From positions 4,060,492 through 4,124,491 of the forward strand of contig NZ_WUTY02000001.1 of NCBI RefSeq assembly GCF_009828925.2: a stretch of DNA of 64,000 nt, given 5' to 3'. Made by a program: the position numbers and the translations under genes. Under the pieces are notes generated by a model that worked only from the letters and a program-made list of their open reading frames with translations, was not told the DNA's origin and searched no databases. Below are positions 1 through 64,000 of the stretch, one piece after another (position 1 is the first letter of the stretch; the number at the start of each line of letters is the position of its first letter). Source of the DNA: Methylicorpusculum oleiharenae (GTDB taxonomy: Bacteria; Pseudomonadota; Gammaproteobacteria; Methylococcales; Methylomonadaceae).

Positions 1-1329
1 TCAGATATCAGCCGTCTTAAACAGGCTGAAGAAAAATGGCAGCAGCTTGCTTTTTATGACGCTTTGACCGGTTTGCCCAACCGGGTGCTTTACCGTGACC
101 GGCTGGCGCAGTCCCTCATTAAAGCCAAGCGCGAACACACTTCTCTTACCTTGTTATACCTGGATCTGGATGATTTCAAGCTGATCAATGACAGTCTGGG
201 GCACGATGCGGGCGATAAGCTGCTCTGTGAAGCGGCCAAACGTATTGTCGAATCGGTCCGCGAATCCGACACGATTAGCCGACTGGGTGGAGACGAATTC
301 AGCGCGATTGTCCATGGGTGTGAGGATGAAGATGCCATCAATCAGTTATGTAATAAAATCATTGCTGGATTAAATACCCCTTTTTTTATTAACGGTAACT
401 GTATTCATATAGGGGTAAGTATTGGCGTCGCCCGTTATCCGGCCGACGGGGAGGATATTGATACCTTGACCAAAAATGCCGATGCAGCGATGTATGCCGT
501 TAAAGCGAATGGCCGAAATAACAGCTTTCTCTTCAACAAAGCGTTGGGTGACAAAATATCCTTGCATCTCGATATAAAGTCCCAAATTTCTCGGGGCTTG
601 CAAAAGAACGAGTTCTGCTTATATTTTCAGCCTGAAATAGATCTCGAATCAGGAAAAATTAAATCGCTGGAAGCCTTGGTCAGATGGCATCAGCCCGAGC
701 GAGGCATTGTTTTGCCCGATGAATTCATTGGTATTGCTGAGGATACGGGGCTTATCATTGAACTTGGGGAATTCGTCATCCGAGAAGCGGTTCGGCTTAT
801 TGGTGTGCTTCAAAAAGAAGGATGGTCCGATATCCGTGTCGCAGTGAACGTTTCGCGCCGGCAATTGGTTTCGCCCCATTTTACGAAATTTATCGTCAAT
901 CAGCTTCAGCAAAATCAGGTCGAAGGCCACGCGCTGATCATAGAAATCACCGAAAGCATGGTCATCGGTAATTTGGAAAACGCTATCCGTGTGCTTAATG
1001 AGCTCAAAGGTTATGGTATTGATACAGCGATTGACGACTTTGGAACCGGATATTCCTCCTTGAATTATCTTAGGCGTCTGCCTGTTGAATTCATCAAAAT
1101 TGATAAATCCTTTGTTGCTGATGCCGAAATTGTATCGGAAAGTAAAACGATCATTCGTGCCATTTCCGCCATGGCCAAAAGTTTAGGTCTAAAAACAATA
1201 GCTGAAGGGGTGGAGACTAAGGCACAGGAAGCGATGTTAAAAATGATAGGTTGCGAAATTGGCCAAGGTTATTTGTATGCCAAACCCCTGCGTTTTGATG
1301 ATTTGCTGGCGTTTTTAAAGTCTCATTGA
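1..1329 (+). CDS. GGDEF-EAL cyclic-di-GMP signalling protein (5' end outside window)
   Basis: The frame is open from base 1, so the N-terminus (probably a sensory or PAS region) lies upstream of the window. What remains is a diguanylate cyclase domain followed by a phosphodiesterase domain. The GGDEF active site (codons at 286-300) is intact. An RESD tetrad five residues before it fits the RxxD inhibitory I-site. In the EAL domain the EAL motif, NVSRRQL, ITES, DDFGTGYSSL, KIDKSF, AEGVE and the terminal QGYLYAKPL are all present, so the usual metal- and substrate-binding residues of an active phosphodiesterase are kept. Both activities are therefore possible; which dominates cannot be read from sequence. 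A methionine at 64 lies inside the GGDEF core and is not a credible start. Confidence 0.95.
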   Translation, partial: SDISRLKQAEEKWQQLAFYDALTGLPNRVLYRDRLAQSLIKAKREHTSLTLLYLDLDDFKLINDSLGHDAGDKLLCEAAKRIVESVRESDTISRLGGDEFSAIVHGCEDEDAINQLCNKIIAGLNTPFFINGNCIHIGVSIGVARYPADGEDIDTLTKNADAAMYAVKANGRNNSFLFNKALGDKISLHLDIKSQISRGLQKNEFCLYFQPEIDLESGKIKSLEALVRWHQPERGIVLPDEFIGIAEDTGLIIELGEFVIREAVRLIGVLQKEGWSDIRVAVNVSRRQLVSPHFTKFIVNQLQQNQVEGHALIIEITESMVIGNLENAIRVLNELKGYGIDTAIDDFGTGYSSLNYLRRLPVEFIKIDKSFVADAEIVSESKTIIRAISAMAKSLGLKTIAEGVETKAQEAMLKMIGCEIGQGYLYAKPLRFDDLLAFLKSH

Positions 1330-1493
1330 AGCAGTGTTTCTTTAAAAAAATCCATCTTCAGGCTTCATGAACAGGCTATAGCCAGCTAACCTGTAAGCTG
1401 TTTGGCTTAATTTTGAAAAATAATCCCCGGTTTATCTGGTTTTTCCTGAATCATCTTTTTTCATCAAAATGATCATGGAGAAATAATCAAACT

Positions 1494-2141
1494 ATGAAAT
1501 TGTTCGTTTTCCCCTTAATTTTGCTTGTTTTATTGGGGTGCGCCGTCAAAAACGTGGCTTCACATACCGTTGAGCCGGACGGGAAAGTGGTTTATGTGGT
1601 TGATCATGGCCTGCATGCCGGTATTGTTATCGATGCCAAGGTGGTCGCTGGTGTTATTGCCGGATTGCCTTTTAATGGCGAAGCTGTCCGTTTTATAGAA
1701 TTCGGCTGGGGCGACCAGGCTTTTTATCAGGCAGAATCGTTTTCTTTATTTTTGGCTATCAAAGCCTTGTTATTACCGACTGACTCAGTCATGCATGTTG
1801 TCGGCCTTCCCTATGACCCCGGAATTTATTTTCGAAGCAGTGAGGTGCAGCGCATCCGGATTTCGCCCATGCGCCTTAATGCGATGTTAAATTATATAGA
1901 CCGTTCTTTCACCCGAGATGGACAGGGCCAATTGATTGACTTGGGGCGGGGGCTTTATGGCGAAAGCCGGTTTTATGCCGCAAACGGCAATTACCATCTG
2001 TTTAATAACTGTAATACCTGGGTTATGTCGGTATTAATTCAAGCCGGCATGCCGGAGCCGATGATGGTAACGCTGGGTGCTAACAGTGTTATGCGGCAGG
2101 TCAGAGCCTATCAAAATCAGTCTGCTGAACCGGTCAAGTAA
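1494..2141 (+). CDS. DUF2459 / TIGR02117 family lipoprotein
   Basis: A 215-residue protein with a lipoprotein signal peptide: a basic start, a hydrophobic run and an LLGC lipobox around residue 16, so it is probably anchored in an envelope membrane. The body matches my memory of the DUF2459 family, with VVDHGLHAGIVI, FIEFGWGDQAFY and FNNCNTWVMSVLIQAG. The last resembles the Cys-containing segment of papain/NlpC-like folds, but no enzymatic activity is established for the family. It stands alone between the GGDEF-EAL gene and the phosphomannomutase. The Shine-Dalgarno match (GGAG) is rather far from the ATG. Confidence 0.85.
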   Translation: MKLFVFPLILLVLLGCAVKNVASHTVEPDGKVVYVVDHGLHAGIVIDAKVVAGVIAGLPFNGEAVRFIEFGWGDQAFYQAESFSLFLAIKALLLPTDSVMHVVGLPYDPGIYFRSSEVQRIRISPMRLNAMLNYIDRSFTRDGQGQLIDLGRGLYGESRFYAANGNYHLFNNCNTWVMSVLIQAGMPEPMMVTLGANSVMRQVRAYQNQSAEPVK

Positions 2142-2264
2142 GGCCATCGACGTTCTCATTACTGCGCATGGGTGTGGTGGGTCGAATCTTGAGTTGATTA
2201 TTTTTCCTTACAAATTTTGATCGGTAACCCTAAAATAGACCCAACTCAAATTAAGGACATTAGG

Positions 2265-3629
2265 ATGAAAAATTTAACGTGTTTTAAAGCTTACGATATC
2301 AGAGGGCGCCTGGGCGATGAGTTGAATAAAGACATTGCCTACCGGATAGGCCGTGCAAGCGGCGAATATTTAAAAGCTAAAACGATGGTTGTAGGAGGTG
2401 ACGTAAGATTAACCTCCGAATCTTTGAAAATTGCACTTGCCGAAGGACTGATGGATGCCGGTGTGAATGTTATTGATATCGGCATGACAGGCACTGAAGA
2501 AATTTATTTTGCCGCGCAATCAATGGCTGTTGACGGCGGTATTGAAGTGACAGCCAGTCACAATCCTATGGATTACAACGGCATGAAACTGGTCAGAGAC
2601 CAGGCCAAGCCGATCAGCGGCGATACCGGTCTTCGGGAAATACAGCGGCTTGCAGAGGAAAACCAGTTTGGGCCGGTGATTAAAAAAGGAACCATGACCC
2701 GCGTTGCTCACCTGGAAGACTATATTGCGCATTTGATGACTTATATCAATATTGGCAATTTGAAACCTTTAAAACTGGTTGTTAATGCCGGAAACGGGGC
2801 TGCCGGGCATGTGATTGATGCCCTGGAGAAAAAATTTGCTGCACAGCATGCACCGGTTGAATTTATCAAAGTCCACCATGAGGCCGATGGCACCTTTCCC
2901 AACGGCATCCCCAATCCATTGCTTGCGGAATGCCGCTCCGATACGACACGAGCCGTTCTGGAGCATCATGCGGATATGGGGATTGCCTGGGACGGCGATT
3001 TCGATCGTTGCTTTTTATTTGATGAGAAAGGGCAGTTCATTGAAGGTTACTACATTGTCGGATTACTGGCCGAAGCATTTTTACAAAAAACACCGGGCGC
3101 AAAGATTATCCATGATCCGCGTTTAACCTGGAACACCATTGATGTGGTGTCCAAAGCGGGGGGCATTCCTGTGCAATCGAAAACCGGTCATGCGTTTATC
3201 AAAGAACGCATGCGGCTTGAAGATGCGGTTTATGGCGGGGAAATGAGTGCGCATCACTATTTCAGGGATTTTGCTTATTGCGATAGCGGAATGATTCCCT
3301 GGTTGCTGGTGGCTGAGTTGCTGTGTGTAAAAGGACTGCGTTTGTCAGAGGCTGTCGCTGAGAGAATTGAGGCCTATCCTTCATCGGGTGAAATCAATTC
3401 CAAACTGGCCGATCCGGAGGCCGCTATTCAAAAAGTGAGAGATTTTTACCAGAAGGATGCGTTAATTGTCGATGAAACCGATGGTGTCAGTATGGAATTT
3501 AAAGATTGGCGTTTCAATCTCAGATCGTCAAATACCGAGCCTGTGGTCAGGCTAAACGTGGAATCACGCCACAATACTGTTTTGATGGAGGAAAAAACCG
3601 GGGAATTATTAGCTCTGTTGCGCAGTTAG
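2265..3629 (+). CDS. manB: Phosphomannomutase / phosphoglucomutase
   Basis: Alpha-D-phosphohexomutase that interconverts mannose-6-phosphate and mannose-1-phosphate (often also the glucose phosphates), feeding GDP-mannose and polysaccharide synthesis. All four family loops are visible: the phosphoserine loop [11 protein letters not shown], the Mg-binding loop DGDFDRC, the sugar-specificity loop [10 protein letters not shown], and the phosphate-binding loop [11 protein letters not shown] near the C-terminus. The GEMSAHH form is typical of PMM/PGM (CpsG/AlgC-like) rather than glucosamine mutase. I place the start at the ATG at 2265, where AAGGA lies 7 bases upstream; an in-frame TTG at 2217 has no such support. 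The resulting 454 residues match the family length. Confidence 0.95.
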
Positions 3630-3749
3630 TATAAGTTGGTCCGTTAGTGTTATTAAGTGGAATATATTGATTTTTAATGGTTAATTTTGTACAAGAGCTT
3701 TTTTTAAGTGCGAGCTCCTAGAAAATTACCATTTTTATTAAGTTATATT

Positions 3750-3778
3750 TTGCGCAACAACCGTGTGTTGTGTATACT
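3750..3778 (+). promoter_or_regulatory. Candidate sigma-70 promoter for ompA-like gene
   Basis: TATACT at 3773-3778 with TTGCGC 17 bases upstream (3750-3755). The -10 box is good and the -35 box is only half-matching. It would give an untranslated leader of about 170 bases before the ATG at 3960, long but common for abundant outer-membrane protein mRNAs. The rest of 3630-3959 holds no gene. Confidence 0.4.
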
Positions 3779-3959
3779 GCATGCAACAAAAGTATGCTTC
3801 TAGCCACATTTGCTTTTGAGCCATTCCGCTTATTTATTTCAGTTTTATAAACTACGAATGACAGACGTTAAATTATTGCCGTCTGGGTTTAGTGGATTAA
3901 CACCTGATAGTAAGCAACATGGTTTTCACGTGTTTAATTTCCAATCTAAGGAGTTTTTT

Positions 3960-5006
3960 ATGAAAAAGAAACAGATATTGGCCTTGGCCTTGTTGTCTGC
4001 TATCGGCTTAACGTCGGTTGCGCAGGCGGATGATCATACTACCGATGATCGCTGGTATGTGGCTCCCTTTGGAACCTTTATCAAATCAGGCGGCGATCGC
4101 AATGCGAAAGACGATTGGGGTGGCGGCATGGGCTTCGGTAAGATGCTCAATGAACACTTCAATGTTGAGCTGAAAGGTTTTTACCAAGGTTTTAACAGCC
4201 AATCAGGTGGACGTTGGGACCTGACCGGTGGTACAGCTGACCTTCAGTATTTCTTTTTCCGCGACAAATTTTCACCTTACGCTGTAATTGGCGCAGGTGG
4301 TATGAATACTTCATTTCGTGGTGAAAGCGGAGCCACTATCATCGGTGAAGCCGGTACAGGTTTCACTTACGAACTCCATGATAACTTTTTGTTACGCAGT
4401 GACGTTCGTTACCGTTACAACAACAACTTGAATTCTCATTTACAGGCAGGAACTGAAGAGTTTCATGATATGACTGTCAACGTGGGATTCGTTGTTCCTT
4501 TCGGTGAAAAACCACAAGCAGTAGCCAGCAATTATGAAGCCCCTGCTCCGATTCCTGTTGTTGATGATTGCTCTACTCGCGACTCTGATGCAGACGGCGT
4601 TAATGATTGTTTAGACAAATGCCCAGGCACAATGTCAGGCAGTAAAGTTGATTACCAAGGTTGCCCGGTTCAAATTGAATTGAAAGGTGTTAATTTCAAA
4701 TATGATTCTGCTGAGTTGACACCCAATGCCGAAGCCATTCTTGACGGCGTGGCTTCACAATTGAAAGCCTACCCACAAGGTAAAGAAATAGAAGTTCAAG
4801 GTCATACCAGTAGTGAAGGCGGTTATAAGTATAACGTAAGATTATCTCAGCGCCGTTCACAATCGGTAGTGGATTATTTGAGATCTAAAGGCGTTACCGA
4901 CAGCATGCATGCCAAAGGTTACGGCCCTGATCGTCCAGTTGCTGAAAACCAAACAGAAGCAGGACGTTCTTTGAATCGTCGTGTTGAATTGGTCTGGGTT
5001 GAATAA
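3960..5006 (+). CDS. OmpA-family outer membrane protein
   Basis: A 348-residue outer-membrane protein. It has a Sec signal peptide (KKK followed by a hydrophobic run and an AQA cleavage site near residue 22), an eight-strand-type beta-barrel region to about residue 175, a linker with a calcium-binding thrombospondin type 3-like segment (DSDADGVNDCLDKCPGT), and a C-terminal OmpA domain. The OmpA domain carries the peptidoglycan-binding signature around FKYDSAEL, VQGHTSSEG, LSQRRSQSVVDYL and NRRVELV. AAGGAG six bases before the ATG at 3960 fixes the start; a longer in-frame reading from 3810 would hide the signal peptide. It should link the outer membrane to the cell wall. A strong terminator follows. 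Confidence 0.95.
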   Translation: MKKKQILALALLSAIGLTSVAQADDHTTDDRWYVAPFGTFIKSGGDRNAKDDWGGGMGFGKMLNEHFNVELKGFYQGFNSQSGGRWDLTGGTADLQYFFFRDKFSPYAVIGAGGMNTSFRGESGATIIGEAGTGFTYELHDNFLLRSDVRYRYNNNLNSHLQAGTEEFHDMTVNVGFVVPFGEKPQAVASNYEAPAPIPVVDDCSTRDSDADGVNDCLDKCPGTMSGSKVDYQGCPVQIELKGVNFKYDSAELTPNAEAILDGVASQLKAYPQGKEIEVQGHTSSEGGYKYNVRLSQRRSQSVVDYLRSKGVTDSMHAKGYGPDRPVAENQTEAGRSLNRRVELVWVE

Positions 5007-5027
5007 ATCCTCTTTAGCCAAAGGATA

Positions 5028-5058
5028 AAAAAAACCCGCTTTATGCGGGTTTTTTTTT
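5028..5058 (+). terminator. Rho-independent terminator after ompA-like gene
   Basis: Stem of AAACCCGC and GCGGGTTT around a TTTAT loop, followed by an unbroken run of T, 20-50 bases after the stop codon. The A-run on the left side means it could also work in the other direction. Confidence 0.9.
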
Positions 5059-5152
5059 GCCGGGACAGGGCTTAAGCAGTAATTTTGAAGTCGCTAATAA
5101 TTCCATTTTTATGTGATATCCTCATTATTTTATCTAACCGATCGAGGTTGAT

Positions 5153-6199
5153 ATGACAGAAGCCGCCATAACCGAGTCCGTTCAAAATTATTACGGACAG
5201 GTTCTTACCTCTTCAAAAGACTTAAAAACCAGTGCCTGCTGTACTCTGGATGCCGTTCCGCAGTACCTGCGGCCGTATCTTAAAGATATTCATCCAGAAG
5301 TGCTTGCCCGTTTCTATGGGTGTGGGTCACCGCTTCCTCCCAGTCTTGATGGCTGTACAGTATTGGATTTGGGTTGCGGTACAGGCCGCGACTGTTATTT
5401 GTTGTCTCGCTTGGTTGGAGAAACCGGCAAAGTCATCGGCGTGGATATGACGGAGGCCCAATTGGCCGTCGCCAGACAACATTGTGATTGGCACGCTCAG
5501 CAATACGGTTACGCTCAATCGAATGTTACGTTTATTGAGGGGCATATCGAGAACTTACAGGCATTGGGCATCGCAGATAATTCCATCGATGTGGTTGTGT
5601 CCAATTGTGTGATTAATTTATCTCCGAACAAAATGCGCGTACTGGCCGAAATCTTTCGGGTATTAAAACCTGGGGGCGAGCTTTATTTTTCTGACGTATA
5701 TTCTGACAGACGCATTCCTGCTGCACTAAAAACGGATCCGGTTTTACTGGGTGAGTGCCTTGGAGGTGCCTTATATTGGGAAGATTTCAGACGAACTCTA
5801 TTTGATCTGGGCTGTCCTGATGTTCGGGTTGTCAAAGAAAGCCCGATCACATTAGATGATGCTGAAGTAGCCGGTAAGATTGGAATGGTTACTTTTAGAT
5901 CGGTTACGGTCAGAGCATTTAAAGTCGCACTTGAAGATCGCTGCGAAGATTATGGCCAGGTTGCCTGCTACAAAGGCAGCCTACCTGATCATCCTCATGC
6001 TTTCGATCTGGACGATCATCATCATTTTGAAACCGGCCGTCCTTTAAGGGTGTGCGGCAATACGGCCGATATGCTGAGCGCCAGCCGCTATGCCAGTCAT
6101 TTTGATGTGTGGGGCGATAAAACGATTCACTTTGGGCTGTTTGATTGCGCACCGCCTAATAAAAGCCTCTCTTTAGAATCGGGCGCATCCTGTTGCTGA
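5153..6199 (+). CDS. arsM: Arsenite S-adenosylmethionine methyltransferase
   Basis: A cytosolic SAM-dependent methyltransferase of the ArsM type, which turns As(III) into methylated, partly volatile arsenicals. The SAM-binding loop LDLGCGTGRD is at residues 71-80. The cysteines used for As(III) binding in characterised ArsM proteins have clear counterparts: C57 in YGCGSPLP, C152 in SNCVINLS and C202 in GECLGGAL. There is also a CC pair at 29-30 and a terminal CC that could help metal capture. At 348 residues it has the usual length. It converges with the regulator at 6280-6924, so the two need not be co-regulated. No other ars gene is nearby. Confidence 0.9.
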   Translation: MTEAAITESVQNYYGQVLTSSKDLKTSACCTLDAVPQYLRPYLKDIHPEVLARFYGCGSPLPPSLDGCTVLDLGCGTGRDCYLLSRLVGETGKVIGVDMTEAQLAVARQHCDWHAQQYGYAQSNVTFIEGHIENLQALGIADNSIDVVVSNCVINLSPNKMRVLAEIFRVLKPGGELYFSDVYSDRRIPAALKTDPVLLGECLGGALYWEDFRRTLFDLGCPDVRVVKESPITLDDAEVAGKIGMVTFRSVTVRAFKVALEDRCEDYGQVACYKGSLPDHPHAFDLDDHHHFETGRPLRVCGNTADMLSASRYASHFDVWGDKTIHFGLFDCAPPNKSLSLESGASCC

Positions 6200-6279
6200 T
6201 GCTTTAAAATTGCATGTGTTATCCGTGGTTCTCTTCGATTAGAAAGGAGAGAGCCGGGGCAAAAACCCTACAATACGGT

Positions 6280-6924
6280 TTAAACACAATCAGCATTCAA
6301 TTTTATTTTGAACAGGCATGAACAGTCATTGTTAGCCATACAACCTGTTTGTTCAACGGGTTGTTCCAGAAGGGCCGTCATCAGAGTTCGATCGAACTCG
6401 CACAGCTCGGGATGTTGTAGAGCTAGATCATGATAAACGCAGTTAAACGCTTCGATTGCCGTTTCAGTATTAACGGGGCCTGTGCTCAAATCGGCGTGGT
6501 ATCCTAAGGATTGCATGATTTCTACCAGAAGTTCGGTTCTTTCTGCTAGATTTTTTCCTAAAAATTGCGGCTTTAGCGTTTTTGCGAGTTTTTCCGCTAT
6601 TCTTCGCATGAAGGCTCTGAACAATTCATCCTTCATTTCATCTTTCAGTTCCGCCAATAACAAGCTACAAAACCAGGCATATTGTTTAGGGAAATGATTA
6701 ATGCCTTTTTCGGTTAATACGTAATTCCGGGAAGGTCTTCCACCGGTGCTGTTCAGCGTATCTTTTTTTACCAGTTGACTATTTTCAAGGCCGGTCAGGT
6801 GTTGTTTAACGGCGTTTCTGGATATTTCCAGGCGGGTTGCAATTTCCTCAATACTCAGACCTTTTCTTGAATTCAGCAGCAATTCTAATAGTTGATCCTG
6901 TCTTGATAGCATTTCCTGTGACAT
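6280..6924 (-). CDS. SufR-like winged-helix regulator with C-terminal cysteine cluster
   Basis: A 214-residue DNA-binding protein. An N-terminal winged helix-turn-helix (residues about 12-75: LSIEEIATRLEISRNAVKQHL, then GGRPSRNYVLTEKG) is followed by a helical middle and a cysteine-rich end. Cysteines at 162, 175 and 203 are separated by 12 and 27 residues, with extra ones at 195, 201 and 213. This is close to what I recall for the [4Fe-4S]-binding cyanobacterial repressor SufR. A cluster sensing iron, oxygen or nitric oxide is therefore likely, but this is inference from family. No suf genes are present. Instead the gene is divergent from a truncated haemoglobin and its likely reductase, which are the probable targets. 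Confidence 0.8.
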   Translation of the reverse strand: MSQEMLSRQDQLLELLLNSRKGLSIEEIATRLEISRNAVKQHLTGLENSQLVKKDTLNSTGGRPSRNYVLTEKGINHFPKQYAWFCSLLLAELKDEMKDELFRAFMRRIAEKLAKTLKPQFLGKNLAERTELLVEIMQSLGYHADLSTGPVNTETAIEAFNCVYHDLALQHPELCEFDRTLMTALLEQPVEQTGCMANNDCSCLFKIKLNADCV

Positions 6925-7051
6925 TGAATGCTCCTGTTTTCGATACGGTGATCATTGTAAATGGATTGTTTCAGTCAACTTCTAAAGTTAATATGAGGCG
7001 GCTTTGGCTCGAAGCTGGACTTTTTCAGATTAGCTTTACGAGTACGCAAGC

Positions 7052-7107
7052 ATACTATAAACAAAAATAAGTACTTTTATAATATAAATATTGCATAAGT
7101 ATAGTAT
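7052..7107. promoter_or_regulatory. Inverted repeat in front of the globin gene
   Basis: ATACTATA (7052-7059) and TATAGTAT (7100-7107) form a perfect 8-base inverted pair with 40 bases between them, with TATAAT at 7078-7083 inside. They lie in the 255-base gap between the divergent SufR-like regulator and the globin. They could be operator half-sites or -10-like elements. AT-richness makes chance matches easier, so confidence is modest. Confidence 0.35.
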
Positions 7108-7179
7108 CGAAGCTAAACTATTTTTCGAGCAACAAAGCTTAAACTAACAAAATTAATTATAACGAGAAGGTAGTGACCC

Positions 7180-7557
7180 ATGAGCGAAGCAAAACCAACC
7201 CTTTATGAACAACTCGGTGGCGAAGCAGCAGTCAATGCAGCAGTCGATATTTTCTATCGCAAAGTTTTAAGCGATTTTCGAATCAATCGTTTTTTTGATA
7301 ATTCGGATATAGAAAAACAAGCTGCAAAACAAAAAGCGTTTCTTACCATGGCTTTTGGCGGTCCCAATAACTATACCGGAACCGATATGCGAACTGCGCA
7401 TGCACGGTTTGTCAAAATGGGCTTAAACGATTCCCACTTTGATGCAGTTATGGAGCATTTATCAGGCACGTTAAGAGAACTGAAAGTACCAGAGGAACTG
7501 GTAGGCCAGGTAGCGGCAATAGCTGAAAGCACCCGCGCTGACGTTTTAGGCAAATAA
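7180..7557 (+). CDS. glbN: Group I truncated haemoglobin
   Basis: A 125-residue 2-on-2 globin. The N-terminal TLYEQLGG motif is typical of group I (GlbN/cyanoglobin). Tyr26 in IFYRKVL sits at B10, and His74 in MRTAHARF is the proximal F8 haem ligand. Characterised relatives bind O2 or detoxify nitric oxide in the cytosol. AGAAGG lies 9 bases before the ATG. The gene is followed 15 bases later by an iron-sulphur flavoprotein reductase on the same strand, which suggests electron supply to the globin, and it is divergent from a SufR-like regulator that may control it. Confidence 0.93.
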   Translation: MSEAKPTLYEQLGGEAAVNAAVDIFYRKVLSDFRINRFFDNSDIEKQAAKQKAFLTMAFGGPNNYTGTDMRTAHARFVKMGLNDSHFDAVMEHLSGTLRELKVPEELVGQVAAIAESTRADVLGK

Positions 7558-7572
7558 TTCGGATAATCAGAC

Positions 7573-8559
7573 ATGATTTTTAGACACATCACGCTGGATG
7601 AACAGGTAACCGTTTGCCATGAAGGTGAAACAGTGCTGGACGCTATGTTACGTGAAGGTAGGGATGTGCCTTACAGTTGCCGTCAGGGGGCTTGTCAGTC
7701 TTGCATGATGCGTAGCCTGGAAGGAATGCCCCCGGAAGACTCACAAAAAGGATTAAAAAATGTTTTGTGCAAACAGGATTATTTTTTAGCGTGTCTGTGT
7801 TTTCCCAGCCAGGACATGGTTGTCGCTTTAAGTCATCAAGCTGATTTTTTTACCGAAGCAACCGTGGTCAGTAAAGTGTCACTTAATCAGGAAACGCTTT
7901 TACTGACCATTCAGTGCAAGGACGCACTGGATTATTATGCGGGACAATTTGTTAATCTGAAGCGTTCAGACGGCCTGATGCGCAGCTATTCAATTGCCAA
8001 CAGTAAAGTTCACACGCATAAACTGACGTTTCATATTCGTCGTTTGGCCGGCGGCCGTTTCAGTGAGTGGGTGCATCAAGAACTTAACGTGGGTGACATC
8101 CTCTCTGTATCGGATCCACAGGGTCTTTGTTTTTATTTGCCCGATAACCAGGGGCAAAATATGTTGCTGATAGGCACGGGAAGTGGCTTGGCTCCTTTGG
8201 CAGGCATCATAGAAGAAGCTCTAGAACAAGGACATACGGGACAAATACATTTATATCACGGTAGCCGGGAAATGGATGGTTTGTATTGGATTGATGAAAT
8301 GCAGGCATTGCAGCAACACTATGAAAATTTCCATTACACGCCTTGCGTATCGCGCGGTGACGCGCCGGACGGCGTTGCAACAGGCCGCGCCAACGATGTT
8401 GCTATGGCCACATTACCCGATTTGAAAGGCTGGCGAGTCTTTCTGTGCGGCCACCCGGATATGGTTAATCAAACTAAAACCCAGGCTTATCTTAACGGAG
8501 CCTCACTGAAAGATATTTACTCCGACGCATTTCATGTGGCCTCATCTTCCCTTGAATAA
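7573..8559 (+). CDS. [2Fe-2S] ferredoxin-FAD/NAD(P)H oxidoreductase
   Basis: A single-chain electron-transfer protein of the phenol hydroxylase / methane monooxygenase reductase type. Residues 1-90 are a plant-type ferredoxin with cysteines C36, C41, C44 and C74. Residues about 95-190 are an FAD domain with RSYSIAN (from 137). The C-terminal part is an NAD(P)-binding domain with GTGSGLAP (201-208) and the closing CGHPDMV. It would pass electrons from NAD(P)H via FAD to the 2Fe-2S centre and on to an acceptor. The only partner in the operon is the globin just upstream, so a globin reductase or NO dioxygenase role is plausible but unproven. Confidence 0.9.
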   Translation: MIFRHITLDEQVTVCHEGETVLDAMLREGRDVPYSCRQGACQSCMMRSLEGMPPEDSQKGLKNVLCKQDYFLACLCFPSQDMVVALSHQADFFTEATVVSKVSLNQETLLLTIQCKDALDYYAGQFVNLKRSDGLMRSYSIANSKVHTHKLTFHIRRLAGGRFSEWVHQELNVGDILSVSDPQGLCFYLPDNQGQNMLLIGTGSGLAPLAGIIEEALEQGHTGQIHLYHGSREMDGLYWIDEMQALQQHYENFHYTPCVSRGDAPDGVATGRANDVAMATLPDLKGWRVFLCGHPDMVNQTKTQAYLNGASLKDIYSDAFHVASSSLE

Positions 8560-8959
8560 GGTTTATTACAGAATTTCTTCTTTATCCGCAGCTTTGTTGG
8601 TATTTTTATCAATGCCGACAAAAGCTGGGCCGCCTTGCAAGCTAACTACGTAAAAGTCGGTACGCGTTTTCATAAATTTATTAAAGCTCCTCAAATTTTC
8701 TATTGATAGCTAAGAAATAGATTGTCACAATCTCATTTTCGCTATACCCCAGGCTGGCTAGACACTCATATTTTGGCTCATATCTTACGGATAGAGTTGG
8801 CTTTTCAATTTCGACCCTATTAAACTTTGAGCCTTGTTTTGCCTGACCTGCTACTGAGTCTTGCTATACTTTTAACACTCACTGACATGAACGTCATCAT
8901 CCCCTTTGCTTGTTTCACCAACCTATTCGGACGAAAAAAAGTCCCTGGTGGTATCCAAT
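8560..8959. other. Gene-poor stretch after the reductase
   Basis: No supported gene. The minus strand shows two stop-free protein-like scraps: one ending near 8568, and one at about 8695-8830 that includes RYEPKYECLASLGYSENEI. Neither has a start. They look like gene debris rather than working genes. Confidence 0.4.
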
Positions 8960-9170
8960 GATTTATGCACGATCAGGCAAGATCACGCGCCTATCGCAGG
9001 GGTGAAGATGGCTTGGGCGGTATTTCAGACGATCATCAAGTGCATCGGGTCAGAGGAGGCCGAAGCCCTCCGTCTGCCCACAGATCCGTGCATACGAGTC
9101 CGAACACGGCTCATCCCTTCTGTGTCAGGATGGCTTATCACCCCCAGTCAGAAGCATTCTCTCTTAGCGC
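8960..9170 (-). mobile_element. Possible group II intron remnant
   Basis: Read on the minus strand, GAGCCGTGT pairs loosely with GTATGCACGGATC, and a GGAGGGC/GCCTCC hairpin and a CTGACCCGA tract follow. This order recalls the RNA hairpins near the open reading frame of bacterial group II introns. No reverse transcriptase remains. The identification rests on memory of the motif and is weak; in-frame translations here are not credible genes. Confidence 0.28.
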
Positions 9171-9298
9171 GGCATATCAATACCCGACAGTACCCGTTTT
9201 TTTGCTGCGATGCACAATACCAGTCGCGATGAAATGACTTACTTCGATCTGCCCGGAAAAGGATAGCCGTCCGTGCCGGGTTTGCATGCGTTTCAAAA

Positions 9299-9921
9299 AT
9301 GATGGCCAAGGCTTTAAAGCGCAATGCCCCTGAGCGTTGCCGCTGGTTTGAATTAGGTCCCAAAACGCCGGACAATCAAATGGCACATGAGCATGTCATA
9401 GCCAGAGCTTCATCAATTTTCGAACCTCGCCCGGAACTCAATCATTTCAACAATCTTTACTGTATCGTGGGCCGTAGATCGCTCACTCGCGATTTGTTCC
9501 TGGATAGACGCGCATTACTGCATTCCTCCGATCCGAATACCGATGTTCAAGGCGATATCCTGGTCAAGATAATGTCGGCAAGCATTCCGGTGTGCGGCAG
9601 CATCAATCTGGAATATTTGATTTCTCGTCTCGATAACTCAGTCTATGGCGCCGGTACCAAGCTTTCCCATAATGTCATCGGCTTGTTGGGCGTGACAAAT
9701 GATGTCGTGGACGATTTGCGCGCACTAGTTAACCATCGCAAATGATAGAAGTGCATGAGCCTGTGCGTTTACTGATCGTTGTTGAGCAATCCCGTGAGGT
9801 GATCGATCGCACACTGGCAAATTTGGGTGAACTCAAGGAATGACTGGATAACGAATGGTTGCGCCTGGTTGCGTGTCATCCGGCCAATCGGGCACTGTTC
9901 CGTTATTCCTCTGAAGGCTGA
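9299..9921 (+). pseudogene. DabA (DUF2309) C-terminal remnant
   Basis: Protein sequence typical of the end of DabA, the zinc-containing subunit of the Dab inorganic carbon uptake system: EPRPELNHFNNLYCIVGRRS, INLEYLISRLDNSVYGAGTK and LSHNVIGLLGV. The frame breaks near 9740. The next frame continues with MIEVHEPVRLLIVVEQ, meets a stop at about 9840, and goes on with NEWLRLVACHPANRALFRY before ending. The N-terminal two thirds of the protein, including the metal-binding region, are missing. At least one frameshift and one internal stop make this a clear pseudogene. The DabB-like fragment that follows belongs to the same decayed locus. Confidence 0.85.
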
Positions 9922-10097
9922 GAGGCCATGGACCTCGAAGCGCAAAAATGGCGCTTTGTGCGTCCGTTTGGGTGTGCTCCTGTAACTGAGAACGACACCG
10001 ATCTGGACGTATCATCTGCTAACCCGCTTTATAGTATTTGACATCGGCTTAATGACCGTCATTATTTCTGTACCGGGCTTACGCAGAAACCCGGCCT

Positions 10098-10328
10098 ACC
10101 TTGTCACTGTGGTTATTTGTGAGCTTTTTGGGATTGGTAGGATTTCCTATATCACCGGCATTTTTGGGCGAAGACTTATTGTTGGCGCATGCAAGCAGTC
10201 ATGATCTTTGGTTTGCTTTGCCTATCGCCATCGCGTTTGTAATTAACGGTATTACCGCCGCTCGGGTCTATCAAAGGTTATGTATGGGAAGGCCGGTTGA
10301 AGTGCTTGTAGAGGACTTAAGTTGTTGA
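10098..10328 (+). pseudogene. DabB/NuoL-like membrane subunit, C-terminal remnant
   Basis: About 75 residues beginning LSLWLFVSFLGLVGFPISP, then AFLGEDLLLAHASSHD and FVINGITAARVYQRLCMGRP. This resembles the C-terminal end of the NuoL-like cation-channel subunits (DabB) that pair with DUF2309 proteins. Only the last two or so transmembrane segments remain, with no start codon context, so it is a fragment. It lies directly after the DabA remnant. Confidence 0.75.
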
Positions 10329-10479
10329 AAAAGTGGCTTCTTTTTATTTTTAGAAAATTAACCATTTATTAACCTTCGCGGATTAAACTGCCTCCGAAAC
10401 AACAGCCCCCTGTGTCAGGAGGCTGAATATGACGTTGGATCATTTCACAGCGAGGCCCCGGGAATGAAGATTCCGGCTA

Positions 10480-10713
10480 TTGCGCTTGGTTATAATCATT
10501 TCTCTACCCCTTTTTTTTATTTTTAGGGTTATTTTAATTGTCCAGCACTATCCGGATCTTAATGGCTCATTTTTTAGTTTATCCAAAGCTTTTGTTTTCG
10601 GTCTCTTTTATGTTTTGTCATTTGTAAGCTATTTATTTATGGTTAAAACCCGAGTTAATCTAGCCTTTACCAGTCCCCAATTATCGCTGGACTCATCGCA
10701 TGAGCCGTTATGA
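10480..10713 (+). CDS. Short hydrophobic open frame, possibly a gene fragment
   Basis: 77 codons from a TTG with no convincing ribosome-binding site. The product would have two hydrophobic stretches (residues about 3-22 and 35-54). The pattern vaguely resembles the N-terminus of LTA synthase-type sulphatases, but that is only an impression. It sits after a decayed locus, so it may be a fragment too. Confidence 0.25.
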   Translation: MRLVIIISLPLFFIFRVILIVQHYPDLNGSFFSLSKAFVFGLFYVLSFVSYLFMVKTRVNLAFTSPQLSLDSSHEPL

Positions 10714-10877
10714 CTAGAAGATTGAAATATGTAGAATTTACAGGCATTATCCAAGAAACTTCATAACTCAAGATGACATTCCTGAGTTGTCAATGAAAAC
10801 CATGCTAATGCTAAAGTTTTAATCTTCCTTTTAAAGATTATGCATTGGTGATCTGCCATCGCTACTCAAAAAAAATT

Positions 10878-11162
10878 ATGAATATATCAAATGATTTAGG
10901 CGTTATTACAGTCCTTCTGGAGCGTTTTGAAAAACAACGACTGCCCAGGATCCTCGGAATCAAAGTAAAAGTGGACAATCATCAATGTCTGGAAGAAATG
11001 GATATTAAATTTATGAAGGGTCTGATAGCTGATGCCCAAAATAATATGCCTGTTTTTCAACGGCACCCGGAATTCCAGGAGTTAACAGGACAAATAACTT
11101 TCCTTTACCATTCGATTACTGAAAAAGCCTTGCAAAACCAGAGGATCAAAGCAGGTCGTTAA
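10878..11162 (+). CDS. Small conserved-looking hypothetical protein
   Basis: 94 residues if started at the ATG at 10878 (MNISNDLGVITVLLERFEKQ). It is mostly helical, with no membrane segment and no signal peptide. HPEFQEL near residue 68 and a charged C-terminus are the most distinctive parts. I recall similar short proteins in methylotroph genomes but know no function. A longer reading from 10845 adds 11 residues without support. Confidence 0.55.
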   Translation: MNISNDLGVITVLLERFEKQRLPRILGIKVKVDNHQCLEEMDIKFMKGLIADAQNNMPVFQRHPEFQELTGQITFLYHSITEKALQNQRIKAGR

Positions 11163-11732
11163 TGATCAGTGCACTTTATTAGTTCGCACGGCTTGCCCGG
11201 TTCATGACCGCAGAAGATTGAGAATGATTAAACCCGAACAAAATTGAGAAACAGTTGATTCTTCTACTGGGAGCTTGTCCAAAAATTAAAAACCTAAAAA
11301 ATCAGGCACAATATGCAGGTTTTTTTGCTTAATTCTGCGCACTATAATTTGAGCTCGAATTTTTGAAACTCGTACTTTCGGACAGTCCCTTTGGAGTGGT
11401 TGTCGGAAAACATACATCATCCTCCTGCCGATAGCCTCGCCAAATACAACCCGAACTTTTTTGTATGTTTTGTCCGATCGTTCGGTCAGAAAGCAGATTG
11501 TCATCGAAGGAAATGGCTTTTGCGCGCCAGAAATCAGTCAGCTTTAATGAGTGCCAAGTACTATCAGGAAAAATTCAGTTTGATTTAAGGTGGGCTTTCT
11601 ACGATGGCTCATCCTCGCCTCCATCAAAATACCAGTCAATTTGTTTTGATACAGCTAATAAAATTGTAAATCTGAATAAAAAATGATGAATTCAAAGAGT
11701 GATAAAAATTGGTTTTTTTGGTTAAGCAGACT
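11163..11732. other. Intergenic stretch, no supported gene
   Basis: Short frames on both strands lack start signals and familiar protein sequence. AT-rich. Nothing recognised. Confidence 0.6.
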
Positions 11733-12464
11733 ATGAAGTTATCAGTTGTGATACCAGTCTTTAATGAGGCCGAAAATATAGTGCCGTTGCTGTTGGAAAT
11801 TCAAAGCGCTTTAGCGTCTGTAACAGCGTATGAGATTATCTATGTTGACGATGGCAGCGATGATGCCACGCCGACCATTCTTCAAGATGCGATGCCAAAA
11901 GTCCCCGCTTTAAGAGTGATCAGACATGCGCATAGCTGTGGTCAAAGCCGGGCATTGCATACCGGCGTTAGTGCGGCAAAATACCCCTGGATTGCAACCC
12001 TGGACGGTGACGGTCAGAATGATCCTGCGGATATCATGCATTTGTGTGAGGTTTTTACTCAGCAAGCTCAAATAGACCCGCATTTATGGATGATTGCCGG
12101 TTGGCGCAAGCAACGCCATGACTCGGCATGGCGGAAGATTTCATCAAAATTGGCCAATTTCATCCGGGGAAATTTGCTGGGTGATAATACCCCGGATACC
12201 GGATGCGGTTTGAAACTGTTCCTACGCGATCAATTTTTAATGCTGCCTTATTTTGATCATATGCATCGTTTTTTGCCCGCACTGATTTTAAGAGCCGGTG
12301 GACGGGTTTACTCCGAACCGGTCAATCACAGGCCAAGAATCAATGGTCATTCCAAGTACGGCACTTTGGACAGATTAGCCGCAGGAATCATTGATCTGAT
12401 GGGGGTGTTATGGCTAAAAAAACGCAGTCGCCCGGTATTGGTACTGGAGGTTCAAAGTGAATAA
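11733..12464 (+). CDS. Family 2 glycosyltransferase (polyprenyl-phosphate sugar synthase type)
   Basis: A 243-residue GT-A enzyme like dolichol-phosphate mannose synthase or ArnC. It begins MKLSVVIPVFNEAENIVPLL, then has the YVDDGSDDAT donor-binding motif, LDGDGQNDPADI with the DxD-like acid pair, and a conserved DTGCGLKLF segment. It has no C-terminal membrane pair, so it may be soluble or membrane-associated. Such enzymes charge undecaprenyl phosphate with a sugar on the cytosolic face. The stop overlaps the start of the LAB_N gene by 8 bases, and an ArnT-like transferase follows, so the set probably decorates lipid A or another envelope glycolipid. Confidence 0.9.
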   Translation: MKLSVVIPVFNEAENIVPLLLEIQSALASVTAYEIIYVDDGSDDATPTILQDAMPKVPALRVIRHAHSCGQSRALHTGVSAAKYPWIATLDGDGQNDPADIMHLCEVFTQQAQIDPHLWMIAGWRKQRHDSAWRKISSKLANFIRGNLLGDNTPDTGCGLKLFLRDQFLMLPYFDHMHRFLPALILRAGGRVYSEPVNHRPRINGHSKYGTLDRLAAGIIDLMGVLWLKKRSRPVLVLEVQSE

Positions 12465-12735
12465 TGAGTCTTATTGGTTAGTGGTCGGTTTTCTGGGACA
12501 GGGCTTGTTTTCCGCCCGGTTTGTGGTGCAGTGGATCAAAAGTGAACGGGAGAAAAAAAGCGTATTTCCTGTCGCCTTCTGGTACTTCAGTATTGGCGGA
12601 GGACTCACGCTGCTTGTTTATGCCATTCATAAACAAGATCCTGTGTTTATAATTGGTCAGGCCAGCGGCTTGTTTATTTATTTACGTAATTTATATTTTG
12701 TCGTTTACGAAAAGAATGCCGCATTGCAAACTTGA
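12457..12735 (+). CDS. LAB_N-domain small membrane protein
   Basis: 92 residues with about three transmembrane segments, carrying the lipid-A-disaccharide synthase N-terminal domain signature (FLGQGLFSARFVVQWIKSER, FPVAFWYFSIGGG, GQASGLFIYLRNLYFV). In many genomes this domain is a stand-alone protein between a GT2 enzyme and an ArnT-like transferase, as here. A flippase or anchor role has been proposed from that context only. It starts at GTG and overlaps the GT2 gene by 8 bases, so the two are translated together. Confidence 0.85.
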   Translation: MNNESYWLVVGFLGQGLFSARFVVQWIKSEREKKSVFPVAFWYFSIGGGLTLLVYAIHKQDPVFIIGQASGLFIYLRNLYFVVYEKNAALQT

Positions 12736-12828
12736 TTTTTCACGGACCGGCAAATCTGTCAAGTAGTTACAATTGTGTTTTTACTGCCATGAGCCTTTCT
12801 TTAAGGCCATGTTTTGGTAAATAGTTGG

Positions 12829-12947
12829 CGTCACCCCGGCACTGTTGCCGGGGTCCAGAAGCGATGGATGGCGTTGAATTTCACATCCTTGTGATCTGGA
12901 TTTGCTTACGCGGTCTAACGAATCCGGCAATCCATGCCGGAATGACG
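12829..12947. repeat. Palindromic intergenic repeat
   Basis: CGTCACCCCGGCA with GTTGCCGGGG at the left, and AATCCGGCAATCC with GCCGGAATGACG at the right, form two GC-rich hairpins bounded by CGTCA...TGACG. The wording CGTCATTCCGGCATGGATTG is a well-known dispersed intergenic repeat of many Proteobacteria. Another dispersed phrase, CCTTCGACAAGCTCAGGG, follows at about 13070. A related trace lies at about 17450-17478. The rest of 12736-13246 has no gene. Confidence 0.6.
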
Positions 12948-13246
12948 GCTTTAATGTCATTTCAACTACTAACGCGAACATAGCCTTCTTTAATCCACAA
13001 CCCTGCCAATCAAAACTTACCCTGGTAATCAAACCGTTATTGGATTTTATCGAACCACTTTACACGGACCCTTCGACAAGCTCAGGGCTAACGGATCACC
13101 TTTATTACCCGACAAATAAGCATGAATGAGGATCAGGATAAGCTATTCGTTTTATATTAGCGCTTGAATCAGTGAGTTGCTCTTGTTAAGTTTCCAACTT
13201 CTGCTTTTTCACAATTCCCCTAGCCTTCTTCTTTTGAGGTTGTCTC

Positions 13247-14863
13247 GTGCGCTTAAAACTCTCTAACCCGATTTGGCTGGTGCTTCTGTGGACCGGCTTG
13301 ATATCGGTGTCATTGATAAACCGGCCTTTATTTCCTATCGATGAAACCCGTTATCTGGCTGTGGCTTGGGAAATGTGGAGTCGAAATGATTTTTTGGTGC
13401 CCTATATCAATGGGCAACCCTATAGTCATAAGCCGCCATTTCTGTTTTGGTTAATGCAGTTGAGCTGGGGTGTATTTGGCGTCAATGAATGGACGCCTCG
13501 CTTGATTGCTCCTGCGTTTGCGCTGGCTACGGTTTTCCTGAGCGCGCCTTTCGCACGGCTACTTTGGCCGAAACGTCCGGCAATTGGCGATTCTGTCCCG
13601 TTTATATTACTGGGTTTTTGGCTATGGATTATATTCAGCACCTTAACCCTGTTCGATATGCTGCTGAGCTTCTTTGTTCTGCTGGGCCTTTACAGTCTGG
13701 TTAAGGCTAGCCTTACCCACTCAGGATTCAAGTATTGGCTGCTGTTGGGATTGGCTGTTGGCGGAGGAATCCTGACGAAAGGCCCTGTGATTCTGATCCA
13801 TTGTTTGCCGGTCGCCTTATTGGCGCCCTGGTGGACACGAGACACCGAAGCCAACGCCATCAACTGGCGGAGTTGGTATCTTGGGGTTTTGCTGGGCTTA
13901 TTGACCGGCGTGTTAATAGCCTTATCGTGGGCAATACCGGCCGGGTTCTCAGGGGGCGAGGCTTATCAAAAAGCTATTTTTCTGGGCCAAACAACCGGAC
14001 GACTGGTCAATTCATTTGCGCATGCCAAACCGTGGTGGTGGTATCTTGTATTTTCGCCGCTTTTTTTATTGCCTTGGCTGTTGTGGCGTCCATTTTGGGC
14101 AGGATTGACTACACTGAAACTGAACGAAAAAGGCATGCGATTGTGTATCGCCTGGTTTTTACCAGTATTCATCGCATTTTCTTTTGTCAGCGGTAAACAG
14201 TTACATTATTTATTACCCGAAATACCGGCATTGGCGTTGCTGATTGCCCGTTCAGCGGATGGCGCGTCATTGACAAAAGGCCAGCAATTCCATCATTTAT
14301 TAACAGGCATGGCCCTCTTGGTGGGTTTGATTGCCGTAGGTTTGTCCAGAGTCAGTGAAACGCTATCATGGCCGGAAACAGCTGAATCGCTGTTGTTCAA
14401 TTGGGGTAGCTTATTACTGATAAGTGGGGTTGTCTTAAGGTTCATTGCTGTTCAGTCGCTCAAGCATTCGGCGCTTTTGATCTGCCTGACATCGATACTT
14501 TTGTTATCCGTGACGTCATCCGCTTACTTTTCGCTAGAACATCAGCGCTATGATCTTGAACAACCGTCCAAAACTGTTGCCAACTTGCTAGCAGAAGGTA
14601 AGCCCATCGTTCACTATAAAAAATACCATGGAGAATACAACTTTTATGGGCGGTTACCACATGGCTTGCCGGTAGTACCTGATGCGTTGAAATGGTCAAG
14701 GCAGCATCCGGAGGGCTATATCATTATCGCTTACAAACCAAAAAAGCACGTTCACAGAGAAGGCATCGTTTTTAAGCATGCTTTTAAAAATAAAACAAAA
14801 GCGATTATTTCAGCCGATTTTTTACTCAAGGATCCTGAATTACAAGCGTTATTAAACCAATAA
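13247..14863 (+). CDS. ArnT-like (GT39) integral membrane glycosyltransferase
   Basis: A 538-residue polytopic inner-membrane protein. The first periplasmic loop contains FPIDETRYLAVAWEMW with the acidic pair used for catalysis in ArnT/PMT enzymes, followed by a YINGQPYSHKPPFLFWLMQL stretch that is characteristic of the ArnT family. About 11-12 hydrophobic segments lead to a soluble C-terminal domain from about residue 430. Family members move a sugar (for example L-Ara4N) from undecaprenyl phosphate to lipid A. The start is GTG, with TGAGG nine bases upstream. With the GT2 and LAB_N genes 500 bases upstream it makes a three-part envelope sugar pathway. The sugar is unknown because no arnABD genes are seen. 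Confidence 0.88.
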   Translation: MRLKLSNPIWLVLLWTGLISVSLINRPLFPIDETRYLAVAWEMWSRNDFLVPYINGQPYSHKPPFLFWLMQLSWGVFGVNEWTPRLIAPAFALATVFLSAPFARLLWPKRPAIGDSVPFILLGFWLWIIFSTLTLFDMLLSFFVLLGLYSLVKASLTHSGFKYWLLLGLAVGGGILTKGPVILIHCLPVALLAPWWTRDTEANAINWRSWYLGVLLGLLTGVLIALSWAIPAGFSGGEAYQKAIFLGQTTGRLVNSFAHAKPWWWYLVFSPLFLLPWLLWRPFWAGLTTLKLNEKGMRLCIAWFLPVFIAFSFVSGKQLHYLLPEIPALALLIARSADGASLTKGQQFHHLLTGMALLVGLIAVGLSRVSETLSWPETAESLLFNWGSLLLISGVVLRFIAVQSLKHSALLICLTSILLLSVTSSAYFSLEHQRYDLEQPSKTVANLLAEGKPIVHYKKYHGEYNFYGRLPHGLPVVPDALKWSRQHPEGYIIIAYKPKKHVHREGIVFKHAFKNKTKAIISADFLLKDPELQALLNQ

Positions 14864-15037
14864 CTTTTATAAACTTGAAAAAGTGTAATTATTCAGCATA
14901 AGTTGGATTGTATGCTTTTCGCAACTCAACAATTAACACCATGGTCTTGAAATGTTGGGTTGGCTATCGCCAGCCGCAACCTACACGTTAATGAATAGTT
15001 ACGAAAAAGTTACCGTGAAAGTACACGAACCGAAGAG

Positions 15038-15135
15038 GGAGCGGTTGCTCGATCGACAGGTGTCGGCGGCAGGGAGCCGCCGTCAAGCCTACATGGACGT
15101 ATTCACGGCGTCCTGTCGGGCGAGTGACCGCTCTA
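15038..15135. repeat. Long imperfect hairpin repeat
   Basis: GAGCGGTTGCTCG with ATCGACAGG on the left (15039-15060) pairs with CCTGTCGGGCGAGTGACCGC on the right (15112-15131), and GGCGGCAGGGAGCCGCC makes an inner hairpin. The region is non-coding although a short frame crosses it. It looks like a dispersed structured intergenic element. The rest of 14864-15250 holds nothing else I recognise. Confidence 0.55.
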
Positions 15136-15250
15136 TCTCCTTAACACCTAGTACTTTCATTTGACGGGGCGAATGCAGGACTTTCATGAACGGTTAGACG
15201 GCAATCTTCCTATAAAATCAGTTAATGGTTAAAAACCTTTCTTGCCGGGT

Positions 15251-16588
15251 TCAAATCGAACTGGACCGTAACTGCAAAACGGCTTGAACGCTAAAGCCGC
15301 CCAACTCTTCAGAATGGCTGAAAGTTAATGCGCCGTCATATTGATCTGTGATTGCCTGGGCAATTGACAATCCCAGTCCCTGTCCATCGATGCGCTCATC
15401 CAGGCGGATTCCTCGTTGCGATAATGCCGGCAAGGCGGAATCCGGGGCACCGTTACCATCATCCTCGACAACGATACGAAGCTGATCATCGGCATGAAAG
15501 CGAATGACTACTCGATGTTTACACCATTTACACGCGTTATCCATCAGATTACCGGTCAATTCCAGCATGTCTTCCCGGTCAATCATTAAGCTTTTGACAC
15601 CATTGAATTCTGCGTGAATTGACAGCTGTTTATCGTGGTAAATCCGGCTCATCGCGTGGATCAAGTCCTTTATTTCCTGCTCCACATTAAAGCTGGTGTA
15701 GACCGAGCCAGGTCCTGCCAAACGCACTCGTTTTAATACACGATCGATGATGCGCTGCAGATTCGTGGTCTGTAGGATCAACTGAGCTTGTAGGTCTGTA
15801 TGGTGCTTTAACTCATCTTCATGAGCCAGTTGCTGCAACACCGTTAAAGGAGTTTTCAACGCATGCGCCAAATCACCTAATGAATTACGCTTCCTTTGCA
15901 AGCGTTGCTCCATGATTCTGAGCAAATCATTAACTTCGTTGACCAGGCCGGCAACCTCTTTAGGCACATTCGTATCGAGTTGATGAAGCGCACCATGTTC
16001 CAATGCCTGCAATTGATGCTGAATTTTTTTCAACGGCTTGAAGCCGGCCCGAAGAATGATGATTTGGATTGCGATCAAGGCCGTTAATAAAGCGAGGGCC
16101 ATCTCGGTATAACCCTGTTGAACATAGTCAATCATGCCAAGCGCCTTTGAAAAATCCTCGGCAACCGCTACGGTAACGGGAATCCCATTAAGTAAAAAAG
16201 CCTGCGCCATAATCAATAAGGGCTGTCCATTAGGCCCTGGGTTAGAAATTCGTAAAGTCTGCCCGGGAGACAGGGGGGGAACGGCAAAACTTTGATCCGC
16301 CAAAGAGTCTGATTTGATGACACCTGAGGAGGTAATCACCAGATAATAATTACCCGACAACGGCCGTTTATAGACCGGCTCTATAGAAGCGGCATCGACG
16401 ATAATCTGCTGATCGGCCGCGATTGATAAAGCCTCCATGATGCTCTCGCCGTCATGGCTCAGATGCCCGGCCAAATATTCTTCGGCCAACCGTTGCAATG
16501 TCGAACCGGTCATCGACCACAGAATCGTAAAGGAAACAATCAGGCTCAATAACAAGCCTATACTGAGCTGTAACTGCAAAGACTTCAT
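15251..16588 (-). CDS. Sensor histidine kinase, QseC/PhoQ-like
   Basis: A 445-residue inner-membrane kinase. It has a first transmembrane helix (about residues 8-27), a periplasmic sensor region of about 130 residues, and a second helix (about 162-180). A HAMP-like linker follows, then the HisKA domain with phospho-acceptor His242 in DLAHALKTPL, and an ATPase domain with N box NLMDNACKW, G1 VVEDDGNGAP and G2 GQGLGLSIA. The ATG overlaps the stop of the response regulator gene by four bases, so the two form one operon. Acidic residues in the sensor part are not obviously enriched, so the ligand cannot be guessed. Confidence 0.93.
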   Translation of the reverse strand: MKSLQLQLSIGLLLSLIVSFTILWSMTGSTLQRLAEEYLAGHLSHDGESIMEALSIAADQQIIVDAASIEPVYKRPLSGNYYLVITSSGVIKSDSLADQSFAVPPLSPGQTLRISNPGPNGQPLLIMAQAFLLNGIPVTVAVAEDFSKALGMIDYVQQGYTEMALALLTALIAIQIIILRAGFKPLKKIQHQLQALEHGALHQLDTNVPKEVAGLVNEVNDLLRIMEQRLQRKRNSLGDLAHALKTPLTVLQQLAHEDELKHHTDLQAQLILQTTNLQRIIDRVLKRVRLAGPGSVYTSFNVEQEIKDLIHAMSRIYHDKQLSIHAEFNGVKSLMIDREDMLELTGNLMDNACKWCKHRVVIRFHADDQLRIVVEDDGNGAPDSALPALSQRGIRLDERIDGQGLGLSIAQAITDQYDGALTFSHSEELGGFSVQAVLQLRSSSI

Positions 16589-17253
16589 GGGTCAACATCC
16601 TTAAAAACATACCCTTGCCCTCTGCGGGTCTCAAAACGCTCCTTGCCCAGTAAGCGCCGCAAATGATTGACATAGACTTCAATCACATTACTGTTTTTAT
16701 CCGAATCCAGATCGTAGACCAGATCGGTCAATGCGGATTTGCTTAGCACCCGACCAGGGTTAAGCAAAAAACAACGCAGCAAGCGAAACTCTGTGCCGGT
16801 TAATTCATGCGTCAAGCCAGTTTCCGTAGTCACTTGCTGACGCGCTTCATCCAACGTCAATCCCCCCACTTTTAGCAGCCCTGAAGGTTGACGATTAACT
16901 CTGTGAATCAGGGCATTGATGCGGGCTATTAATTCTTCAATATGAAATGGTTTTCCCAGATAATCATCGGCACCGGCTTTAAACCCGTCCACTTTTTCAT
17001 ACCAGGCATCCCGTGCAGTCAGAACCAGCACGGGTAAGGCGTTGGAACAGGACCGCCAGTGGGTCAAAACCTCCAGGCCGCTGCGTAAAGGCAGGCCCAA
17101 ATCGAGAATGGCTGCGCTGTAAATGCCCTCATTACCCAAAAACTCGCCCTCAACGCCATCATAGGCAACATCGACGGCAAAGCCTGCTTTTTCCAAAGCC
17201 TTTTTTAATGACTTAACCAAATCCTTATCGTCTTCTACCAAAAGTAATCGCAT
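16585..17253 (-). CDS. OmpR/PhoB-family response regulator, QseB/PhoP-like
   Basis: 222 residues: a receiver domain with the acidic pocket EDD at 7-9, phospho-acceptor Asp51 in AAILDLGLP and conserved Lys in LGKPF, then a winged-helix DNA-binding domain (LTGTEFRLLRCFLLNPGRVL, NVIEVYVNHLRRLLG, RRGQGYVF). It is the first gene of the pair, with the kinase overlapping its end. A target is not evident; the neighbouring metal ATPase is a candidate but lies about 250 bases away on the same strand with its own separate start. Confidence 0.93.
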   Translation of the reverse strand: MRLLLVEDDKDLVKSLKKALEKAGFAVDVAYDGVEGEFLGNEGIYSAAILDLGLPLRSGLEVLTHWRSCSNALPVLVLTARDAWYEKVDGFKAGADDYLGKPFHIEELIARINALIHRVNRQPSGLLKVGGLTLDEARQQVTTETGLTHELTGTEFRLLRCFLLNPGRVLSKSALTDLVYDLDSDKNSNVIEVYVNHLRRLLGKERFETRRGQGYVFKDVDP

Positions 17254-17502
17254 GAAAGCTAATCCTGATTGTTATCAATTTCCTCATACCATTTTTAGCC
17301 TGAGAAATAGAAAATCTGAAGTTTCCCAATAATTTCAAAAACGGACTGCCACTATGCTTGGCTGCTGGAATTATCGAGAGGGTTTGCATAAACGGTGTCA
17401 AACTCATTAATTAAAGTACTGTTCGCATGAGGCGTTGAAGGTTTGCAGAGTCGTCATCCAGGCCGGAACGACGGCAACTATTGATGCAAACAAAGCCTTA
17501 TT

Positions 17503-19464
17503 TTACCTGCGGTAGTCCGATAAAGTTCCGGGCGGCACAGCGGCTCTTAACGCATTCAACACGGCAAACACATCAATAATTTCCTGCGTTATTGCCCCGG
17601 CCACAGGCGATAAATAGCCCATTCCAGCGAAGCCCATGCCGATGATGCTTAACGCCATGCCACCAACTGCACTTTGCAGTGCAATGGTGCGCATCCGTTT
17701 ACCAATGTGAAAAAGCTCATCCACTTTCAACAGCGAACTGTCCATGATGACGGCATCGGCGGACTCGGCGGTGATATCGCTGTTTTTTCCAAATGCGATC
17801 CCAATGGTGGCCGCCGTTAATGCCGGGGCATCATTGATTCCATCCCCCATAAATACGGTTTTGGCCAATTCAGTCTCTTTGCGGACCAATTGCAATTTTT
17901 GCTCGGGTGTTTGTCCGGAATACACATGTTCAATCCCTACCAGTTCCGCCAGGTATCTCACTTCCGATTCACGGTCTCCGGAAACCAACATGACTTTGTC
18001 AAATAAATGACTGGGTTTTAAATGGTTGATAAAAGACGAACTATCGCTTCGAACCTCGTCTCGAAACCGCAAAGTAGCGGCATAGCGATCGTCAATCAGT
18101 ACGATACATTCCATACCGTCAGCGATAGGCGGCAAATCGGCGACTTGCATCGGTGTGCCGGTCGTGAAGTGTTTTCGGCTAGTGATTTGAATCTGCTTAT
18201 CAAGCACATAGCCTTTGAGACCTTTTCCGGGCAACTCCTGAATATTGGCAACTTCAGATAAAGGCACTGCTGCTTTCTCGGCTGCCGCTACTATGGCACT
18301 GGACAAAGGGTGTTTAGAGTAACGTTCGAGGCTTGCCGCATAACGAAGTATTTCATTCTTGGAAAATTCAGGAACAGGCAACAATTCCGTGAGAACCGGA
18401 CGCCCATAAGTCAACGTCCCGGTTTTATCAAAAATGGCCGTCCGGCAACTGCCTATTGTTTCGAGAATCGCCGGATTTTTAATCACAATATCGCGTTTTG
18501 CCGCCAGCGAAATGGAGCTGATAATAGTAACCGGGATGCCGATCAACAGAGGACACGGTGTTGCGATAACCAACACAGCCAAAAATCTGACGGCGTCGCC
18601 GCTGAAACCCCAGGCGATCAATGCGATTGCCACAGCAATAGGCGTATAGATCGCCCCTAGTTGGTCCCCTAACCGCCGGAGTGTGGGCCGTTGTTGTTCG
18701 GATTCGCGCATGACATTCATGATTTTGGCATAGCGGGAATCGACCGCCAACTTGTCTGCCTGAATGGTCAATCCCGCATCGCCGTTGATAGCGCCTGAAA
18801 GCACTGAGGAACCGGCGACTTTTGACATCATATAAGGCTCGCCCGTTAAGTAAGATTCGTCCATGATTCCCGAACCGTTAATGACCGTGCCATCAACAGG
18901 ACAGATTTCATGAGGCAGAATAACCAAGGTATCGCCAATTTTAACGTCCTCAATCGCAATATCGACAATACCCGCCGCCGATGTACGGTGAGCCACTGAA
19001 GGCATCCGGTTGGCCAAGGCATCCAGCACTGACGAGGCTTTTTTTACTGCATACGCCTCAAGTACCGAGCCCCCTGAAAGCATTAATACAATTAAGGCAC
19101 CGGCCAGATATTCATCCAGCAAGACTGACGTGATGATGGCAATTCCAGCTAACAAATCAGCGCCCCAATCGCCCTGAAAAAGCTTGGCTGTCAATTTGAC
19201 TATCAACGGCAAACCGCCTGCCAGTAGGACTGCAATCAGCGGTAACTCCATCAAGGTCGCGTTGAACTGAAGACGGTTGGCAAACAACCTGAATGCGGAG
19301 TGATCCAGCCAAATTTGCACCCCCAATGTATAGTGATCGTGGGCTCCACTCGGGTTAAACCCGTAGTTGAATATCAGATAGCCTGTTATGCAGCCAAGAC
19401 TGAACACCGCAATCAATGCTTCAAATGAAAGAGGTTTTGCGTGAATAGTTTTAGTAGCGGCCAT
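17503..19464 (-). CDS. P1B-type heavy-metal transporting ATPase with TPC motif
   Basis: A 653-residue P-type ATPase. It carries the actuator motif TGEP (in [10 protein letters not shown]), the phosphorylation site DKTGTLT near residue 345, a P1B-type HP motif (YSKHPLSSA), and [11 protein letters not shown] in the hinge. The metal-selecting motif in the sixth membrane helix, near residue 300, reads TPCPL rather than the CPC of copper and zinc pumps, and there is no N-terminal CxxC metal-binding domain. This places it in a less studied P1B subgroup, so the ion is uncertain. The ends of the protein look complete (conserved [15 protein letters not shown] near the C-terminus). Confidence 0.9.
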
Positions 19465-19508
19465 AGCAAGATGTTTGAGTTAACCGGATAAATTAAGCGC
19501 AGATTGTA

Positions 19509-20075
19509 TTATTGCTCAGACTTGGTTTTGATGAACTTATAGCCTGTCAACATGGATTTCACCAAACTTTCGCCGTGCAATCGGCTTTCGACTATAACAC
19601 CGGCAACATGAAGAACCACTAAAAAAAGCGTGAAATTGGCAAAAAACTCATGAATTTCCTCCCAAAAGTCACCCTGACTGATTGCAAATCGAGCCAGAGG
19701 CCCAGCGTGTTCCTCCGCTGCATAGACAGCCAAACCGGAAATGCAAAGCATCAGGAGACTGATAAATAACAGCAAGATCATGGCTGAACCGGCTGGATTA
19801 TGCCCGATATAACGCTTAGCCTTTAAAGTAGCCAAGTCTTTCAAATAAGCGAGAGAAGCTGCGGGTGAACAAATAAAACTTGAAAACCGGGCAAACCGGC
19901 TGCCCGTAAAACCCCAAATAAAACGGAATACCATCAGACCGATAACCACATAACCCGCATAAACATGCGGCGTTAAAAATTCCTCTTCAGTCAAATAGGC
20001 AATAAAAAAACTCAATACCAGCAGCCAGTGAAATAACCGAACCGGTAAATCCCAAACCTTTATTTTATCTTGCAT
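19509..20075 (-). CDS. Cytochrome b561-family membrane protein
   Basis: 188 residues with four transmembrane helices and the histidines expected to hold two b-type haems: H in VRLFHWLL, H in TPHVYAGY, H in IHEFFANF and H in VVLHVAGV. This is the Ni-Fe hydrogenase-type cytochrome b561 family, which moves electrons across the inner membrane. The start is the ATG at 20075 with GAGGG upstream; an in-frame extension to 20201 runs through a repeat and is rejected. It lies just upstream of the metal ATPase on the same strand with only 44 bases between, so co-transcription is possible. Confidence 0.88.
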   Translation of the reverse strand: MQDKIKVWDLPVRLFHWLLVLSFFIAYLTEEEFLTPHVYAGYVVIGLMVFRFIWGFTGSRFARFSSFICSPAASLAYLKDLATLKAKRYIGHNPAGSAMILLLFISLLMLCISGLAVYAAEEHAGPLARFAISQGDFWEEIHEFFANFTLFLVVLHVAGVIVESRLHGESLVKSMLTGYKFIKTKSEQ

Positions 20076-20132
20076 ATTGAAACCCTCGTGAATAAAACCA
20101 GAAAGATAACTACTCGCCTGCTTGGAATAGAA

Positions 20133-20208
20133 GCTGTAGGTGCTTGATTGAAATTGCTTCTGCACCAGGGATGTTTTGATGCGTCCTATGAAATCAAGCA
20201 CCTACAGC
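20133..20208. repeat. 17-base perfect inverted repeat
   Basis: GCTGTAGGTGCTTGATT (20133-20149) is matched exactly by its complement at 20192-20208, with 42 bases between. No T-run follows, so it is not a classical terminator. The remaining bases to 20484 hold no gene. Confidence 0.6.
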
Positions 20209-20484
20209 CAATAAAATGGGAAGGGTGAGTAGGTATCCAGAATGAATCATAGGAAGACAGCCTGAAATCAAACTGAAAATGGAATGGTATTTAACTGAGG
20301 GCTAACGAATCCTACTTTATTAAACGGCACAAAGAGTAAGACGGAGCTCTTCAATATGAATCCCAACACTGCGATAATCATCACTTTTCTATCATTGTTT
20401 CAGCCCAGGGTATCGATGGCAACTCGCAAGACGATTAACCCTGAGTAAAGTAACAATAACCCTGAAACTTAAGACGGCTGAAGC

Positions 20485-21264
20485 ATGAAACGGAAAAACG
20501 AATTTTTGACTTGTCTGCTTTATTGCAGCGTCATATTAACCAGTATATTAACGCTGATAAGTTGTACTCCACGGGTATCTGAGCAGCCCTATTCCCTATT
20601 ACCGCCCGATGCCAAAATCGCACCGAGTATTGCGGTTCCAAGCATTCGCGAACGCATGATTTTTCTGGCTATTCAAGAATGGACCTTATTCGGCAATCCG
20701 GTCGCCGATTATCAAAGCGATCCGCCAAAATTGATTTTTCCAGATCAAAATACCCCTGCAAATGAGGCTCACCCTGCCCTGTTTGCACGGGTAAATATGT
20801 ACTGGCAAAGGGTTTCATCTTTGCACCTGTTCGGTTACGAAGGCGAACTTCGGCCCTGGTCGGCCGCCTTTATAGGCTGGTTGGCAAGGAGTGCGGGTGT
20901 TTCCGAAAGTGACTTACCTTCATCGGTTCTTCATTGGGATTATATTGAATACATCCTGAAACAAAGTCCGCCAGGACGATTTATCGCCCGCGATGCGCGT
21001 TTTCATGCCCCGAAACCGGGTGATCTGGTTTGCGCGCCGCGCGGCAAAAGTTTTATTGATAAAGTGGATTCTTTCATCAACCTGGTTAGAGGCGCCTATC
21101 ACTGTGATTTAGCCGTGAACCGGCACGAGCGCAGTCTGTTAGTGATAGGCGGCAATGTTCTGGATGCAGTGAGTATGACGGAAGTAGAACTGGATGCCGA
21201 TGGTTATATAGTGCCCAATGCCTATAGACCCTGGCGCATCATTATTGAACAGAGAACCCCATAA
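20485..21264 (+). CDS. DUF2272-domain lipoprotein
   Basis: 259 residues with a lipoprotein-like leader (hydrophobic run ending LISC near residue 27). The body matches the DUF2272 family as I know it: RERMIFLAIQEWTLFG, RVNMYWQRV, RPWSAAFIGWLARSAG and HWDYIEYIL, with a CHAP/NlpC-like feel (KPGDLVCAPRG, YHCDLAVN). A cell-wall hydrolase fold is possible but no catalytic triad is certain. It is monocistronic. Confidence 0.75.
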   Translation: MKRKNEFLTCLLYCSVILTSILTLISCTPRVSEQPYSLLPPDAKIAPSIAVPSIRERMIFLAIQEWTLFGNPVADYQSDPPKLIFPDQNTPANEAHPALFARVNMYWQRVSSLHLFGYEGELRPWSAAFIGWLARSAGVSESDLPSSVLHWDYIEYILKQSPPGRFIARDARFHAPKPGDLVCAPRGKSFIDKVDSFINLVRGAYHCDLAVNRHERSLLVIGGNVLDAVSMTEVELDADGYIVPNAYRPWRIIIEQRTP

Positions 21265-21273
21265 ACTCAAAGG

Positions 21274-21540
21274 TTAAAAATGTTTGTATTTAACCCAGAC
21301 GGCACAGCTGATACCGACAATCACAAAGGCATAGTTTGCAAAAAAAGACATTATCTGTCCCGGGGAATGTGAAACAGCATCACGCAGATGCGGTGTCACA
21401 AAAATAGTCCATAGCAGCGCAGGAACCAGATAAAAACAAAAACCCAAAGCGGCATGTAAAACGGCATTTTTGCCTTTTTTGAGCGCGTTTTTATAATACC
21501 AATACGAAATAAGCAAAGCCGAAATTGTTCCAATCACCAC
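21274..21540 (-). CDS. Small hypothetical membrane protein
   Basis: 88 residues with three hydrophobic segments (about 2-15, 27-47 and 63-82) and a KNALKKGKNA basic loop between the first two. GTG start with GGGGGTGT just upstream. I do not recognise the family. Confidence 0.55.
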   Translation of the reverse strand: MVIGTISALLISYWYYKNALKKGKNAVLHAALGFCFYLVPALLWTIFVTPHLRDAVSHSPGQIMSFFANYAFVIVGISCAVWVKYKHF

Positions 21541-21584
21541 ACACCCCCAGTAGAAATAGTCAATGCCGTTAAGTTAAGCGTATT

Positions 21585-21649
21585 TTGTAGGAGCGGGCCA
21601 TGCCCGCGATCGAACCACCTCAGATCGCGGGCTTGGCCCGCTCCTACAA
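21585..21649. repeat. REP-like stem-loop
   Basis: A 65-base hairpin: TTGTAGGAGCGGGCCATGCC with CGCGATC on the left and GATCGCGGGCTTGGCCCGCT with CCTACAA on the right, around an 11-base loop. The GTAGGAGCGGG wording is a common REP-like sequence in gammaproteobacteria. Confidence 0.75.
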
Positions 21650-21691
21650 CACTGCCTGTCGATTCAATGCGTTGGTAGATAGAGTAACGCA

Positions 21692-22456
21692 TTACATTAA
21701 AGGCAGAATTTGATCCAGAATTTTACCGTTGGTGACCAGTATCTGTTTCGGAAAAATACCTTCATTGCCCTTAAAATCGGTAACGGTTGCCCCGGCTTCT
21801 TTGGCGATCAAGGCGCCGGCAGCAACATCATATAAATTAAGCTCCTGTTCCCAGAAAGCATCGACCTGCCCGTCCGCCACCATACAAATATCCATGGCTG
21901 CAGAACCAAACCGTCTCTGACCGGTCGTTCGCTCGGCGATACGGCAAAAACGTTGCAAGTTGTTTTCTTTCAAATAGCTTCTCAGGCAGGCAAAGCCGGT
22001 CGCCACCATCGCATCACCGAGTACTGTTTCGGATGATACGCTGGTGGGTTCGCCGTTTTTAAATGCACCTTTACCCAGCTCCGCGCAGTAATAGTCATTG
22101 ACGGTGGGCACATAGACCGCACCAAATACGATCTGATTATCGATTTCCAACGCCACACTGATAGACCAGAAATATTGCCCTTTGGCAAAAGAATGTGTAC
22201 CGTCAATGGGATCGACAATCCAGCGACTGCTCTGATCCGCAGTTTGTCCGCTCTCTTCTCCCCAAAAACCGTATTGAGGGTATTCTTTTGTCAGGACCTC
22301 TTGAAGATACGCTTCAACGGCCACATCGGCAGCGGTAACAAAGTCGCGAGGTTTCTTTTTATTGATACTCAGGTTTTTAAGATCTTTAAAATGGCTTAAT
22401 GCGATCGCTCCGGCTTCACGCACTATTTTTTCAAGCTGAGCAGATGAAATTGACAT
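21692..22456 (-). CDS. Inositol monophosphatase-family phosphatase (HisN-like)
   Basis: 254 residues. It contains the metal-binding triad of the family: E in FWGEESG, then WIVDPIDGTHSFAKG, and the C-terminal D in NLYDVAAGALI. The cleft is set up to remove a phosphate from small molecules using Mg2+. The substrate may be inositol phosphate, histidinol phosphate or a nucleotide; the short length and the WIVDPIDGTHSF form fit histidinol-phosphatase or inositol phosphatase. I start at the ATG at 22456, since the codon before it is TTG. Confidence 0.88.
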   Translation of the reverse strand: MSISSAQLEKIVREAGAIALSHFKDLKNLSINKKKPRDFVTAADVAVEAYLQEVLTKEYPQYGFWGEESGQTADQSSRWIVDPIDGTHSFAKGQYFWSISVALEIDNQIVFGAVYVPTVNDYYCAELGKGAFKNGEPTSVSSETVLGDAMVATGFACLRSYLKENNLQRFCRIAERTTGQRRFGSAAMDICMVADGQVDAFWEQELNLYDVAAGALIAKEAGATVTDFKGNEGIFPKQILVTNGKILDQILPLM

Positions 22457-22584
22457 CAATTTTAACCTTATGTTGAGTCAGAAAATAAGGGTGTCGATTC
22501 TATCATGACGAATCGCCGACGTCGTTTATCAAAAAAGATCAAGCGTACCAGGCTTTATTAACACTTACTTAGTAGGGAGAGAAA

Positions 22585-23355
22585 ATGAAACAACCATTCT
22601 TACTTCAATACCGCGCATGGACCCTGGCCTGCATCAGTCTGGCTTGCATCATGGGCGTGTTGTTTTTACCGGCAATGCCTCAACTTCCTGGGTATCACGG
22701 ATTAGCGGATGATCGCAGCTTCTGGGGTATACCGAATATGTTGAACATCATGACCAACCTACCTTTCCTACTCGTTGGTATTGCCGGCATCCGCTTGCTT
22801 GCAAAAGAGTCTGCACTGAACGTAATTATCGAACTGAAGCCCTGCTATTACTGGTTTTTCGCCGGTATCGCAGGTGTTGGCCTGGGTTCAGTTTACTATC
22901 ACAACGAGCCTTCCAACAACACATTAGTCTGGGACAGGCTGCCCATGTCCGTTGCTTTTATGTCCTTTTTTTGCATTATTCTCGGCGAATATGTGTCTGT
23001 AAAAGTGGCTAAATCGCTCAGTTATCCTTTGCTGTTTGCCGGAGTCGGCTCTGTTCTTTATTGGTGGTTGGGCGAAAAACAGGGGCAAGGTGATCTGCGC
23101 ATCTATGGTCTGGTCCAGTATCTACCGCTTGTGCTGATGCCGGTCATTTTGCTGATTTACCCTGCCAAGTTCTCTCACGCTAACCGGTATTGGATTTTTT
23201 ATGGCTTGTATGGTTTAGCCAAGGTTTTTGAAATAGGGGACCTGACGATTTATCAACTGTTGGGATTTATCAGCGGACACAGTTTAAAACACTTGGCGGC
23301 AGCGGCAGGCTGTGCCGTTTTTTTAAGACAACTAATGATCAGAAAAGCCCGTTAA
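22585..23355 (+). CDS. Alkaline ceramidase-family (CREST) membrane protein
   Basis: 256 residues with seven or so transmembrane helices. The CREST superfamily signature is visible: a Ser-His pair region GLGSVYYHNEPSNNTLVWDR, with the aspartate of WDRLP, and the paired histidines of GHSLKHLAAA near the C-terminus, which would hold a catalytic zinc. Eukaryotic relatives hydrolyse ceramide; bacterial substrates are unknown. AGGGAGAG lies just before the ATG. It stands alone between a phosphatase and MltB. Confidence 0.82.
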   Translation: MKQPFLLQYRAWTLACISLACIMGVLFLPAMPQLPGYHGLADDRSFWGIPNMLNIMTNLPFLLVGIAGIRLLAKESALNVIIELKPCYYWFFAGIAGVGLGSVYYHNEPSNNTLVWDRLPMSVAFMSFFCIILGEYVSVKVAKSLSYPLLFAGVGSVLYWWLGEKQGQGDLRIYGLVQYLPLVLMPVILLIYPAKFSHANRYWIFYGLYGLAKVFEIGDLTIYQLLGFISGHSLKHLAAAAGCAVFLRQLMIRKAR

Positions 23356-23495
23356 AACTGAACTGTTTTTTGACTGGTCAACGCGTTAAGATTGATTTAA
23401 GCTCTACTGCAAATTAACCGCAGGCAAAGAAAATCAGTCTTTAGCCATATAAGATTACAATTTCAGTTAACTTAGAGTGTCAAGAGGAAATCAGT

Positions 23496-24629
23496 GTGAG
23501 AATAAATGTCGTCCTATTAATGCTACTCCTGACAGGATGCGCCTCACAGAACCAACAGGTTGAGCCACCTAAAACAGCGAAAGCACCAGTAAAGCAACCC
23601 GTTTTGATTAAGAAGCCGGTGATTCAGGCTTTACCTATGCCGACTGGCCGTTACTATGCACAGCAAGTGACCGGAGACTATGCCCGTTATCCGGAATTGG
23701 CAAAATTCATCGATTCCATTCATCAAAAGTACGGGATAAGTCCTGAATACCTCAAAGGTCTGTTTTCACAAGCAAAACGAAAGAACTGGACACTGGATTA
23801 TCTGAGAAAATCCGATGCAGAGGCGGGTTTGACGCCTGGAGGCACGAGCCCTCTGCCGGTCAAGCCGTCCAAAGGCAGCTGGACCCGTTATCGGTCCAAA
23901 TTTCTGGGCGAACGGCATATCAACGGCGGCGTTGCTTTTGCCAGAAAATATCACAACACCCTGCAAAAAGCGACTCAGACCTACGGCGTCCCTTCCGAAT
24001 ACATTATCGGCATCCTGGGCGTGGAAACCTCATACGGCGGCTTTGTCGGCAACCACCGTATTATTGATGCACTTACAACGCTGGCCTTCGATTATCCACG
24101 CAGAGCAGACTATTTTCGCGGAGAACTTGAGAACTTTCTGGTCATGACGGCCCGCGAACGGATGGATCCCGCAAAACCGGTGGGTTCATTTGCCGGCGCC
24201 ATGGGACTGGGCCAATTTATGCCCAGCAGTTTCTTGAACTGGGCCGTTGACTTTAATGGTGACGGTAAAAGAGATTTGTGGAATCCCGAGGACGCCATCG
24301 GCAGTGTTGCCAATTATTTTGCGCAACACGGATGGCAACCGGGTAAACCCGTCGTTACGCGGGCCAAGATCAAAACCAACCAACCCCTGAATATCGAGTT
24401 TGGCCTGAAAGCCCGTTACCTGTTGCCTGAATTGAACAGGGCCGGTATTTATCCGGCAGAGCCATGTGCGTGTAATGATCCGCTCAATTTATTGCTGCTC
24501 AGACATGAAACTCATGATGAATACCGGTTAGGTCACCCCAATTTTTATGTCATCACCCGTTATAACCAAAGCACTCATTATGCAATGGCTATCCATGAAC
24601 TGGCCCAAACCATCAAACGGGCTATTTAA
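23496..24629 (+). CDS. mltB: Membrane-bound lytic murein transglycosylase B
   Basis: A 377-residue lipoprotein (LLLTGCAS lipobox near residue 15) that cleaves peptidoglycan glycan strands to anhydro-muropeptides. The MltB core is clear: RFYR-type linker at RKYHNTLQKA, the catalytic glutamate in GVETSYGGFVGN, YPRRADYFRGEL, AGAMGLGQFMPSSF and a C-terminal WNPEDAIGSVANYFAQHGW with an EF-hand-like DFNGDGKRDLW. The GTG start has AGAGGA upstream. The outer-membrane location is inferred from the lipobox. Confidence 0.92.
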   Translation: MRINVVLLMLLLTGCASQNQQVEPPKTAKAPVKQPVLIKKPVIQALPMPTGRYYAQQVTGDYARYPELAKFIDSIHQKYGISPEYLKGLFSQAKRKNWTLDYLRKSDAEAGLTPGGTSPLPVKPSKGSWTRYRSKFLGERHINGGVAFARKYHNTLQKATQTYGVPSEYIIGILGVETSYGGFVGNHRIIDALTTLAFDYPRRADYFRGELENFLVMTARERMDPAKPVGSFAGAMGLGQFMPSSFLNWAVDFNGDGKRDLWNPEDAIGSVANYFAQHGWQPGKPVVTRAKIKTNQPLNIEFGLKARYLLPELNRAGIYPAEPCACNDPLNLLLLRHETHDEYRLGHPNFYVITRYNQSTHYAMAIHELAQTIKRAI

Positions 24630-24678
24630 GAACCGCTGGTGTTATAGAGAATTTTCTAATCCGCTTCCGAAATAGATT

Positions 24679-25233
24679 CTAAAAATTTTCGGGAGTGGCT
24701 CGGGAATGGACCATATTTTTTCGGCATTTTAAAAACTCATCGTAAGCAATCTGGAACTTTACCGGCGAAACTGCAACGCGTATTTCCCGCATGTCCAGAT
24801 CAGAAATTGCACTCAGATAAATGAAAGTCGGCGAGTGGCCTTGTAATAAAGCATCCACCATAGTTTCTGCCGCATCGCCATAGGCGCTAAGCCGGCTAAA
24901 ATCCTTGATTTTTTCGGGGGGATCCAGATAAACAAGATGTTTATCAAAAGACGCATCATGATGCATCCATTGCGCCGGAGCAATGGCCAGATTGGCCTTG
25001 ATAATCGTCGGCCTGACTCGATACTCCTGAATTGAAAACCTGAGAGCTGAACCCGATTGATGAACAAACTCAGCTTTTCCATAATGCGGAATATCTTGTG
25101 TCAACAGGCAAACAGACTTGGTTTTACTAAGAACCCAGTTTGCTTCCAGCATAGGAACGTCATAATAGTCCGCGTTGCTATTCAAGCTGGTTAGAATGAG
25201 ACAAATACTGATCAAACAGATATTACGCTTCAT
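24679..25233 (-). CDS. MotY N-terminal-like secreted protein lacking the OmpA domain
   Basis: 184 residues with a signal peptide ending near NSNA. The mature part resembles the N-terminal domain of MotY, the T-ring component of sodium-driven flagellar motors: LEANWVLSKTKSVCLLTQDIP followed by YGKAEF, then LRFSI and the W of APAQWMH. The C-terminal OmpA-like peptidoglycan-binding domain of MotY is absent and no flagellar genes are near, so it may serve another envelope role. Confidence 0.6.
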   Translation of the reverse strand: MKRNICLISICLILTSLNSNADYYDVPMLEANWVLSKTKSVCLLTQDIPHYGKAEFVHQSGSALRFSIQEYRVRPTIIKANLAIAPAQWMHHDASFDKHLVYLDPPEKIKDFSRLSAYGDAAETMVDALLQGHSPTFIYLSAISDLDMREIRVAVSPVKFQIAYDEFLKCRKNMVHSRATPENF

Positions 25234-25364
25234 GGTGCGCCATCGTTTATGCCAAACCGATTGTAAAAAAGATTAATAAACCATTAATCCGAAATTAAAA
25301 CTGACCGCCTTAACTCAACAACAAGTCAGTTTCACTCTCTTTATCGGCAACAAGCGCGCGTAAT

Positions 25365-26147
25365 TTAGTCCTTCAACAAAAAAGAATTGACGACTTCGAT
25401 AAATTCGCCCGGTTTTTCCACATGCAACCAATGCCCGGCATTCTCAATCGCTTTAATTTCGGCATTTGGAAACACGCCATAAACCACATTGGAATCGGTA
25501 TAATTTGAATTACCCCCCACGACAAACAGCACATTTTCGTGTTGATAATTCATGCCATTGGTGTCGGGAAAATCGATGATGTGAGGCGCTGATTGGTAAA
25601 AGAAATCCAGATTGATACGCCAGCTGAACGTGCCTTGATCCAAAACGAGATTTTGAAGCAGAAACTGCCGGAAGCTTGCCTCCGGAATGGCCGATTCCAA
25701 CCAGCAATCGGCATCTTTCCGATTGTTGAGTTCAGGTAAAGGAAGTTTTTTCAGCGCATTGATTAAATCATTAAAACTGTGCTGATACGATACCGGAGCA
25801 ATATCGACAATGATCATTTTGTTAACCCGCTCAGGCTGGTTCAAGGCAAACCACATAGCCACCTTCCCGCCCATACTGTGTCCCAATAATGTGGATCTCT
25901 CCAAACCCTGTTCAGCCATAAAACCGGCCAAATCCCGCGCCATTGAAGGATAGTCCATCTCCGGATCATGGGGCGACCGGCCATGGTTGCGCTGATCGAC
26001 AACATAGATATGATATCGCTGTGCCAGTTGCTGGGCTATTTGCCGCCAATTTCTGGCGGACGCAAAAAAACCATGCAAGATGATCAAAGGCGGATTCGCC
26101 GGATCACCAAAGCCTTCAAAAACTAATGGGACGGTATTTGGGCTCAT
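25365..26147 (-). CDS. Alpha/beta hydrolase (YbfF-like esterase)
   Basis: 260 residues with the alpha/beta-hydrolase layout: oxyanion segment HGFFASARNW, nucleophile serine in LGHSMGGK, an acid after the cap in VGGNSNYTDS, and catalytic histidine in AGHWLHVEKP. RNHGRSPHDPEMDY is typical of the YbfF/short-chain acyl-ester hydrolase group. Its ATG overlaps the end of the DUF445 gene by four bases, so the two are an operon. Confidence 0.88.
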   Translation of the reverse strand: MSPNTVPLVFEGFGDPANPPLIILHGFFASARNWRQIAQQLAQRYHIYVVDQRNHGRSPHDPEMDYPSMARDLAGFMAEQGLERSTLLGHSMGGKVAMWFALNQPERVNKMIIVDIAPVSYQHSFNDLINALKKLPLPELNNRKDADCWLESAIPEASFRQFLLQNLVLDQGTFSWRINLDFFYQSAPHIIDFPDTNGMNYQHENVLFVVGGNSNYTDSNVVYGVFPNAEIKAIENAGHWLHVEKPGEFIEVVNSFLLKD

Positions 26148-26866
26148 GCGTAATTAAAAAAAGCGCCCAGAATACCGCCAAACACCCCACCCCATACGAC
26201 TAACCAACCTAGATGCTGACGAATGATTTTCTGCACCATCTCTTTGACCAATTGGGGCGTCAATTCCTTTAGCCGATTGTCAATCACAGTTTCGATCCGA
26301 TCGATGATATCGGTACCGATTTTATGGGCATCCAAACCTTGCTGAAGCGCATCTTTAAAACGGTCGGATTCTACCATTTCGCTGAGTACATTTTTCATTT
26401 TTTCGGTGAACGGTTCTTTTAGCGGCAACAACGCTTCTTGCCCACCCATCATCATCAGCATACCGCCGAACGATGAATTCATGATTGACGACACCAGGCC
26501 TTCGTAGACTTTGTCATAGTCAACAGCGTTTAAAATCGGATCAAGATTAAGAATCTTGCTGCCCTCCCTTTCCTCTTTCTGAATAAATTGCTCGATATTC
26601 TCAACCGTAAAGAATTGTTCCATCATCAATTGCTTAATGGAAAACTTGAATTCTTCAAAGCGACTGGGAATCACGCCAGATCCATACAGTAAGGGGACTT
26701 TTTCAAATAGCATATACACTGCCAGCCAGTTGGTAACAGCCCCTGACAAAGCAAAAAAACCGATAGATTTCATCAGCGCAGACTGAACCGGGCAAAGATA
26801 ACCGGTGATAATAATTCCTACTGCCACAAAATTAGTGACAAAACTTTTGTTGATCCATTTCTTCAT
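26144..26866 (-). CDS. DUF445-family membrane protein
   Basis: 240 residues with hydrophobic helices at the N-terminus (about 11-50) and at the very C-terminus, separated by a soluble helical region. GFFALSGAVTNWLAVYMLFE, and the pattern of the final WLVVWGGVFGGILGAFF, fit the DUF445/YheB-type family. Function unknown. First gene of a two-gene operon with the esterase. Confidence 0.75.
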   Translation of the reverse strand: MKKWINKSFVTNFVAVGIIITGYLCPVQSALMKSIGFFALSGAVTNWLAVYMLFEKVPLLYGSGVIPSRFEEFKFSIKQLMMEQFFTVENIEQFIQKEEREGSKILNLDPILNAVDYDKVYEGLVSSIMNSSFGGMLMMMGGQEALLPLKEPFTEKMKNVLSEMVESDRFKDALQQGLDAHKIGTDIIDRIETVIDNRLKELTPQLVKEMVQKIIRQHLGWLVVWGGVFGGILGAFFNYA

Positions 26867-26999
26867 AAGGTTTGAAAATTTATCAGTTAAATCGGATGGT
26901 GCGGATTATAAACAAGATCAAAAAATCAGCGCCACAATTTAAAAGTTGAGAATCGAGAAAAGTTGGTGTAACAGGAAGAGAACCGGTCGAGCGATTCTG

Positions 27000-27611
27000 T
27001 TATTGAACTATCCACTGTTGTTCCAGCAAAAGCCTATCGTTACTAAAAAGCTTTCCCAGAAAACGGTCGTCGCGTATAAGCGGACCGACACCTTTAGGCG
27101 TGCCGGTCATCAACAAATCCCCATCAGCCAATGTCATAAAACGGTTGATGTCTTCCAGCAAATAGCCCGGCTTGAAAAGCATAGCCTCATAGCCGCCTGA
27201 CTGAACCAAACCATCATTAAGCCATAATTCCATGCGAACGCTGGACAGTGGCACTGTTAATTCAACAAACCTGGAAAATACCGCTGATCGATCAAACGCT
27301 TTTGCTCTTTCCCAGGGTAAGCCTCGAGATTTTAGCCCGGTTTGCAAGTCCCGTTTGGTCAGATCAAAACCAAAGGCTAACGCAACAATTGCAGCCTGTT
27401 CGACCAGACAGACGATTTCACCTTCGTAATGAACTGGTGAAACATCATTGGCATATAACGCTTCAGCAATTGCGGAATTAGGTTTGACAAACAAGACCGG
27501 TTCATCTGGTATTGCATTGTTTAGTTCGGCAATATGTTCGGCATAATTTCGCCCAACGCAGACAATTTTTGAGGGGTAAATACGACGAGATTCAAACGTA
27601 ACAAAATTCAT
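27000..27611 (-). CDS. Fumarylacetoacetate hydrolase-family protein
   Basis: 203 residues of the FAH fold in its short YcgM-like form. It begins near KIVCVGRNYAEHIAEL, has the metal-ligand glutamate region HYEGEIVCLV and closes with DLLMTGTPKGVGPL. Relatives are acylpyruvases or oxaloacetate decarboxylases/tautomerases. The substrate cannot be fixed here. Confidence 0.88.
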   Translation of the reverse strand: MNFVTFESRRIYPSKIVCVGRNYAEHIAELNNAIPDEPVLFVKPNSAIAEALYANDVSPVHYEGEIVCLVEQAAIVALAFGFDLTKRDLQTGLKSRGLPWERAKAFDRSAVFSRFVELTVPLSSVRMELWLNDGLVQSGGYEAMLFKPGYLLEDINRFMTLADGDLLMTGTPKGVGPLIRDDRFLGKLFSNDRLLLEQQWIVQ

Positions 27612-27674
27612 AGCAGGCTATTCGCTAACAGGGGTCAAAACGTCAATCCCACTTTTGCAGGATACTCTTCGCTT

Positions 27675-28037
27675 TTACTTAGGCTCTTTGACCGGTTTAT
27701 CGGCATGTAAAGCGTACCAGCCAATTGCAATCCGGTATAAATAAAGCAAAACGGTAGGTATAAGGATAAAAAAGCCGATACCCATCTGAAAAGTCAGCGC
27801 GGACAGCGTCAAACCCGCCAACGTCATCCAGGCTGTTGTTATTTGCCAATCGAAATGTGACTCCAGCCAGGTGTCTTTTACTTGTTCCCGCTTCATGAAA
27901 TTGATTATGACACCCACAATCAACGGTATGCCGGCAAACCCAAAGGTCAATACCTGACACAGGTAAACAATAGCAGTCAGTTTTTTCAGGGATTTGATTT
28001 GTTCATCATTTTGTGGGGCGTTCATGATGTCGTTCAT
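27675..28037 (-). CDS. COG3671-type small membrane protein
   Basis: 120 residues with three hydrophobic segments and the family signature KRDxxxxTWLESHFxWQ (here KREQVKDTWLESHFDWQITT). GGAG eight bases before the ATG at 28037 supports that start. Function unknown. Confidence 0.7.
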   Translation of the reverse strand: MNDIMNAPQNDEQIKSLKKLTAIVYLCQVLTFGFAGIPLIVGVIINFMKREQVKDTWLESHFDWQITTAWMTLAGLTLSALTFQMGIGFFILIPTVLLYLYRIAIGWYALHADKPVKEPK

Positions 28038-28255
28038 CTTAATATCTCCTTTGAATGGGTTAACCCAATTAAGCAGGATTATTTTTGAACACTTTAACCT
28101 TCTAAGTTCTGCAACTGATGCGGTTTAACCCATCAGTTGCGGAAATTAATTTTTTGTTTGCATTAAAAAGCAAACGGTTATTGATCGTTACAGGAATGGG
28201 ACTGCTGAATTATCTGTTTGTTCACAACAGTGCTTACGATGAACTTTGGTGATGG

Positions 28256-28732
28256 TTATTTTATTCGCCAATGCACCATGGAGGCATAGGCTGAACTACC
28301 ATGAATATCAGGTATGATGGTTAATTCAAGCAACTTGACTCCGGTCAGATGAACGGTGTAGTTCTCAATTTCGCAAGAGGCATTGGTTGGATTGAAATTC
28401 CATTGCTGCCTGACGATCTCACCGCGCACTTCACCTGTCTCGTCAGCCCATTTCAGAACAAACTGCTGTGTTCTTACCACCGATGATTCAACAAAACGTA
28501 GCTGAATCCCATTGAGTGATTGAGGGTGATCAAACACCAGCCTAATTGTTTGCTTGCCCGGTTTTGCCGACCTCCATCCGCCATTGCTCGACTCCAGTAA
28601 AGCGGATTCGATAGGATGTTCAGGATCTTCCGAGGTCACTTCAACGGTAACGCCGCTTTCTAAGTTGAGCCAGTTCTCAGGCTGAAAACAACCCTCAATA
28701 TCTGATTGCTCTTCAATTATAACTTTTTTCAC
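28256..28732 (-). CDS. Discoidin/F5-8C-like domain protein
   Basis: 158 residues, no signal peptide, predicted all-beta. NGGWRSAKPGKQTIRLVFD and LNGIQLRFVES suggest a galactose-binding (F5/8 type C-like) sandwich, which would bind a ligand rather than catalyse. Start is GTG with AAGGAG nine bases upstream. Partners unknown. Confidence 0.6.
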   Translation of the reverse strand: MKKVIIEEQSDIEGCFQPENWLNLESGVTVEVTSEDPEHPIESALLESSNGGWRSAKPGKQTIRLVFDHPQSLNGIQLRFVESSVVRTQQFVLKWADETGEVRGEIVRQQWNFNPTNASCEIENYTVHLTGVKLLELTIIPDIHGSSAYASMVHWRIK

Positions 28733-28913
28733 AATGGGAACTCCTTAAGTTAACGCTGAATAAATCCATATTCGAATTTACAACGTAGAGTAGAAAAAGA
28801 TTCATCGAATTAACCTAAAAAAGTAGCTCGTACTTGGCAGAAAACTCAATCGATCAACTGCGCAACAACTGCTTTTTTAAGGTTTAAACGATTTCAAGAC
28901 TGCTCATATCGAT

Positions 28914-29425
28914 CACAAGCGATATTTAACATCGCTTTTCAGCATGCGCTCATAAGCCTCATTAATAATTGGGATTGGAATTATTTCCATATCAAAGACT
29001 ATCTTATGTTCTGCGCAAAAATCCAGCATTTCTTATATTTCTTTAATGCCGCTTGTTAAAAAACACGTAAAATTTCGACGCTTGAAAATAAGTTGTCCCA
29101 AAGATCGCGGGGGATGAGGATGATCAGGATACGCTAAAGATAAAGTGTCCCGTCACGTTTTTATAAAGCGGTAAACTCATCTCAGTTACGGGGCGCCGCT
29201 ACAGTAATAAAATCTGGACTGGCAACATCATGCGTTGAGGTGTTTAGTATCCTCGATTTTATCCGGGGAGAGCCGATCATACAACTACATGAGCCCCTAA
29301 AAGCCCTAATGATTTTATCACCTGTAGCTTAACAAGTCCCAACCCGCGATGCCTACTTTAACATCTTTTGCAACCTGCCCGTGTTTTAACGGAGAGTAAT
29401 TCGCAATCTCCGCCCCTATCCTAAG
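28914..29425 (-). pseudogene. Zinc-type alcohol dehydrogenase (YahK-like) remnant
   Basis: On the minus strand, scattered frames spell pieces of an NADP-dependent alcohol dehydrogenase in the right order: ANYSPLKHGQVAKDVKVGIA (canonical YSPLKHW..GKG.KVGI), SPDKIEDTKHLNA, DHPHPPRSLGQLIFKRRNF, and finally [19 protein letters not shown] with [16 protein letters not shown] and a stop. Several frameshifts and stops separate them and the N-terminal catalytic part is gone. The remainder of 28733-29721 shows no gene. Confidence 0.75.
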
Positions 29426-29721
29426 GCGCAACCTGCTCTGGATCTAGTTGTTAGAGACTGCAATAGAAAGGCCTAAACCACGTAATAAATTTGAAATAAG
29501 CGTGATCTGATTATCATTTGGTCTGGGATTTCGTCTGTTAAACGCAAACGGTGCAAGGGGCAATTCTCGATGATGCGGAGCAAATAGAAGTGAAACCAGG
29601 CAATCCTGTTTAGGCAGGAATTTAAAGGCTTTAATCTCCCTCTAACTTATGCTAATCTACCGACCAATCCAGTGCATCGGCTTACTTCTATTGTTTACCG
29701 AGCATCAAAATCATTTTAATT

Positions 29722-29797
29722 GGGGTGTTAGCTCAGTTGGTAGAGCAGTGGACTCTTAATCCATGGGTCCAGGGTTCGAATCCCTGACGCCCCACCA
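29722..29797 (+). tRNA. tRNA-Lys (anticodon CTT)
   Basis: A 76-base cloverleaf. Acceptor GGGGTGT pairs with ACGCCCC, the D arm is GCTC...GAGC, and the anticodon arm GTGGA/TCCAT encloses loop CTCTTAA with anticodon CTT. The T arm is CAGGG-TTCGAAT-CCCTG, and the 3' CCA is encoded. Accessory DNA begins a few hundred bases downstream, but no second copy of this tRNA end is seen in the window. Confidence 0.97.
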
Positions 29798-30164
29798 ATA
29801 AAAATCAATGGCTTACAAGCTTTTCAAACATTGTGTTTTTAAAAATTGCGCAATTTTGGCGCACTTCTAAAAAAATACCCGCAAAACTTGCCAAATTTTT
29901 GGCATAAAAAACACCTTTAGCCAGTCGTAATTTAAAACAGAACGCTCCTTCGATTTGAGATATAAAGCAATACTTGATAATTGAGTTATTAAACTTTACC
30001 TAATAACTGCTGAGCCTTATACATCACTTGCCAAATCTTCATTTAAATATCATGCCGCGATTGATTTTGAACTTAACCTTTAAAGTTACCATGAAAGCCA
30101 TAACATTTTGGACAAAGGAACCCCTCCTGAATTAGTCAGGTTAAAAAAATCAATCAGTTACCGA
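29798..30164. other. Intergenic stretch, no supported gene
   Basis: AT-rich, no gene or clear structure recognised between the tRNA and the IS110 remnant. Confidence 0.6.
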
Positions 30165-30731
30165 TCAGGCTAGGGCAGGTTTTGCCGTAGGCAATTTGCC
30201 GATTTTCTTGAGAGCCTTGATCCAGCGTGGTGAGTGATCACCCGCCACCAAGCCGGCCACCATGGCGCTGGCCGTTACGCCCTTAATATCAGACACTACC
30301 GCGCCTAATGTTAGGCCGCCAACATCCAGTATTTTGTGTATACGGTTGGTTTCACTCGACAACATTTGTGAGAACTAACGGCGATAACGTGAAATCAAGC
30401 GCAATTCACGCAAATCTTTGGGCGGGATGAAACTGCCGTGCATCAAGCCAAAACGGGCGAGTACGGCCAGCCATTCCTAGTCGCCCCTATCGGTTTTTCG
30501 GCCCGGCACATATTTGATGAAGTGCGCATTAACGACCATGGCTAAAATGCCCGCCCGCTCGAGGTGGGTATGGGCGCTTTTCCAATAAATACCGGTGCTC
30601 TCCATGACCACCAGTGATACCTGAAGCTCCAGCAACCAAAATGCCATCGCGAACATGTTCCGTTTAAACCCGCCAAATTCACGCTGATGTTTGAGGATCG
30701 TTCCGTCAACCTCTTCAATGAGCACGATCAC
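30165..30731 (-). pseudogene. IS110-family transposase remnant
   Basis: One reading frame on the minus strand runs from MIVLIEEVDGTILKH through LVVMESTGIYWKS and YVPGRKTDRGD, where a TAG interrupts before EWLAVLARFGLMHGS. A second stop follows RLISRYRR, and the frame resumes with KILDVGGLTLGAVVSDIKG. These are the DEDD N-terminal domain and the central part of an IS110 transposase. Two nonsense codons and missing ends make it dead. Confidence 0.85.
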
Positions 30732-30741
30732 AACCCCCCTG

Positions 30742-30760
30742 TGTCAGGATAGTTGCCGCC
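30742..30760. repeat. Solitary IS3-type terminal repeat
   Basis: TGTCAGGATAGTTGCCGCC is nearly identical to the left end of the IS3-family element 147 bases further on, but no transposase is attached to it. It suggests an older copy or a deletion product. Confidence 0.5.
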
Positions 30761-30931
30761 ACCGATGTACAGAGCCCTAAGAATTGCGGAGCTCTGCGAT
30801 CCTTCCATTCTGGGCGCTCGCTCAGGAGGCCTGATGGGCGACAAACTCCTAGGCGGCGCTATCGCGCGCAGACATCCTTCACCCTCAGTGTCAGGATAGT
30901 TGTCGCCTCTAAAATTTTATAGAGGTACAAA

Positions 30932-31426
30932 ATGCAAACCCGTTATAGTGAAGAATTTAAACAGCAAGCCCTGAGTAAAGTATTGCAACGCGGTGATAAA
31001 AGTATTCAATCGATTGCCGATGAATTGACTATCAGTGTGTTTACTCTGAAAGGCTGGCTTAAACAGACACGATCCAAATCAACAACAAACACTATGAATC
31101 AACAACGTCCTAAAGACTGGACTCGGGAACAACGGTTTGAAGCCTTGCTAGCCAGCGCGGGCTTGGAAGGCGAAGCACTCAATGCCTTTTGCCGTGAACG
31201 AGGCTTGTTTACCCATCACCTGCAAACGTGGCAACAAGACTTTATTAAACCTCTTGAGGTCACCGAACCCAGCCAAGTCTCAAGGAAAGCCTTGAAACCC
31301 TTGGAGAACGAGATTGCACAACTGAAGAAAGACCTGCAACGCAAGGAGAAAGCCTTGGCAGAAGCCGCCGCTTTGTTGATTCTTCAAAAAAAGTGCCACG
31401 CGTTCTGGGAGGAAAAGGCGCCATGA
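30932..31426 (+). CDS. IS3-family element A, OrfA
   Basis: 164 residues with an N-terminal helix-turn-helix (YSEEFKQQALSKVL, SIQSIADELTISVFTLKGWL) that binds the element's ends, and a C-terminal leucine-zipper-like helix (LKPLENEIAQLKKDLQRKEK). The end overlaps OrfB by 34 bases with the A_AAA_AAG slip site, so a -1 frameshift should yield the OrfAB transposase. Confidence 0.88.
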   Translation: MQTRYSEEFKQQALSKVLQRGDKSIQSIADELTISVFTLKGWLKQTRSKSTTNTMNQQRPKDWTREQRFEALLASAGLEGEALNAFCRERGLFTHHLQTWQQDFIKPLEVTEPSQVSRKALKPLENEIAQLKKDLQRKEKALAEAAALLILQKKCHAFWEEKAP

Positions 31427-32490
31427 TCCCTCTTGCAGAACGCACCCATTTACTCACCTTATTTAACGAAGCGTTTGATCACGGAGCCCGTAAAGCCAAA
31501 GCTGCCGAGGTGATGGGGCTACCGCTACGCACATTACAACGTTGGCAACGTCCCGAAGCCGTGCCGGTTGACGGTCGCACGCGCCGTCAACACGTGCCTT
31601 GTAATCGTTTGAGTGACGAAGAACGCGCTCAGGTATTAGCCCTAGCCAACAGCGATGAGTTCAAAGACAAAACACCGCATCAGATCGTGCCGATGTTGGC
31701 CGAACGCGGCGAGTATTATGCCTCGGAGTCGACGATTTACCGCATTTTTCGCGAGGCGAAACAAGTCAAACACCGTCATGCCTGCCGTCCATCGGTCGAG
31801 CGTAGTAAGCCGAAAGCCCTCATCGCGACGGCACCGAAACAACTGGTGAGTTGGGATATCACCTATTTGACCAGCCTCATCAAAGGCCAGTTTTTCTATC
31901 TGTATCTGTTCATGGATATCTTCAGTCGCAAGATTGTCGGCTGGCAAGTTTATGAACAAGAAAACAGCGAACTGGCGGCCGATCTGATCACGGATCTCTG
32001 CCAACGAGAAGGGATTCCACCGCACCAGTTGGTGTTACATTCCGACAACGGCAGCCCGATGAAAGGGGCAACGCTGCTGGCAACCTTGCAGCAGCTTGGC
32101 GTCACACCCTCACGGAGTCGCCCGGCGGTGAGTAACGACAACCCGTATTCCGAGTCGTTGTTTAAAACGCTGAAATACGACGCCCAGTATCCGACCCAAC
32201 CGTTTGCCTCGGTCACCGCCGCCAGGGACTGGGTAACCGACTTTGTCGCCTGGTACAACCATGAGCATCGGCATAGTGGCATTCAATTTGTAACGCCTGA
32301 GCAACGCCACAGGGGTGAAGATCGGGCGATCCTGAAGCAACGCAAGGCCGTTTACGAGGCCGCTAAAGCCAAAAAACCGGAGCGCTGGAGTCGTAATACC
32401 CGAAACTGGGAATGGCAGGCAGAAGTCTGTTTAAATCCCGATAAACCGAGCGATAGTGCGGTAAAAAATACCGACACTACCGTTCATTAA
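31393..32490 (+). CDS. IS3-family element A, OrfB (DDE integrase core)
   Basis: About 365 codons in the -1 frame. After an HTH_21-like region comes the rve integrase core with catalytic residues D in SWDITYLTS, D in LHSDNGSPMK and E in NPYSESLFKTLK, followed by WYNHEHRHSGIQFVTPEQRH. All three acidic residues are present, so the transposase may be active. It is probably made as an OrfAB fusion by frameshifting rather than from the GTG at 31393. Confidence 0.9.
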   Translation: MPRVLGGKGAMIPLAERTHLLTLFNEAFDHGARKAKAAEVMGLPLRTLQRWQRPEAVPVDGRTRRQHVPCNRLSDEERAQVLALANSDEFKDKTPHQIVPMLAERGEYYASESTIYRIFREAKQVKHRHACRPSVERSKPKALIATAPKQLVSWDITYLTSLIKGQFFYLYLFMDIFSRKIVGWQVYEQENSELAADLITDLCQREGIPPHQLVLHSDNGSPMKGATLLATLQQLGVTPSRSRPAVSNDNPYSESLFKTLKYDAQYPTQPFASVTAARDWVTDFVAWYNHEHRHSGIQFVTPEQRHRGEDRAILKQRKAVYEAAKAKKPERWSRNTRNWEWQAEVCLNPDKPSDSAVKNTDTTVH

Positions 32491-32528
32491 TTTTCAACTC
32501 ATGCGACAACTACGTTGACATTTACCGG

Positions 32529-32823
32529 TACCCAGCTGGGTGAGATTAGCGCTTTATTGCGCAAAGAAGGGATTTATTCCTCCCATCTGTCCACTTGGCG
32601 TAGGCAGCGCGCTGCCGATGAGCGCGCCGCGTTGGCGCCGCAAAAACGCGGGCGCAAGGCCGACCCTGCGCAGGCCGAGGATCGTCGTGTGCACCAACTT
32701 ACCCAGGAAAATGAGCGTCTGCGCCGCAGACTGGCTCAGGCCAATGCCATTATTGAGGTCCAAAAAAAACTTTGCGTCTTGTTCGGTCTGCCGACGGACG
32801 AGACGCCGAGCGAGTCCTGCTGA
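32529..32823 (+). pseudogene. IS3-family element B, OrfA fragment
   Basis: Encodes only the last 97 or so residues of OrfA (from TQLGEISALLRKEGIYSSHL). The helix-turn-helix start is missing, so this copy cannot make its own full transposase. Confidence 0.8.
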
Positions 32824-33836
32824 TGCAAGCCCTTAACCAGTTGGCCCCGGAGGTCGGCCTGGCGCCGGCTTGCGCGGCCCTGAATTCGAACCGCAGTTCG
32901 GTCTATCGCGAGGATGCCCGCCGGCGCCTCTTGGTGCCTGTGCCGGTAACGCGGGTGCCTCGTCCGTCCGTCCCGTTGGCTTTCTCGACCAGTGAGCGCC
33001 AGCAACTGCTGGCGGTGCTTAACAGCGAACGCTTCGCCGATTGCTCGCCGTATTTTGTCTATGCCACCCTGCTGGACGAGGGGCGCTACATCGGCTCGGT
33101 GCGCACCTTGTACCGCGCCCTGGAGGCGGACGGCCTGTCGGCGGAGCGCAGGCGCCAACGGCTGCACCCGGTCTATACCAAGCCGGAACTCCTGGCCACC
33201 GCGCCCAATCAAGTCTGGAGCTGGGATATCACGAAACTCAAAGGCCCGGCCAAATGGACCTGTTTCCACCTGTATGTGATCCTGGATATTTATAGCCGCT
33301 ATGTGGTCGGTTGGATGGTCGCTCCGCGGGAAACCGCCGAACTGGCCGAGCAGCTCATCGCCGAAACAGTGGCCAAGCACAACATCACGCCGCATACGCT
33401 GACGCTGCATGCCGACCGCGGTTCCAGCATGCGCAGCAAGCCGGTGGCCGCCTTGCTGGTTGATCTGGAGGTCGCCAAGACCCATAGCCGGCCTTATGTC
33501 TCAGATGACAATCCCTATTCCGAGGCCCAGTTCAAAACCCTGAAATATCGGCCTGATTTCCCCATCCGCTTCGGATGCCTTGAAGATGCCCGCAGCCATT
33601 GCCAACGCTTCTTCCTGTGGTACAACCAGTCCCATTGCCACTCGGGCATCGGTTACATGACCCCGGCCACCGTCCATTTCGACCAAGCGGCTACGGTATA
33701 CCAAGCACGCGCAAAAACCCTGGAGATTGCCTTCCTCGCCAATCCAAAGCGATTCAAAGGAAAGTGCCCTTTACCACCCAGCTTGCCCAACGCCGTTTGG
33801 ATCAATCCGCCTAATAACACAAAGGGAGAAACTTGA
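32772..33836 (+). CDS. IS3-family element B, OrfB (truncated copy)
   Basis: 354 codons with a complete DDE core: D in SWDITKLKGP, D in LHADRGSSMRS and E in NPYSEAQFKTLK. It differs from the other copy by a handful of substitutions. Without a full OrfA upstream it is unlikely to be expressed normally. Confidence 0.85.
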   Translation: MRLVRSADGRDAERVLLMQALNQLAPEVGLAPACAALNSNRSSVYREDARRRLLVPVPVTRVPRPSVPLAFSTSERQQLLAVLNSERFADCSPYFVYATLLDEGRYIGSVRTLYRALEADGLSAERRRQRLHPVYTKPELLATAPNQVWSWDITKLKGPAKWTCFHLYVILDIYSRYVVGWMVAPRETAELAEQLIAETVAKHNITPHTLTLHADRGSSMRSKPVAALLVDLEVAKTHSRPYVSDDNPYSEAQFKTLKYRPDFPIRFGCLEDARSHCQRFFLWYNQSHCHSGIGYMTPATVHFDQAATVYQARAKTLEIAFLANPKRFKGKCPLPPSLPNAVWINPPNNTKGET

Positions 33837-33900
33837 CCCATAAATACACAACAGTTAGACACTAAATAAAACAACTGGGTGTCTCAAAGTCATTGACACA

Positions 33901-34243
33901 TTCCGGAAGCTGTCCTGCAAGAGCTTTTAATTGACGACCCAACTGATCAATCTCAATAGAGTACAAGCGAACAGTTGTCAACGTACCTAGCCGGTACTGA
34001 ACTACGGTATCATCGTTTAACTGTAGTAGCTCCTTAATGTGTTCTCCATAGGCAGTTCGGGCCTCGACCATACCGGTTTTTGCATCGAATCGAAGATGCG
34101 CAGCCATCTCGTGGTCACAGGGGTTTACAACGTAAGGCCCGACTTTCTCGTCAAGCGGCCAATCATTATTCTTTCGACTATTGCAGTTACCACAGCAATA
34201 ATACAAATTCTCATAGTTGCAAACTAGGTTTGCGAAACCGGAA
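33901..34243 (-). pseudogene. HNH endonuclease fragment between two IS copies
   Basis: On the minus strand the 343 bases encode the back part of an HNH nuclease: FANLVCNYENLYYCCGNCNS, then RKNNDWP and LRFDAKTGMVEA, with the CxxCN-type zinc and NK/NR segments of the fold. The N-terminal part has been removed by the IS at 34244 and the C-terminus by the IS ending at 33900. The style recalls the small HNH proteins of restriction or defence pairs (for example the TIGR02646 type), but no partner remains to prove it. Confidence 0.65.
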
Positions 34244-34300
34244 TGTGTCAATGACATTGAGACACCAAGTTGTTTTATTTAGTGTCTAACTGTTGTTTAT

Positions 34301-35371
34301 TTATGGGTCAAGTTTCTCCTTTGTGTTATTAGGCGGATTGATCCAAACGGCGTTGGGCAAGCGGGGCGGCAAGGGGCACTGTCCTTTGAATCGCTTTGGG
34401 TTGGCAAGGAAAGCCGTCTCCAGGGTTTTGGCGCGGGCTTGGTATACCTTAGCCGCTTGGTCGAAGTGGACGGTGGCCGGGGTCATGTAACCGATGCCCG
34501 AGTGGCAATGGGACTGGTTGTACCACTGGAAGAAGCGTTGGCAATGGCTGCGGGCATCTTCAAGGCATCCGAAGCGGACGGGGAAATCAGGCCGATATTT
34601 CAGGGTTTTGAACTGGGCCTCGGAATAGGGATTGTCATCTGAGACATAAGGCCGGCTATGGGTCTTGGCGACCTCCAGATCGACCAGCAAGGCGGCCACC
34701 GGCTTGCTGCGCATGCTGGAACCGCGGTCGGCATGCAGCGTCAGCGTATGCGGCGTGATGTTGTGCTTGGCCACTGTTTCGGCGATGAGCTGCTCGGCCA
34801 GTTCGGCGGTTTCCCGCGGAGCGACCATCCAACCGACCACATAGCGGCTATAAATATCCAGGATCACATACAGGTGGAAACAGGTCCATTTGGCCGGGCC
34901 TTTGAGTTTCGTGATATCCCAGCTCCAGACTTGATTGGGCGCGGTGGCCAGGAGTTCCGGCTTGGTATAGACCGGGTGCAGCCGTTGGCGCCTGCGCTCC
35001 GCCGACAGGCCGTCCGCCTCCAGGGCGCGGTACAAGGTGCGCACCGAGCCGATGTAGCGCCCCTCGTCCAGCAGGGTGGCATAGACAAAATACGGCGAGC
35101 AATCGGCGAAGCGTTCGCTGTTAAGCACCGCCAGCAGTTGCTGGCGCTCACTGGTCGAGAAAGCCAACGGGACGGACGGACGAGGCACCCGCGTTACCGG
35201 CACAGGCACCAAGAGGCGCCGGCGGGCATCCTCGCGATAGACCGAACTGCGGTTCGAATTCAGGGCCGCGCAAGCCGACGCCAGGCCGACCTCCGGGGCC
35301 AACTGGTTAAGGGCTTGCATCAGCAGGACTCGCTCGGCGTCTCGTCCGTCGGCAGACCGAACAAGACGCAA
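34301..35371 (-). CDS. IS3-family element B, OrfB (full copy)
   Basis: 356 codons with intact DDE residues (SWDITKLKGP, LHADRGSSMRS, NPYSEAQFKTLK). Probably expressed as an OrfAB fusion: a run of eight A just before the LCVLFGLP codons of OrfA is a -1 slip site, and OrfB lies in the -1 frame. Confidence 0.9.
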   Translation of the reverse strand: MRLVRSADGRDAERVLLMQALNQLAPEVGLASACAALNSNRSSVYREDARRRLLVPVPVTRVPRPSVPLAFSTSERQQLLAVLNSERFADCSPYFVYATLLDEGRYIGSVRTLYRALEADGLSAERRRQRLHPVYTKPELLATAPNQVWSWDITKLKGPAKWTCFHLYVILDIYSRYVVGWMVAPRETAELAEQLIAETVAKHNITPHTLTLHADRGSSMRSKPVAALLVDLEVAKTHSRPYVSDDNPYSEAQFKTLKYRPDFPVRFGCLEDARSHCQRFFQWYNQSHCHSGIGYMTPATVHFDQAAKVYQARAKTLETAFLANPKRFKGQCPLPPRLPNAVWINPPNNTKEKLDP

Positions 35372-35808
35372 AGTTTTTTTTGGACCTCAATAATGGCATT
35401 GGCCTGAGCCAGTCTGCGGCGCAGACGCTCATTTTCCTGGGTAAGTTGGTGCACACGACGATCCTCGGCCTGCGCAGGGTCGGCCTTGCGCCCGCGTTTT
35501 TGCGGCGCCAACGCGGCGCGCTCATCGGCAGCACGCTGCCTACGCCAAGTGGACAGATGGGAGGAATAAATCCCTTCTTTGCGCAATAAAGCGCCAATCT
35601 CACCCAGCTGGGTACAGCGATCAGCGGCCTCCAGGATGCGGCGCTTGTCGCTGCTGGTAAATTGTCGGCGCTGGGCGGTGGCAACCACCTCTGGGTCGGG
35701 CCGCGCGCCGGAGGTCGCGTTTTCAGCCGCCCTACGGGCGTCTTCCAACGCGACCTCCGGCGCAGTTACTTGTGGTGATTCCATGGTCTCTGCTTTCGAT
35801 TTGCTCAT
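35320..35808 (-). CDS. IS3-family element B, OrfA (full copy)
   Basis: 162 residues with the helix-turn-helix of IS3 OrfA proteins (QFTSSDKRRILEAADRC, HLSTWRRQRAADE) and a leucine-zipper helix (QLTQENERLRRRLAQANAII). It overlaps OrfB by 52 bases around the poly-A slippery sequence. Confidence 0.88.
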   Translation of the reverse strand: MSKSKAETMESPQVTAPEVALEDARRAAENATSGARPDPEVVATAQRRQFTSSDKRRILEAADRCTQLGEIGALLRKEGIYSSHLSTWRRQRAADERAALAPQKRGRKADPAQAEDRRVHQLTQENERLRRRLAQANAIIEVQKKLCVLFGLPTDETPSESC

Positions 35809-35871
35809 GATTCTGGCCTACCTTTATACTCTAATTTCCGAGGGGTAGGTGTCTCAGGTCATATTGGCACA

Positions 35872-36568
35872 GGGGGTTCGAGCTGGCAAGATTTCGCAGG
35901 GTCAATATGAGGCAGAAGAACAAGATATAAACCAAAACTTGGCTGATCTACTTCACACTCTTCAATCACATACAGGCCAGCTATCTCTCCCGCCTTTACG
36001 AAAGAAACTCCTCGGCATCACCCTAATAAAACCATGATCTGGACAGTCAGCTTTTCTGCCGAAGTGCGGGAGATCGTCAGACATTAGAGAACGTCGGCAG
36101 TCTGAGGTATTGCTGACGTTCATTTCACTGATTTTGGCCATCAGCGAATGTCAAGAATTGGCCGGGTCAAGTCAAAGAGGACTCAAGGTAGCTCGCCGCA
36201 AAGCTGCCATTCGTTGAGGTTAGCGACAAAAATTTCGTCGGCATCTTCAATGGACGGTTTTGGCCGGAATTGTTAATTCGCCATTGAAGCAACCCCTCCT
36301 TCATAGCTGTCATTCATAGTTTAACTGCTTCTATGGCTTCACACTTAAGGCTGGACAGTTGTGGTAGGGCGTTTGTGCCCGCGTCATTCCAATCTCCTTC
36401 AGTCCCAATCTTGGAAGTAGCAGTTTCGCCTTAAGATAGAAGCCGCCTCGATAAAGGAATTTGGCAGTTTCGAATGGAATATGCATACTAAAAATAGTAT
36501 CTTGATAAATAATTCGTTAGGAGCGGCTTCGGTTTCCCACCCAAAAAAGTGGGGTTAAACAGGTATTA
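35872..36568. other. Flank of element B with a gene scrap
   Basis: At 35872-36037 the plus strand has a stop-free stretch ending LSLPPLRKKLLGITLIKP, probably the tail of a gene cut by the insertion; I do not recognise it. From 36038 to 36568 I see no gene. Confidence 0.4.
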
Positions 36569-37540
36569 TTAATCGTCCTGGTCATTGCCCCTCACTATAA
36601 TAGGTGAAAGCCATTTATAGCTAAATTGACGCTCACCAGCTTTAGGGCCTCGCCAAAAGCCGTGCCAATGTGACCGGCGCAAATGTGGTTTGACGGAGCG
36701 CCCGGTTGGTTCTGTGGCGTTTGCTTGCCGCAATTGTTCGCCGGTTTTCTCGCCGATCGTCCAGATTTTCGGCTTGTCGGGCGGAAACAAACGCCAACCG
36801 GCTTTGACTTTTTTCGGTCGCGGGTAACTTGGCTTGCTTTCAGGCTCTGCCCGGTCGACAATTTCCGGTTCTTTACTGGATAAATACAGTACCAGACTCA
36901 CCAACGGATTAATCAATTGGGCTATTTTTTCGATCGAATTGCTTAATTCCGATGTTCCATGAATTAAAACCTTTGCGTGTACTGCCTGCCGTTTCCCTTC
37001 GCTAAACCACCGGTCCACCGCTTCGGTAATCGTCCAAGGTCCGATATTCAGAATTTGTGGCTGCAGTTTCGTTTCAGTATCGAGCAGAAAACGTAATTCA
37101 TTTCGATGCGTGTTAGAGTCTTGTTCGAGATACACCCAAAAACCATACAGCTTTTCATCAAACCACAGGTAATCTTCCGGTATTTCAATGTAAATACACC
37201 ATTCAGGTAAACGAAGTAAAACCTCGCTCGGGATTTCGCCTTTAAAGAGAGTATCCGACAATGCCGAAAACGTGTCCGGGTCGAACCGGTAAATACCTTG
37301 GCTGTAACGCCATGAACCCAATGCGGCAAGTTGCGCCACGTCGCCAATGAGATTCAACGGTAAACGCTCGGTTTTATGATGCGTGCTGATAATCGAGTAC
37401 CAAGCAGCCATTGGCATAAAGCACCACGTCGGCCAATCGGGTAAATCTTTGCCCCGGTTTTGCCGGAAAATATCGACCTGTTTCCAAGCGTTAGGGTAGC
37501 GTTTAGCAATGGCGTTCAGCTGCTGAATGGGGCGTAACAT
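36569..37540 (-). CDS. AcrVA2-like protein
   Basis: 323 residues that, from memory, align along their length with the Cas12a inhibitor AcrVA2 of Moraxella bovoculi (322 residues). Shared features are LGSWRYSQGIYRFD (there YGAWRNTLGIYQLD), LRLPEWCIYIEIP (there LNLPDWCVYVDI), GFWVYLE, DTETKLQPQ, the SSKEPEIV segment, WTIGEKTGEQLRQ and the C-terminal HLRRSHWHGFWRGP with KWLSPIIV. AcrVA2 lowers Cas12a production by acting on its nascent chain and mRNA. AcrVA2 relatives are common in mobile DNA of hosts without Cas12a, so the role here is open. It lies among IS elements and next to a tRNA attachment site. Confidence 0.8.
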   Translation of the reverse strand: MLRPIQQLNAIAKRYPNAWKQVDIFRQNRGKDLPDWPTWCFMPMAAWYSIISTHHKTERLPLNLIGDVAQLAALGSWRYSQGIYRFDPDTFSALSDTLFKGEIPSEVLLRLPEWCIYIEIPEDYLWFDEKLYGFWVYLEQDSNTHRNELRFLLDTETKLQPQILNIGPWTITEAVDRWFSEGKRQAVHAKVLIHGTSELSNSIEKIAQLINPLVSLVLYLSSKEPEIVDRAEPESKPSYPRPKKVKAGWRLFPPDKPKIWTIGEKTGEQLRQANATEPTGRSVKPHLRRSHWHGFWRGPKAGERQFSYKWLSPIIVRGNDQDD

Positions 37541-37885
37541 GAAAAGATACGGGTCCGACGAACAGGTTATTTAAGCATAAATCGCCCAAATTACCCCATA
37601 ATGCCTTAATAACGATCGATAGGAACAGACGAGTAGATTTAGAGACTAACCGCCTTTGGGTAGTTCATGAAGAGGGCCCTTTGAAGGACTGACAAAAATT
37701 AAGCCCCTGCTTTGCGTGGGCCATTGAACTTGAAATGAAACTGCATTAAGTGGATTTAAAAGCGATAACGCAATTGGGGACTTCTTAAAGAAAAGCTATG
37801 GCGGGGATTATGTATAAGAGAAAAAGCCCCCTTATGTTCCTCCACGTTCTCTCATAATCCTAACCCATACCTAACCCAGGCAATA

Positions 37886-37918
37886 AAAAAGGCCTTGGTA
37901 AAAAACCTAAGGCCTTGA
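37886..37918 (-). terminator. Terminator downstream of the tRNA-Thr end
   Basis: On the minus strand AAGGCCTTAGG pairs with CCAAGGCCTT across a short T-rich loop and is followed by a T-run. It lies just after the tRNA-Thr 3' end, so it probably terminated the original tRNA transcript. Confidence 0.7.
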
Positions 37919-37924
37919 TTTTAT

Positions 37925-37971
37925 TGGAGCTGGTGATGGGACTCGAACCCGCGACCGGCTGATTACAAATC
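37925..37971 (-). other. tRNA-Thr 3' fragment, candidate attachment site
   Basis: Read on the minus strand the 47 bases hold the anticodon loop (TTTGTAA, anticodon TGT), the right half of the anticodon stem, the variable loop, the T arm (GCGGGTTCGAGTCCC) and the acceptor 3' strand with CCA of a tRNA-Thr. The 5' half is absent: upstream bases do not form a D arm or acceptor 5' strand. A tyrosine integrase begins 210 bases away. This is what integration into a tRNA 3' end leaves. The intact tRNA should mark the other end of the element; it is not in this window. Confidence 0.75.
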
Positions 37972-38180
37972 GGTCATTATAGTGCCATTTTGAAACTTCA
38001 TGAAACAAGTTATTGATAGTAACTATTTGTAATATATGTGTTATATTTAAGTTATTGTTTCAATCTGTTTCAGGCTGAACTATACTGTCAACGTCATTTT
38101 GTTACCTATCTGTTACCTAAACTCAGCCTTCTCATTCCTATCATCCCAAATGTTCATTTACGCTTCGCTGGATTGATACC

Positions 38181-39326
38181 GTGAAACTTCCAGACCAAGG
38201 CCAGACCGACTATTTTGATGAGCGGACCACTGGACTCGGATTACGCATTTCATCTGCCGGACGGAAAAGCTGGTTTGTCATGTATCGCCATGCCGGTCGT
38301 TTGCGCCGCTATACGCTTGGCACCTTCCCTGCCCTCGGCTTAGCGGACGCCCGAGAAAAAGCCAAAGCATTGTTGCACGAAGCGGCGCTGGGCAATGATC
38401 CTGCAAGTGAAAAGCAAGTCAATCGCGGCGCTGTCACATTCGGCCAATTAGCCGAGCAATATATTGAGTTACATGCCAAGGCTAGAAAAAAATCCTGGAA
38501 GGAAGATCAACGTATCCTTGACCATGACGCTTTACCCCTGTGGAAAAATGTAAAAGCCCATGAGATCAAACGACGCGACATAATTGCGCTGTTAGATAAA
38601 ATCGTTCTGCGCGCACCCATCCAAGCTAATCGTACCCTCGCTTTAGTGCGAAAATTATTTAACTGGGCAATCAGCCGAGATTTGCTTGAGATCAACCCCT
38701 GTGCTCAGGTTCAAATGCCGGCAAAAGAAAACAAGAAAGATCGCGTGCTTTCAGAAGACGAGATTGTCCAATTTTGGGAAACCCTAAGCTCTGCATCCAT
38801 GAGTGAACTCTCTCGGTTATGCTTGCAGTTTCAGTTAGTGACGGCGCAACGTAAAGGTGAAATTGTCATCGCCGAATGGTGCGAGTTTGATCTTAATAAT
38901 GGCTGGTGGACAATTCCGAGTGAAAAAGTCAAAAACAAATTATCCCATCGGGTTCCGTTATCCCCGTCGGCTTTAAGTCTGCTTGAAAAAATTAAATTGA
39001 TTTCTGGAGAATCACGCTGGCTCTTCCCTTCCGCTAAAGGGGATAAACCTATACGGGATACCAGTATTGATCATGCGCTACATAAAAATGAAGCCTTATT
39101 TCAAATCCCGCCTTTTACGCCTCATGATCTGCGCCGGACTGCTGCGAGCCACATGACCAGCCTGGGCGTATCGAGACTGACGGTGTCAAAGATACTCAAT
39201 CACAGTGAGAGCGGAATCACCGCTGTTTATGATCGGCACAGTTATGACCGAGAAAAACGCGATGCCTTAATGTTATGGAGTGACCGCTTGCTCGATATGG
39301 CAGCGGCAAAGCAGAAATGCAGGTGA
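38181..39326 (+). CDS. Tyrosine recombinase / phage-type integrase
   Basis: 381 residues with an N-terminal arm-binding DUF4102-like domain (DYFDERTTGLGLRIS, YTLGTFPALGLADARE), a core-binding domain, and the catalytic domain. The catalytic residues are R in VTAQRKGEIV, HxxR in TPHDLRRTAAS, H in LNHSESG and nucleophile Y in TAVYDRHSYDREK. It would integrate an element at the tRNA-Thr end beside it. The start is uncertain: GTG at 38181 is used, but family-like residues (FTLRWIDTV) continue in frame upstream without an ATG. Confidence 0.9.
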   Translation: MKLPDQGQTDYFDERTTGLGLRISSAGRKSWFVMYRHAGRLRRYTLGTFPALGLADAREKAKALLHEAALGNDPASEKQVNRGAVTFGQLAEQYIELHAKARKKSWKEDQRILDHDALPLWKNVKAHEIKRRDIIALLDKIVLRAPIQANRTLALVRKLFNWAISRDLLEINPCAQVQMPAKENKKDRVLSEDEIVQFWETLSSASMSELSRLCLQFQLVTAQRKGEIVIAEWCEFDLNNGWWTIPSEKVKNKLSHRVPLSPSALSLLEKIKLISGESRWLFPSAKGDKPIRDTSIDHALHKNEALFQIPPFTPHDLRRTAASHMTSLGVSRLTVSKILNHSESGITAVYDRHSYDREKRDALMLWSDRLLDMAAAKQKCR

Positions 39327-39486
39327 CGGTTGCCGGATATCAGCGTATTCAGCACTCTAATTTTGTTGTAAGCCAGCAAATTGAGTGTTGGAAACCTCGA
39401 TAATTCAGTTCTATAGAGCAATCCCTTCGTGCAAAAATCTCATCAATTTTAATGCTACTCCGTGTTGCTATCCGGGCTGAAGTAAT

Positions 39487-39660
39487 GAGCAGACCAAATC
39501 CGGCGACGATTATGCAGCAAGCGTCTATGTTATCGTCAGTGGCGGCCCTGCTTTCTGGCAAACCATGGCCATCAATTATGTTGGTTCAAGTAGCCTGCCG
39601 GTCGGCAAAGTTTGGCTTAATACCTACGCCCAATCAGGTCTTAACGGTAAATTGCACTGA
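39487..39660 (+). pseudogene. DUF3047 protein remnant
   Basis: A 57-codon frame with no start reads SGDDYAASVYVIVSGGPAFW and YVGSSSLPVGKVWLNTYA, which are the conserved centre of DUF3047 secreted proteins. Both ends are missing. A second startless frame (GAIYDGLNYEFREDIHYLER) runs to a stop at about 39820 and is not recognised. The other bases in 39327-39850 hold no gene. Confidence 0.65.
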
Positions 39661-39850
39661 GATCATCAACCGATCAAACGGATACCTGTTATTCAGAAAA
39701 AGGCGCTATTTATGATGGCCTTAATTACGAATTTCGGGAAGATATTCACTATCTTGAGCGGTTGCTATCCTGTCCGACAGCGATAATTCTCAAGGCACAA
39801 GGCAACGGCTTATTGCAGTGATATTTACATTAAATTTAACGTGATACCCA

Positions 39851-40222
39851 TTAATCAAAATCCGAGTTGTTAATCAATTTCAAAAGACTGCTTGAAAATT
39901 GGCCATTCTGGGTTTTGTGCGTATTATCCTCATAGACAACATCGCTATTTACCGGCTCAGCCAAAACCTTTATATCCGTTTTTTCTTCAATTTTCCGGGC
40001 TTTGCTTACCGGACCTGCTGAACCGTTTTTAACCTTAAGCCCCTGCCTGGCGGTCTTCACTGTCTTGATATGACCAATATAATCAAGCAAGGCCTTCTGA
40101 AAATGCCCTGCCGTTAATCTTCCTCGCTTATCTGAACTCAATGAATCCAGCCAAGCCATGATGATCTTATGATTAGGGTTTGATGAGCTCAGAGCCATCT
40201 TGATATATCTCTTTTTCTCCAT
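39851..40222 (-). CDS. Hypothetical accessory protein
   Basis: 123 residues, strongly basic in the middle (KTVKTARQGLKVKNGSAG) with a helical N-terminus (MEKKRYIKMALSSSNPNHK, IIMAWLDSLSSDKRGRLTAG) and an acidic, disordered C-terminus. It could bind nucleic acid, and it is reminiscent in style of plasmid partition or regulatory accessory proteins. Not recognised. GGGGTGAT precedes the ATG; a similar leader precedes the small gene at 50172-50393. Confidence 0.55.
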   Translation of the reverse strand: MEKKRYIKMALSSSNPNHKIIMAWLDSLSSDKRGRLTAGHFQKALLDYIGHIKTVKTARQGLKVKNGSAGPVSKARKIEEKTDIKVLAEPVNSDVVYEDNTHKTQNGQFSSSLLKLINNSDFD

Positions 40223-40515
40223 AATGGATCACCCCTGACACGTGTTTAATTGCGTAAATTAGCCCTCACACATCGCTTAGCAGCCATTCAAAGTGGGGCA
40301 TTCTTAACAAGAATGCTTAGACGATAACGACTCGCTCGTCAGTTGATACCTGTATTTCTTGTAACCCGTTTAACCGATTTTGGGGAAGTGGAATCAACGC
40401 CTCCCTCCAAAATGAGCCCCTTACCTTTTCGGTCTAGCTAAGCGCCTTACGAAAACACGCTCATCACTCCGCAGAGGATTACCGGTTAAAGCTTGAATCC
40501 AAGCAGGAATATAAA

Positions 40516-40583
40516 CTTTAATAACGCGCCTCGTTATTAAAGAATAACGTGCTAAAATTTAATAATGAAGTTTGTTATTAAAG
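40516..40583. promoter_or_regulatory. Two tandem palindromic operators upstream of fic
   Basis: Site 1 (40516-40542): CTTTAATAAC, 7 bases, GTTATTAAAG, a perfect palindrome. Site 2 (40557-40583): ATTTAATAAT, 7 bases, GTTATTAAAG, nearly perfect. They are 41 bases apart, about four helical turns, and end 9 bases before the Fic start codon. This arrangement strongly suggests repressor binding over the promoter, most simply by the winged-helix end of the Fic protein itself. Confidence 0.75.
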
Positions 40584-40592
40584 GCTATCGTC

Positions 40593-41810
40593 ATGAAAAA
40601 ATCCGATCTTTGCGCATCAAGACAAAAGTTGCTGGTGCCTGTCGATGGTTATTCTGGCGCTTTTGCGCTTGTACCGCCACTCACACCGCGAAAGATGGCG
40701 ATAGCTGGCATTCCTAACGAATTAATTCATGCTCACGAGGCGCTTAGCGATCTAAAGCTGCTAACACATCAACTTCCAAATCCAGATATCGTGATGCGGA
40801 CATTGGATCGACGTGAAGCGGTGCTGAGCAGTCAAATCGAGGGCACTCACTCTGATGTCAACGACTTGTTTATCTACGAAGCGACCGGAAGTGATGAAGG
40901 TTTACCAAAAGATGTATTAGTAACCCTTAATTATGTCAAAGCGCTTGATTATGGCCTTAAACGAATTCGTAACGGCAACAGCAAGGCATTGACTAATGAA
41001 TTGTTATTAGCATTACATCGGCATCTTATGGAGGGGGTTAAAGAGTTCAAAGGAACACCTGGGGAGTTTAGAAAAAAGCAAAATTGGATTGGCGGATTCA
41101 AAATCTATGACGCTCGATTTGTGCCCCCTCCCGCCTGTCATGTTCAATACTGCATGAATGACCTCGAATCATTTCTGAACTATGAACCTGATGAAGAAGA
41201 TTATGGGGTAATTTCAATCGTACTTCGGATGGCGATAGCGCATGCACAATTTGAAACTATTCATCCCTTTATTGATGGCAATGGTCGAGTGGGGCGGTTA
41301 TTATTACCCCTGATGCTTGCAAAAGAAGATTATCCACCGGTTTACTTGGCTGGCTTCTTAAAATCAAACCAAAAAGAGTATTATGACGCCTTGGCAAATG
41401 TGCAACTGCAAGAAAAATGGCAAGACTGGATTGTTTTTTTTGCAGAAGGCGTCAAATTCGCTGCACATGATTCAATAATGACAGCTAAAGGACTTCTTTC
41501 TATCCTTAAGCGATGGCAAATAGCCGTCAATGACCTCGGACAGCGTTCTGATTCAGCGATTAATAAGCTCCCCGAACTTCTAATCGCTAATCCTGTTGTT
41601 AGTGTAAATCAAGTCAAAGACAAGCTTGGCATTTCCTTTCCTGCCGCAAATACGGCGCTGAACAAATTAAATCAAATGGGTATTGTTGAGCAATCAGATC
41701 GCCAACGGAACAGAATATTTGTCGCCCTGGAAGCTATTAAACTGCTGAATAGTTCACCCTCTGATTTGCAAAATGAAGATAGAAAGGATGAAAGAAGAAC
41801 GCTATTTTAG
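40593..41810 (+). CDS. Fic-family adenylyltransferase with C-terminal winged helix
   Basis: 405 residues. An N-terminal Fic_N domain carries the class II inhibitory motif SSQIEGT (around residue 84). The Fic core carries HPFIDGNGRVGRL, the full catalytic motif, and a C-terminal winged helix (VSVNQVKDKLGISFPAANTALNKL) follows. The enzyme transfers AMP from ATP to a protein Ser/Thr/Tyr and is held back by its own glutamate. The start is the ATG at 40593; the short in-frame extension to 40572 crosses the second operator. The C-terminal helix-turn-helix suggests that it also controls its own promoter. Confidence 0.92.
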   Translation: MKKSDLCASRQKLLVPVDGYSGAFALVPPLTPRKMAIAGIPNELIHAHEALSDLKLLTHQLPNPDIVMRTLDRREAVLSSQIEGTHSDVNDLFIYEATGSDEGLPKDVLVTLNYVKALDYGLKRIRNGNSKALTNELLLALHRHLMEGVKEFKGTPGEFRKKQNWIGGFKIYDARFVPPPACHVQYCMNDLESFLNYEPDEEDYGVISIVLRMAIAHAQFETIHPFIDGNGRVGRLLLPLMLAKEDYPPVYLAGFLKSNQKEYYDALANVQLQEKWQDWIVFFAEGVKFAAHDSIMTAKGLLSILKRWQIAVNDLGQRSDSAINKLPELLIANPVVSVNQVKDKLGISFPAANTALNKLNQMGIVEQSDRQRNRIFVALEAIKLLNSSPSDLQNEDRKDERRTLF

Positions 41811-41957
41811 TCATGAAACTGGGAAGATATTTTGTATGTGCTCAACGGGTTACCAAGGCACACGGCAAGGTGAACTCTGGTTTACGAGGAATCTGCCGCC
41901 TGTCTTAGCCATTTGAGTAAAATAATGGCAATCAAGTAAAAGTCAAAAGACCCGTCC

Positions 41958-42104
41958 ATGATCGAAGGAATTGATGCTGACGAGTACATCCAGCAAAATG
42001 CTGATCCCATTTGGCTGCATCAACACGGCTTGTGGGAATACATCAGGGACGAGGGAGAAATGCACGAAGCCGATAACGATAAATTGAATGTCTCAGCCCG
42101 ATAA
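41958..42104 (+). CDS. Small acidic protein upstream of membrane gene
   Basis: A 48-codon frame (MIEGIDADEYIQQNADPIW ... GEMHEADNDKLNVSAR) that overlaps the next gene by 17 bases. The composition is protein-like, with aromatic and acidic residues. The overlap suggests translational coupling. Too short for a family call. Confidence 0.45.
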   Translation: MIEGIDADEYIQQNADPIWLHQHGLWEYIRDEGEMHEADNDKLNVSAR

Positions 42105-43044
42105 TCAAAACGATCAAGCAAAGCTTCCGGGCCAGTGTCTTGCTTGTGGTTTCGCGCAAACTTTCGAACAACACCGGAAAAATCTAAGCAACATCGTTGA
42201 GTCGCATCTTGATGAGGCCAAAAACCGTGTCACACCCGTCTATTTGGCTTATTTTGCTTCAACAAGTGTTGTCTTAAGCCGCCATTGGCGACACCGAGGC
42301 GATATTCCCAGGGAGTTAGCTGCCCTGCCCCGTTCTGTTTGGGGTTTTATCAAGTCAACCGCCACCCGGAAGAAAAATCAACCGAATAAACAACTCAATT
42401 CGGTTGCTTTATCGGGTAAGCAACTTGAGTTGTATTCCGTGATTGAAGTCGAGTTGCTTGATTTACCCGGCTTGGACAAAAAGCTCCAGGATCATATTGC
42501 TCATTATCAAGCTAATTTCGAGGCTCAATTGAGTGATTTGCTTGACGGACTGCCCACCCATCAGCGTGAAGACGTTGAGAGACAACTCGCCCATCATATT
42601 GAACGAATGTCTGTTCCTGTTGAAGGTTCACGAGAAGCCTTGATGTTTTTATTGACCGGATTACTCGGGAAAGGTCTGGGAGCCAGTGGCTTTGGCAGCA
42701 GCATCGCTACTGGACAGGCTGCTGCAACAGCGATTTATACCAGCAATCTGTCCTGGTGGGGCAGTTTATGGGTGAGTCTAACCGGAGTTCCTGCTTGGGT
42801 AGGTTGGGTTGGGGCAACCAGCGGATTAATGGCCACCCTCATCATCGCGCCTTTTTTATCACCTTTGCTGGAAGTTGGCATCAATCGATTTCGAGGCAAA
42901 AAGATGTTACTTGAAATCATTGAGCAAGTGAGGAAGCGTGTCATCAAACCACCAAACGATGCGGTCGATGTTTTAGGCAAGTTGGCGGTCTATCTGCAAC
43001 TCCTTCCGGATATTATTCATTTTGCGGCAAAGATCAAGCCATGA
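42088..43044 (+). CDS. Hypothetical protein with glycine-rich membrane region
   Basis: 318 residues. The N-terminus has a CLACG pair and a helical soluble region to about 180. From about 190 to 265 it is hydrophobic and rich in Gly and Ala (LLGKGLGASGFGSSIATGQA, WVGWVGATSGLMATLIIAPF), consistent with two or three membrane helices, followed by a basic amphipathic tail. The layout resembles proteins that insert into membranes, but I know no family. It follows a 48-codon gene and lies between Fic and the nif-type genes. Confidence 0.6.
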   Translation: MSQPDNQNDQAKLPGQCLACGFAQTFEQHRKNLSNIVESHLDEAKNRVTPVYLAYFASTSVVLSRHWRHRGDIPRELAALPRSVWGFIKSTATRKKNQPNKQLNSVALSGKQLELYSVIEVELLDLPGLDKKLQDHIAHYQANFEAQLSDLLDGLPTHQREDVERQLAHHIERMSVPVEGSREALMFLLTGLLGKGLGASGFGSSIATGQAAATAIYTSNLSWWGSLWVSLTGVPAWVGWVGATSGLMATLIIAPFLSPLLEVGINRFRGKKMLLEIIEQVRKRVIKPPNDAVDVLGKLAVYLQLLPDIIHFAAKIKP

Positions 43045-43074
43045 TTGATAGCGTATAAGTCCTTTTTCCAGGCA

Positions 43075-43500
43075 CTATCGCCTTGAAAAGAGAGCCATGC
43101 TGGTTATAAAGATTGGGCGTAAGTTTATTAAGGGTAGACGGAAGTGTTGCGCCACCTCTGCATGCTTGCCGCTGGACGAGGCATAGATCAAGGCCGTGGC
43201 GCCGCTGGGGTTTTGATAATCGACATTAATTCCGGCCGCTATCATCAAGCCGATGCACGCGCCGGACCCGGCAAAACAGGCGGCCCATAAGGCGTTGTTG
43301 CCGTAATCATCCCGTACGTTTAAATCGGCACCGTTATCTAAAAGATAAGCCAGTATGTCGGGCCGGGCTTGCTGTGCCGCTATAATTAACGGGTGTAGCC
43401 CCTTGTCGTTAGTCGCCAGCGGCGCCTTGGCATGAAACCCGTTAGCGATAAACCAGCCGGAAATTTCTTCGGATATGTTCAATTCAACCTGCCTGTTCAA
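43075..43500 (-). pseudogene. Ankyrin-repeat protein, C-terminally truncated
   Basis: 141 codons with about three ankyrin repeats (GLHPLIIAAQQARPDILAYL, NNALWAACFAGSGACIGLMI, ATALIYASSSGKHAEVAQ). After the third repeat, near 43140, the sequence becomes unrelated (HFRLPLINLRPIF), so the gene seems to have lost its end at a rearrangement joint. Ankyrin proteins occur beside flavodoxin genes in nitrogen-fixation clusters. The ATG overlaps the preceding frame by four bases. Confidence 0.65.
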
Positions 43501-43773
43501 ACTACCGAGGGCCGGTGGAGCAGGGATAAATGGCCGACACCGGCCTCGTAAAGTTTGTCCGCCAATTCCATCCGCCCGGCCGGACCCTTACCGCGCAGAA
43601 ATTTCAGTTCATCTATGGTCAGCACGGTAGCGGCAATCAAGCTAACCGTACCGCCAGGCATGGGCAAGTCAGACCCTAGGTGGCGTGGCTTACTCAACAA
43701 GGCTCCAACGCGTCCGCGGCCGTCCTTAGTCGGCCAGCGGGGTCAGGTCGGGTTCGTGATTGGCGGATAGCAT
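43497..43773 (-). pseudogene. Small nif-associated protein with a frameshift
   Basis: An ATG two bases after the flavodoxin stop opens MLSANHEPDLTPLAD and hits TAA. In the next frame the sequence continues DGRGRVGALLSKPRHLGSDL, then GGTVSLIAATVLTIDELKFL, and ends ELADKLYEAGVGHLSLLHR before overlapping the ankyrin start. The coupling on both sides argues for one gene of about 92 codons broken by a single frameshift. Family not recognised. Confidence 0.55.
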
Positions 43774-43775
43774 GA

Positions 43776-44330
43776 TCAAGCCGCCTGCGCCAAATTCGGC
43801 AACAGTTGCGGCTTGATTTGCTCCAGCCAGATGCTAAGCCGTTCATCGGTCAAATGCGGCTGGCCGCGCTGATCCAAAACCAAGCCGACGAACTGGTTGT
43901 CGATGATGGAGGCCGAATATTCGAATTGGTAGCCTTCGGTGCTCCAGCGGCCGACCATTTTGGCACCATTGCCGTAAAACACCTGATACAGTTTGATCAA
44001 GGAACTGGCGAAGCGCGATGCGTAACGCTCCTGATGGCCCAAGCCGAAGAGGGCAACCCGCTTGCCGCTCAGATCGGCATCGTCAAGGTAGGGTAAGAAC
44101 TCGGCCCAATTGGCTTCCAGGCAACCCGCCGCCAGACCTGGCAAGTCGCCGACGCCGTAACTGGGCGTACCCAAGATCAAAGCGTCGTACCGCAGCAGTT
44201 CGGCGGGGCTGGTGCGATTGATGTTTTTGGGCTTGTCAGCTAACTCTTCGCCCAACAGGCCATGAATTTTTTTGGCCACCAGGCGGGTGCTGCCGGTATC
44301 CGTGCCGAAAAAAATGCCGATTTTGCTCAT
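43776..44330 (-). CDS. nifF: NifF-like long-chain flavodoxin
   Basis: 184 residues with the FMN phosphate loop FGTDTGSTRLVAKKI, the first FMN-edge segment LGTPSYGVGDLPG and the long-chain insertion after LFGLGHQERYASRF. Long-chain flavodoxins of this kind feed electrons to nitrogenase reductase. The assignment to NifF rather than a general flavodoxin rests on the neighbours (NifX-like genes and a NifA-type promoter nearby) and on its own -24/-12-like promoter. AGGTGAC precedes the ATG. Confidence 0.8.
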   Translation of the reverse strand: MSKIGIFFGTDTGSTRLVAKKIHGLLGEELADKPKNINRTSPAELLRYDALILGTPSYGVGDLPGLAAGCLEANWAEFLPYLDDADLSGKRVALFGLGHQERYASRFASSLIKLYQVFYGNGAKMVGRWSTEGYQFEYSASIIDNQFVGLVLDQRGQPHLTDERLSIWLEQIKPQLLPNLAQAA

Positions 44331-44387
44331 AAGTCACCTGTCATCGAGTTTGCTGGGTTAGGCCAAGCTGCCTTTTATTTCAAAGCA

Positions 44388-44402
44388 GCAAATTTCGATC
44401 CA
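44388..44402 (-). promoter_or_regulatory. Candidate sigma-54 promoter of the flavodoxin gene
   Basis: On the minus strand TGGATC, five bases, TTGC gives the invariant GG and GC of a -24/-12 promoter with the exact spacing, about 58 bases before the start codon. The -24 box is imperfect (TGGATC rather than TGGCAC) and I find no TGT-N10-ACA site just upstream. Confidence 0.5.
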
Positions 44403-44768
44403 GGTTTTGAAGAATCAATGGGAATATTTTTTTATTAAATATCAGTTATTTGTAGCGGATGTTGATCGGAAAAGCTGCGGGCAAATGAGGTCATGGCTAC
44501 AATTGCAGGGCAAATGCAACAATTGCCCTACCCGGTGTGGACTCCGGCCGTCCAGCAAACTGGAAATCTGGCCTTTCAAGTCCGGGTTGCGATCGGCTTC
44601 GAAAAACAGGTTGAGCACAATGCCAGATGAGTAGAGGAGCGCTCGACGAACAAGCGCATGAAATAATCGGGGGGTCAGAATAAAGTTATATTTTCAGGCT
44701 TCTCGATCGATGCGGTTCGTTCCTTACCGCATCCTACCGTGCTAATCACTCGGGTTTAAACGTGTTAA
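44403..44768. other. Intergenic stretch between flavodoxin and NifX-like gene
   Basis: The minus strand at about 44460-44660 shows a startless frame with LNLFFEADRNPDLKGQISSL that looks protein-like, possibly a decayed gene. Nothing else is recognised. Confidence 0.35.
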
Positions 44769-45155
44769 TTAACTGTTATCCTCTTTTCGGCATTGTTGTT
44801 CCAGATGCGGTAAATCTTCGGTTAAATTGCCAGCTCGATAGGCTTCCAAAGCAGTGAGGGGTAAAGTCTCAACAGTGGTCAATAAAGTCGTGTTTCTCTG
44901 CAATAAATTTCGTTTGACCCCGTCTCCGGCCGATCCAGCAATAACGACATCAACATAATGCAAAGGATGACGATTACCATCGCCACGCACATGCCATTCA
45001 TGAAGACTACCGGCATCTGTCAGGTCAAGTGTCCACGCAAGGCTTGGTTCCGACGCGTCGGAAACCACGTAAACTAGCCATCGTAAAGCTCTCCCCGCAT
45101 GAGGCGCAAGGTTTCCATCGTCTCCGACAGCCAATGCAATCAGTTTTTCGGTCAT
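44769..45155 (-). CDS. NifX/NafY-family (dinitrogenase FeMo-cofactor) protein
   Basis: 128 residues of the Fe-Mo cofactor-binding fold (PF02579 type): a start IALAVGDDGNLAPHAGRALRW, a central HYVDVVIAGSAGDGVKRNL, and the TTVETLPLTALEAYRAGNL end. Family members bind or carry NifB-cofactor or FeMo-cofactor during nitrogenase assembly. GAGGAA precedes the ATG. It is divergent from a second member of the same family at 45464, and the NifA-type site between them could serve both. Confidence 0.8.
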   Translation of the reverse strand: MTEKLIALAVGDDGNLAPHAGRALRWLVYVVSDASEPSLAWTLDLTDAGSLHEWHVRGDGNRHPLHYVDVVIAGSAGDGVKRNLLQRNTTLLTTVETLPLTALEAYRAGNLTEDLPHLEQQCRKEDNS

Positions 45156-45332
45156 TGTAAAAATTCCTCGTAAAAATGAAATTTGTTGGGAAGTAGAACG
45201 CTTCGCCAGGAATAAGTCAACTGCACGTGAGCTTCAATGGTTAATAGGAAATTCATTAATGGCACCGGCCTACTGAAATAGTAAACGCCGACCGAATGTG
45301 TGCCCTCAACCGTAAAAGTAAGCGTTATTTTT

Positions 45333-45348
45333 TGTTACAAAGCCAACA
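45333..45348. promoter_or_regulatory. NifA-type upstream activator site
   Basis: TGT, ten bases, ACA: the exact consensus of NifA binding sites, 78 bases above the -24 box of the promoter at 45411. It lies in the 308-base gap between the two divergent NifX-like genes. Confidence 0.75.
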
Positions 45349-45410
45349 AATTCATCGAGTTCGTATCTGATCGTAACCGCTAAATCCTTGACTATAAGAT
45401 CTTTTCAGAT

Positions 45411-45425
45411 TGGCACTCGTCTTGC
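45411..45425 (+). promoter_or_regulatory. Sigma-54 (-24/-12) promoter
   Basis: TGGCAC (45411-45416), five bases, TTGC (45422-45425): a near-perfect RpoN promoter (consensus TGGCACG-N4-TTGC). Transcription would start near 45437, 27 bases before the ATG at 45464. With the NifA site upstream this indicates expression under nitrogen-fixing conditions. Confidence 0.88.
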
Positions 45426-45463
45426 TGCGCTCAAATAAAGCCATTTCCGACAGTAAAAAACGC

Positions 45464-45826
45464 ATGCCTAGATTCCCTGTAAAAGTGGCGGTCGCTAGCA
45501 AAGAAGGACTAGCCATTAGCGAGCATTTCGGCCACACCAAACAATTTCGCATCTACGAAGTCAGCCCGGAAAGCTGCAAATTGCTTGAAATACGGGAAGT
45601 CTCCAACTATTGCCTGGGCCAACAGGGAGACCAGTCCGCAATGGTGGGCATCCTGGAGGCTATCAAAGATTGTCATGCCGTATTCATCGCTAAAATTGGA
45701 GAAGGACCTATTGAAAAATGTCAGGCCATCGGAGTAAAAGCGGTTTCAGATTTCGCCTACCAAGCCATCGAAGCTTCATTAATCGATTATGTCAGTCACT
45801 TAGACACCTCTGAGGCAACACCATGA
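45464..45826 (+). CDS. NifX-like FeMo-cofactor biosynthesis protein
   Basis: 120 residues of the PF02579 family: KVAVASKEGLAISEHFGHTK opens the fold, then VFIAKIGEGPIEKCQAIGVK and AYQAIEASLIDYV. The GHxxxF segment (FGHTKQF) matches NifX/NifB-tail proteins. The start is the ATG at 45464, placed just after the sigma-54 promoter; an upstream in-frame start at 45410 would lie inside that promoter. First gene of an operon with the next two. Confidence 0.88.
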   Translation: MPRFPVKVAVASKEGLAISEHFGHTKQFRIYEVSPESCKLLEIREVSNYCLGQQGDQSAMVGILEAIKDCHAVFIAKIGEGPIEKCQAIGVKAVSDFAYQAIEASLIDYVSHLDTSEATP

Positions 45827-46197
45827 ACTTCGTACAAGTTCAGACTTGGGTAAAAGCCCACCCCTTGCATCCCTTGCACATCGATTGCGCCACTGCCGTC
45901 ATGCTAAAGATACTTGACGGCAAATGCAAAATGCGCGAAGGCGAAAAACGCGTCATGACTATGCTTTATGATGCCATCAAATCGTTTCCGGGTCAGGTTT
46001 TGGAAAGTTCTTTGCATTCCTTGATCGATTCGGCGCGTCATCATGACGACGAAGCACTGAAGCTGTTGATTTATGAAAAAAGAGTATTGGCGGAAACCGC
46101 GATTTCCCGCCCGGTAATGAAAGGCTTTAAAACCATGATCAGGCAGCAAGGCTTATTGGATGGCGCCGACGATGACGATGACGAAGCAGAGCAATGA
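45823..46197 (+). CDS. Unknown protein of the NifA-controlled operon
   Basis: 124 residues, helical, no membrane segment, with an Asp/Glu-rich tail (DGADDDDDEAEQ). HIDCATAVMLKILDGKCKMRE has two cysteines. The ATG overlaps the stop of the NifX-like gene by four bases, so it is co-translated. I do not know the family; by context it is a nitrogen-fixation accessory protein. Confidence 0.75.
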   Translation: MNFVQVQTWVKAHPLHPLHIDCATAVMLKILDGKCKMREGEKRVMTMLYDAIKSFPGQVLESSLHSLIDSARHHDDEALKLLIYEKRVLAETAISRPVMKGFKTMIRQQGLLDGADDDDDEAEQ

Positions 46198-46229
46198 ATC
46201 CGACGATCGCGTGGGCATGAGGTAACATC

Positions 46230-47045
46230 ATGACCAGCTATGCCATCGGAAGCGTGCACGGTGACTACCCCGCCTTGATTCAGCTCCTGCAAAAAATTGG
46301 TTACGAAGCGGATACCGATCGCTTGGGGTTTGCCGGCAATCTCGTCAATAGCGGCCCAGATTCGCTGGCCGTGCTCCGTTTTGTCAAGAATCTTGGCAAA
46401 AATGCCGTTACCGTATTAGGTAGCCAAGAACTGCATTTGCTCAGCGTCGCCGCGGGCATCGTGCCCAGTCGAACCGACGATACGTTTGACGACATACTGG
46501 CCGCTGAGGATAAGGACGAACTTTTGAAGTGGCTGCGCCAACGCACCTTGATCCACCACGATTCCAAACTGAATTTTACGATGGTGCATGCCGGGATACC
46601 GACCGAATGGACGTTCAGCCAAGCGTTGACCTTTGCTTACGAAGTAGAATCGGTGCTTGTCAGTGGGCAGTACATTGCATTTTTAGAAAACCGGCGCCAA
46701 GACCAAACTCGCTGGCACGCCAAACTGACCGGCTGGAAACGCACGAATTTCATAACCAATGCATACACAGCAATGGCTTACTGCACGGACCAAGGCAAAC
46801 TGGATTTTAGGGAGCAGGGCCCGATCTACCAACAAACTTCACCGTTAGTGCCTTGGTATCGGTTACCGAATCGCATCACCGCTCATCTGAATATCGTTTT
46901 CAGTGACGAAGTCAGTTTTGAAGATTCGGTCTTTCCAGGCATTTTCCCGTTGGCGTGTCAAACGGTACTGTCAGCCTTAAAATTAACGTCCGATCCGGAA
47001 GTTTTCAGCATCGAACGTAATAACGGCTTGCCAGAAGCGATTTGA
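46230..47045 (+). CDS. ApaH homologue with destroyed phosphatase motifs
   Basis: 271 residues that follow ApaH (symmetrical Ap4A hydrolase) from end to end, including LAVLRFVKNLG, AVTVLGS, LHLLSVAAGI, FTMVHAGIPTEW, RTNFITNAYTAM and VPWYRLP. The metal-binding motifs are altered: GDVHG is GSVHG (residues 7-11), GDLVxRG is GNLVNSG (36-42), GNHD is GSQE (64-67), and the late GHW is replaced by SDE. Only the histidines of GSVHG and VHAG remain. It should therefore not hydrolyse Ap4A, but might bind a nucleotide or a partner. It is third in the NifA/sigma-54 operon, 32 bases after the previous stop, with GAGGT before the ATG. Confidence 0.88.
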   Translation: MTSYAIGSVHGDYPALIQLLQKIGYEADTDRLGFAGNLVNSGPDSLAVLRFVKNLGKNAVTVLGSQELHLLSVAAGIVPSRTDDTFDDILAAEDKDELLKWLRQRTLIHHDSKLNFTMVHAGIPTEWTFSQALTFAYEVESVLVSGQYIAFLENRRQDQTRWHAKLTGWKRTNFITNAYTAMAYCTDQGKLDFREQGPIYQQTSPLVPWYRLPNRITAHLNIVFSDEVSFEDSVFPGIFPLACQTVLSALKLTSDPEVFSIERNNGLPEAI

Positions 47046-47137
47046 GTCGACCTTGACTGGGATAAAAGTGGCACCCAAAAAATGAACGTTTACGGGATAT
47101 GCAACCGGGATCGCAACTCAATATCCCAACGCTCAGA

Positions 47138-47737
47138 TCAGGCCTCCCAATTCAATGACTTTGCTACAACCGCTGGTTCAATCACCTTACGAAACGTCAA
47201 ATTAATCCGTGGGTAAAGAATCCCATGCTCTATCGGCACGCTATGCTGCCAATCGCGTTGAAAACCCGGGTACATGATCAGCAGACTACCGGCCGATAAC
47301 AACACGCTCTCGGTGTTCAGCGTTCGATTGTGCCGGCATGAAAAGGCTCGAGTGACGCCCAGACTCAAGGACGCGATACACGGCGACTCGCCGAGTTCCT
47401 GCTCGTTATCGGCATGCCAGCCGACGTGATCTTCGCCGTTCCGGTAACAGTTGACCAACACCGCATTGAAAGCCTGCTGTAATTTGGCTTCCACGTCGGC
47501 GCGCAGGCTCGATAGAACGGAGTTCCAAGGCCGAGTGACGAGCAAATTGTTACTGTAATTGTAGCGGATGCCGGCATCGGCATGCCAGGTCTGCAATCTC
47601 GGCAATACGAATCGGCGCCCCCCGTATTCGTATCGATTGTCCGGCCAGGCATGCTGTTTCAGAAAATAGTGCAATAATCGTGTGCATTCCCCTGCATCAT
47701 AGAAATCCTCGATCAGTTCCAATTCCGAACACTGCAT
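47138..47737 (-). CDS. alkB: AlkB-family DNA/RNA demethylase
   Basis: 199 residues of the Fe(II)/2-oxoglutarate dioxygenase AlkB. The iron ligands are H108 and D110 in GWHADNE and H165 in WQHSVP; R177 and R183 of PRINLTFR bind 2-oxoglutarate. The substrate lid QTWHADAGIRYNYS is also typical. It removes methyl groups from damaged bases oxidatively. The ATG at 47737 shares a base with the stop of the hemerythrin gene (TGATG), so it is last in that operon; a longer reading from 47809 is rejected. Confidence 0.9.
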   Translation of the reverse strand: MQCSELELIEDFYDAGECTRLLHYFLKQHAWPDNRYEYGGRRFVLPRLQTWHADAGIRYNYSNNLLVTRPWNSVLSSLRADVEAKLQQAFNAVLVNCYRNGEDHVGWHADNEQELGESPCIASLSLGVTRAFSCRHNRTLNTESVLLSAGSLLIMYPGFQRDWQHSVPIEHGILYPRINLTFRKVIEPAVVAKSLNWEA

Positions 47738-48132
47738 CAGGCTTTCGACCCTGTTTTGATATGGGCCGCGAGCGCACTGTCCATCGTCGTAACATGCAAT
47801 TGAAACCATTGCGGCAAACGGTCTTTAACAAACGCGCGGCCAAAAGCCACCATGCCTTTGTCGATCCGGCTTTGAAACTGCTTGAATTCTCCCACTACCC
47901 GCTGATGCTCACCCATGTGTTCTGCCCGGGCCGGAAAACCGTGTTCCTTCATCAATTGATTTTCCCTGTCAAAATGCTGCTCGGTATGCTCGAACAATGC
48001 CTTAAATAACAAAGGAAAATCCGCGTTACTCGCAACGTCCAGTTGGTTAAGCAACCCGACGAACGCCTGGTGGTCGGTGTCGATTGCAGGATGATTTACC
48101 GTCTTGACGCTAGCCAAATCAATTAATGCCAT
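47737..48132 (-). CDS. Bacteriohemerythrin
   Basis: 131 residues with the di-iron ligand pattern of hemerythrins: HPAIDTDH, then HFDRENQLM, the HMGEH pair and LPQWFQLHVTTMD. These hold an O2-binding diiron site in a four-helix bundle. Such proteins carry or buffer oxygen, and in methanotrophs they have been proposed to supply methane monooxygenase. Here it lies between a glutathione S-transferase and AlkB in one operon, next to nif-type genes. Confidence 0.92.
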   Translation of the reverse strand: MALIDLASVKTVNHPAIDTDHQAFVGLLNQLDVASNADFPLLFKALFEHTEQHFDRENQLMKEHGFPARAEHMGEHQRVVGEFKQFQSRIDKGMVAFGRAFVKDRLPQWFQLHVTTMDSALAAHIKTGSKA

Positions 48133-48171
48133 GTTAGTTTCACCTAAACAATACCCATCGTTTCCTGGATT

Positions 48172-48798
48172 CTATTCCAGCCGATAGCCTTCTTCTATCA
48201 TCACCCGCCTGACGATTGGCCGGGAACACATCAAGCGGTAATGAGCCAGGCAGTTTTCAGGCAACGTGATGCCTGACCTGTCTGCCCAAAATTCGATATA
48301 AAACAAGGCCGCGTCAGCGATACCAAAGCGTCCCATGGCGTAACCTTTGGCCGACAATTGACCGTTCAGAATCTCGAACCCACGGTGGATGATGTCCAAA
48401 CCCTGTGCTTTGACCGCTTCATGATCGGCCGGATTCAGCGTAAATTTGTCGGTCGTAAAGATTCGGGCAAAGCCCTGTCCGTGCACCGTCCCGGTAGCGT
48501 ATGCGATCAACTCGATGGCTTTCGCTTCGTCGTCGATATCTTCCGGCAACAAACCGGCCTTTGGATAACGTCTTGCCAGCCACCAAGCAATCGCAGAGAA
48601 CTCCGTCAAGGCACTTCCGTCGTCTTTTTGCAGAACCGGAATGGTGGCCTTCGGATTAATCGCCAAATAGTCTGTCTTGTGTTGATCCCCCGCCAGCAGA
48701 TTGACAATGTGGGCCTCGAATACCAGCTCGAGCTCTTCGAGCAAAATATGGATACCTGTCGAGCAAGAGCCGGGCGTCATGTAAAGTTTCATCGGCAT
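48172..48798 (-). CDS. Glutathione S-transferase family protein
   Basis: 208 residues with a thioredoxin-like N-terminal domain (MKLYMTPGSCSTGIHILLEE, with the cis-Pro segment KATIPVLQ and SALTEFSAIAWWL binding glutathione) and an all-helical C-terminal domain (GFARIF, GRFGIADAALFYIE). A GST gene is found in several nitrogen-fixation clusters. Its end is 39 bases before the hemerythrin start and its own start overlaps the unknown gene upstream by 10 bases. Confidence 0.88.
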   Translation of the reverse strand: MPMKLYMTPGSCSTGIHILLEELELVFEAHIVNLLAGDQHKTDYLAINPKATIPVLQKDDGSALTEFSAIAWWLARRYPKAGLLPEDIDDEAKAIELIAYATGTVHGQGFARIFTTDKFTLNPADHEAVKAQGLDIIHRGFEILNGQLSAKGYAMGRFGIADAALFYIEFWADRSGITLPENCLAHYRLMCSRPIVRRVMIEEGYRLE

Positions 48799-49250
48799 TC
48801 TAAAAAGAATTCGTTAGCACTAAGTGCGAAATCGCGCCATTGTTCGGCGACTTCGCGTTTGACTGCATCGATATAGTCGTCGCTAGGTTTATGCTCGTCC
48901 GGGAAGTTGGATAGTGCACAGGAAGTACGGTGCATGTCGACAACGAACAACAAAAATTCGTCTACAAAACCATCGAAAACGGGAATCAGGCGCCGGGTCA
49001 ATGATGACATGCCACGATCGACATCGACTGCTCCGCCGCTAAATGGCAAGCTTTGCAAGTAGGCCAAGGCATCCCGATACGTTTCGGCAAGCACGTCCAC
49101 CACATTGTTCTGAAAACACCCGTTCCACTGCTGCCTCGACAAATTCCCAGCCAAACGTTGTTGATAAGTTGTTTTCATACCGGATTTACGCTGATTCAAA
49201 TAATCCCGGAACTGCACCATGCTGACGTCGTTACGCTGGTCTAGCGACAT
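48789..49250 (-). CDS. Hypothetical protein heading the GST-hemerythrin-AlkB operon
   Basis: 153 residues starting at the ATG at 49250 with GAGG nine bases upstream. Helical, with CFQNNVVDVLAETYRDALAY, a long VFDGFVDEFLLFVVDMHRT segment and two C-terminal cysteine-containing parts (HRTSCALS, FFLECR). No family recognised. It overlaps the GST gene by 10 bases, so the four genes 49250 to 47138 form one transcript. No sigma-54 promoter is evident upstream. Confidence 0.7.
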   Translation of the reverse strand: MSLDQRNDVSMVQFRDYLNQRKSGMKTTYQQRLAGNLSRQQWNGCFQNNVVDVLAETYRDALAYLQSLPFSGGAVDVDRGMSSLTRRLIPVFDGFVDEFLLFVVDMHRTSCALSNFPDEHKPSDDYIDAVKREVAEQWRDFALSANEFFLECR

Positions 49251-49559
49251 GCTGGGAACCTCGCTGTAAACAAAAACAAAATACATTCAATATCGGGGCC
49301 AATGCGGGATAAATCGAATACATACCCAAACCGTCGACTCGAAAAGAGTTGAAGCAGTAAGGAATTTGGTCGATACAGACCCCCTTTGTGATTGGAGAGA
49401 ATCTTGTTCTCAGAGGAGCGATACTACGAAATGGAAGTAAAAATAGCGCTGAATTGTCTCGATCACGACAATTTCCGATCGACAAAACAGCCCTTGGTTT
49501 TTTAAAGCGATAGCTCGTTCTGAGTTTGTCGATGAACGAAGGATAATCCGATGAACAAG

Positions 49560-49853
49560 TCAAATAGCGGTGAGGACTAGGCGCCGGAGTTGGTCTCCTC
49601 TTTCGAATACCCTGTTAAGCTTTCGGCGCCTGCCGATCTTACGCCGGAAAACTCGACGCTCAATAACCAGCAAGTTGTCAGTCGGCATGACGAGATCGGC
49701 TTGCCTTGGTAAACCGGCTCCGTCTGCACCATTCACGAAGTCTTCGAAATCTTTGATACAACTCAACGGATGTGGTTGTTTCAACCAATCATCGAAGTGA
49801 GCCCTGTTATCACTGGTGTAATCGCGATCTTGATTTTGAAAGGAGTCATTCAT
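49560..49853 (-). CDS. Doubtful short frame
   Basis: 97 codons (MNDSFQNQDRDYTSDNRAHF ... RRLVLTAI) without a clear ribosome-binding site. It has a basic tail, and the reading runs into a dispersed repeat when extended upstream. May be real or chance. The stretch 49251-49559 has no gene. Confidence 0.25.
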   Translation of the reverse strand: MNDSFQNQDRDYTSDNRAHFDDWLKQPHPLSCIKDFEDFVNGADGAGLPRQADLVMPTDNLLVIERRVFRRKIGRRRKLNRVFERGDQLRRLVLTAI

Positions 49854-49890
49854 GCCAGGAAATGAATCGGCCGAAAAATATGTAAGGCAG

Positions 49891-50010
49891 TCGGCCATCA
49901 CCCGACCGTCGGGGTTTCTATTTAATTTCAATAGTTAAGGCATCCTTTGACTCAGTTGACTGTCCGGTATTCGGCAAGCAAATTGCCATTATCACTGAGT
50001 CACTACAGCC
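49891..50010 (+). repeat. Dispersed ~120-bp repeat, copy 1
   Basis: Begins TCGGCCATCACCCGACCGTC and ends ACTGAGTCACTACAGCC. It shares most bases with 63460-63579 and, inverted, with 62204-62322. Each has the invariant core CAGTTGACTGTCCG. No coding capacity; MITE-like or an untranslated gene-end repeat. Confidence 0.7.
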
Positions 50011-50171
50011 ACTTTGCGAAATTCAATTTTTTAAGGTATGGCGGCTACAAACCTGAAAGCTGTCGTTCAATGTCGTAAATCACTAGCAGTAAAAAAATGC
50101 AGAGTAAAATACGAGTGGCGCAGCTTTTGGCTGGAGACGCTTATGCATTTTATCTTTAAGTGTAATTCTTT

Positions 50172-50393
50172 CTAAGAAATCCAGTCGATTTTACACGAAA
50201 CGATACTATTTATTGTTTCAAATGAAATGACTATTTTGCCTTCTTCTTCCAGTAACAGAAGTTTCTCCACTGCTTGCTCGCGCCCCATTTCAAGTGCCTT
50301 TGGGTATTCTTTAACTACGCTATTAAAGCTTCTAATTAATTGATTTCGTTTTAAAGTATGAACAGAATCTGGTTCTCTGCTGATATTTTTCAT
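50172..50393 (-). CDS. Small hypothetical protein
   Basis: 73 residues, charged and helical (RNQLIRSFNSVVKEYPKALE, then QAVEKLLLLEEEGKIVI). AAGGGTGATCC precedes the ATG, resembling the leader of the gene at 39851-40222. It may be a fragment of a larger protein. Confidence 0.4.
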   Translation of the reverse strand: MKNISREPDSVHTLKRNQLIRSFNSVVKEYPKALEMGREQAVEKLLLLEEEGKIVISFETINSIVSCKIDWIS

Positions 50394-50780
50394 TTAATGG
50401 ATCACCCTTATCTTCATAAGCATTTCAATTTATTAGAGCATGTTAGTTGAATCCCCGGAAAGTTTCAGTATGTCATCGGCGAAAAGCGATTATGGCAAAT
50501 TCACTACCATTGAATCAGAAGTTGCGACCACTCACAAGGGTCGGTTGAACTCAGTGAAGACTGGCTGTTTTCAGGAATCGGAATTCAATGACAGCTTTCC
50601 GGCGATTAATCTGAAGAGAACTCGGTCTCCAGGCGACCCATTTTTGCCACTCGGACTTCTCCAAACCGGGCAATCAGCCAATCCCATTTTCTGCGAACTC
50701 GAGGGCTACAAAGCCGCCGTTGGCGACCTCAACCAGACGGCCATAACCGGCCGGTCAGAGTCACTATCCAAAATTCAATA
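50394..50780. other. Gene-free stretch ending in a truncated dispersed repeat
   Basis: No supported gene. Bases 50738-50780 match the left part of the dispersed ~120-bp repeat (CGGCCATAACCGGCCGGTCA and on to TCCAAAATTCAATAA) and stop exactly where the 140-bp duplicated block begins. Confidence 0.5.
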
Positions 50781-50920
50781 ACTAACGAGGCTTCGCCTCA
50801 GACCAACGAGTCATGGTGGCGCTAAATTAAAGTTGGGTGGACCCCGTTGGCGCGTCGAGTATGGTAAATTTACCATGCTCGGTATTAGATCGCTGAGCGA
50901 TCGGACCTATAAGGTCAAAT
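50781..50920 (+). repeat. 140-bp perfect duplicated block, copy 1
   Basis: Identical over 140 bases to 57938-58077, starting ACTAACGAGGCTTCGCCTC and ending GGACCTATAAGGTCAAAT. It contains the near-palindrome ATGGTAAATTTACCAT within GAG...CTC and the short inverted pair AGATCGC/GCGATC. Here it directly precedes the broken gene at 50948. Confidence 0.95.
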
Positions 50921-50947
50921 AATAAAAAGCCAACGGAGTCCGCGGTT

Positions 50948-52542
50948 ATGGTATCTCAAAACGTTGCTGAAATAATCAAAAATCATGTTGTCCTGGAAGT
51001 GGAATGCATTAACCGGATGTATTTGAATGGTTACGTACCAGAGCTTCAGACAGAAGGCGGTTTCGTTCATTTCGTGCGCAAACACTTGGGATTCCCCATT
51101 GCATCGACGGCGGTCATCTCGCCGTTGTCCCAGGCGGTTATTCATGCGATAGAGGTGTTTGCCAAAGACCAGCATGTTGATTTGATCACCTTCGATAAAA
51201 ACCAGCGCAAGGATGACGTCACCCAAGACTATCTGGCTCGCGCCTCTTTTGCCGAAGGGGTGTTGTATATTGGCAAGGCTCAGGAAAAAGCCGCTGTTTT
51301 CCGGACGATTCATAAACGTAATGCCGAAACCGGCAAGTCCTATCCCTGGATCAGCCGCGGCACGGCCTTGCCGAACCATTACTACTTCTATCTGCTGGAT
51401 GAAGACTTCGGCCCTCTGTTCATCAAATTCTGTTCTTACTTTCCTTATGCCATCAAGGTCTGCATCAACGGTCATGAATGGGTCAAGCGCCAATTAGCCA
51501 AAGAAGGCATTGCCTTCGAAGCCTTGGATAATGGTGTGCTGTCCTGCTAGAACCCCGCGCGCTTACAAGAACTGTGCAATTCGCTCGATAGCGAAAAAAT
51601 CGACGCGGTGTTTCGCAAATGGCTCGCCCGCTTACCTCATCCCTACCGACCCGAAGCGCGTGCGGCCGGTTATCGCTATGAGTTGTCCATACTCCAGGCC
51701 GAGTTTTCACTGACGCAGGTACTTGACTTTCCCCGCACAGGGCGGAAATTCTTTGAACAAGTGATTCGTGAGAACCTGGATATTGGTCGGCCCGATCAGG
51801 TGCAATTGATCTTTAACCGGCGCGTGACCAAACGCACACCGGGTTGTTTTCGCACCCGCGTACTGACCGAAGGGGTTGTGCCATCCCTGTACGCACAATA
51901 CAAACACACCAAGATCAAACAGTACCATAAAGAAGGCCGGGCGCTACGCACCGAAACCACCATTAATAACACCTACGATTTGCCATCGGCCGCAAGCTGT
52001 GCAATCTGCCCGCCTTGCGGGAGATCGGCTTTTCAGCCAACCGTCGTTTACTCAACGTCCAAACTCTCAGCCATGACTGTTCGATCGGCAAAGCACAATT
52101 CCACTCGGTGATTCAACCGATCGTCAACGAAAAACAACTGGCCAGCGCCCTTCATTTTGGCGATCCTCGCGTACTGGCTTTAATGTCTGCCTTGTGCTTG
52201 TTTGAATTATTACCTGAAGGCTTCCGGAATGCAGACCTGCGGAACAAAGTGGCGGAGCTGGTTAATCACGATCCCAGCACATACTCACAAGGTAGGATGA
52301 CCTATGATCTCAGACGACTGCGGCTACATGGATTGATCGAACGCCAGCCCCATTCGAATCGGTATCGTGTGACTCAAGACGGCATACGGATCATCCTATT
52401 TTTTACCCGAGCCGAGGCCCGGTTTTTCAGCACCGTGCTTGCCATCGAACAACCCTTGACGTCCGGGCAAGCTCCTCGTGTTCTTGTTCAAGCCAGTCAA
52501 GCAGTCGACAGGCTTATTCAGGAGGCTAAATTGACCGCATGA
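50948..52542 (+). pseudogene. Broken member of a large uncharacterised family (about 530 residues)
   Basis: Three consecutive pieces read MVSQNVAEIIKNHVVLEVEC ... EALDNGVLSC, then a TAG at 51548, then FRKWLARLPHPYRPEARAAG ... YHKEGRALRTETTINNTYDL, a frameshift near 51990, and finally CNLPALREIGFSANRRLL ... RMTYDLRRLRLHGLIERQP with a winged-helix look. From memory this is a widespread bacterial family of unknown function, often near mobile DNA. One stop and one frameshift make this copy non-functional as a single protein. Confidence 0.75.
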
Positions 52543-52611
52543 AAACTTGACTCATTTTTAAAGATCTTTATGACTTAAAGAGCTCTATCAATTACAATGA
52601 AAATCTAAAAA

Positions 52612-53020
52612 TTGAGCAGGTGCTGGGTAGAAACGTTAAAAACGTTTCTACCCCCATACTGTGGATTTATCGCGCTGTGTGCAACTAGGAAGAATTTTGT
52701 TCCCGACAAAATTTACATGACCACCGTTCCGTCGAGCATGTTGCAGCCAGCTTGCATAAATGGATTCAGGCGCCATAAAAAACCAATGACCCAACCCAAA
52801 TACGCTGAATTGTTAAAAAATACGCAAAAGCTTTGGCAGACGGTTTGGGGATTGATACCTTCGCCTGAAACGGAAGGCCGGTTGTTGGTGGCCTTAGACG
52901 ACTGCATCAATCCCAAGATAGGAAAAACATCTTCGGTTGCGAAACGATCTTTGATCATGCCGCCAAAGCCAAAAATACTTTCTATCCAGAGCCACAAGTA
53001 TTCAGGATTACTTAACAATA
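52612..53020 (+). pseudogene. DDE transposase fragment
   Basis: The frame reads KPMTQPKYAELLKNTQKLWQ and LLVALDDCINPKIGK, and after a small shift FGCETIFDHAAKAK. This is the first catalytic-aspartate region of an IS701/IS4-like transposase. The remainder is absent. Confidence 0.6.
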
Positions 53021-54384
53021 TTCACCGAATCACATCCAAAAAAAGTAAACGTGTTGCCATTATCTGTAAATTTTCCTTTGATACAGGTTTTGGTATCTCC
53101 CGAAACCAAACCAGTACCTTGAACCGGAAAGTGGAAAACAGCATCAAGATCTTTATCCTTTGTTTTTTCGTCTAACTCATAGGAGTCTTCAATATGCATC
53201 TTGCCGTGGGCTTCTATTGCGCCATTATCAAAACTTGCCAGACTTTCTATCCCGTAATGAACCGTAAGCGGCAGGATGGCTTGGGCATTAAACGCTATTG
53301 GGTTTCCGTATTCACCTTGCTCCGTGGTTAATACAGCAACCGGAATTACGCCATTTTGTTTCGTGTTTATTGAGTTAGGAAAGCTTTTCGGTTTATTGTT
53401 GATGGTCACCGGCACCGCACAATCGACCTCCAATATAAATGCTTTGGTATTGTTTGACTCGATATTGGTGGATTCGTGAGGCTCGATTACCGCCGCCGAA
53501 AGAGGCTCTATCGAGCTCGTAAACGTTGCCTTATGCAATCCCGGTTCCAAGCAGGTAATAGTGTAAGTTTGATTATTCATTCTTGGTGATCCGACTAAAA
53601 GGCCAACCTCTTGTTGGTCCGATACACCCGAAGGTGAAATACTTATTCCTTGTGAAATACCGGCTACTTGTTGATTAAAATGGGCATCTATCCCTTTTTC
53701 CTCTTCAGGGGGAGCCGGTTTTGTTTCCGGCCCATTATTATCGATGATACTTTGAATTATTAAGTCAATGGGTTTTCCCAACAAAACGAATGGCGGTTGA
53801 TCGACAGCCGCTACCGATAACATTTCCAGGTCGGAATCAAAGCATTCCGGATCTTCAAGTTTATCGACACAAAACGTATGGATGACCGGCTTTAAGTCGA
53901 CAACGATATCAGAATTGCTGAAGGTATCGGCAATTGCCGCATGACTAGCATCGGGATCGAACGAAAAATTGATTGAGCCTTGTGCATTGCTTTGTAATTC
54001 TTCGCTATCCGTACCATCCGAATTATAAACCCGCACCCTTAATAGACTGGGCAACGTGAAATTTTTTGAGTTGGCATTATAGACATTGAAAACATCGACT
54101 TCCACATCACCCGGGCTATCCGGATAGCCACCAGCGGGCTTAAGACTGACAAAGCCCGAATCATAAAAAACGGGCGCAGCACTATCAAAAGTCAAATTAA
54201 GAACGAAAGCTTTTGCAGGATTAGCAGGGTAAAACTCAATTACCGGTATCGGGCTTAAGTTAGGCTGATGTGTCGCATAAGCATTGATGGTACTGAAAAC
54301 AAACAACTCGATTAAAAGCACCATGCGTAAAATAATTTTGGTTCGAGAAAAAACCGAGGATTGGGTATTAAGTATTATGTTCAT
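53008..54384 (-). CDS. Secreted protein, partner of the M64-like protease
   Basis: 458 residues. A signal peptide ends in NAYA near residue 37, followed by predicted beta-rich domains. An acidic linker (KPAPPEEEKGIDAHF) lies near the middle, and the C-terminal part has VLTTEQGEYGNPIAFNAQAI and HGKMHIEDSYELDEKTKDKD, similar to repeats seen in secreted bacterial proteins with choice-of-anchor or Ig-like modules. Two cysteine pairs could form disulphides. AAGGAG precedes the ATG at 54384, 11 bases after the protease stop. No catalytic motif seen. Confidence 0.75.
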   Translation of the reverse strand: MNIILNTQSSVFSRTKIILRMVLLIELFVFSTINAYATHQPNLSPIPVIEFYPANPAKAFVLNLTFDSAAPVFYDSGFVSLKPAGGYPDSPGDVEVDVFNVYNANSKNFTLPSLLRVRVYNSDGTDSEELQSNAQGSINFSFDPDASHAAIADTFSNSDIVVDLKPVIHTFCVDKLEDPECFDSDLEMLSVAAVDQPPFVLLGKPIDLIIQSIIDNNGPETKPAPPEEEKGIDAHFNQQVAGISQGISISPSGVSDQQEVGLLVGSPRMNNQTYTITCLEPGLHKATFTSSIEPLSAAVIEPHESTNIESNNTKAFILEVDCAVPVTINNKPKSFPNSINTKQNGVIPVAVLTTEQGEYGNPIAFNAQAILPLTVHYGIESLASFDNGAIEAHGKMHIEDSYELDEKTKDKDLDAVFHFPVQGTGLVSGDTKTCIKGKFTDNGNTFTFFGCDSVNIVK

Positions 54385-54395
54385 TTTTTCTCTCC

Positions 54396-56105
54396 TTAAC
54401 AGCCCGTGCAATTGATAAAAACGCCGTTGATTCGCCTGTTATCAAGGAACTGAGGCAATTGATTATCGACCATCATATCTTTAGCAGGCGGATCGAAGGT
54501 AAAAAAGGTTTGTCCGCTTGTACTATTGGCTTCACTGGCAAAACTTTGGCAAGTTTTTGTACCTCCATTGGGATCCGTGGCTCTGTCTGTTTCACACGAT
54601 TGAAATGTCATATACAAATTTGGATTTACCAATGCTTGCCAATAACCGCCGTCACAAGAACTATTTGGATTTGCACCGGGCCTGGTATAGCAGTATTCAT
54701 CCGCTAAACCGAACAGGGCATGGCCCAATTCATGCACAAATGGAGTAAAACCTACGACCGGTTGAAAAGGGACCGGCATGCCGTTAACAAATTGAATCGT
54801 TTGAACACTTGCAATACCATTACCTGCGCAATCTCTCAAATCATTTCTGTGTAAAATGACCCCGGAATTGCTGAAGGTATAATCAGTATTCCAATTATTG
54901 GGGGTATTATTATCACAGACCGAATTTTCAAACCCGCCTGCCAAACCTGTATCTTGGGCAATCCAAAAATTAACCAGCCCTTGGTTGTCCAGCAATACTA
55001 AACCCGACTGGTAATAGAGTTCGATCATGTTTTGCACATCCTGCAGGAAATCGCCATCCATCGCGCCGGTAAAACTACTATTGTCCGGTATCAGCACAAT
55101 GTCTTGCCGGGTAGATTCAAAGCCCGTTTTGATAAGGGGTACGGCTCTGCTATTCTGCGGTAGCCCGACGGTCACAGTCCTATAACCCGAAAATGCAATT
55201 TCACCGGGATCAGGACCATTAGGATTTCCATCATTGTTTTCGTCATTCAGAGCAGTACAGCTGTAGTTAAAGTCAGGCCCATTAAAAGGACCGGCCGTAA
55301 AGACTGAGACAGCTGTGTTGGTTTCTTCGAGTACCGATGAAGTGGTGCCTTGTGTGATTGCTATTTCATCCACCACCCTGGGTTTTAGATTATCTGCTAT
55401 TGCGATGGCGGTAATTTTCACCTGCTGTCCCGGTTGAGGCCAAATGGGCTCATGGATGCAGAAGATATGCACCCCGGAGCTTTCATTAAACCCGACAATT
55501 TCGACAGTAAATTCGATTGTGGCATTGCCGTCGGCATCCCCATTTCCTGAACTAGACAGACTAACGCCGCAGCTGCCGGATACTCCTCCGGTGAAAGTAC
55601 ATGTCGTTAAATCCAAGGTCAGATTGAGATTGCTTCCAGGACCATTAAAAATATCAGCCTGATCATCACCAAAATTAAAACCATCATCATCATCGAAGAT
55701 TTCTATCATGATAGGAATAGTGCCTTTTGTAGGATCGACCAATTTAGAAAAGGACCAATCCGATGCCCCTGTATTCAACAACCCGGGCTCGATAGTATCA
55801 TTGCCTTCGAGCACCAGTTGGCCCGGGGTGCCATAGTTATTGGTTGTCGTTCCGTCGATGGTGACCCTGGCGTAAAAATCGGTTTCCGATGTATTGTCGA
55901 AGCTGACTTGGGCGCTTAATTTGTCTATCGTTACCTTAACTTCAAAATCAAATGCATAGGCATCTCGTATGTTAAATGGCGCTATTGAGATTATCAGTGC
56001 CAAAAAAATATTGGCTTTCACGGTCGATATCAGATTCATAAACCGTATGAACATTTGAACGGTATTAATCTGCGATTTTTTATTTGTTTGTTGTTGATTA
56101 CTCAT
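54396..56105 (-). CDS. Secreted M64-like zinc metallopeptidase
   Basis: 569 residues with a long leader ending near RDAYA. Beta-rich N-terminal domains, including acidic segments DDDDGFNFGDDQADIF and LNDENNDGNPNGPDPGE that may bind calcium, lead to a peptidase domain. Near residues 455-468 the zinc motif HELGHALFGLADEY appears; HExGHxxxGLxDEY is the form found in peptidase family M64. A cysteine-rich C-terminus ends in CTGC. It is likely secreted or surface-bound and is first in a two-gene operon, with AGGAGGAACA before its ATG. Confidence 0.85.
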   Translation of the reverse strand: MSNQQQTNKKSQINTVQMFIRFMNLISTVKANIFLALIISIAPFNIRDAYAFDFEVKVTIDKLSAQVSFDNTSETDFYARVTIDGTTTNNYGTPGQLVLEGNDTIEPGLLNTGASDWSFSKLVDPTKGTIPIMIEIFDDDDGFNFGDDQADIFNGPGSNLNLTLDLTTCTFTGGVSGSCGVSLSSSGNGDADGNATIEFTVEIVGFNESSGVHIFCIHEPIWPQPGQQVKITAIAIADNLKPRVVDEIAITQGTTSSVLEETNTAVSVFTAGPFNGPDFNYSCTALNDENNDGNPNGPDPGEIAFSGYRTVTVGLPQNSRAVPLIKTGFESTRQDIVLIPDNSSFTGAMDGDFLQDVQNMIELYYQSGLVLLDNQGLVNFWIAQDTGLAGGFENSVCDNNTPNNWNTDYTFSNSGVILHRNDLRDCAGNGIASVQTIQFVNGMPVPFQPVVGFTPFVHELGHALFGLADEYCYTRPGANPNSSCDGGYWQALVNPNLYMTFQSCETDRATDPNGGTKTCQSFASEANSTSGQTFFTFDPPAKDMMVDNQLPQFLDNRRINGVFINCTGC

Positions 56106-56334
56106 TGTTCCTCCTATTCTCGACCTGGAAGATTCATAAATCAGCCAATCTTTAGAGTTAGACCTGTTATAGTTATTTTATGATTAATGAGGCTTTATTA
56201 AGAGACCTATTATTTTCGTTTAAAATAACCCAAGAAAAACGCATCGGGTCTAGGCCAGAAATTGAGCTGATACACGCCCTCTTTAAACAAAGATAATTTA
56301 TCAAAGAGGTATTTTCCGATCTAAAACGCTAAGT

Positions 56335-57211
56335 ACGTGTCTCAAAAGTTAGCAGGAGAGCCTTTTGTTAGTCTATTGAGCATCAAATTAATCATGGCAA
56401 TATGTACAAATGCTCGACTGGACTCAGTACTGACTTCATAATCCTTACTCAACCGGCGGTAGCGATAAAGCCAGGCAAAGGTTCGCTCTACGACCCAGCG
56501 ACGTGGCAACAATTCAAAGCCTTTTGCCTTATCGGATCGAAGAACAACGGCCCAGGCAATACGAAAAAGCTCCGCTATACACGCACTGAATTCTTGGCCA
56601 CGGTAGCCACCGTCGACCCAAATGCGTCGCAGTTTTTTGCAGCTGCCCGTCAGTGACGCCAGGATTAATTTCGCCCCTTCTCGCTCCGGCACATTCGCTG
56701 CGGTCACGACGACCAGCAACAGACCCAAGGTATCCACCAGAATATGGCGTTTACGACCCTGGATGCATTAGGTCGCATCGTACCCTTTGATACCGGCCAA
56801 AGCAGTAGTTTTGACGCCTTGACTATCAATACTGCCCGCCGTAGGATGTTTATGACGCCCCGCTTTTCACCTGACCCCTCCTCAGCGTGTCGTGAATCCG
56901 TTCCCACGTTCCGTCTTTAGCCCAGCGTCGGTAGTATCCATATACCGTCTGATAGGGCGGAAAATTATTGAGGGGCAGAAGTCGCCAGGCGCAAACGCTA
57001 CGAGCGATATACAAAATAGCATTAACAATTTTGCGTAAATTCACTTTCCTGGGCCGACCACCTGGCAAGGCGGCCGGCAATAAATCTTGGATCAACTTCC
57101 ATTTTCTATCGTTTAAATCGGTGGGATAGCGTTTAATCCGTGTCTTCTTGGCCATGGCAAAAATTTAAATTTTTGCAGATTTAGATAGCATAGGCGACTT
57201 TTAAAACACGC
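56335..57211 (-). mobile_element. IS5-family (IS427-type) element, degraded
   Basis: About 877 bases between ends ACGTGTCTCAAAAGT (low side) and its approximate inverse ACTTTTAAAACACGC (high side). OrfA (57155 down to 56877) reads MAKKTRIKRYPTDLNDRKW and WRLLPLNNFPPYQTVYGYYR. OrfB, in the shifted frame, reads RHKHPTAGSIDSQGVKTT, then GIKGYDAT and a stop, then [17 protein letters not shown] and [10 protein letters not shown] with [16 protein letters not shown]. The in-frame stop in OrfB inactivates it. Confidence 0.85.
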
Positions 57212-57504
57212 ACTAAAGTGGACCCCATTGTTCAGGTGATATCTGCTTTCAAGGAACTAGTAAAAACACTTTTACACCCAAAATTCCAACTATTAGGAAA
57301 ATCCGCTGGCGTGATCGTGTGAGGTATGGTTTAAAAATAATTATTCGCTTTATTTACGGTGCGCTGGTCTTGACAAAAGAGTATCTCTTCAAATGAAAAT
57401 AAACAATTCGTACAAATACTTATGCCAGGACAAACGCATTAAAAAATATTAAAGAACACTAAGCTAAGCTTACTTCTTCATAATTTTTATAGACGAGTAT
57501 TGTC

Positions 57505-57905
57505 ACAATGAGTTAGTGGAGCATTTTTCATCTCTTGAAGACCCACACATTGAGCGTAAAAAGCTTCATGACTTAATCGACATTATGGTGATGAGTATCT
57601 GTGCGACCATCAGCGGCGTCTAGGGATGGCAAGGAATTGTGGACTTTGGTTATGAAAAGCGGGAATAGCTACACCGTTTTATTCCTTTAAAGAACGGGGT
57701 ACCCTCTCAAGACTCTATTGCCTATGGTATTTACGCGCCTTTCTCCCGAGGGTTTTAGGGACTGTTTTATCTCGTGGGTAGCAGGCGTCAGAGAAAAAAA
57801 GAAGACGAGGTGATTGCCATAGATGGAAAAACATCACGCGGTTCGAAAGATCTTAAGCTTGAAAAATCACCATTGCATAGGGCCAACATTCCGCACCCTA
57901 AGCCA
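57505..57905 (+). pseudogene. ISAs1-family transposase remnant
   Basis: Broken frames give ELVEHFSSLEDPHIERKKLH, then MSICATISGV, a stop and GWQGIVDFGYEKR, then FIPLKNGVPSQDS and the DGKTSRGS-like part near 57820 in another frame. This is the N-terminal DDE_Tnp_1-associated portion of an ISAs1 (H-repeat) transposase with several stops and shifts. Bases 57212-57504 hold no gene. Confidence 0.75.
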
Positions 57906-57937
57906 AGTAAATATGGTTTAAAATTTGGTGGACATTA

Positions 57938-58077
57938 ACTAACGAGGCTTCGCCTCAGACCAACGAGTCATGGTGGCGCTAAATTAAAGTTGGGTGGACC
58001 CCGTTGGCGCGTCGAGTATGGTAAATTTACCATGCTCGGTATTAGATCGCTGAGCGATCGGACCTATAAGGTCAAAT
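57938..58077 (+). repeat. 140-bp perfect duplicated block, copy 2
   Basis: Identical to 50781-50920. Here it follows the ISAs1 remnant and is not followed by the large gene family seen at copy 1, so only the leader of that unit is present. Confidence 0.95.
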
Positions 58078-58432
58078 CGTGGATTCATCTAACAAGTGCA
58101 ATTCATTTGACCAAGCAGAATCACATAACCCTGTTCTGCAGATGGTTCATGAAACGAAAAAAACAACACATCAACCTTTCGCTTACCTATCAACGGTTCA
58201 CCTTGCTAAAACAAGCCAAGGACCGTGCACGAAATAACTTGAGTATTATCGCCTCTCCCCAGCCCTCTCCCGGAGAGAGTGGGGGTAAGATGTTAAATTA
58301 TCTCATGCACGTCCCTAACTATATTTGTTAGTCCGGCCGGCTCCCCATGGCTCGAATTATTCGACGGACAGGTGCTCGCCTTCGTTTTGCCACAGGAAAT
58401 AGACCCTGCATCCAAAATGCAGCTCTGATTAT
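58078..58432. other. Intergenic stretch before the tyrosinase gene end
   Basis: No supported gene. It includes CCCCAGCCCTCTCCCGGAGA, a phrase typical of dispersed intergenic repeats in Proteobacteria. The short plus-strand frame that crosses it begins in the 140-bp repeat and is not credible. Confidence 0.5.
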
Positions 58433-61400
58433 CTATTTCTTCTTATCTTTCCCGCCCTCGTTATGGCCGTGACCATGCGGAAACGAGTCGTCTTGATCAT
58501 GTCCACCATCGTGCTCATCCGGGCAAGGTTTGCAGCCTTCATCTTCATCCTCGGTCTTTATGTGCGGGAAGTGTTCACCCTTCGAGTGGGGCATCCGCGT
58601 CTTGGGTAGCGGCGCTGGGCGCACTATCGGTCTTGACGGCGGCGTGGTGGTAAAGAAGACTTCAGGGTCGATTACCGCCAGCCGCTCCACCAATTCATCC
58701 AGCAGCTCGGTTGAACGGGACGAGATGGCGGCAGTTCCGGCGGCTTTCGCTATGCTCAATTCCGCCTGCCTTTGATTCGATGCGCACCATTGCTTGATGC
58801 ATTTCCGGATTGCATTGATATCGATGCCAGCCTCGCGGAGCGCTTTTTCGATGCGTTCATCAAGTACCTTCGGCCCCGTCAGGCATTGCAACAAGCGGCA
58901 TAGCCGTTCGTCGCGTTCGCGAATCACGTCGATCAAATCGCCAAGACCGCCACTACCAGCACCCTCGCCGGCAAATATGCTGACCGTCAGCAGTTTCTCC
59001 CGCGTGAACGGGTGTCCGGCCGAAGTCGCGCCGTTGGCTCGAACCCGGAACTGATACACACCGGCGCCCGAGGTTGAGTAAACTGCCTTGTGACGGCCGG
59101 AATCCGATTCGCTGTAGAGCAGAGAGTCCGTCGAGCCGTCCGGCCGCGTTACTTCGGCCCAAACGTTGGCGTGTCCGCCAAAAGGTATGCCGTACTCGGA
59201 CAGAGTTGTCTCCAGCTTGATCTCGCTGCCGGGCGTGAAGTCGGCTTGTATGAGTAAGGCGTCGAACTTCAGGTTCGAGTAGGTGTGGACGATACAATTG
59301 TAGGGCAGCTTACCGCGCCGACGCAGTGTTGCCAACGAAGTCCAGGCTTGACGATGTTCGGCCAGCCAGCCTTTTACTTCTTCCAGCTTCCGCAGCCGGA
59401 ATCGTGCCTGCCAGCGTCCGGCATGGGATCCTGCAACTGCCGCCGGTAACACCGGCAACATCAAACGGTAGAAGGCTACATCGTTCTTCACCAAAAACTG
59501 CACGTTCGGCTCGATGGCTGCAGAGGCGGGGTTGATGATCTGACCGCCTGGCGTCCGCAACACGAATTCCAGCAAGTCGGCAAGCGGACACAGAGCAATG
59601 ACGTCAATGCTAACCTCGGTCGCCGCAACATCGAACTCGACGATCTGGGAATCGCCCCAGCCCAGTTCGCCCTGTGGATCGATGATGATATTTGCATTGG
59701 TCGCACCCGCCAAAACTTGCACGAAGTGCTTGGTGAGGAAGAAGCGCTGCTCTTCCGTGCTCAAATTACCCGTTACTGTGAAAAAACCTCCGGTGTTGCT
59801 GGCAATGGCGCTCAGTACAGCATCGCTCACTTGGCCGGGCAGGCCGAAGCCAATTGAAAAAGTACGGTTACTGATGGTGCCTGCTGGTAGCTCACTAACA
59901 TAGGGATGGACATTTTCGTTACCATCGGTCAACACCAGCATCGAGCGGTTGGTGTGGGTCGAGCCGGCCAGTATTGGCGCAGCAGTCTGGATACCGAGAC
60001 CGATTCCGGTCAATCCTCGCGGGTCCAGAGCCGTTCCGGTAAGAAGGGTGCCCAGCCCCGCGCTCTGCGTGGTGAGCGGTAGCGGCGTTTCGACCAGATC
60101 ATCAAAACTGACTACACCGATCTCATCATCAGGAAGCATAAGGGTATGAAACACACCCACGGCGTTCTTGAGCAGCGAGCTGCGGGTACTGGTTCCGCCG
60201 GCTGCCGCAGCCATACTCCCCGAACGATCCAACACCAGCATTACCGCGTTATTCGCGCGCGCTTCAACACCTGCAGTGAGATTGACCGACCACGACCCCA
60301 GCACGACTTCACCGCCTTCGGTTGCTGCATAGTAGCCTTCGTCGTCGATGATGTAGGCCTGGATGGAAAGGCTGGAGGATTGTGAAACCGCGCCAACCGC
60401 GTGGAACTGCACCCACACGTAACCATTAATAAAATCAGAGGCTTCGTCCGGCTGAGCGATAAATTCAGCGCCGAGTGGCGTTAAACCGAAATTGCCGGTC
60501 GGCGCAGCAGTGATAAGAAAGCGCGCCGTCCGGCAGGTCTGGATACGGAAACGTACGGCGCGAAACGTTGTCAGTCCTTCAGGTATATCGCCAAAGGCAA
60601 GCGTGGGCCCGGAATCGAGACTGATCTCGGGAAGGTCGGTATCGTACCAGACGCCGTCGCCGTGAATCGTATGACCTTCGATCATCTGTTGCGGCGTGGC
60701 TGTGCCAACCCACGGGGCCGGATCGCCAGGATCATGAAAGATCATCGTATCGGTAAGGCCGTGCCCTGCCGTCGCCGAGCCGACATAAGGATCAAGCGCG
60801 GGATTCTTCTTCTGCCAGAGAGTCCACATGCGGTCGATCGCCGCGTGGTGCAGCCAGAACACCATGTCGTTTGGCGATGATGCGGTTAGCATCGCGCCGT
60901 TGACCCAGCGATGAACCAGGTTGTGAAGATCTTCGGAGCGCGAACGCAGGGTAGCATAACTGCTGGAGCTGATGGCAGCCCGGAAGGTAGTGCTCGTGCC
61001 CGTGACGACCGTGTCGTTTTCTGGGAGATTCGGCGCATCATTTTGGGTTCCGGGAACATTGAACGTTCCAAAGGAGCGCGTGAGGAAGTTTGGATCGCTA
61101 ACCAAATCCTTCACGACGATTGACCAATTGTCCGGATCAAACTCAAATGGGTAAGAACTGTCCGGATTTAGAGGCACGGCAGGATCGCGTATGACACGCA
61201 TATCGACTGTTGGATCCGGAGGATTACCCGGACCACCGTTTCGTCCGAGAAAATCGTTCTTGAATGGGAATCCAGAGTGCGCTGTTGTCTTGTGACGCGT
61301 CCAATCCCAGTAAGGAATGCGGACGCCGGGGACGATGCTCTGTAAATCCTTTTCAAACCGGTACAGCAATTCCCTGTGCCACGGGAGAAACGCCCTATCG

Positions 61401-61579
61401 CCATGTCCCCAGTTGGGACTGGAGTTCATGGCATTGAGATGAACCTCCACGTAATCGTCATAGCGGGTCTGAGTACCCGGATGCATGAGGCTTGGAAGCC
61501 CCTTGAGGCCCTTGCAGGCGTGGACGAAGTCATTCTTTTCGGCTTGAGTCAGGTTGCGTACATTCTTACGGCATTTCAT
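58433..61579 (-). CDS. Tyrosinase-von Willebrand factor A fusion protein
   Basis: 1,048 residues from an ATG at 61579 with GGAGGTGG upstream. Residues 1-310 are a type 3 copper tyrosinase: CuA histidines H47 (VEVHLNA), H59 (WGHGDRAF) and H68 (LPWHREL), CuB H219 and H223 (LHNLVHRW) and H244/H245 (FWLHHAAIDRMW). A beta-rich part leads to a VWA domain (about 445-640) with a complete MIDAS start DRSGSMA (451-457). Beta domains and a helical segment (LIDVIRERDERLCRLLQCLT) follow, and a His/Asp/Glu/Lys-rich tail closes it. No signal peptide. It should oxidise phenols and bind a partner or matrix via the metal site. Stand-alone gene. Confidence 0.88.
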   Translation of the reverse strand: MKCRKNVRNLTQAEKNDFVHACKGLKGLPSLMHPGTQTRYDDYVEVHLNAMNSSPNWGHGDRAFLPWHRELLYRFEKDLQSIVPGVRIPYWDWTRHKTTAHSGFPFKNDFLGRNGGPGNPPDPTVDMRVIRDPAVPLNPDSSYPFEFDPDNWSIVVKDLVSDPNFLTRSFGTFNVPGTQNDAPNLPENDTVVTGTSTTFRAAISSSSYATLRSRSEDLHNLVHRWVNGAMLTASSPNDMVFWLHHAAIDRMWTLWQKKNPALDPYVGSATAGHGLTDTMIFHDPGDPAPWVGTATPQQMIEGHTIHGDGVWYDTDLPEISLDSGPTLAFGDIPEGLTTFRAVRFRIQTCRTARFLITAAPTGNFGLTPLGAEFIAQPDEASDFINGYVWVQFHAVGAVSQSSSLSIQAYIIDDEGYYAATEGGEVVLGSWSVNLTAGVEARANNAVMLVLDRSGSMAAAAGGTSTRSSLLKNAVGVFHTLMLPDDEIGVVSFDDLVETPLPLTTQSAGLGTLLTGTALDPRGLTGIGLGIQTAAPILAGSTHTNRSMLVLTDGNENVHPYVSELPAGTISNRTFSIGFGLPGQVSDAVLSAIASNTGGFFTVTGNLSTEEQRFFLTKHFVQVLAGATNANIIIDPQGELGWGDSQIVEFDVAATEVSIDVIALCPLADLLEFVLRTPGGQIINPASAAIEPNVQFLVKNDVAFYRLMLPVLPAAVAGSHAGRWQARFRLRKLEEVKGWLAEHRQAWTSLATLRRRGKLPYNCIVHTYSNLKFDALLIQADFTPGSEIKLETTLSEYGIPFGGHANVWAEVTRPDGSTDSLLYSESDSGRHKAVYSTSGAGVYQFRVRANGATSAGHPFTREKLLTVSIFAGEGAGSGGLGDLIDVIRERDERLCRLLQCLTGPKVLDERIEKALREAGIDINAIRKCIKQWCASNQRQAELSIAKAAGTAAISSRSTELLDELVERLAVIDPEVFFTTTPPSRPIVRPAPLPKTRMPHSKGEHFPHIKTEDEDEGCKPCPDEHDGGHDQDDSFPHGHGHNEGGKDKKK

Positions 61580-62203
61580 ATTCCACCTCCATAAGTGGTT
61601 AATTGGACACAGTGGCCTAACAAGCAAAAGTCCAGTTATGATTAACGCCTACTCTTTATAAGTCTCAGTTAATCAAGAATGATTTACGCCGCAAGTTTTT
61701 CGTTAATGAGTGGCATTCAGATACAATATTGGCCTGCCGATTTTGATTACTCTCTAGATTCATCATGGCTGAGCGCGTAGTCAAGAAATTGTATTGCCTC
61801 AAATTTGGAGGTGTGTTTAACCTTGACAATATGCGTCCTTGGCTAAAATGAATAATTCCCTAACGGTTGAATTGCGTACAAAACTTCGTTTGTGGTGAAA
61901 TTATTATCAACGCGTATTGAAAAACTTTTGTTAGACCTATTTTCTTCGTTGTAATGAATTATGTTTGCGATTGGCCGTTGGCGATTGTTCAGATTCAACG
62001 TGAAGATGGAAAACTTCCATGCATAATCAAATTAAGATTTGCTAATCTCCCTACCATCCGCATCTCATAAATTACATTATTTCAAATACTCCGCAATTCG
62101 TATAAGTACTTACTTGCACGGAGAATCGCTATTTTTGCGAAATAAAGAACTCCGGCCATTCATTAAACGAAATTTTGTGTGGATCAAACGTCTCTTGTTG
62201 GCT
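61580..62203. other. Gene-free stretch
   Basis: Only short frames without start signals; AT-rich. Nothing recognised. Confidence 0.5.
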
Positions 62204-62322
62204 GTAGTAGTGACTCAGTGATAACGTCAAATTGTTCGCCGAAAAGCGGACAGTCAACTGGGTCACAGGAAGCCTTAACTATTGAAATTGGATAGTGACT
62301 CTGACCGGCCGGTTATGGCCGA
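62204..62322 (-). repeat. Dispersed ~120-bp repeat, copy 2 (inverted)
   Basis: The complement of this stretch begins TCGGCCATAACCGGCCGGTC and contains CCCAGTTGACTGTCCG and TATCACTGAGTCACTAC, matching copies at 49891 and 63460. The bases to 62507 hold no gene. Confidence 0.7.
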
Positions 62323-62507
62323 TCTTCCAAAATTGGTTGGTATTAGCAACAGTCCGCTATGGAGCAGTTGCGTATTTAATTTTTTTTAATGATTTATATT
62401 CTTTCTTATTTTTTCTACACAAAAACCTGCTTATTGTTTCTTCTATCATTGTCTGCGTAAGTTTTTCCACACGCATGGCTAAATTTGTTAACAAAAGCCG
62501 CCTGTAA

Positions 62508-62534
62508 AGATATACAATTACATATCGTATATCT
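62508..62534. promoter_or_regulatory. Palindromic operator of the vapBC genes
   Basis: AGATATAC (62508-62515), 11 bases, GTATATCT (62527-62534), a perfect inverted repeat ending 16 bases before the antitoxin ATG. This is the expected place for autorepression by a VapB-VapC complex. Confidence 0.7.
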
Positions 62535-62550
62535 AACGAGGATATCTTGT

Positions 62551-62784
62551 ATGCAAGTCGCTAAATGGGGAAATAGCTTAGCAGTTCGTTTGCCTGCCGC
62601 CATCGTCGAAGCCCTTCAGCTAAAAGAAGGAGATGACATCGAAATCCATATCGCCAGTGAGCGGGTTTTCGAGCTTGAGAAAAAACCGACCCCGCAAGAA
62701 TTATTGGCGAGGCTCCGGAAATACCGGGGCCGGTTACCGGAAGGTTTCAAGTTCGACCGTCTTGAAGCCAATGAAGGACGCTAG
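62551..62784 (+). CDS. vapB: AbrB-type antitoxin
   Basis: 77 residues with an N-terminal swapped-hairpin AbrB DNA-binding domain (MQVAKWGNSLAVRLPAAIVE and KEGDDIEIHI) and a flexible C-terminal tail (LLARLRKYRGRLPEGFKFDR) that would wrap the toxin. GAGG lies before the ATG at 62551. The frame can be extended upstream but the extra part covers the operator. It overlaps the toxin gene by 14 bases. Confidence 0.9.
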   Translation: MQVAKWGNSLAVRLPAAIVEALQLKEGDDIEIHIASERVFELEKKPTPQELLARLRKYRGRLPEGFKFDRLEANEGR

Positions 62785-63184
62785 CTTTTTTTTCGACACT
62801 AATATTTTGCTGTATCTCTTGTCTGGTGACAATGAAAAGGCTGCCTGTGTTGAAGCCATTGTTTCAAAAAACGGAATTATCAGCGTCCAAGTGCTTAATG
62901 AGTTTGCCTCGGTCGCCTCACGAAAATTAGGGATGACCTATGCCGAAATACGGGAATATTTAGTGACTATCCGTACTGTATGCGATGTCCGGCCTTTGAC
63001 GGTCGAAACCCATCTATTGGGCTTGGACATTGCGGAACGGTATGGCTTTTCTTTTTACGACAGCTTGATTGTTGGAGCAGCACTCCTTGCTGATTGTTCA
63101 ACCTTGTATTCGGAAGACATGCAACATGGCCAAAAAATCGAAAACAGTATTGTGATTGCCAACCCTTTCCTGGCTCAAATTTAA
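62771..63184 (+). CDS. vapC: PIN-domain toxin VapC
   Basis: 137 residues of the PIN ribonuclease fold with the acidic Mg-binding set D9 (FFFDTNILLY), E44 (VLNEFASVA), D97 (FYDSLIVGAAL) and E115/D116 (LYSEDMQHG). All are intact, so it is likely active. VapC toxins cleave tRNA or rRNA when freed from VapB. Translationally coupled to the antitoxin by a 14-base overlap. Confidence 0.92.
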   Translation: MKDASFFFDTNILLYLLSGDNEKAACVEAIVSKNGIISVQVLNEFASVASRKLGMTYAEIREYLVTIRTVCDVRPLTVETHLLGLDIAERYGFSFYDSLIVGAALLADCSTLYSEDMQHGQKIENSIVIANPFLAQI

Positions 63185-63299
63185 GACTTCTTGATCCTAC
63201 CTATGTTCCTCATAGCTTATGATTTATCGATTGAATTCAGATTCTCTATAGCAGACCATCAAAAAATTCATTTTTGGCTAAAAATGAATGTAACAGTCC

Positions 63300-63362
63300 G
63301 GCCACTATGGATAGATATTCATAGTGGCCGCTATGCATAGAAGCTAACTATGCATAGCGGCC
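63300..63362. repeat. Two overlapping perfect hairpins
   Basis: GGCCACTATG (63300-63309) with CATAGTGGCC (63320-63329), and GGCCGCTATGCATAG (63326-63340) with CTATGCATAGCGGCC (63348-63362). They share GGCC at 63326-63329, so only one may form at a time. They lie after vapC and before a dispersed repeat copy. Not followed by a T-run. Confidence 0.7.
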
Positions 63363-63459
63363 ATAACCGGCCGTTGAGGATGCCGGCGAAATTTTCGATA
63401 CCTAACTTGAGCAAATGACAGCTTTTCGGCAAGCAACCTTGAGTCGTCTTTGGCTCGCC

Positions 63460-63579
63460 CCGGCCATTACCCGACCGTCGGGGTCACTATCCAACTTCAA
63501 TAATTAAGGTCACCTGCGACCCAGTTGACTGTCCGGTATTCGGCGAGCAAATTGACAATATCACTGCTTCACTACGGCC
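63460..63579 (+). repeat. Dispersed ~120-bp repeat, copy 3
   Basis: Begins CCGGCCATTACCCGACCGTC, continues GGGGTCACTATCCAACTTCA and the core CAGTTGACTGTCCGG, and ends GCTTCACTACGGCC. Matches the copies at 49891 and, inverted, 62204. The remaining bases up to 63941 hold no supported gene. Confidence 0.7.
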
Positions 63580-63941
63580 AATTACTGCCGCAAGGCATAC
63601 GCCGATCACTGACTGCAAACTGGCTCATTACGGCCGATTTCTTTCCTTAACGCAAAAATCCAATTAATAAGGAAGTCACAACTGAAATCGAGGCGTTGCT
63701 TATCCGGAATCTTTCGCTGAGCAAGCTGCGACTAGAAGTCCTGACTGACTGAGTGACTGAGAGAGAAAACGGTCAACATGACAACCGCCAAAGCAATTTT
63801 TAGTGAAGTTTGGATGATATACGGAAGGCAAAATATCCTTGCAGTTCAAAAATTTAGTGTTGCAACCCAGGTTTCGCGGTAGATATACTGTTAACAGCTT
63901 AATAACTTGTTGATCGTCATATCTAAAGGTGAGTACAAAAA

Positions 63942-64000
63942 ATGAATCTTCATGAATTTTCGCAAGATGTAGTTCCCATCATTACCTTGGTTATCTCAGT
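63942..64000 (+). CDS. Start of a gene cut by the right edge
   Basis: The frame opens MNLHEFSQDVVPIITLVIS and runs off the window. AAAGGTGAG lies 11 bases before the ATG. The hydrophobic run after residue 11 suggests a membrane helix. Nothing more can be said. Confidence 0.55.
   Translation, partial: MNLHEFSQDVVPIITLVIS

Follow-up and report, generated by a model that had tools for sequence, protein, structure and literature searches.

We suggest, with a probability that we put at roughly 55%, that psApaH, the protein of 271 amino acids encoded at 46230-47045 (+), is a NifA/sigma-54-induced pseudo-phosphatase that, in one family of methane oxidizers, assists nitrogen fixation as an accessory factor by binding protein. 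In this model, (i) conserved sites suggest that transcription of the gene would be switched on by NifA together with sigma-54 RNA polymerase during fixation, (ii) the protein would lack the two-metal centre of ApaH and would cut neither Ap4A nor Np4-RNA, (iii) it would retain the ApaH core, with a surface remodelled downstream of HAG and again towards the C-terminus, and (iv) this surface would most likely bind a partner in the nitrogenase assembly or protection machinery.

The gene lies in the window, i.e. the whole stretch of 64,000 nucleotides that was analysed, as the third gene of an operon with a NifX-like gene. The two regulatory signals described in the sequence-only reading are both present and can be read directly: a 16-base NifA-type upstream activator site (UAS; TGT-N10-ACA), TGTTACAAAGCCAACA, at 45333-45348 (+), which recurs in relatives, and a sigma-54 -24/-12 promoter (TGGCAC-N5-TTGCT), TGGCACTCGTCTTGCT, at 45411-45426 (+), which is perfect at 11/11 consensus positions and stands at a UAS-box spacing of 78 bases. 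The first gene (45464-45826, +) encodes a NifX/NafY-type protein of 120 amino acids, called NifX-like in the sequence-only reading, whose Nitro_FeMo-Co domain matches PF02579 (E 1.6e-20; 73.6 bits against a cut-off of 26.3). With the NifX model TIGR02663 the protein reaches 53.9 bits, under the cut-off of 112, and the NifB model, matched through its C-terminal part, gives a higher score than NifX (79 bits, likewise under cut-off, against 54). The second gene (45823-46197, +) shares with the first the four-base overlap that had been reported (ATGA at 45823) and encodes a protein of 124 amino acids with an acidic tail, for which neither Pfam nor NCBIfam gave a match. The predicted model of this protein is confident and all-helical (pLDDT 87.8), and no PDB relative was found for it under E 0.001. 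Its gene occurs in 39/201 family genomes, 37 of which have nifH and 29 psApaH.

Several of the surrounding genes recur near psApaH. A flavodoxin gene (43776-44330, -), which we take to be a NifF candidate, has a GG-N10-GC box 72 bases upstream and no strict UAS seen upstream, and is found near psApaH in 13/50 loci. It is followed in the window by a weak, divergent NifX-like gene (44769-45155, -) with a PF02579 score under the cut-off. On the other side, a convergent group (47138-49286, -) consists of a 165-aa gene without a match in Pfam or NCBIfam, a GST that is presumably NifO-like, a hemerythrin and an AlkB-like gene, each of which lies near psApaH in 13-16 of the 50 loci (window counted).

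By profile, psApaH is a homologue of ApaH: it scores 233 bits with NCBIfam NF001204, above the cut-off of 176, falls under the cut-off of TIGR00668 (210 bits against 223) and matches ApaH in the PDB with E 1e-49 over residues 1-241. A search for a canonical apaH elsewhere in the genome, which had been proposed as a check, turned up a second copy that is 44% identical to psApaH, has intact motifs (GDIQG, GDLVNRG, GNHD, HAG, FGHW) and is preceded by a frame that we assume to be ApaG-like. Because an intact canonical ApaH is present in the same genome, and in 30/30 genomes tested (psApaH itself being present in 22), psApaH is an extra paralogue and not the housekeeping enzyme.

The metal ligands of PPP-family phosphatases sit at motifs that are altered in psApaH. 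In the window these read GSVHG, GNLVNSG, GSQE and FSDE, as in the sequence-only reading (which gave the last as SDE), and the comparison of the orthologues with 37 canonical ApaH sequences shows that the losses are fixed. The motif-1 metal ligand Asp8 is kept in 0/49 psApaH (Ser in 43, Asn in 6) and Asp37 of motif 2 in 0/49 (Asn in all), one of the 50 orthologue rows not covering the site; His66 of GNHD is kept in 0/50 and His226 of GH(W) in 0/50, with Asp in its place in 50/50; each of these four residues is present in 37/37 canonical sequences. Asn65 of GNHD is kept in 16/50 psApaH. Two details of the sequence-only reading need correction. The His of GDVHG is uninformative, because 36/37 canonical ApaH have Gln there, and the protein is not quite full-length: the C-terminal D-x-G-C-x-W-G segment, which all canonical ApaH compared share, is absent, its Asp, Gly, Cys, Trp and Gly being kept in 0/49 psApaH. 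Because the ligands are lost and the two-metal centre cannot form, we strongly infer that psApaH would have no phosphatase activity, i.e. would neither hydrolyse Ap4A nor decap Np4-RNA. In an ApaH-like phosphatase a single motif-1 Asp-to-Asn change abolished decapping, according to the part of the report available to us (PMC8220851). An AlphaFold model of psApaH, built from a three-sequence alignment, reached a mean pLDDT of 43.6.

Loss of catalysis could leave binding intact, and the first alternative is that psApaH is a nucleotide-binding pseudoenzyme that holds Ap4A or Np4-capped RNA uncut, for alarmone sensing or for the protection of nif transcripts. We surveyed the 93 positions that are invariant in canonical ApaH (at least 35/37 sequences), leaving out the partial row ps_L112 at a contig edge. 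Most of the core positions are retained, and the HAG His (44/50 psApaH, window included; Asn in 6), Trp161, Trp208 and Arg214 (canonical numbering) are mostly or always kept, which speaks for this reading. There are also precedents, as far as the available parts of the two papers go: canonical ApaH of E. coli decaps NpnN-RNA (PMC7044304), and Ap4A in Bacillus works via a non-hydrolysing binding protein (PMC13039410). However, the residues of the cap region did not fare as the core did: Tyr154, Gly155 and Pro158 (canonical numbering) are kept in 0/49 psApaH, Arg182 is lost in 47/49 (kept in 2/49) and Arg180 in 44/49 (kept in 5/49). The Arg of GDxxxRG is lost in 49/49. Because the loss extends from the ligands to cap-region residues that do not vary in canonical ApaH, Ap4A sensing as proposed in the sequence-only reading is the weaker reading, and a nucleotide-binding role appears unlikely to us. 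We give little credence to its most specific form, in which psApaH, made only under NifA control, would read Np4 caps or Ap4A without cutting them and would either shield nif transcripts or signal the alarmone level to nitrogenase assembly. If true, it would directly link dinucleoside polyphosphates to nitrogen fixation; we know of no other such link.

Returning to a pseudo-phosphatase that binds proteins, the distribution and conservation of psApaH argue for a long-standing function. At E <= 1e-62, psApaH is found in 50/237 genomes of the window's family, the window's own and 49 orthologues with 56-68% identity; the same 50 are recovered at E <= 1e-75 among 311 genomes of the order, with none outside the family. 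Two sets of more distant relatives were considered and rejected as psApaH. Among 369 genomes of the class, E <= 1e-62 gave 16 further matches, 43-48% identical, of which seven (L113-L119) were read and proved to have the canonical motifs and to fall with canonical ApaH in the tree; the plasmid relatives comprise 29 records, all below 60% identity, and the ten listed are about 40% identical and called apaH where annotated.

In a maximum-likelihood tree, 49 psApaH (ps_L112, partial at a contig edge, was left out here and from the dN/dS pairs) form one clade that spans 10 genera and stands apart from 37 canonical ApaH with a support of 100/100. The observation that would have marked the gene as a recent degenerate copy, i.e. 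homologues with intact motifs, was sought in the 50 orthologues and was found in none. For 64 close, non-independent psApaH pairs the median dN/dS (NG86) is 0.14 with a maximum of 0.30; ten canonical ApaH pairs give 0.06. Moreover, psApaH has acquired residues of its own: S130, T134, S141, E153, Q159, K165, W169, Y210, D226, F230, D232 and P240 are among those that are new and fixed in 50/50 orthologues, and they sit in two remodelled regions, one following HAG and one C-terminal (approximately residues 127-171 and 208-241 of the window's protein), whose sequence is conserved only within the psApaH clade. A recent pseudogene is rejected by the 50 orthologues, their single clade, the dN/dS of 0.14 and the newly fixed residues, and these sequence comparisons indicate that psApaH is an old paralogue of ApaH that is maintained by selection. 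In the window's lineage it was probably acquired: the window copy is sister to the G230 copy in the Methylomonas-like genus g11 with a support of 100/97, two nifH-bearing genomes of the window's own genus lack both psApaH and the 124-aa gene, and we suggest that the window's operon probably came from that Methylomonas-like genus.

The same conservation could be read as the mark of a new enzyme, in which the newly fixed residues carry out a different chemistry on the ApaH fold. The constraint at polar residues (Asp226 and Asp232 in 50/50, Asp111 and His110 in 49, His163 in 47) fits this; yet these residues could equally form an interface and no known metal or catalytic motif was recognized among them, and we regard this reading as improbable.

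For a protein-binding factor under nif control, regulation is the second line of evidence. In the window, TGGCACTCGTCTTGCT is the sole perfect match to TGGCAC-N5-TTGCW. Allowing one mismatch raises the count to 4, where 3.2 are expected by chance; the box has no significance by itself, and the case for a promoter therefore rests on the relatives. Among 26 different genomes that have the NifX-like gene with enough upstream sequence (window included), a strict UAS precedes the best box by 67-81 bases in 18.

Most psApaH genes have signals of their own. In 32 of the 48 readable loci, defined by at least 200 bases upstream of psApaH, the gene is preceded by its own TGGCATNNNNNTTGWT box with a NifA-like site upstream in each; the box reads TGGCAT-N5-TTGAT (31) or -TTGTT (1) and lies 52-268 bases before the ATG. 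A (T/G/A)GT-N10-ACA site occurs 121-220 bases above this box in 32/32 loci against 3.1 in base shuffles, although both the relaxed site and the range of distances were chosen after inspection of the sites; the strict TGT-N10-ACA is found in 14/32 against 1.1. Across 1.1 million strand-bases of neighbourhoods there are 35 copies of TGGCA-N6-TTGAT, 31 of which stand right before psApaH, and in a set of 24 genomes, 21 with psApaH, TGGCATYAWAATTGAT is found once each in 17, directly before psApaH in 16; its reversed control has 0 matches in the same 24 genomes, and TGGCATYAWAATTGAT has 0 in the three without psApaH. The spacer of the psApaH box is fixed and A/T-rich. The remaining TGGCATYAWAATTGAT match, in G041, is not before psApaH.

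The use of sigma-54 at psApaH's own promoter is not certain, because the box has GA (31) or GT (1) and not GC at -12 and the UAS-like site is 121-220 bases away, unlike in nifH promoters, which in 20 family genomes have GC at -12 in 20/20 and a strict UAS 110-115 bases upstream in 19/20, the window's own genome being the exception. Some promoters of this regulon may ordinarily have the GA form, since the promoter of the 165-aa gene has TGGCC-N6-TTGAA together with a UAS 95-117 bases upstream in 6/18 different genomes (L066, L069, L070, L075, L090, L092).

The remaining orthologues are found in three settings. As the third gene of a nifX-like operon, psApaH occurs in 6/50 loci (window, G093, G230, G222, G164, G170), and these operons have box and UAS in four cases (weak in G164), a box without a strict UAS in G230 and neither in G093. 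In L070, L075 and L092, psApaH follows an operon of the 165-aa gene, the GST and the AlkB-like gene, with the hemerythrin in two, and the operon promoter carries a UAS. Lastly, 7/48 readable loci have no recognizable box before psApaH. In four of these seven the gene immediately before psApaH belongs to one and the same cluster, alanine dehydrogenase: in L110, where Pfam identifies it as such, its stop overlaps the psApaH start (TAATG), and a GG-N10-GC site without a UAS lies 58 bases upstream of the alanine dehydrogenase gene; in L105 the two genes are separated by a short gap. The copy in L103 follows ccmB, and those in L107 and L108 stand alone with a TGT-N10-ACA present. In total, psApaH has a nif-type setting in 32 + 6 + 3 of 50 loci, 7 are without one and 2 are cut by contig ends.

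The third line of evidence is co-occurrence with nitrogen-fixation genes. nifH is present in 118/237 family genomes and in 44/50 of those with psApaH, the other six being only 76-80% complete. Among near-complete genomes, nifH is found in 41/41 with psApaH versus 55/132 without (Fisher p 4e-13, relatedness uncorrected). Counts of this kind ignore shared ancestry except in the test within genus g11, where psApaH is present in 23/28 near-complete nifH genomes and in 0/3 without nifH (p 0.012); over all 37 genomes of the genus it is present in 25/31 with nifH and 1/6 without, the one being 78% complete. NifA is encoded in 14/15 genomes tested, including the window's own, and was not found in G041 at E 1e-150. 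psApaH is absent from 55/96 near-complete nifH genomes and is therefore not essential for fixation.

These data bear on the possibility that the link to nif is one of neighbourhood only and that psApaH does something else while travelling with nif genes. Many g11 genomes have no recognized nif-linked gene within about 3.5 kb of psApaH (neighbours partly annotated), and seven loci have no recognizable box; however, many solitary copies have their own box and UAS (e.g. L067, L079, L081, L085-L089) and the association with nifH holds inside genus g11, so that the odds seem to us long against it. It is highly doubtful, too, that psApaH is a decoy or dominant-negative partner of canonical ApaH that lowers the activity of the enzyme and raises Ap4A or Np4 caps during fixation. 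Canonical ApaH is available as a partner in each of the 30 genomes tested, including the 22 that have psApaH, and PDB entries of bacterial ApaH contain two chains on average, which allows but does not show a dimer; mixed dimers are hypothetical, and the two copies in the window's genome are only about 44% identical. A decaying, functionless duplicate, as the loss of most catalytic residues and one stop inside the matched stretch in 3/50 orthologues (G060, G176, G197) might suggest, is hardly credible for an old clade in 10 genera with a dN/dS of 0.14 and new fixed residues, the frames of G060 and G176, the two read of the three, being open into a variable tail.

Combining these lines of evidence, we favor the model of a NifA/sigma-54-induced, protein-binding pseudo-phosphatase. 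The idea of a repurposing for nitrogen fixation put forward in the sequence-only reading stands with respect to the fixed catalytic loss, the NifA/sigma-54-type signals and the tie to nifH, and is not supported with respect to Ap4A sensing. Its suggestion of a role in cofactor assembly is tentative: the basis is the NifX-like neighbour, and the third-gene setting holds in just 6/50 loci. The NifX-like and 124-aa proteins encoded just upstream would be the first partner candidates, a tentative proposal for the two jointly that we consider much more likely to fail than to hold.

The presumed regulation of psApaH resembles that of NifX/NafY-type proteins, which are NifA-controlled accessory proteins of nitrogenase assembly with an unrelated fold. 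In its evolution it resembles pseudophosphatases, inactive enzymes that act as regulators, with a conserved fold, no catalytic residues and purifying selection. We know of no pseudophosphatase in the ApaH family or in the nif regulon. Compared to ApaH itself (symmetrical bis(5'-nucleosyl)-tetraphosphatase of the PPP family; PDB 2dfj, 9ojd), psApaH is homologous over residues 1-241 and shares core glycines and HAG, but has lost the metal ligands, cap residues and C-terminal motif, forms its own clade and has a nif-type promoter. Eukaryotic ApaH-like phosphatases (ALPH) are likewise PPP proteins that derive from ApaH and whose GDxxxRG has changed; as far as the available part of PMC8220851 goes, however, ALPH retain the catalytic motifs that psApaH has lost, and those tested decap mRNA in vitro. 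In the literature searched, with most subscription journals outside the search, we found no description of ApaH in connection with nitrogen fixation in methanotrophs or with nif genes or as a pseudoenzyme, and nothing on diadenosine tetraphosphate with nitrogen fixation and nif; ApaH combined with Azotobacter returned, in the accessible parts of the records, unrelated work only.

psApaH thus probably helps nitrogen fixation in a way that has yet to be described. Because the NCBI model NF001204 accepts it, annotation pipelines may assign it an enzymatic activity that is very probably absent. It would be a clear example from nature of how an Ap4A hydrolase becomes a pseudoenzyme, and together with the 124-aa family beside it would add to the nitrogen-fixation gene set of methane oxidizers.

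A TGGCAT-N5-TTGAT box of the sigma-54 type lies upstream of psApaH, the ApaH pseudoenzyme, in 32 loci among L066-L109 (loci extracted from relatives' genomes), and its A/T-rich spacer is conserved in these loci too. The tight form of the box, TGGCATYAWAATTGAT, is present in one copy each in 17 of 24 genomes; 16 of these copies precede psApaH, and that of genome G041 (contig 193, L170) is located elsewhere. Immediately 5' of psApaH in four genomes (L110, L105, L106 and L111) is the gene for alanine dehydrogenase, an ammonia-assimilation gene, with a TAATG overlap between the two genes in L110 (locus positions 4868-6762); no nif-type box is recognisable at these four loci. In genome G210, psApaH immediately follows ccmB (L103, 5323-6780).

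Within the neighbouring GST-hemerythrin-AlkB group, the 165-aa gene (48792-49286) has no match in Pfam or NCBIfam; a GG-N10-GA box, with a NifA-type activator site 95-117 bases upstream of that box, accompanies it in 6 of 18 genomes. Further away, 58433-61627 encodes a 1064-aa protein in which, judging the motifs by eye, we take a tyrosinase domain to precede one resembling von Willebrand A. The region 30932-35808 holds transposase genes, presumably IS3-type as judged from their translations, two of which, at 32772-33836 and 34301-35371, are nearly identical but oppositely oriented; beyond them lies what we assume, likewise from its translation, to be a phage-type integrase gene (38181-39326), ~4.5 kb from the flavodoxin gene.

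The 124-aa protein encoded directly before psApaH (45823-46197) has a confidently predicted, all-helical structure, for which a PDB search found no relative below E 0.001, and two cysteines, C22 and C35, are invariant among three aligned members. Its family, nif-linked and lacking annotation, is present in 39 of 201 genomes, 37 of which have nifH.
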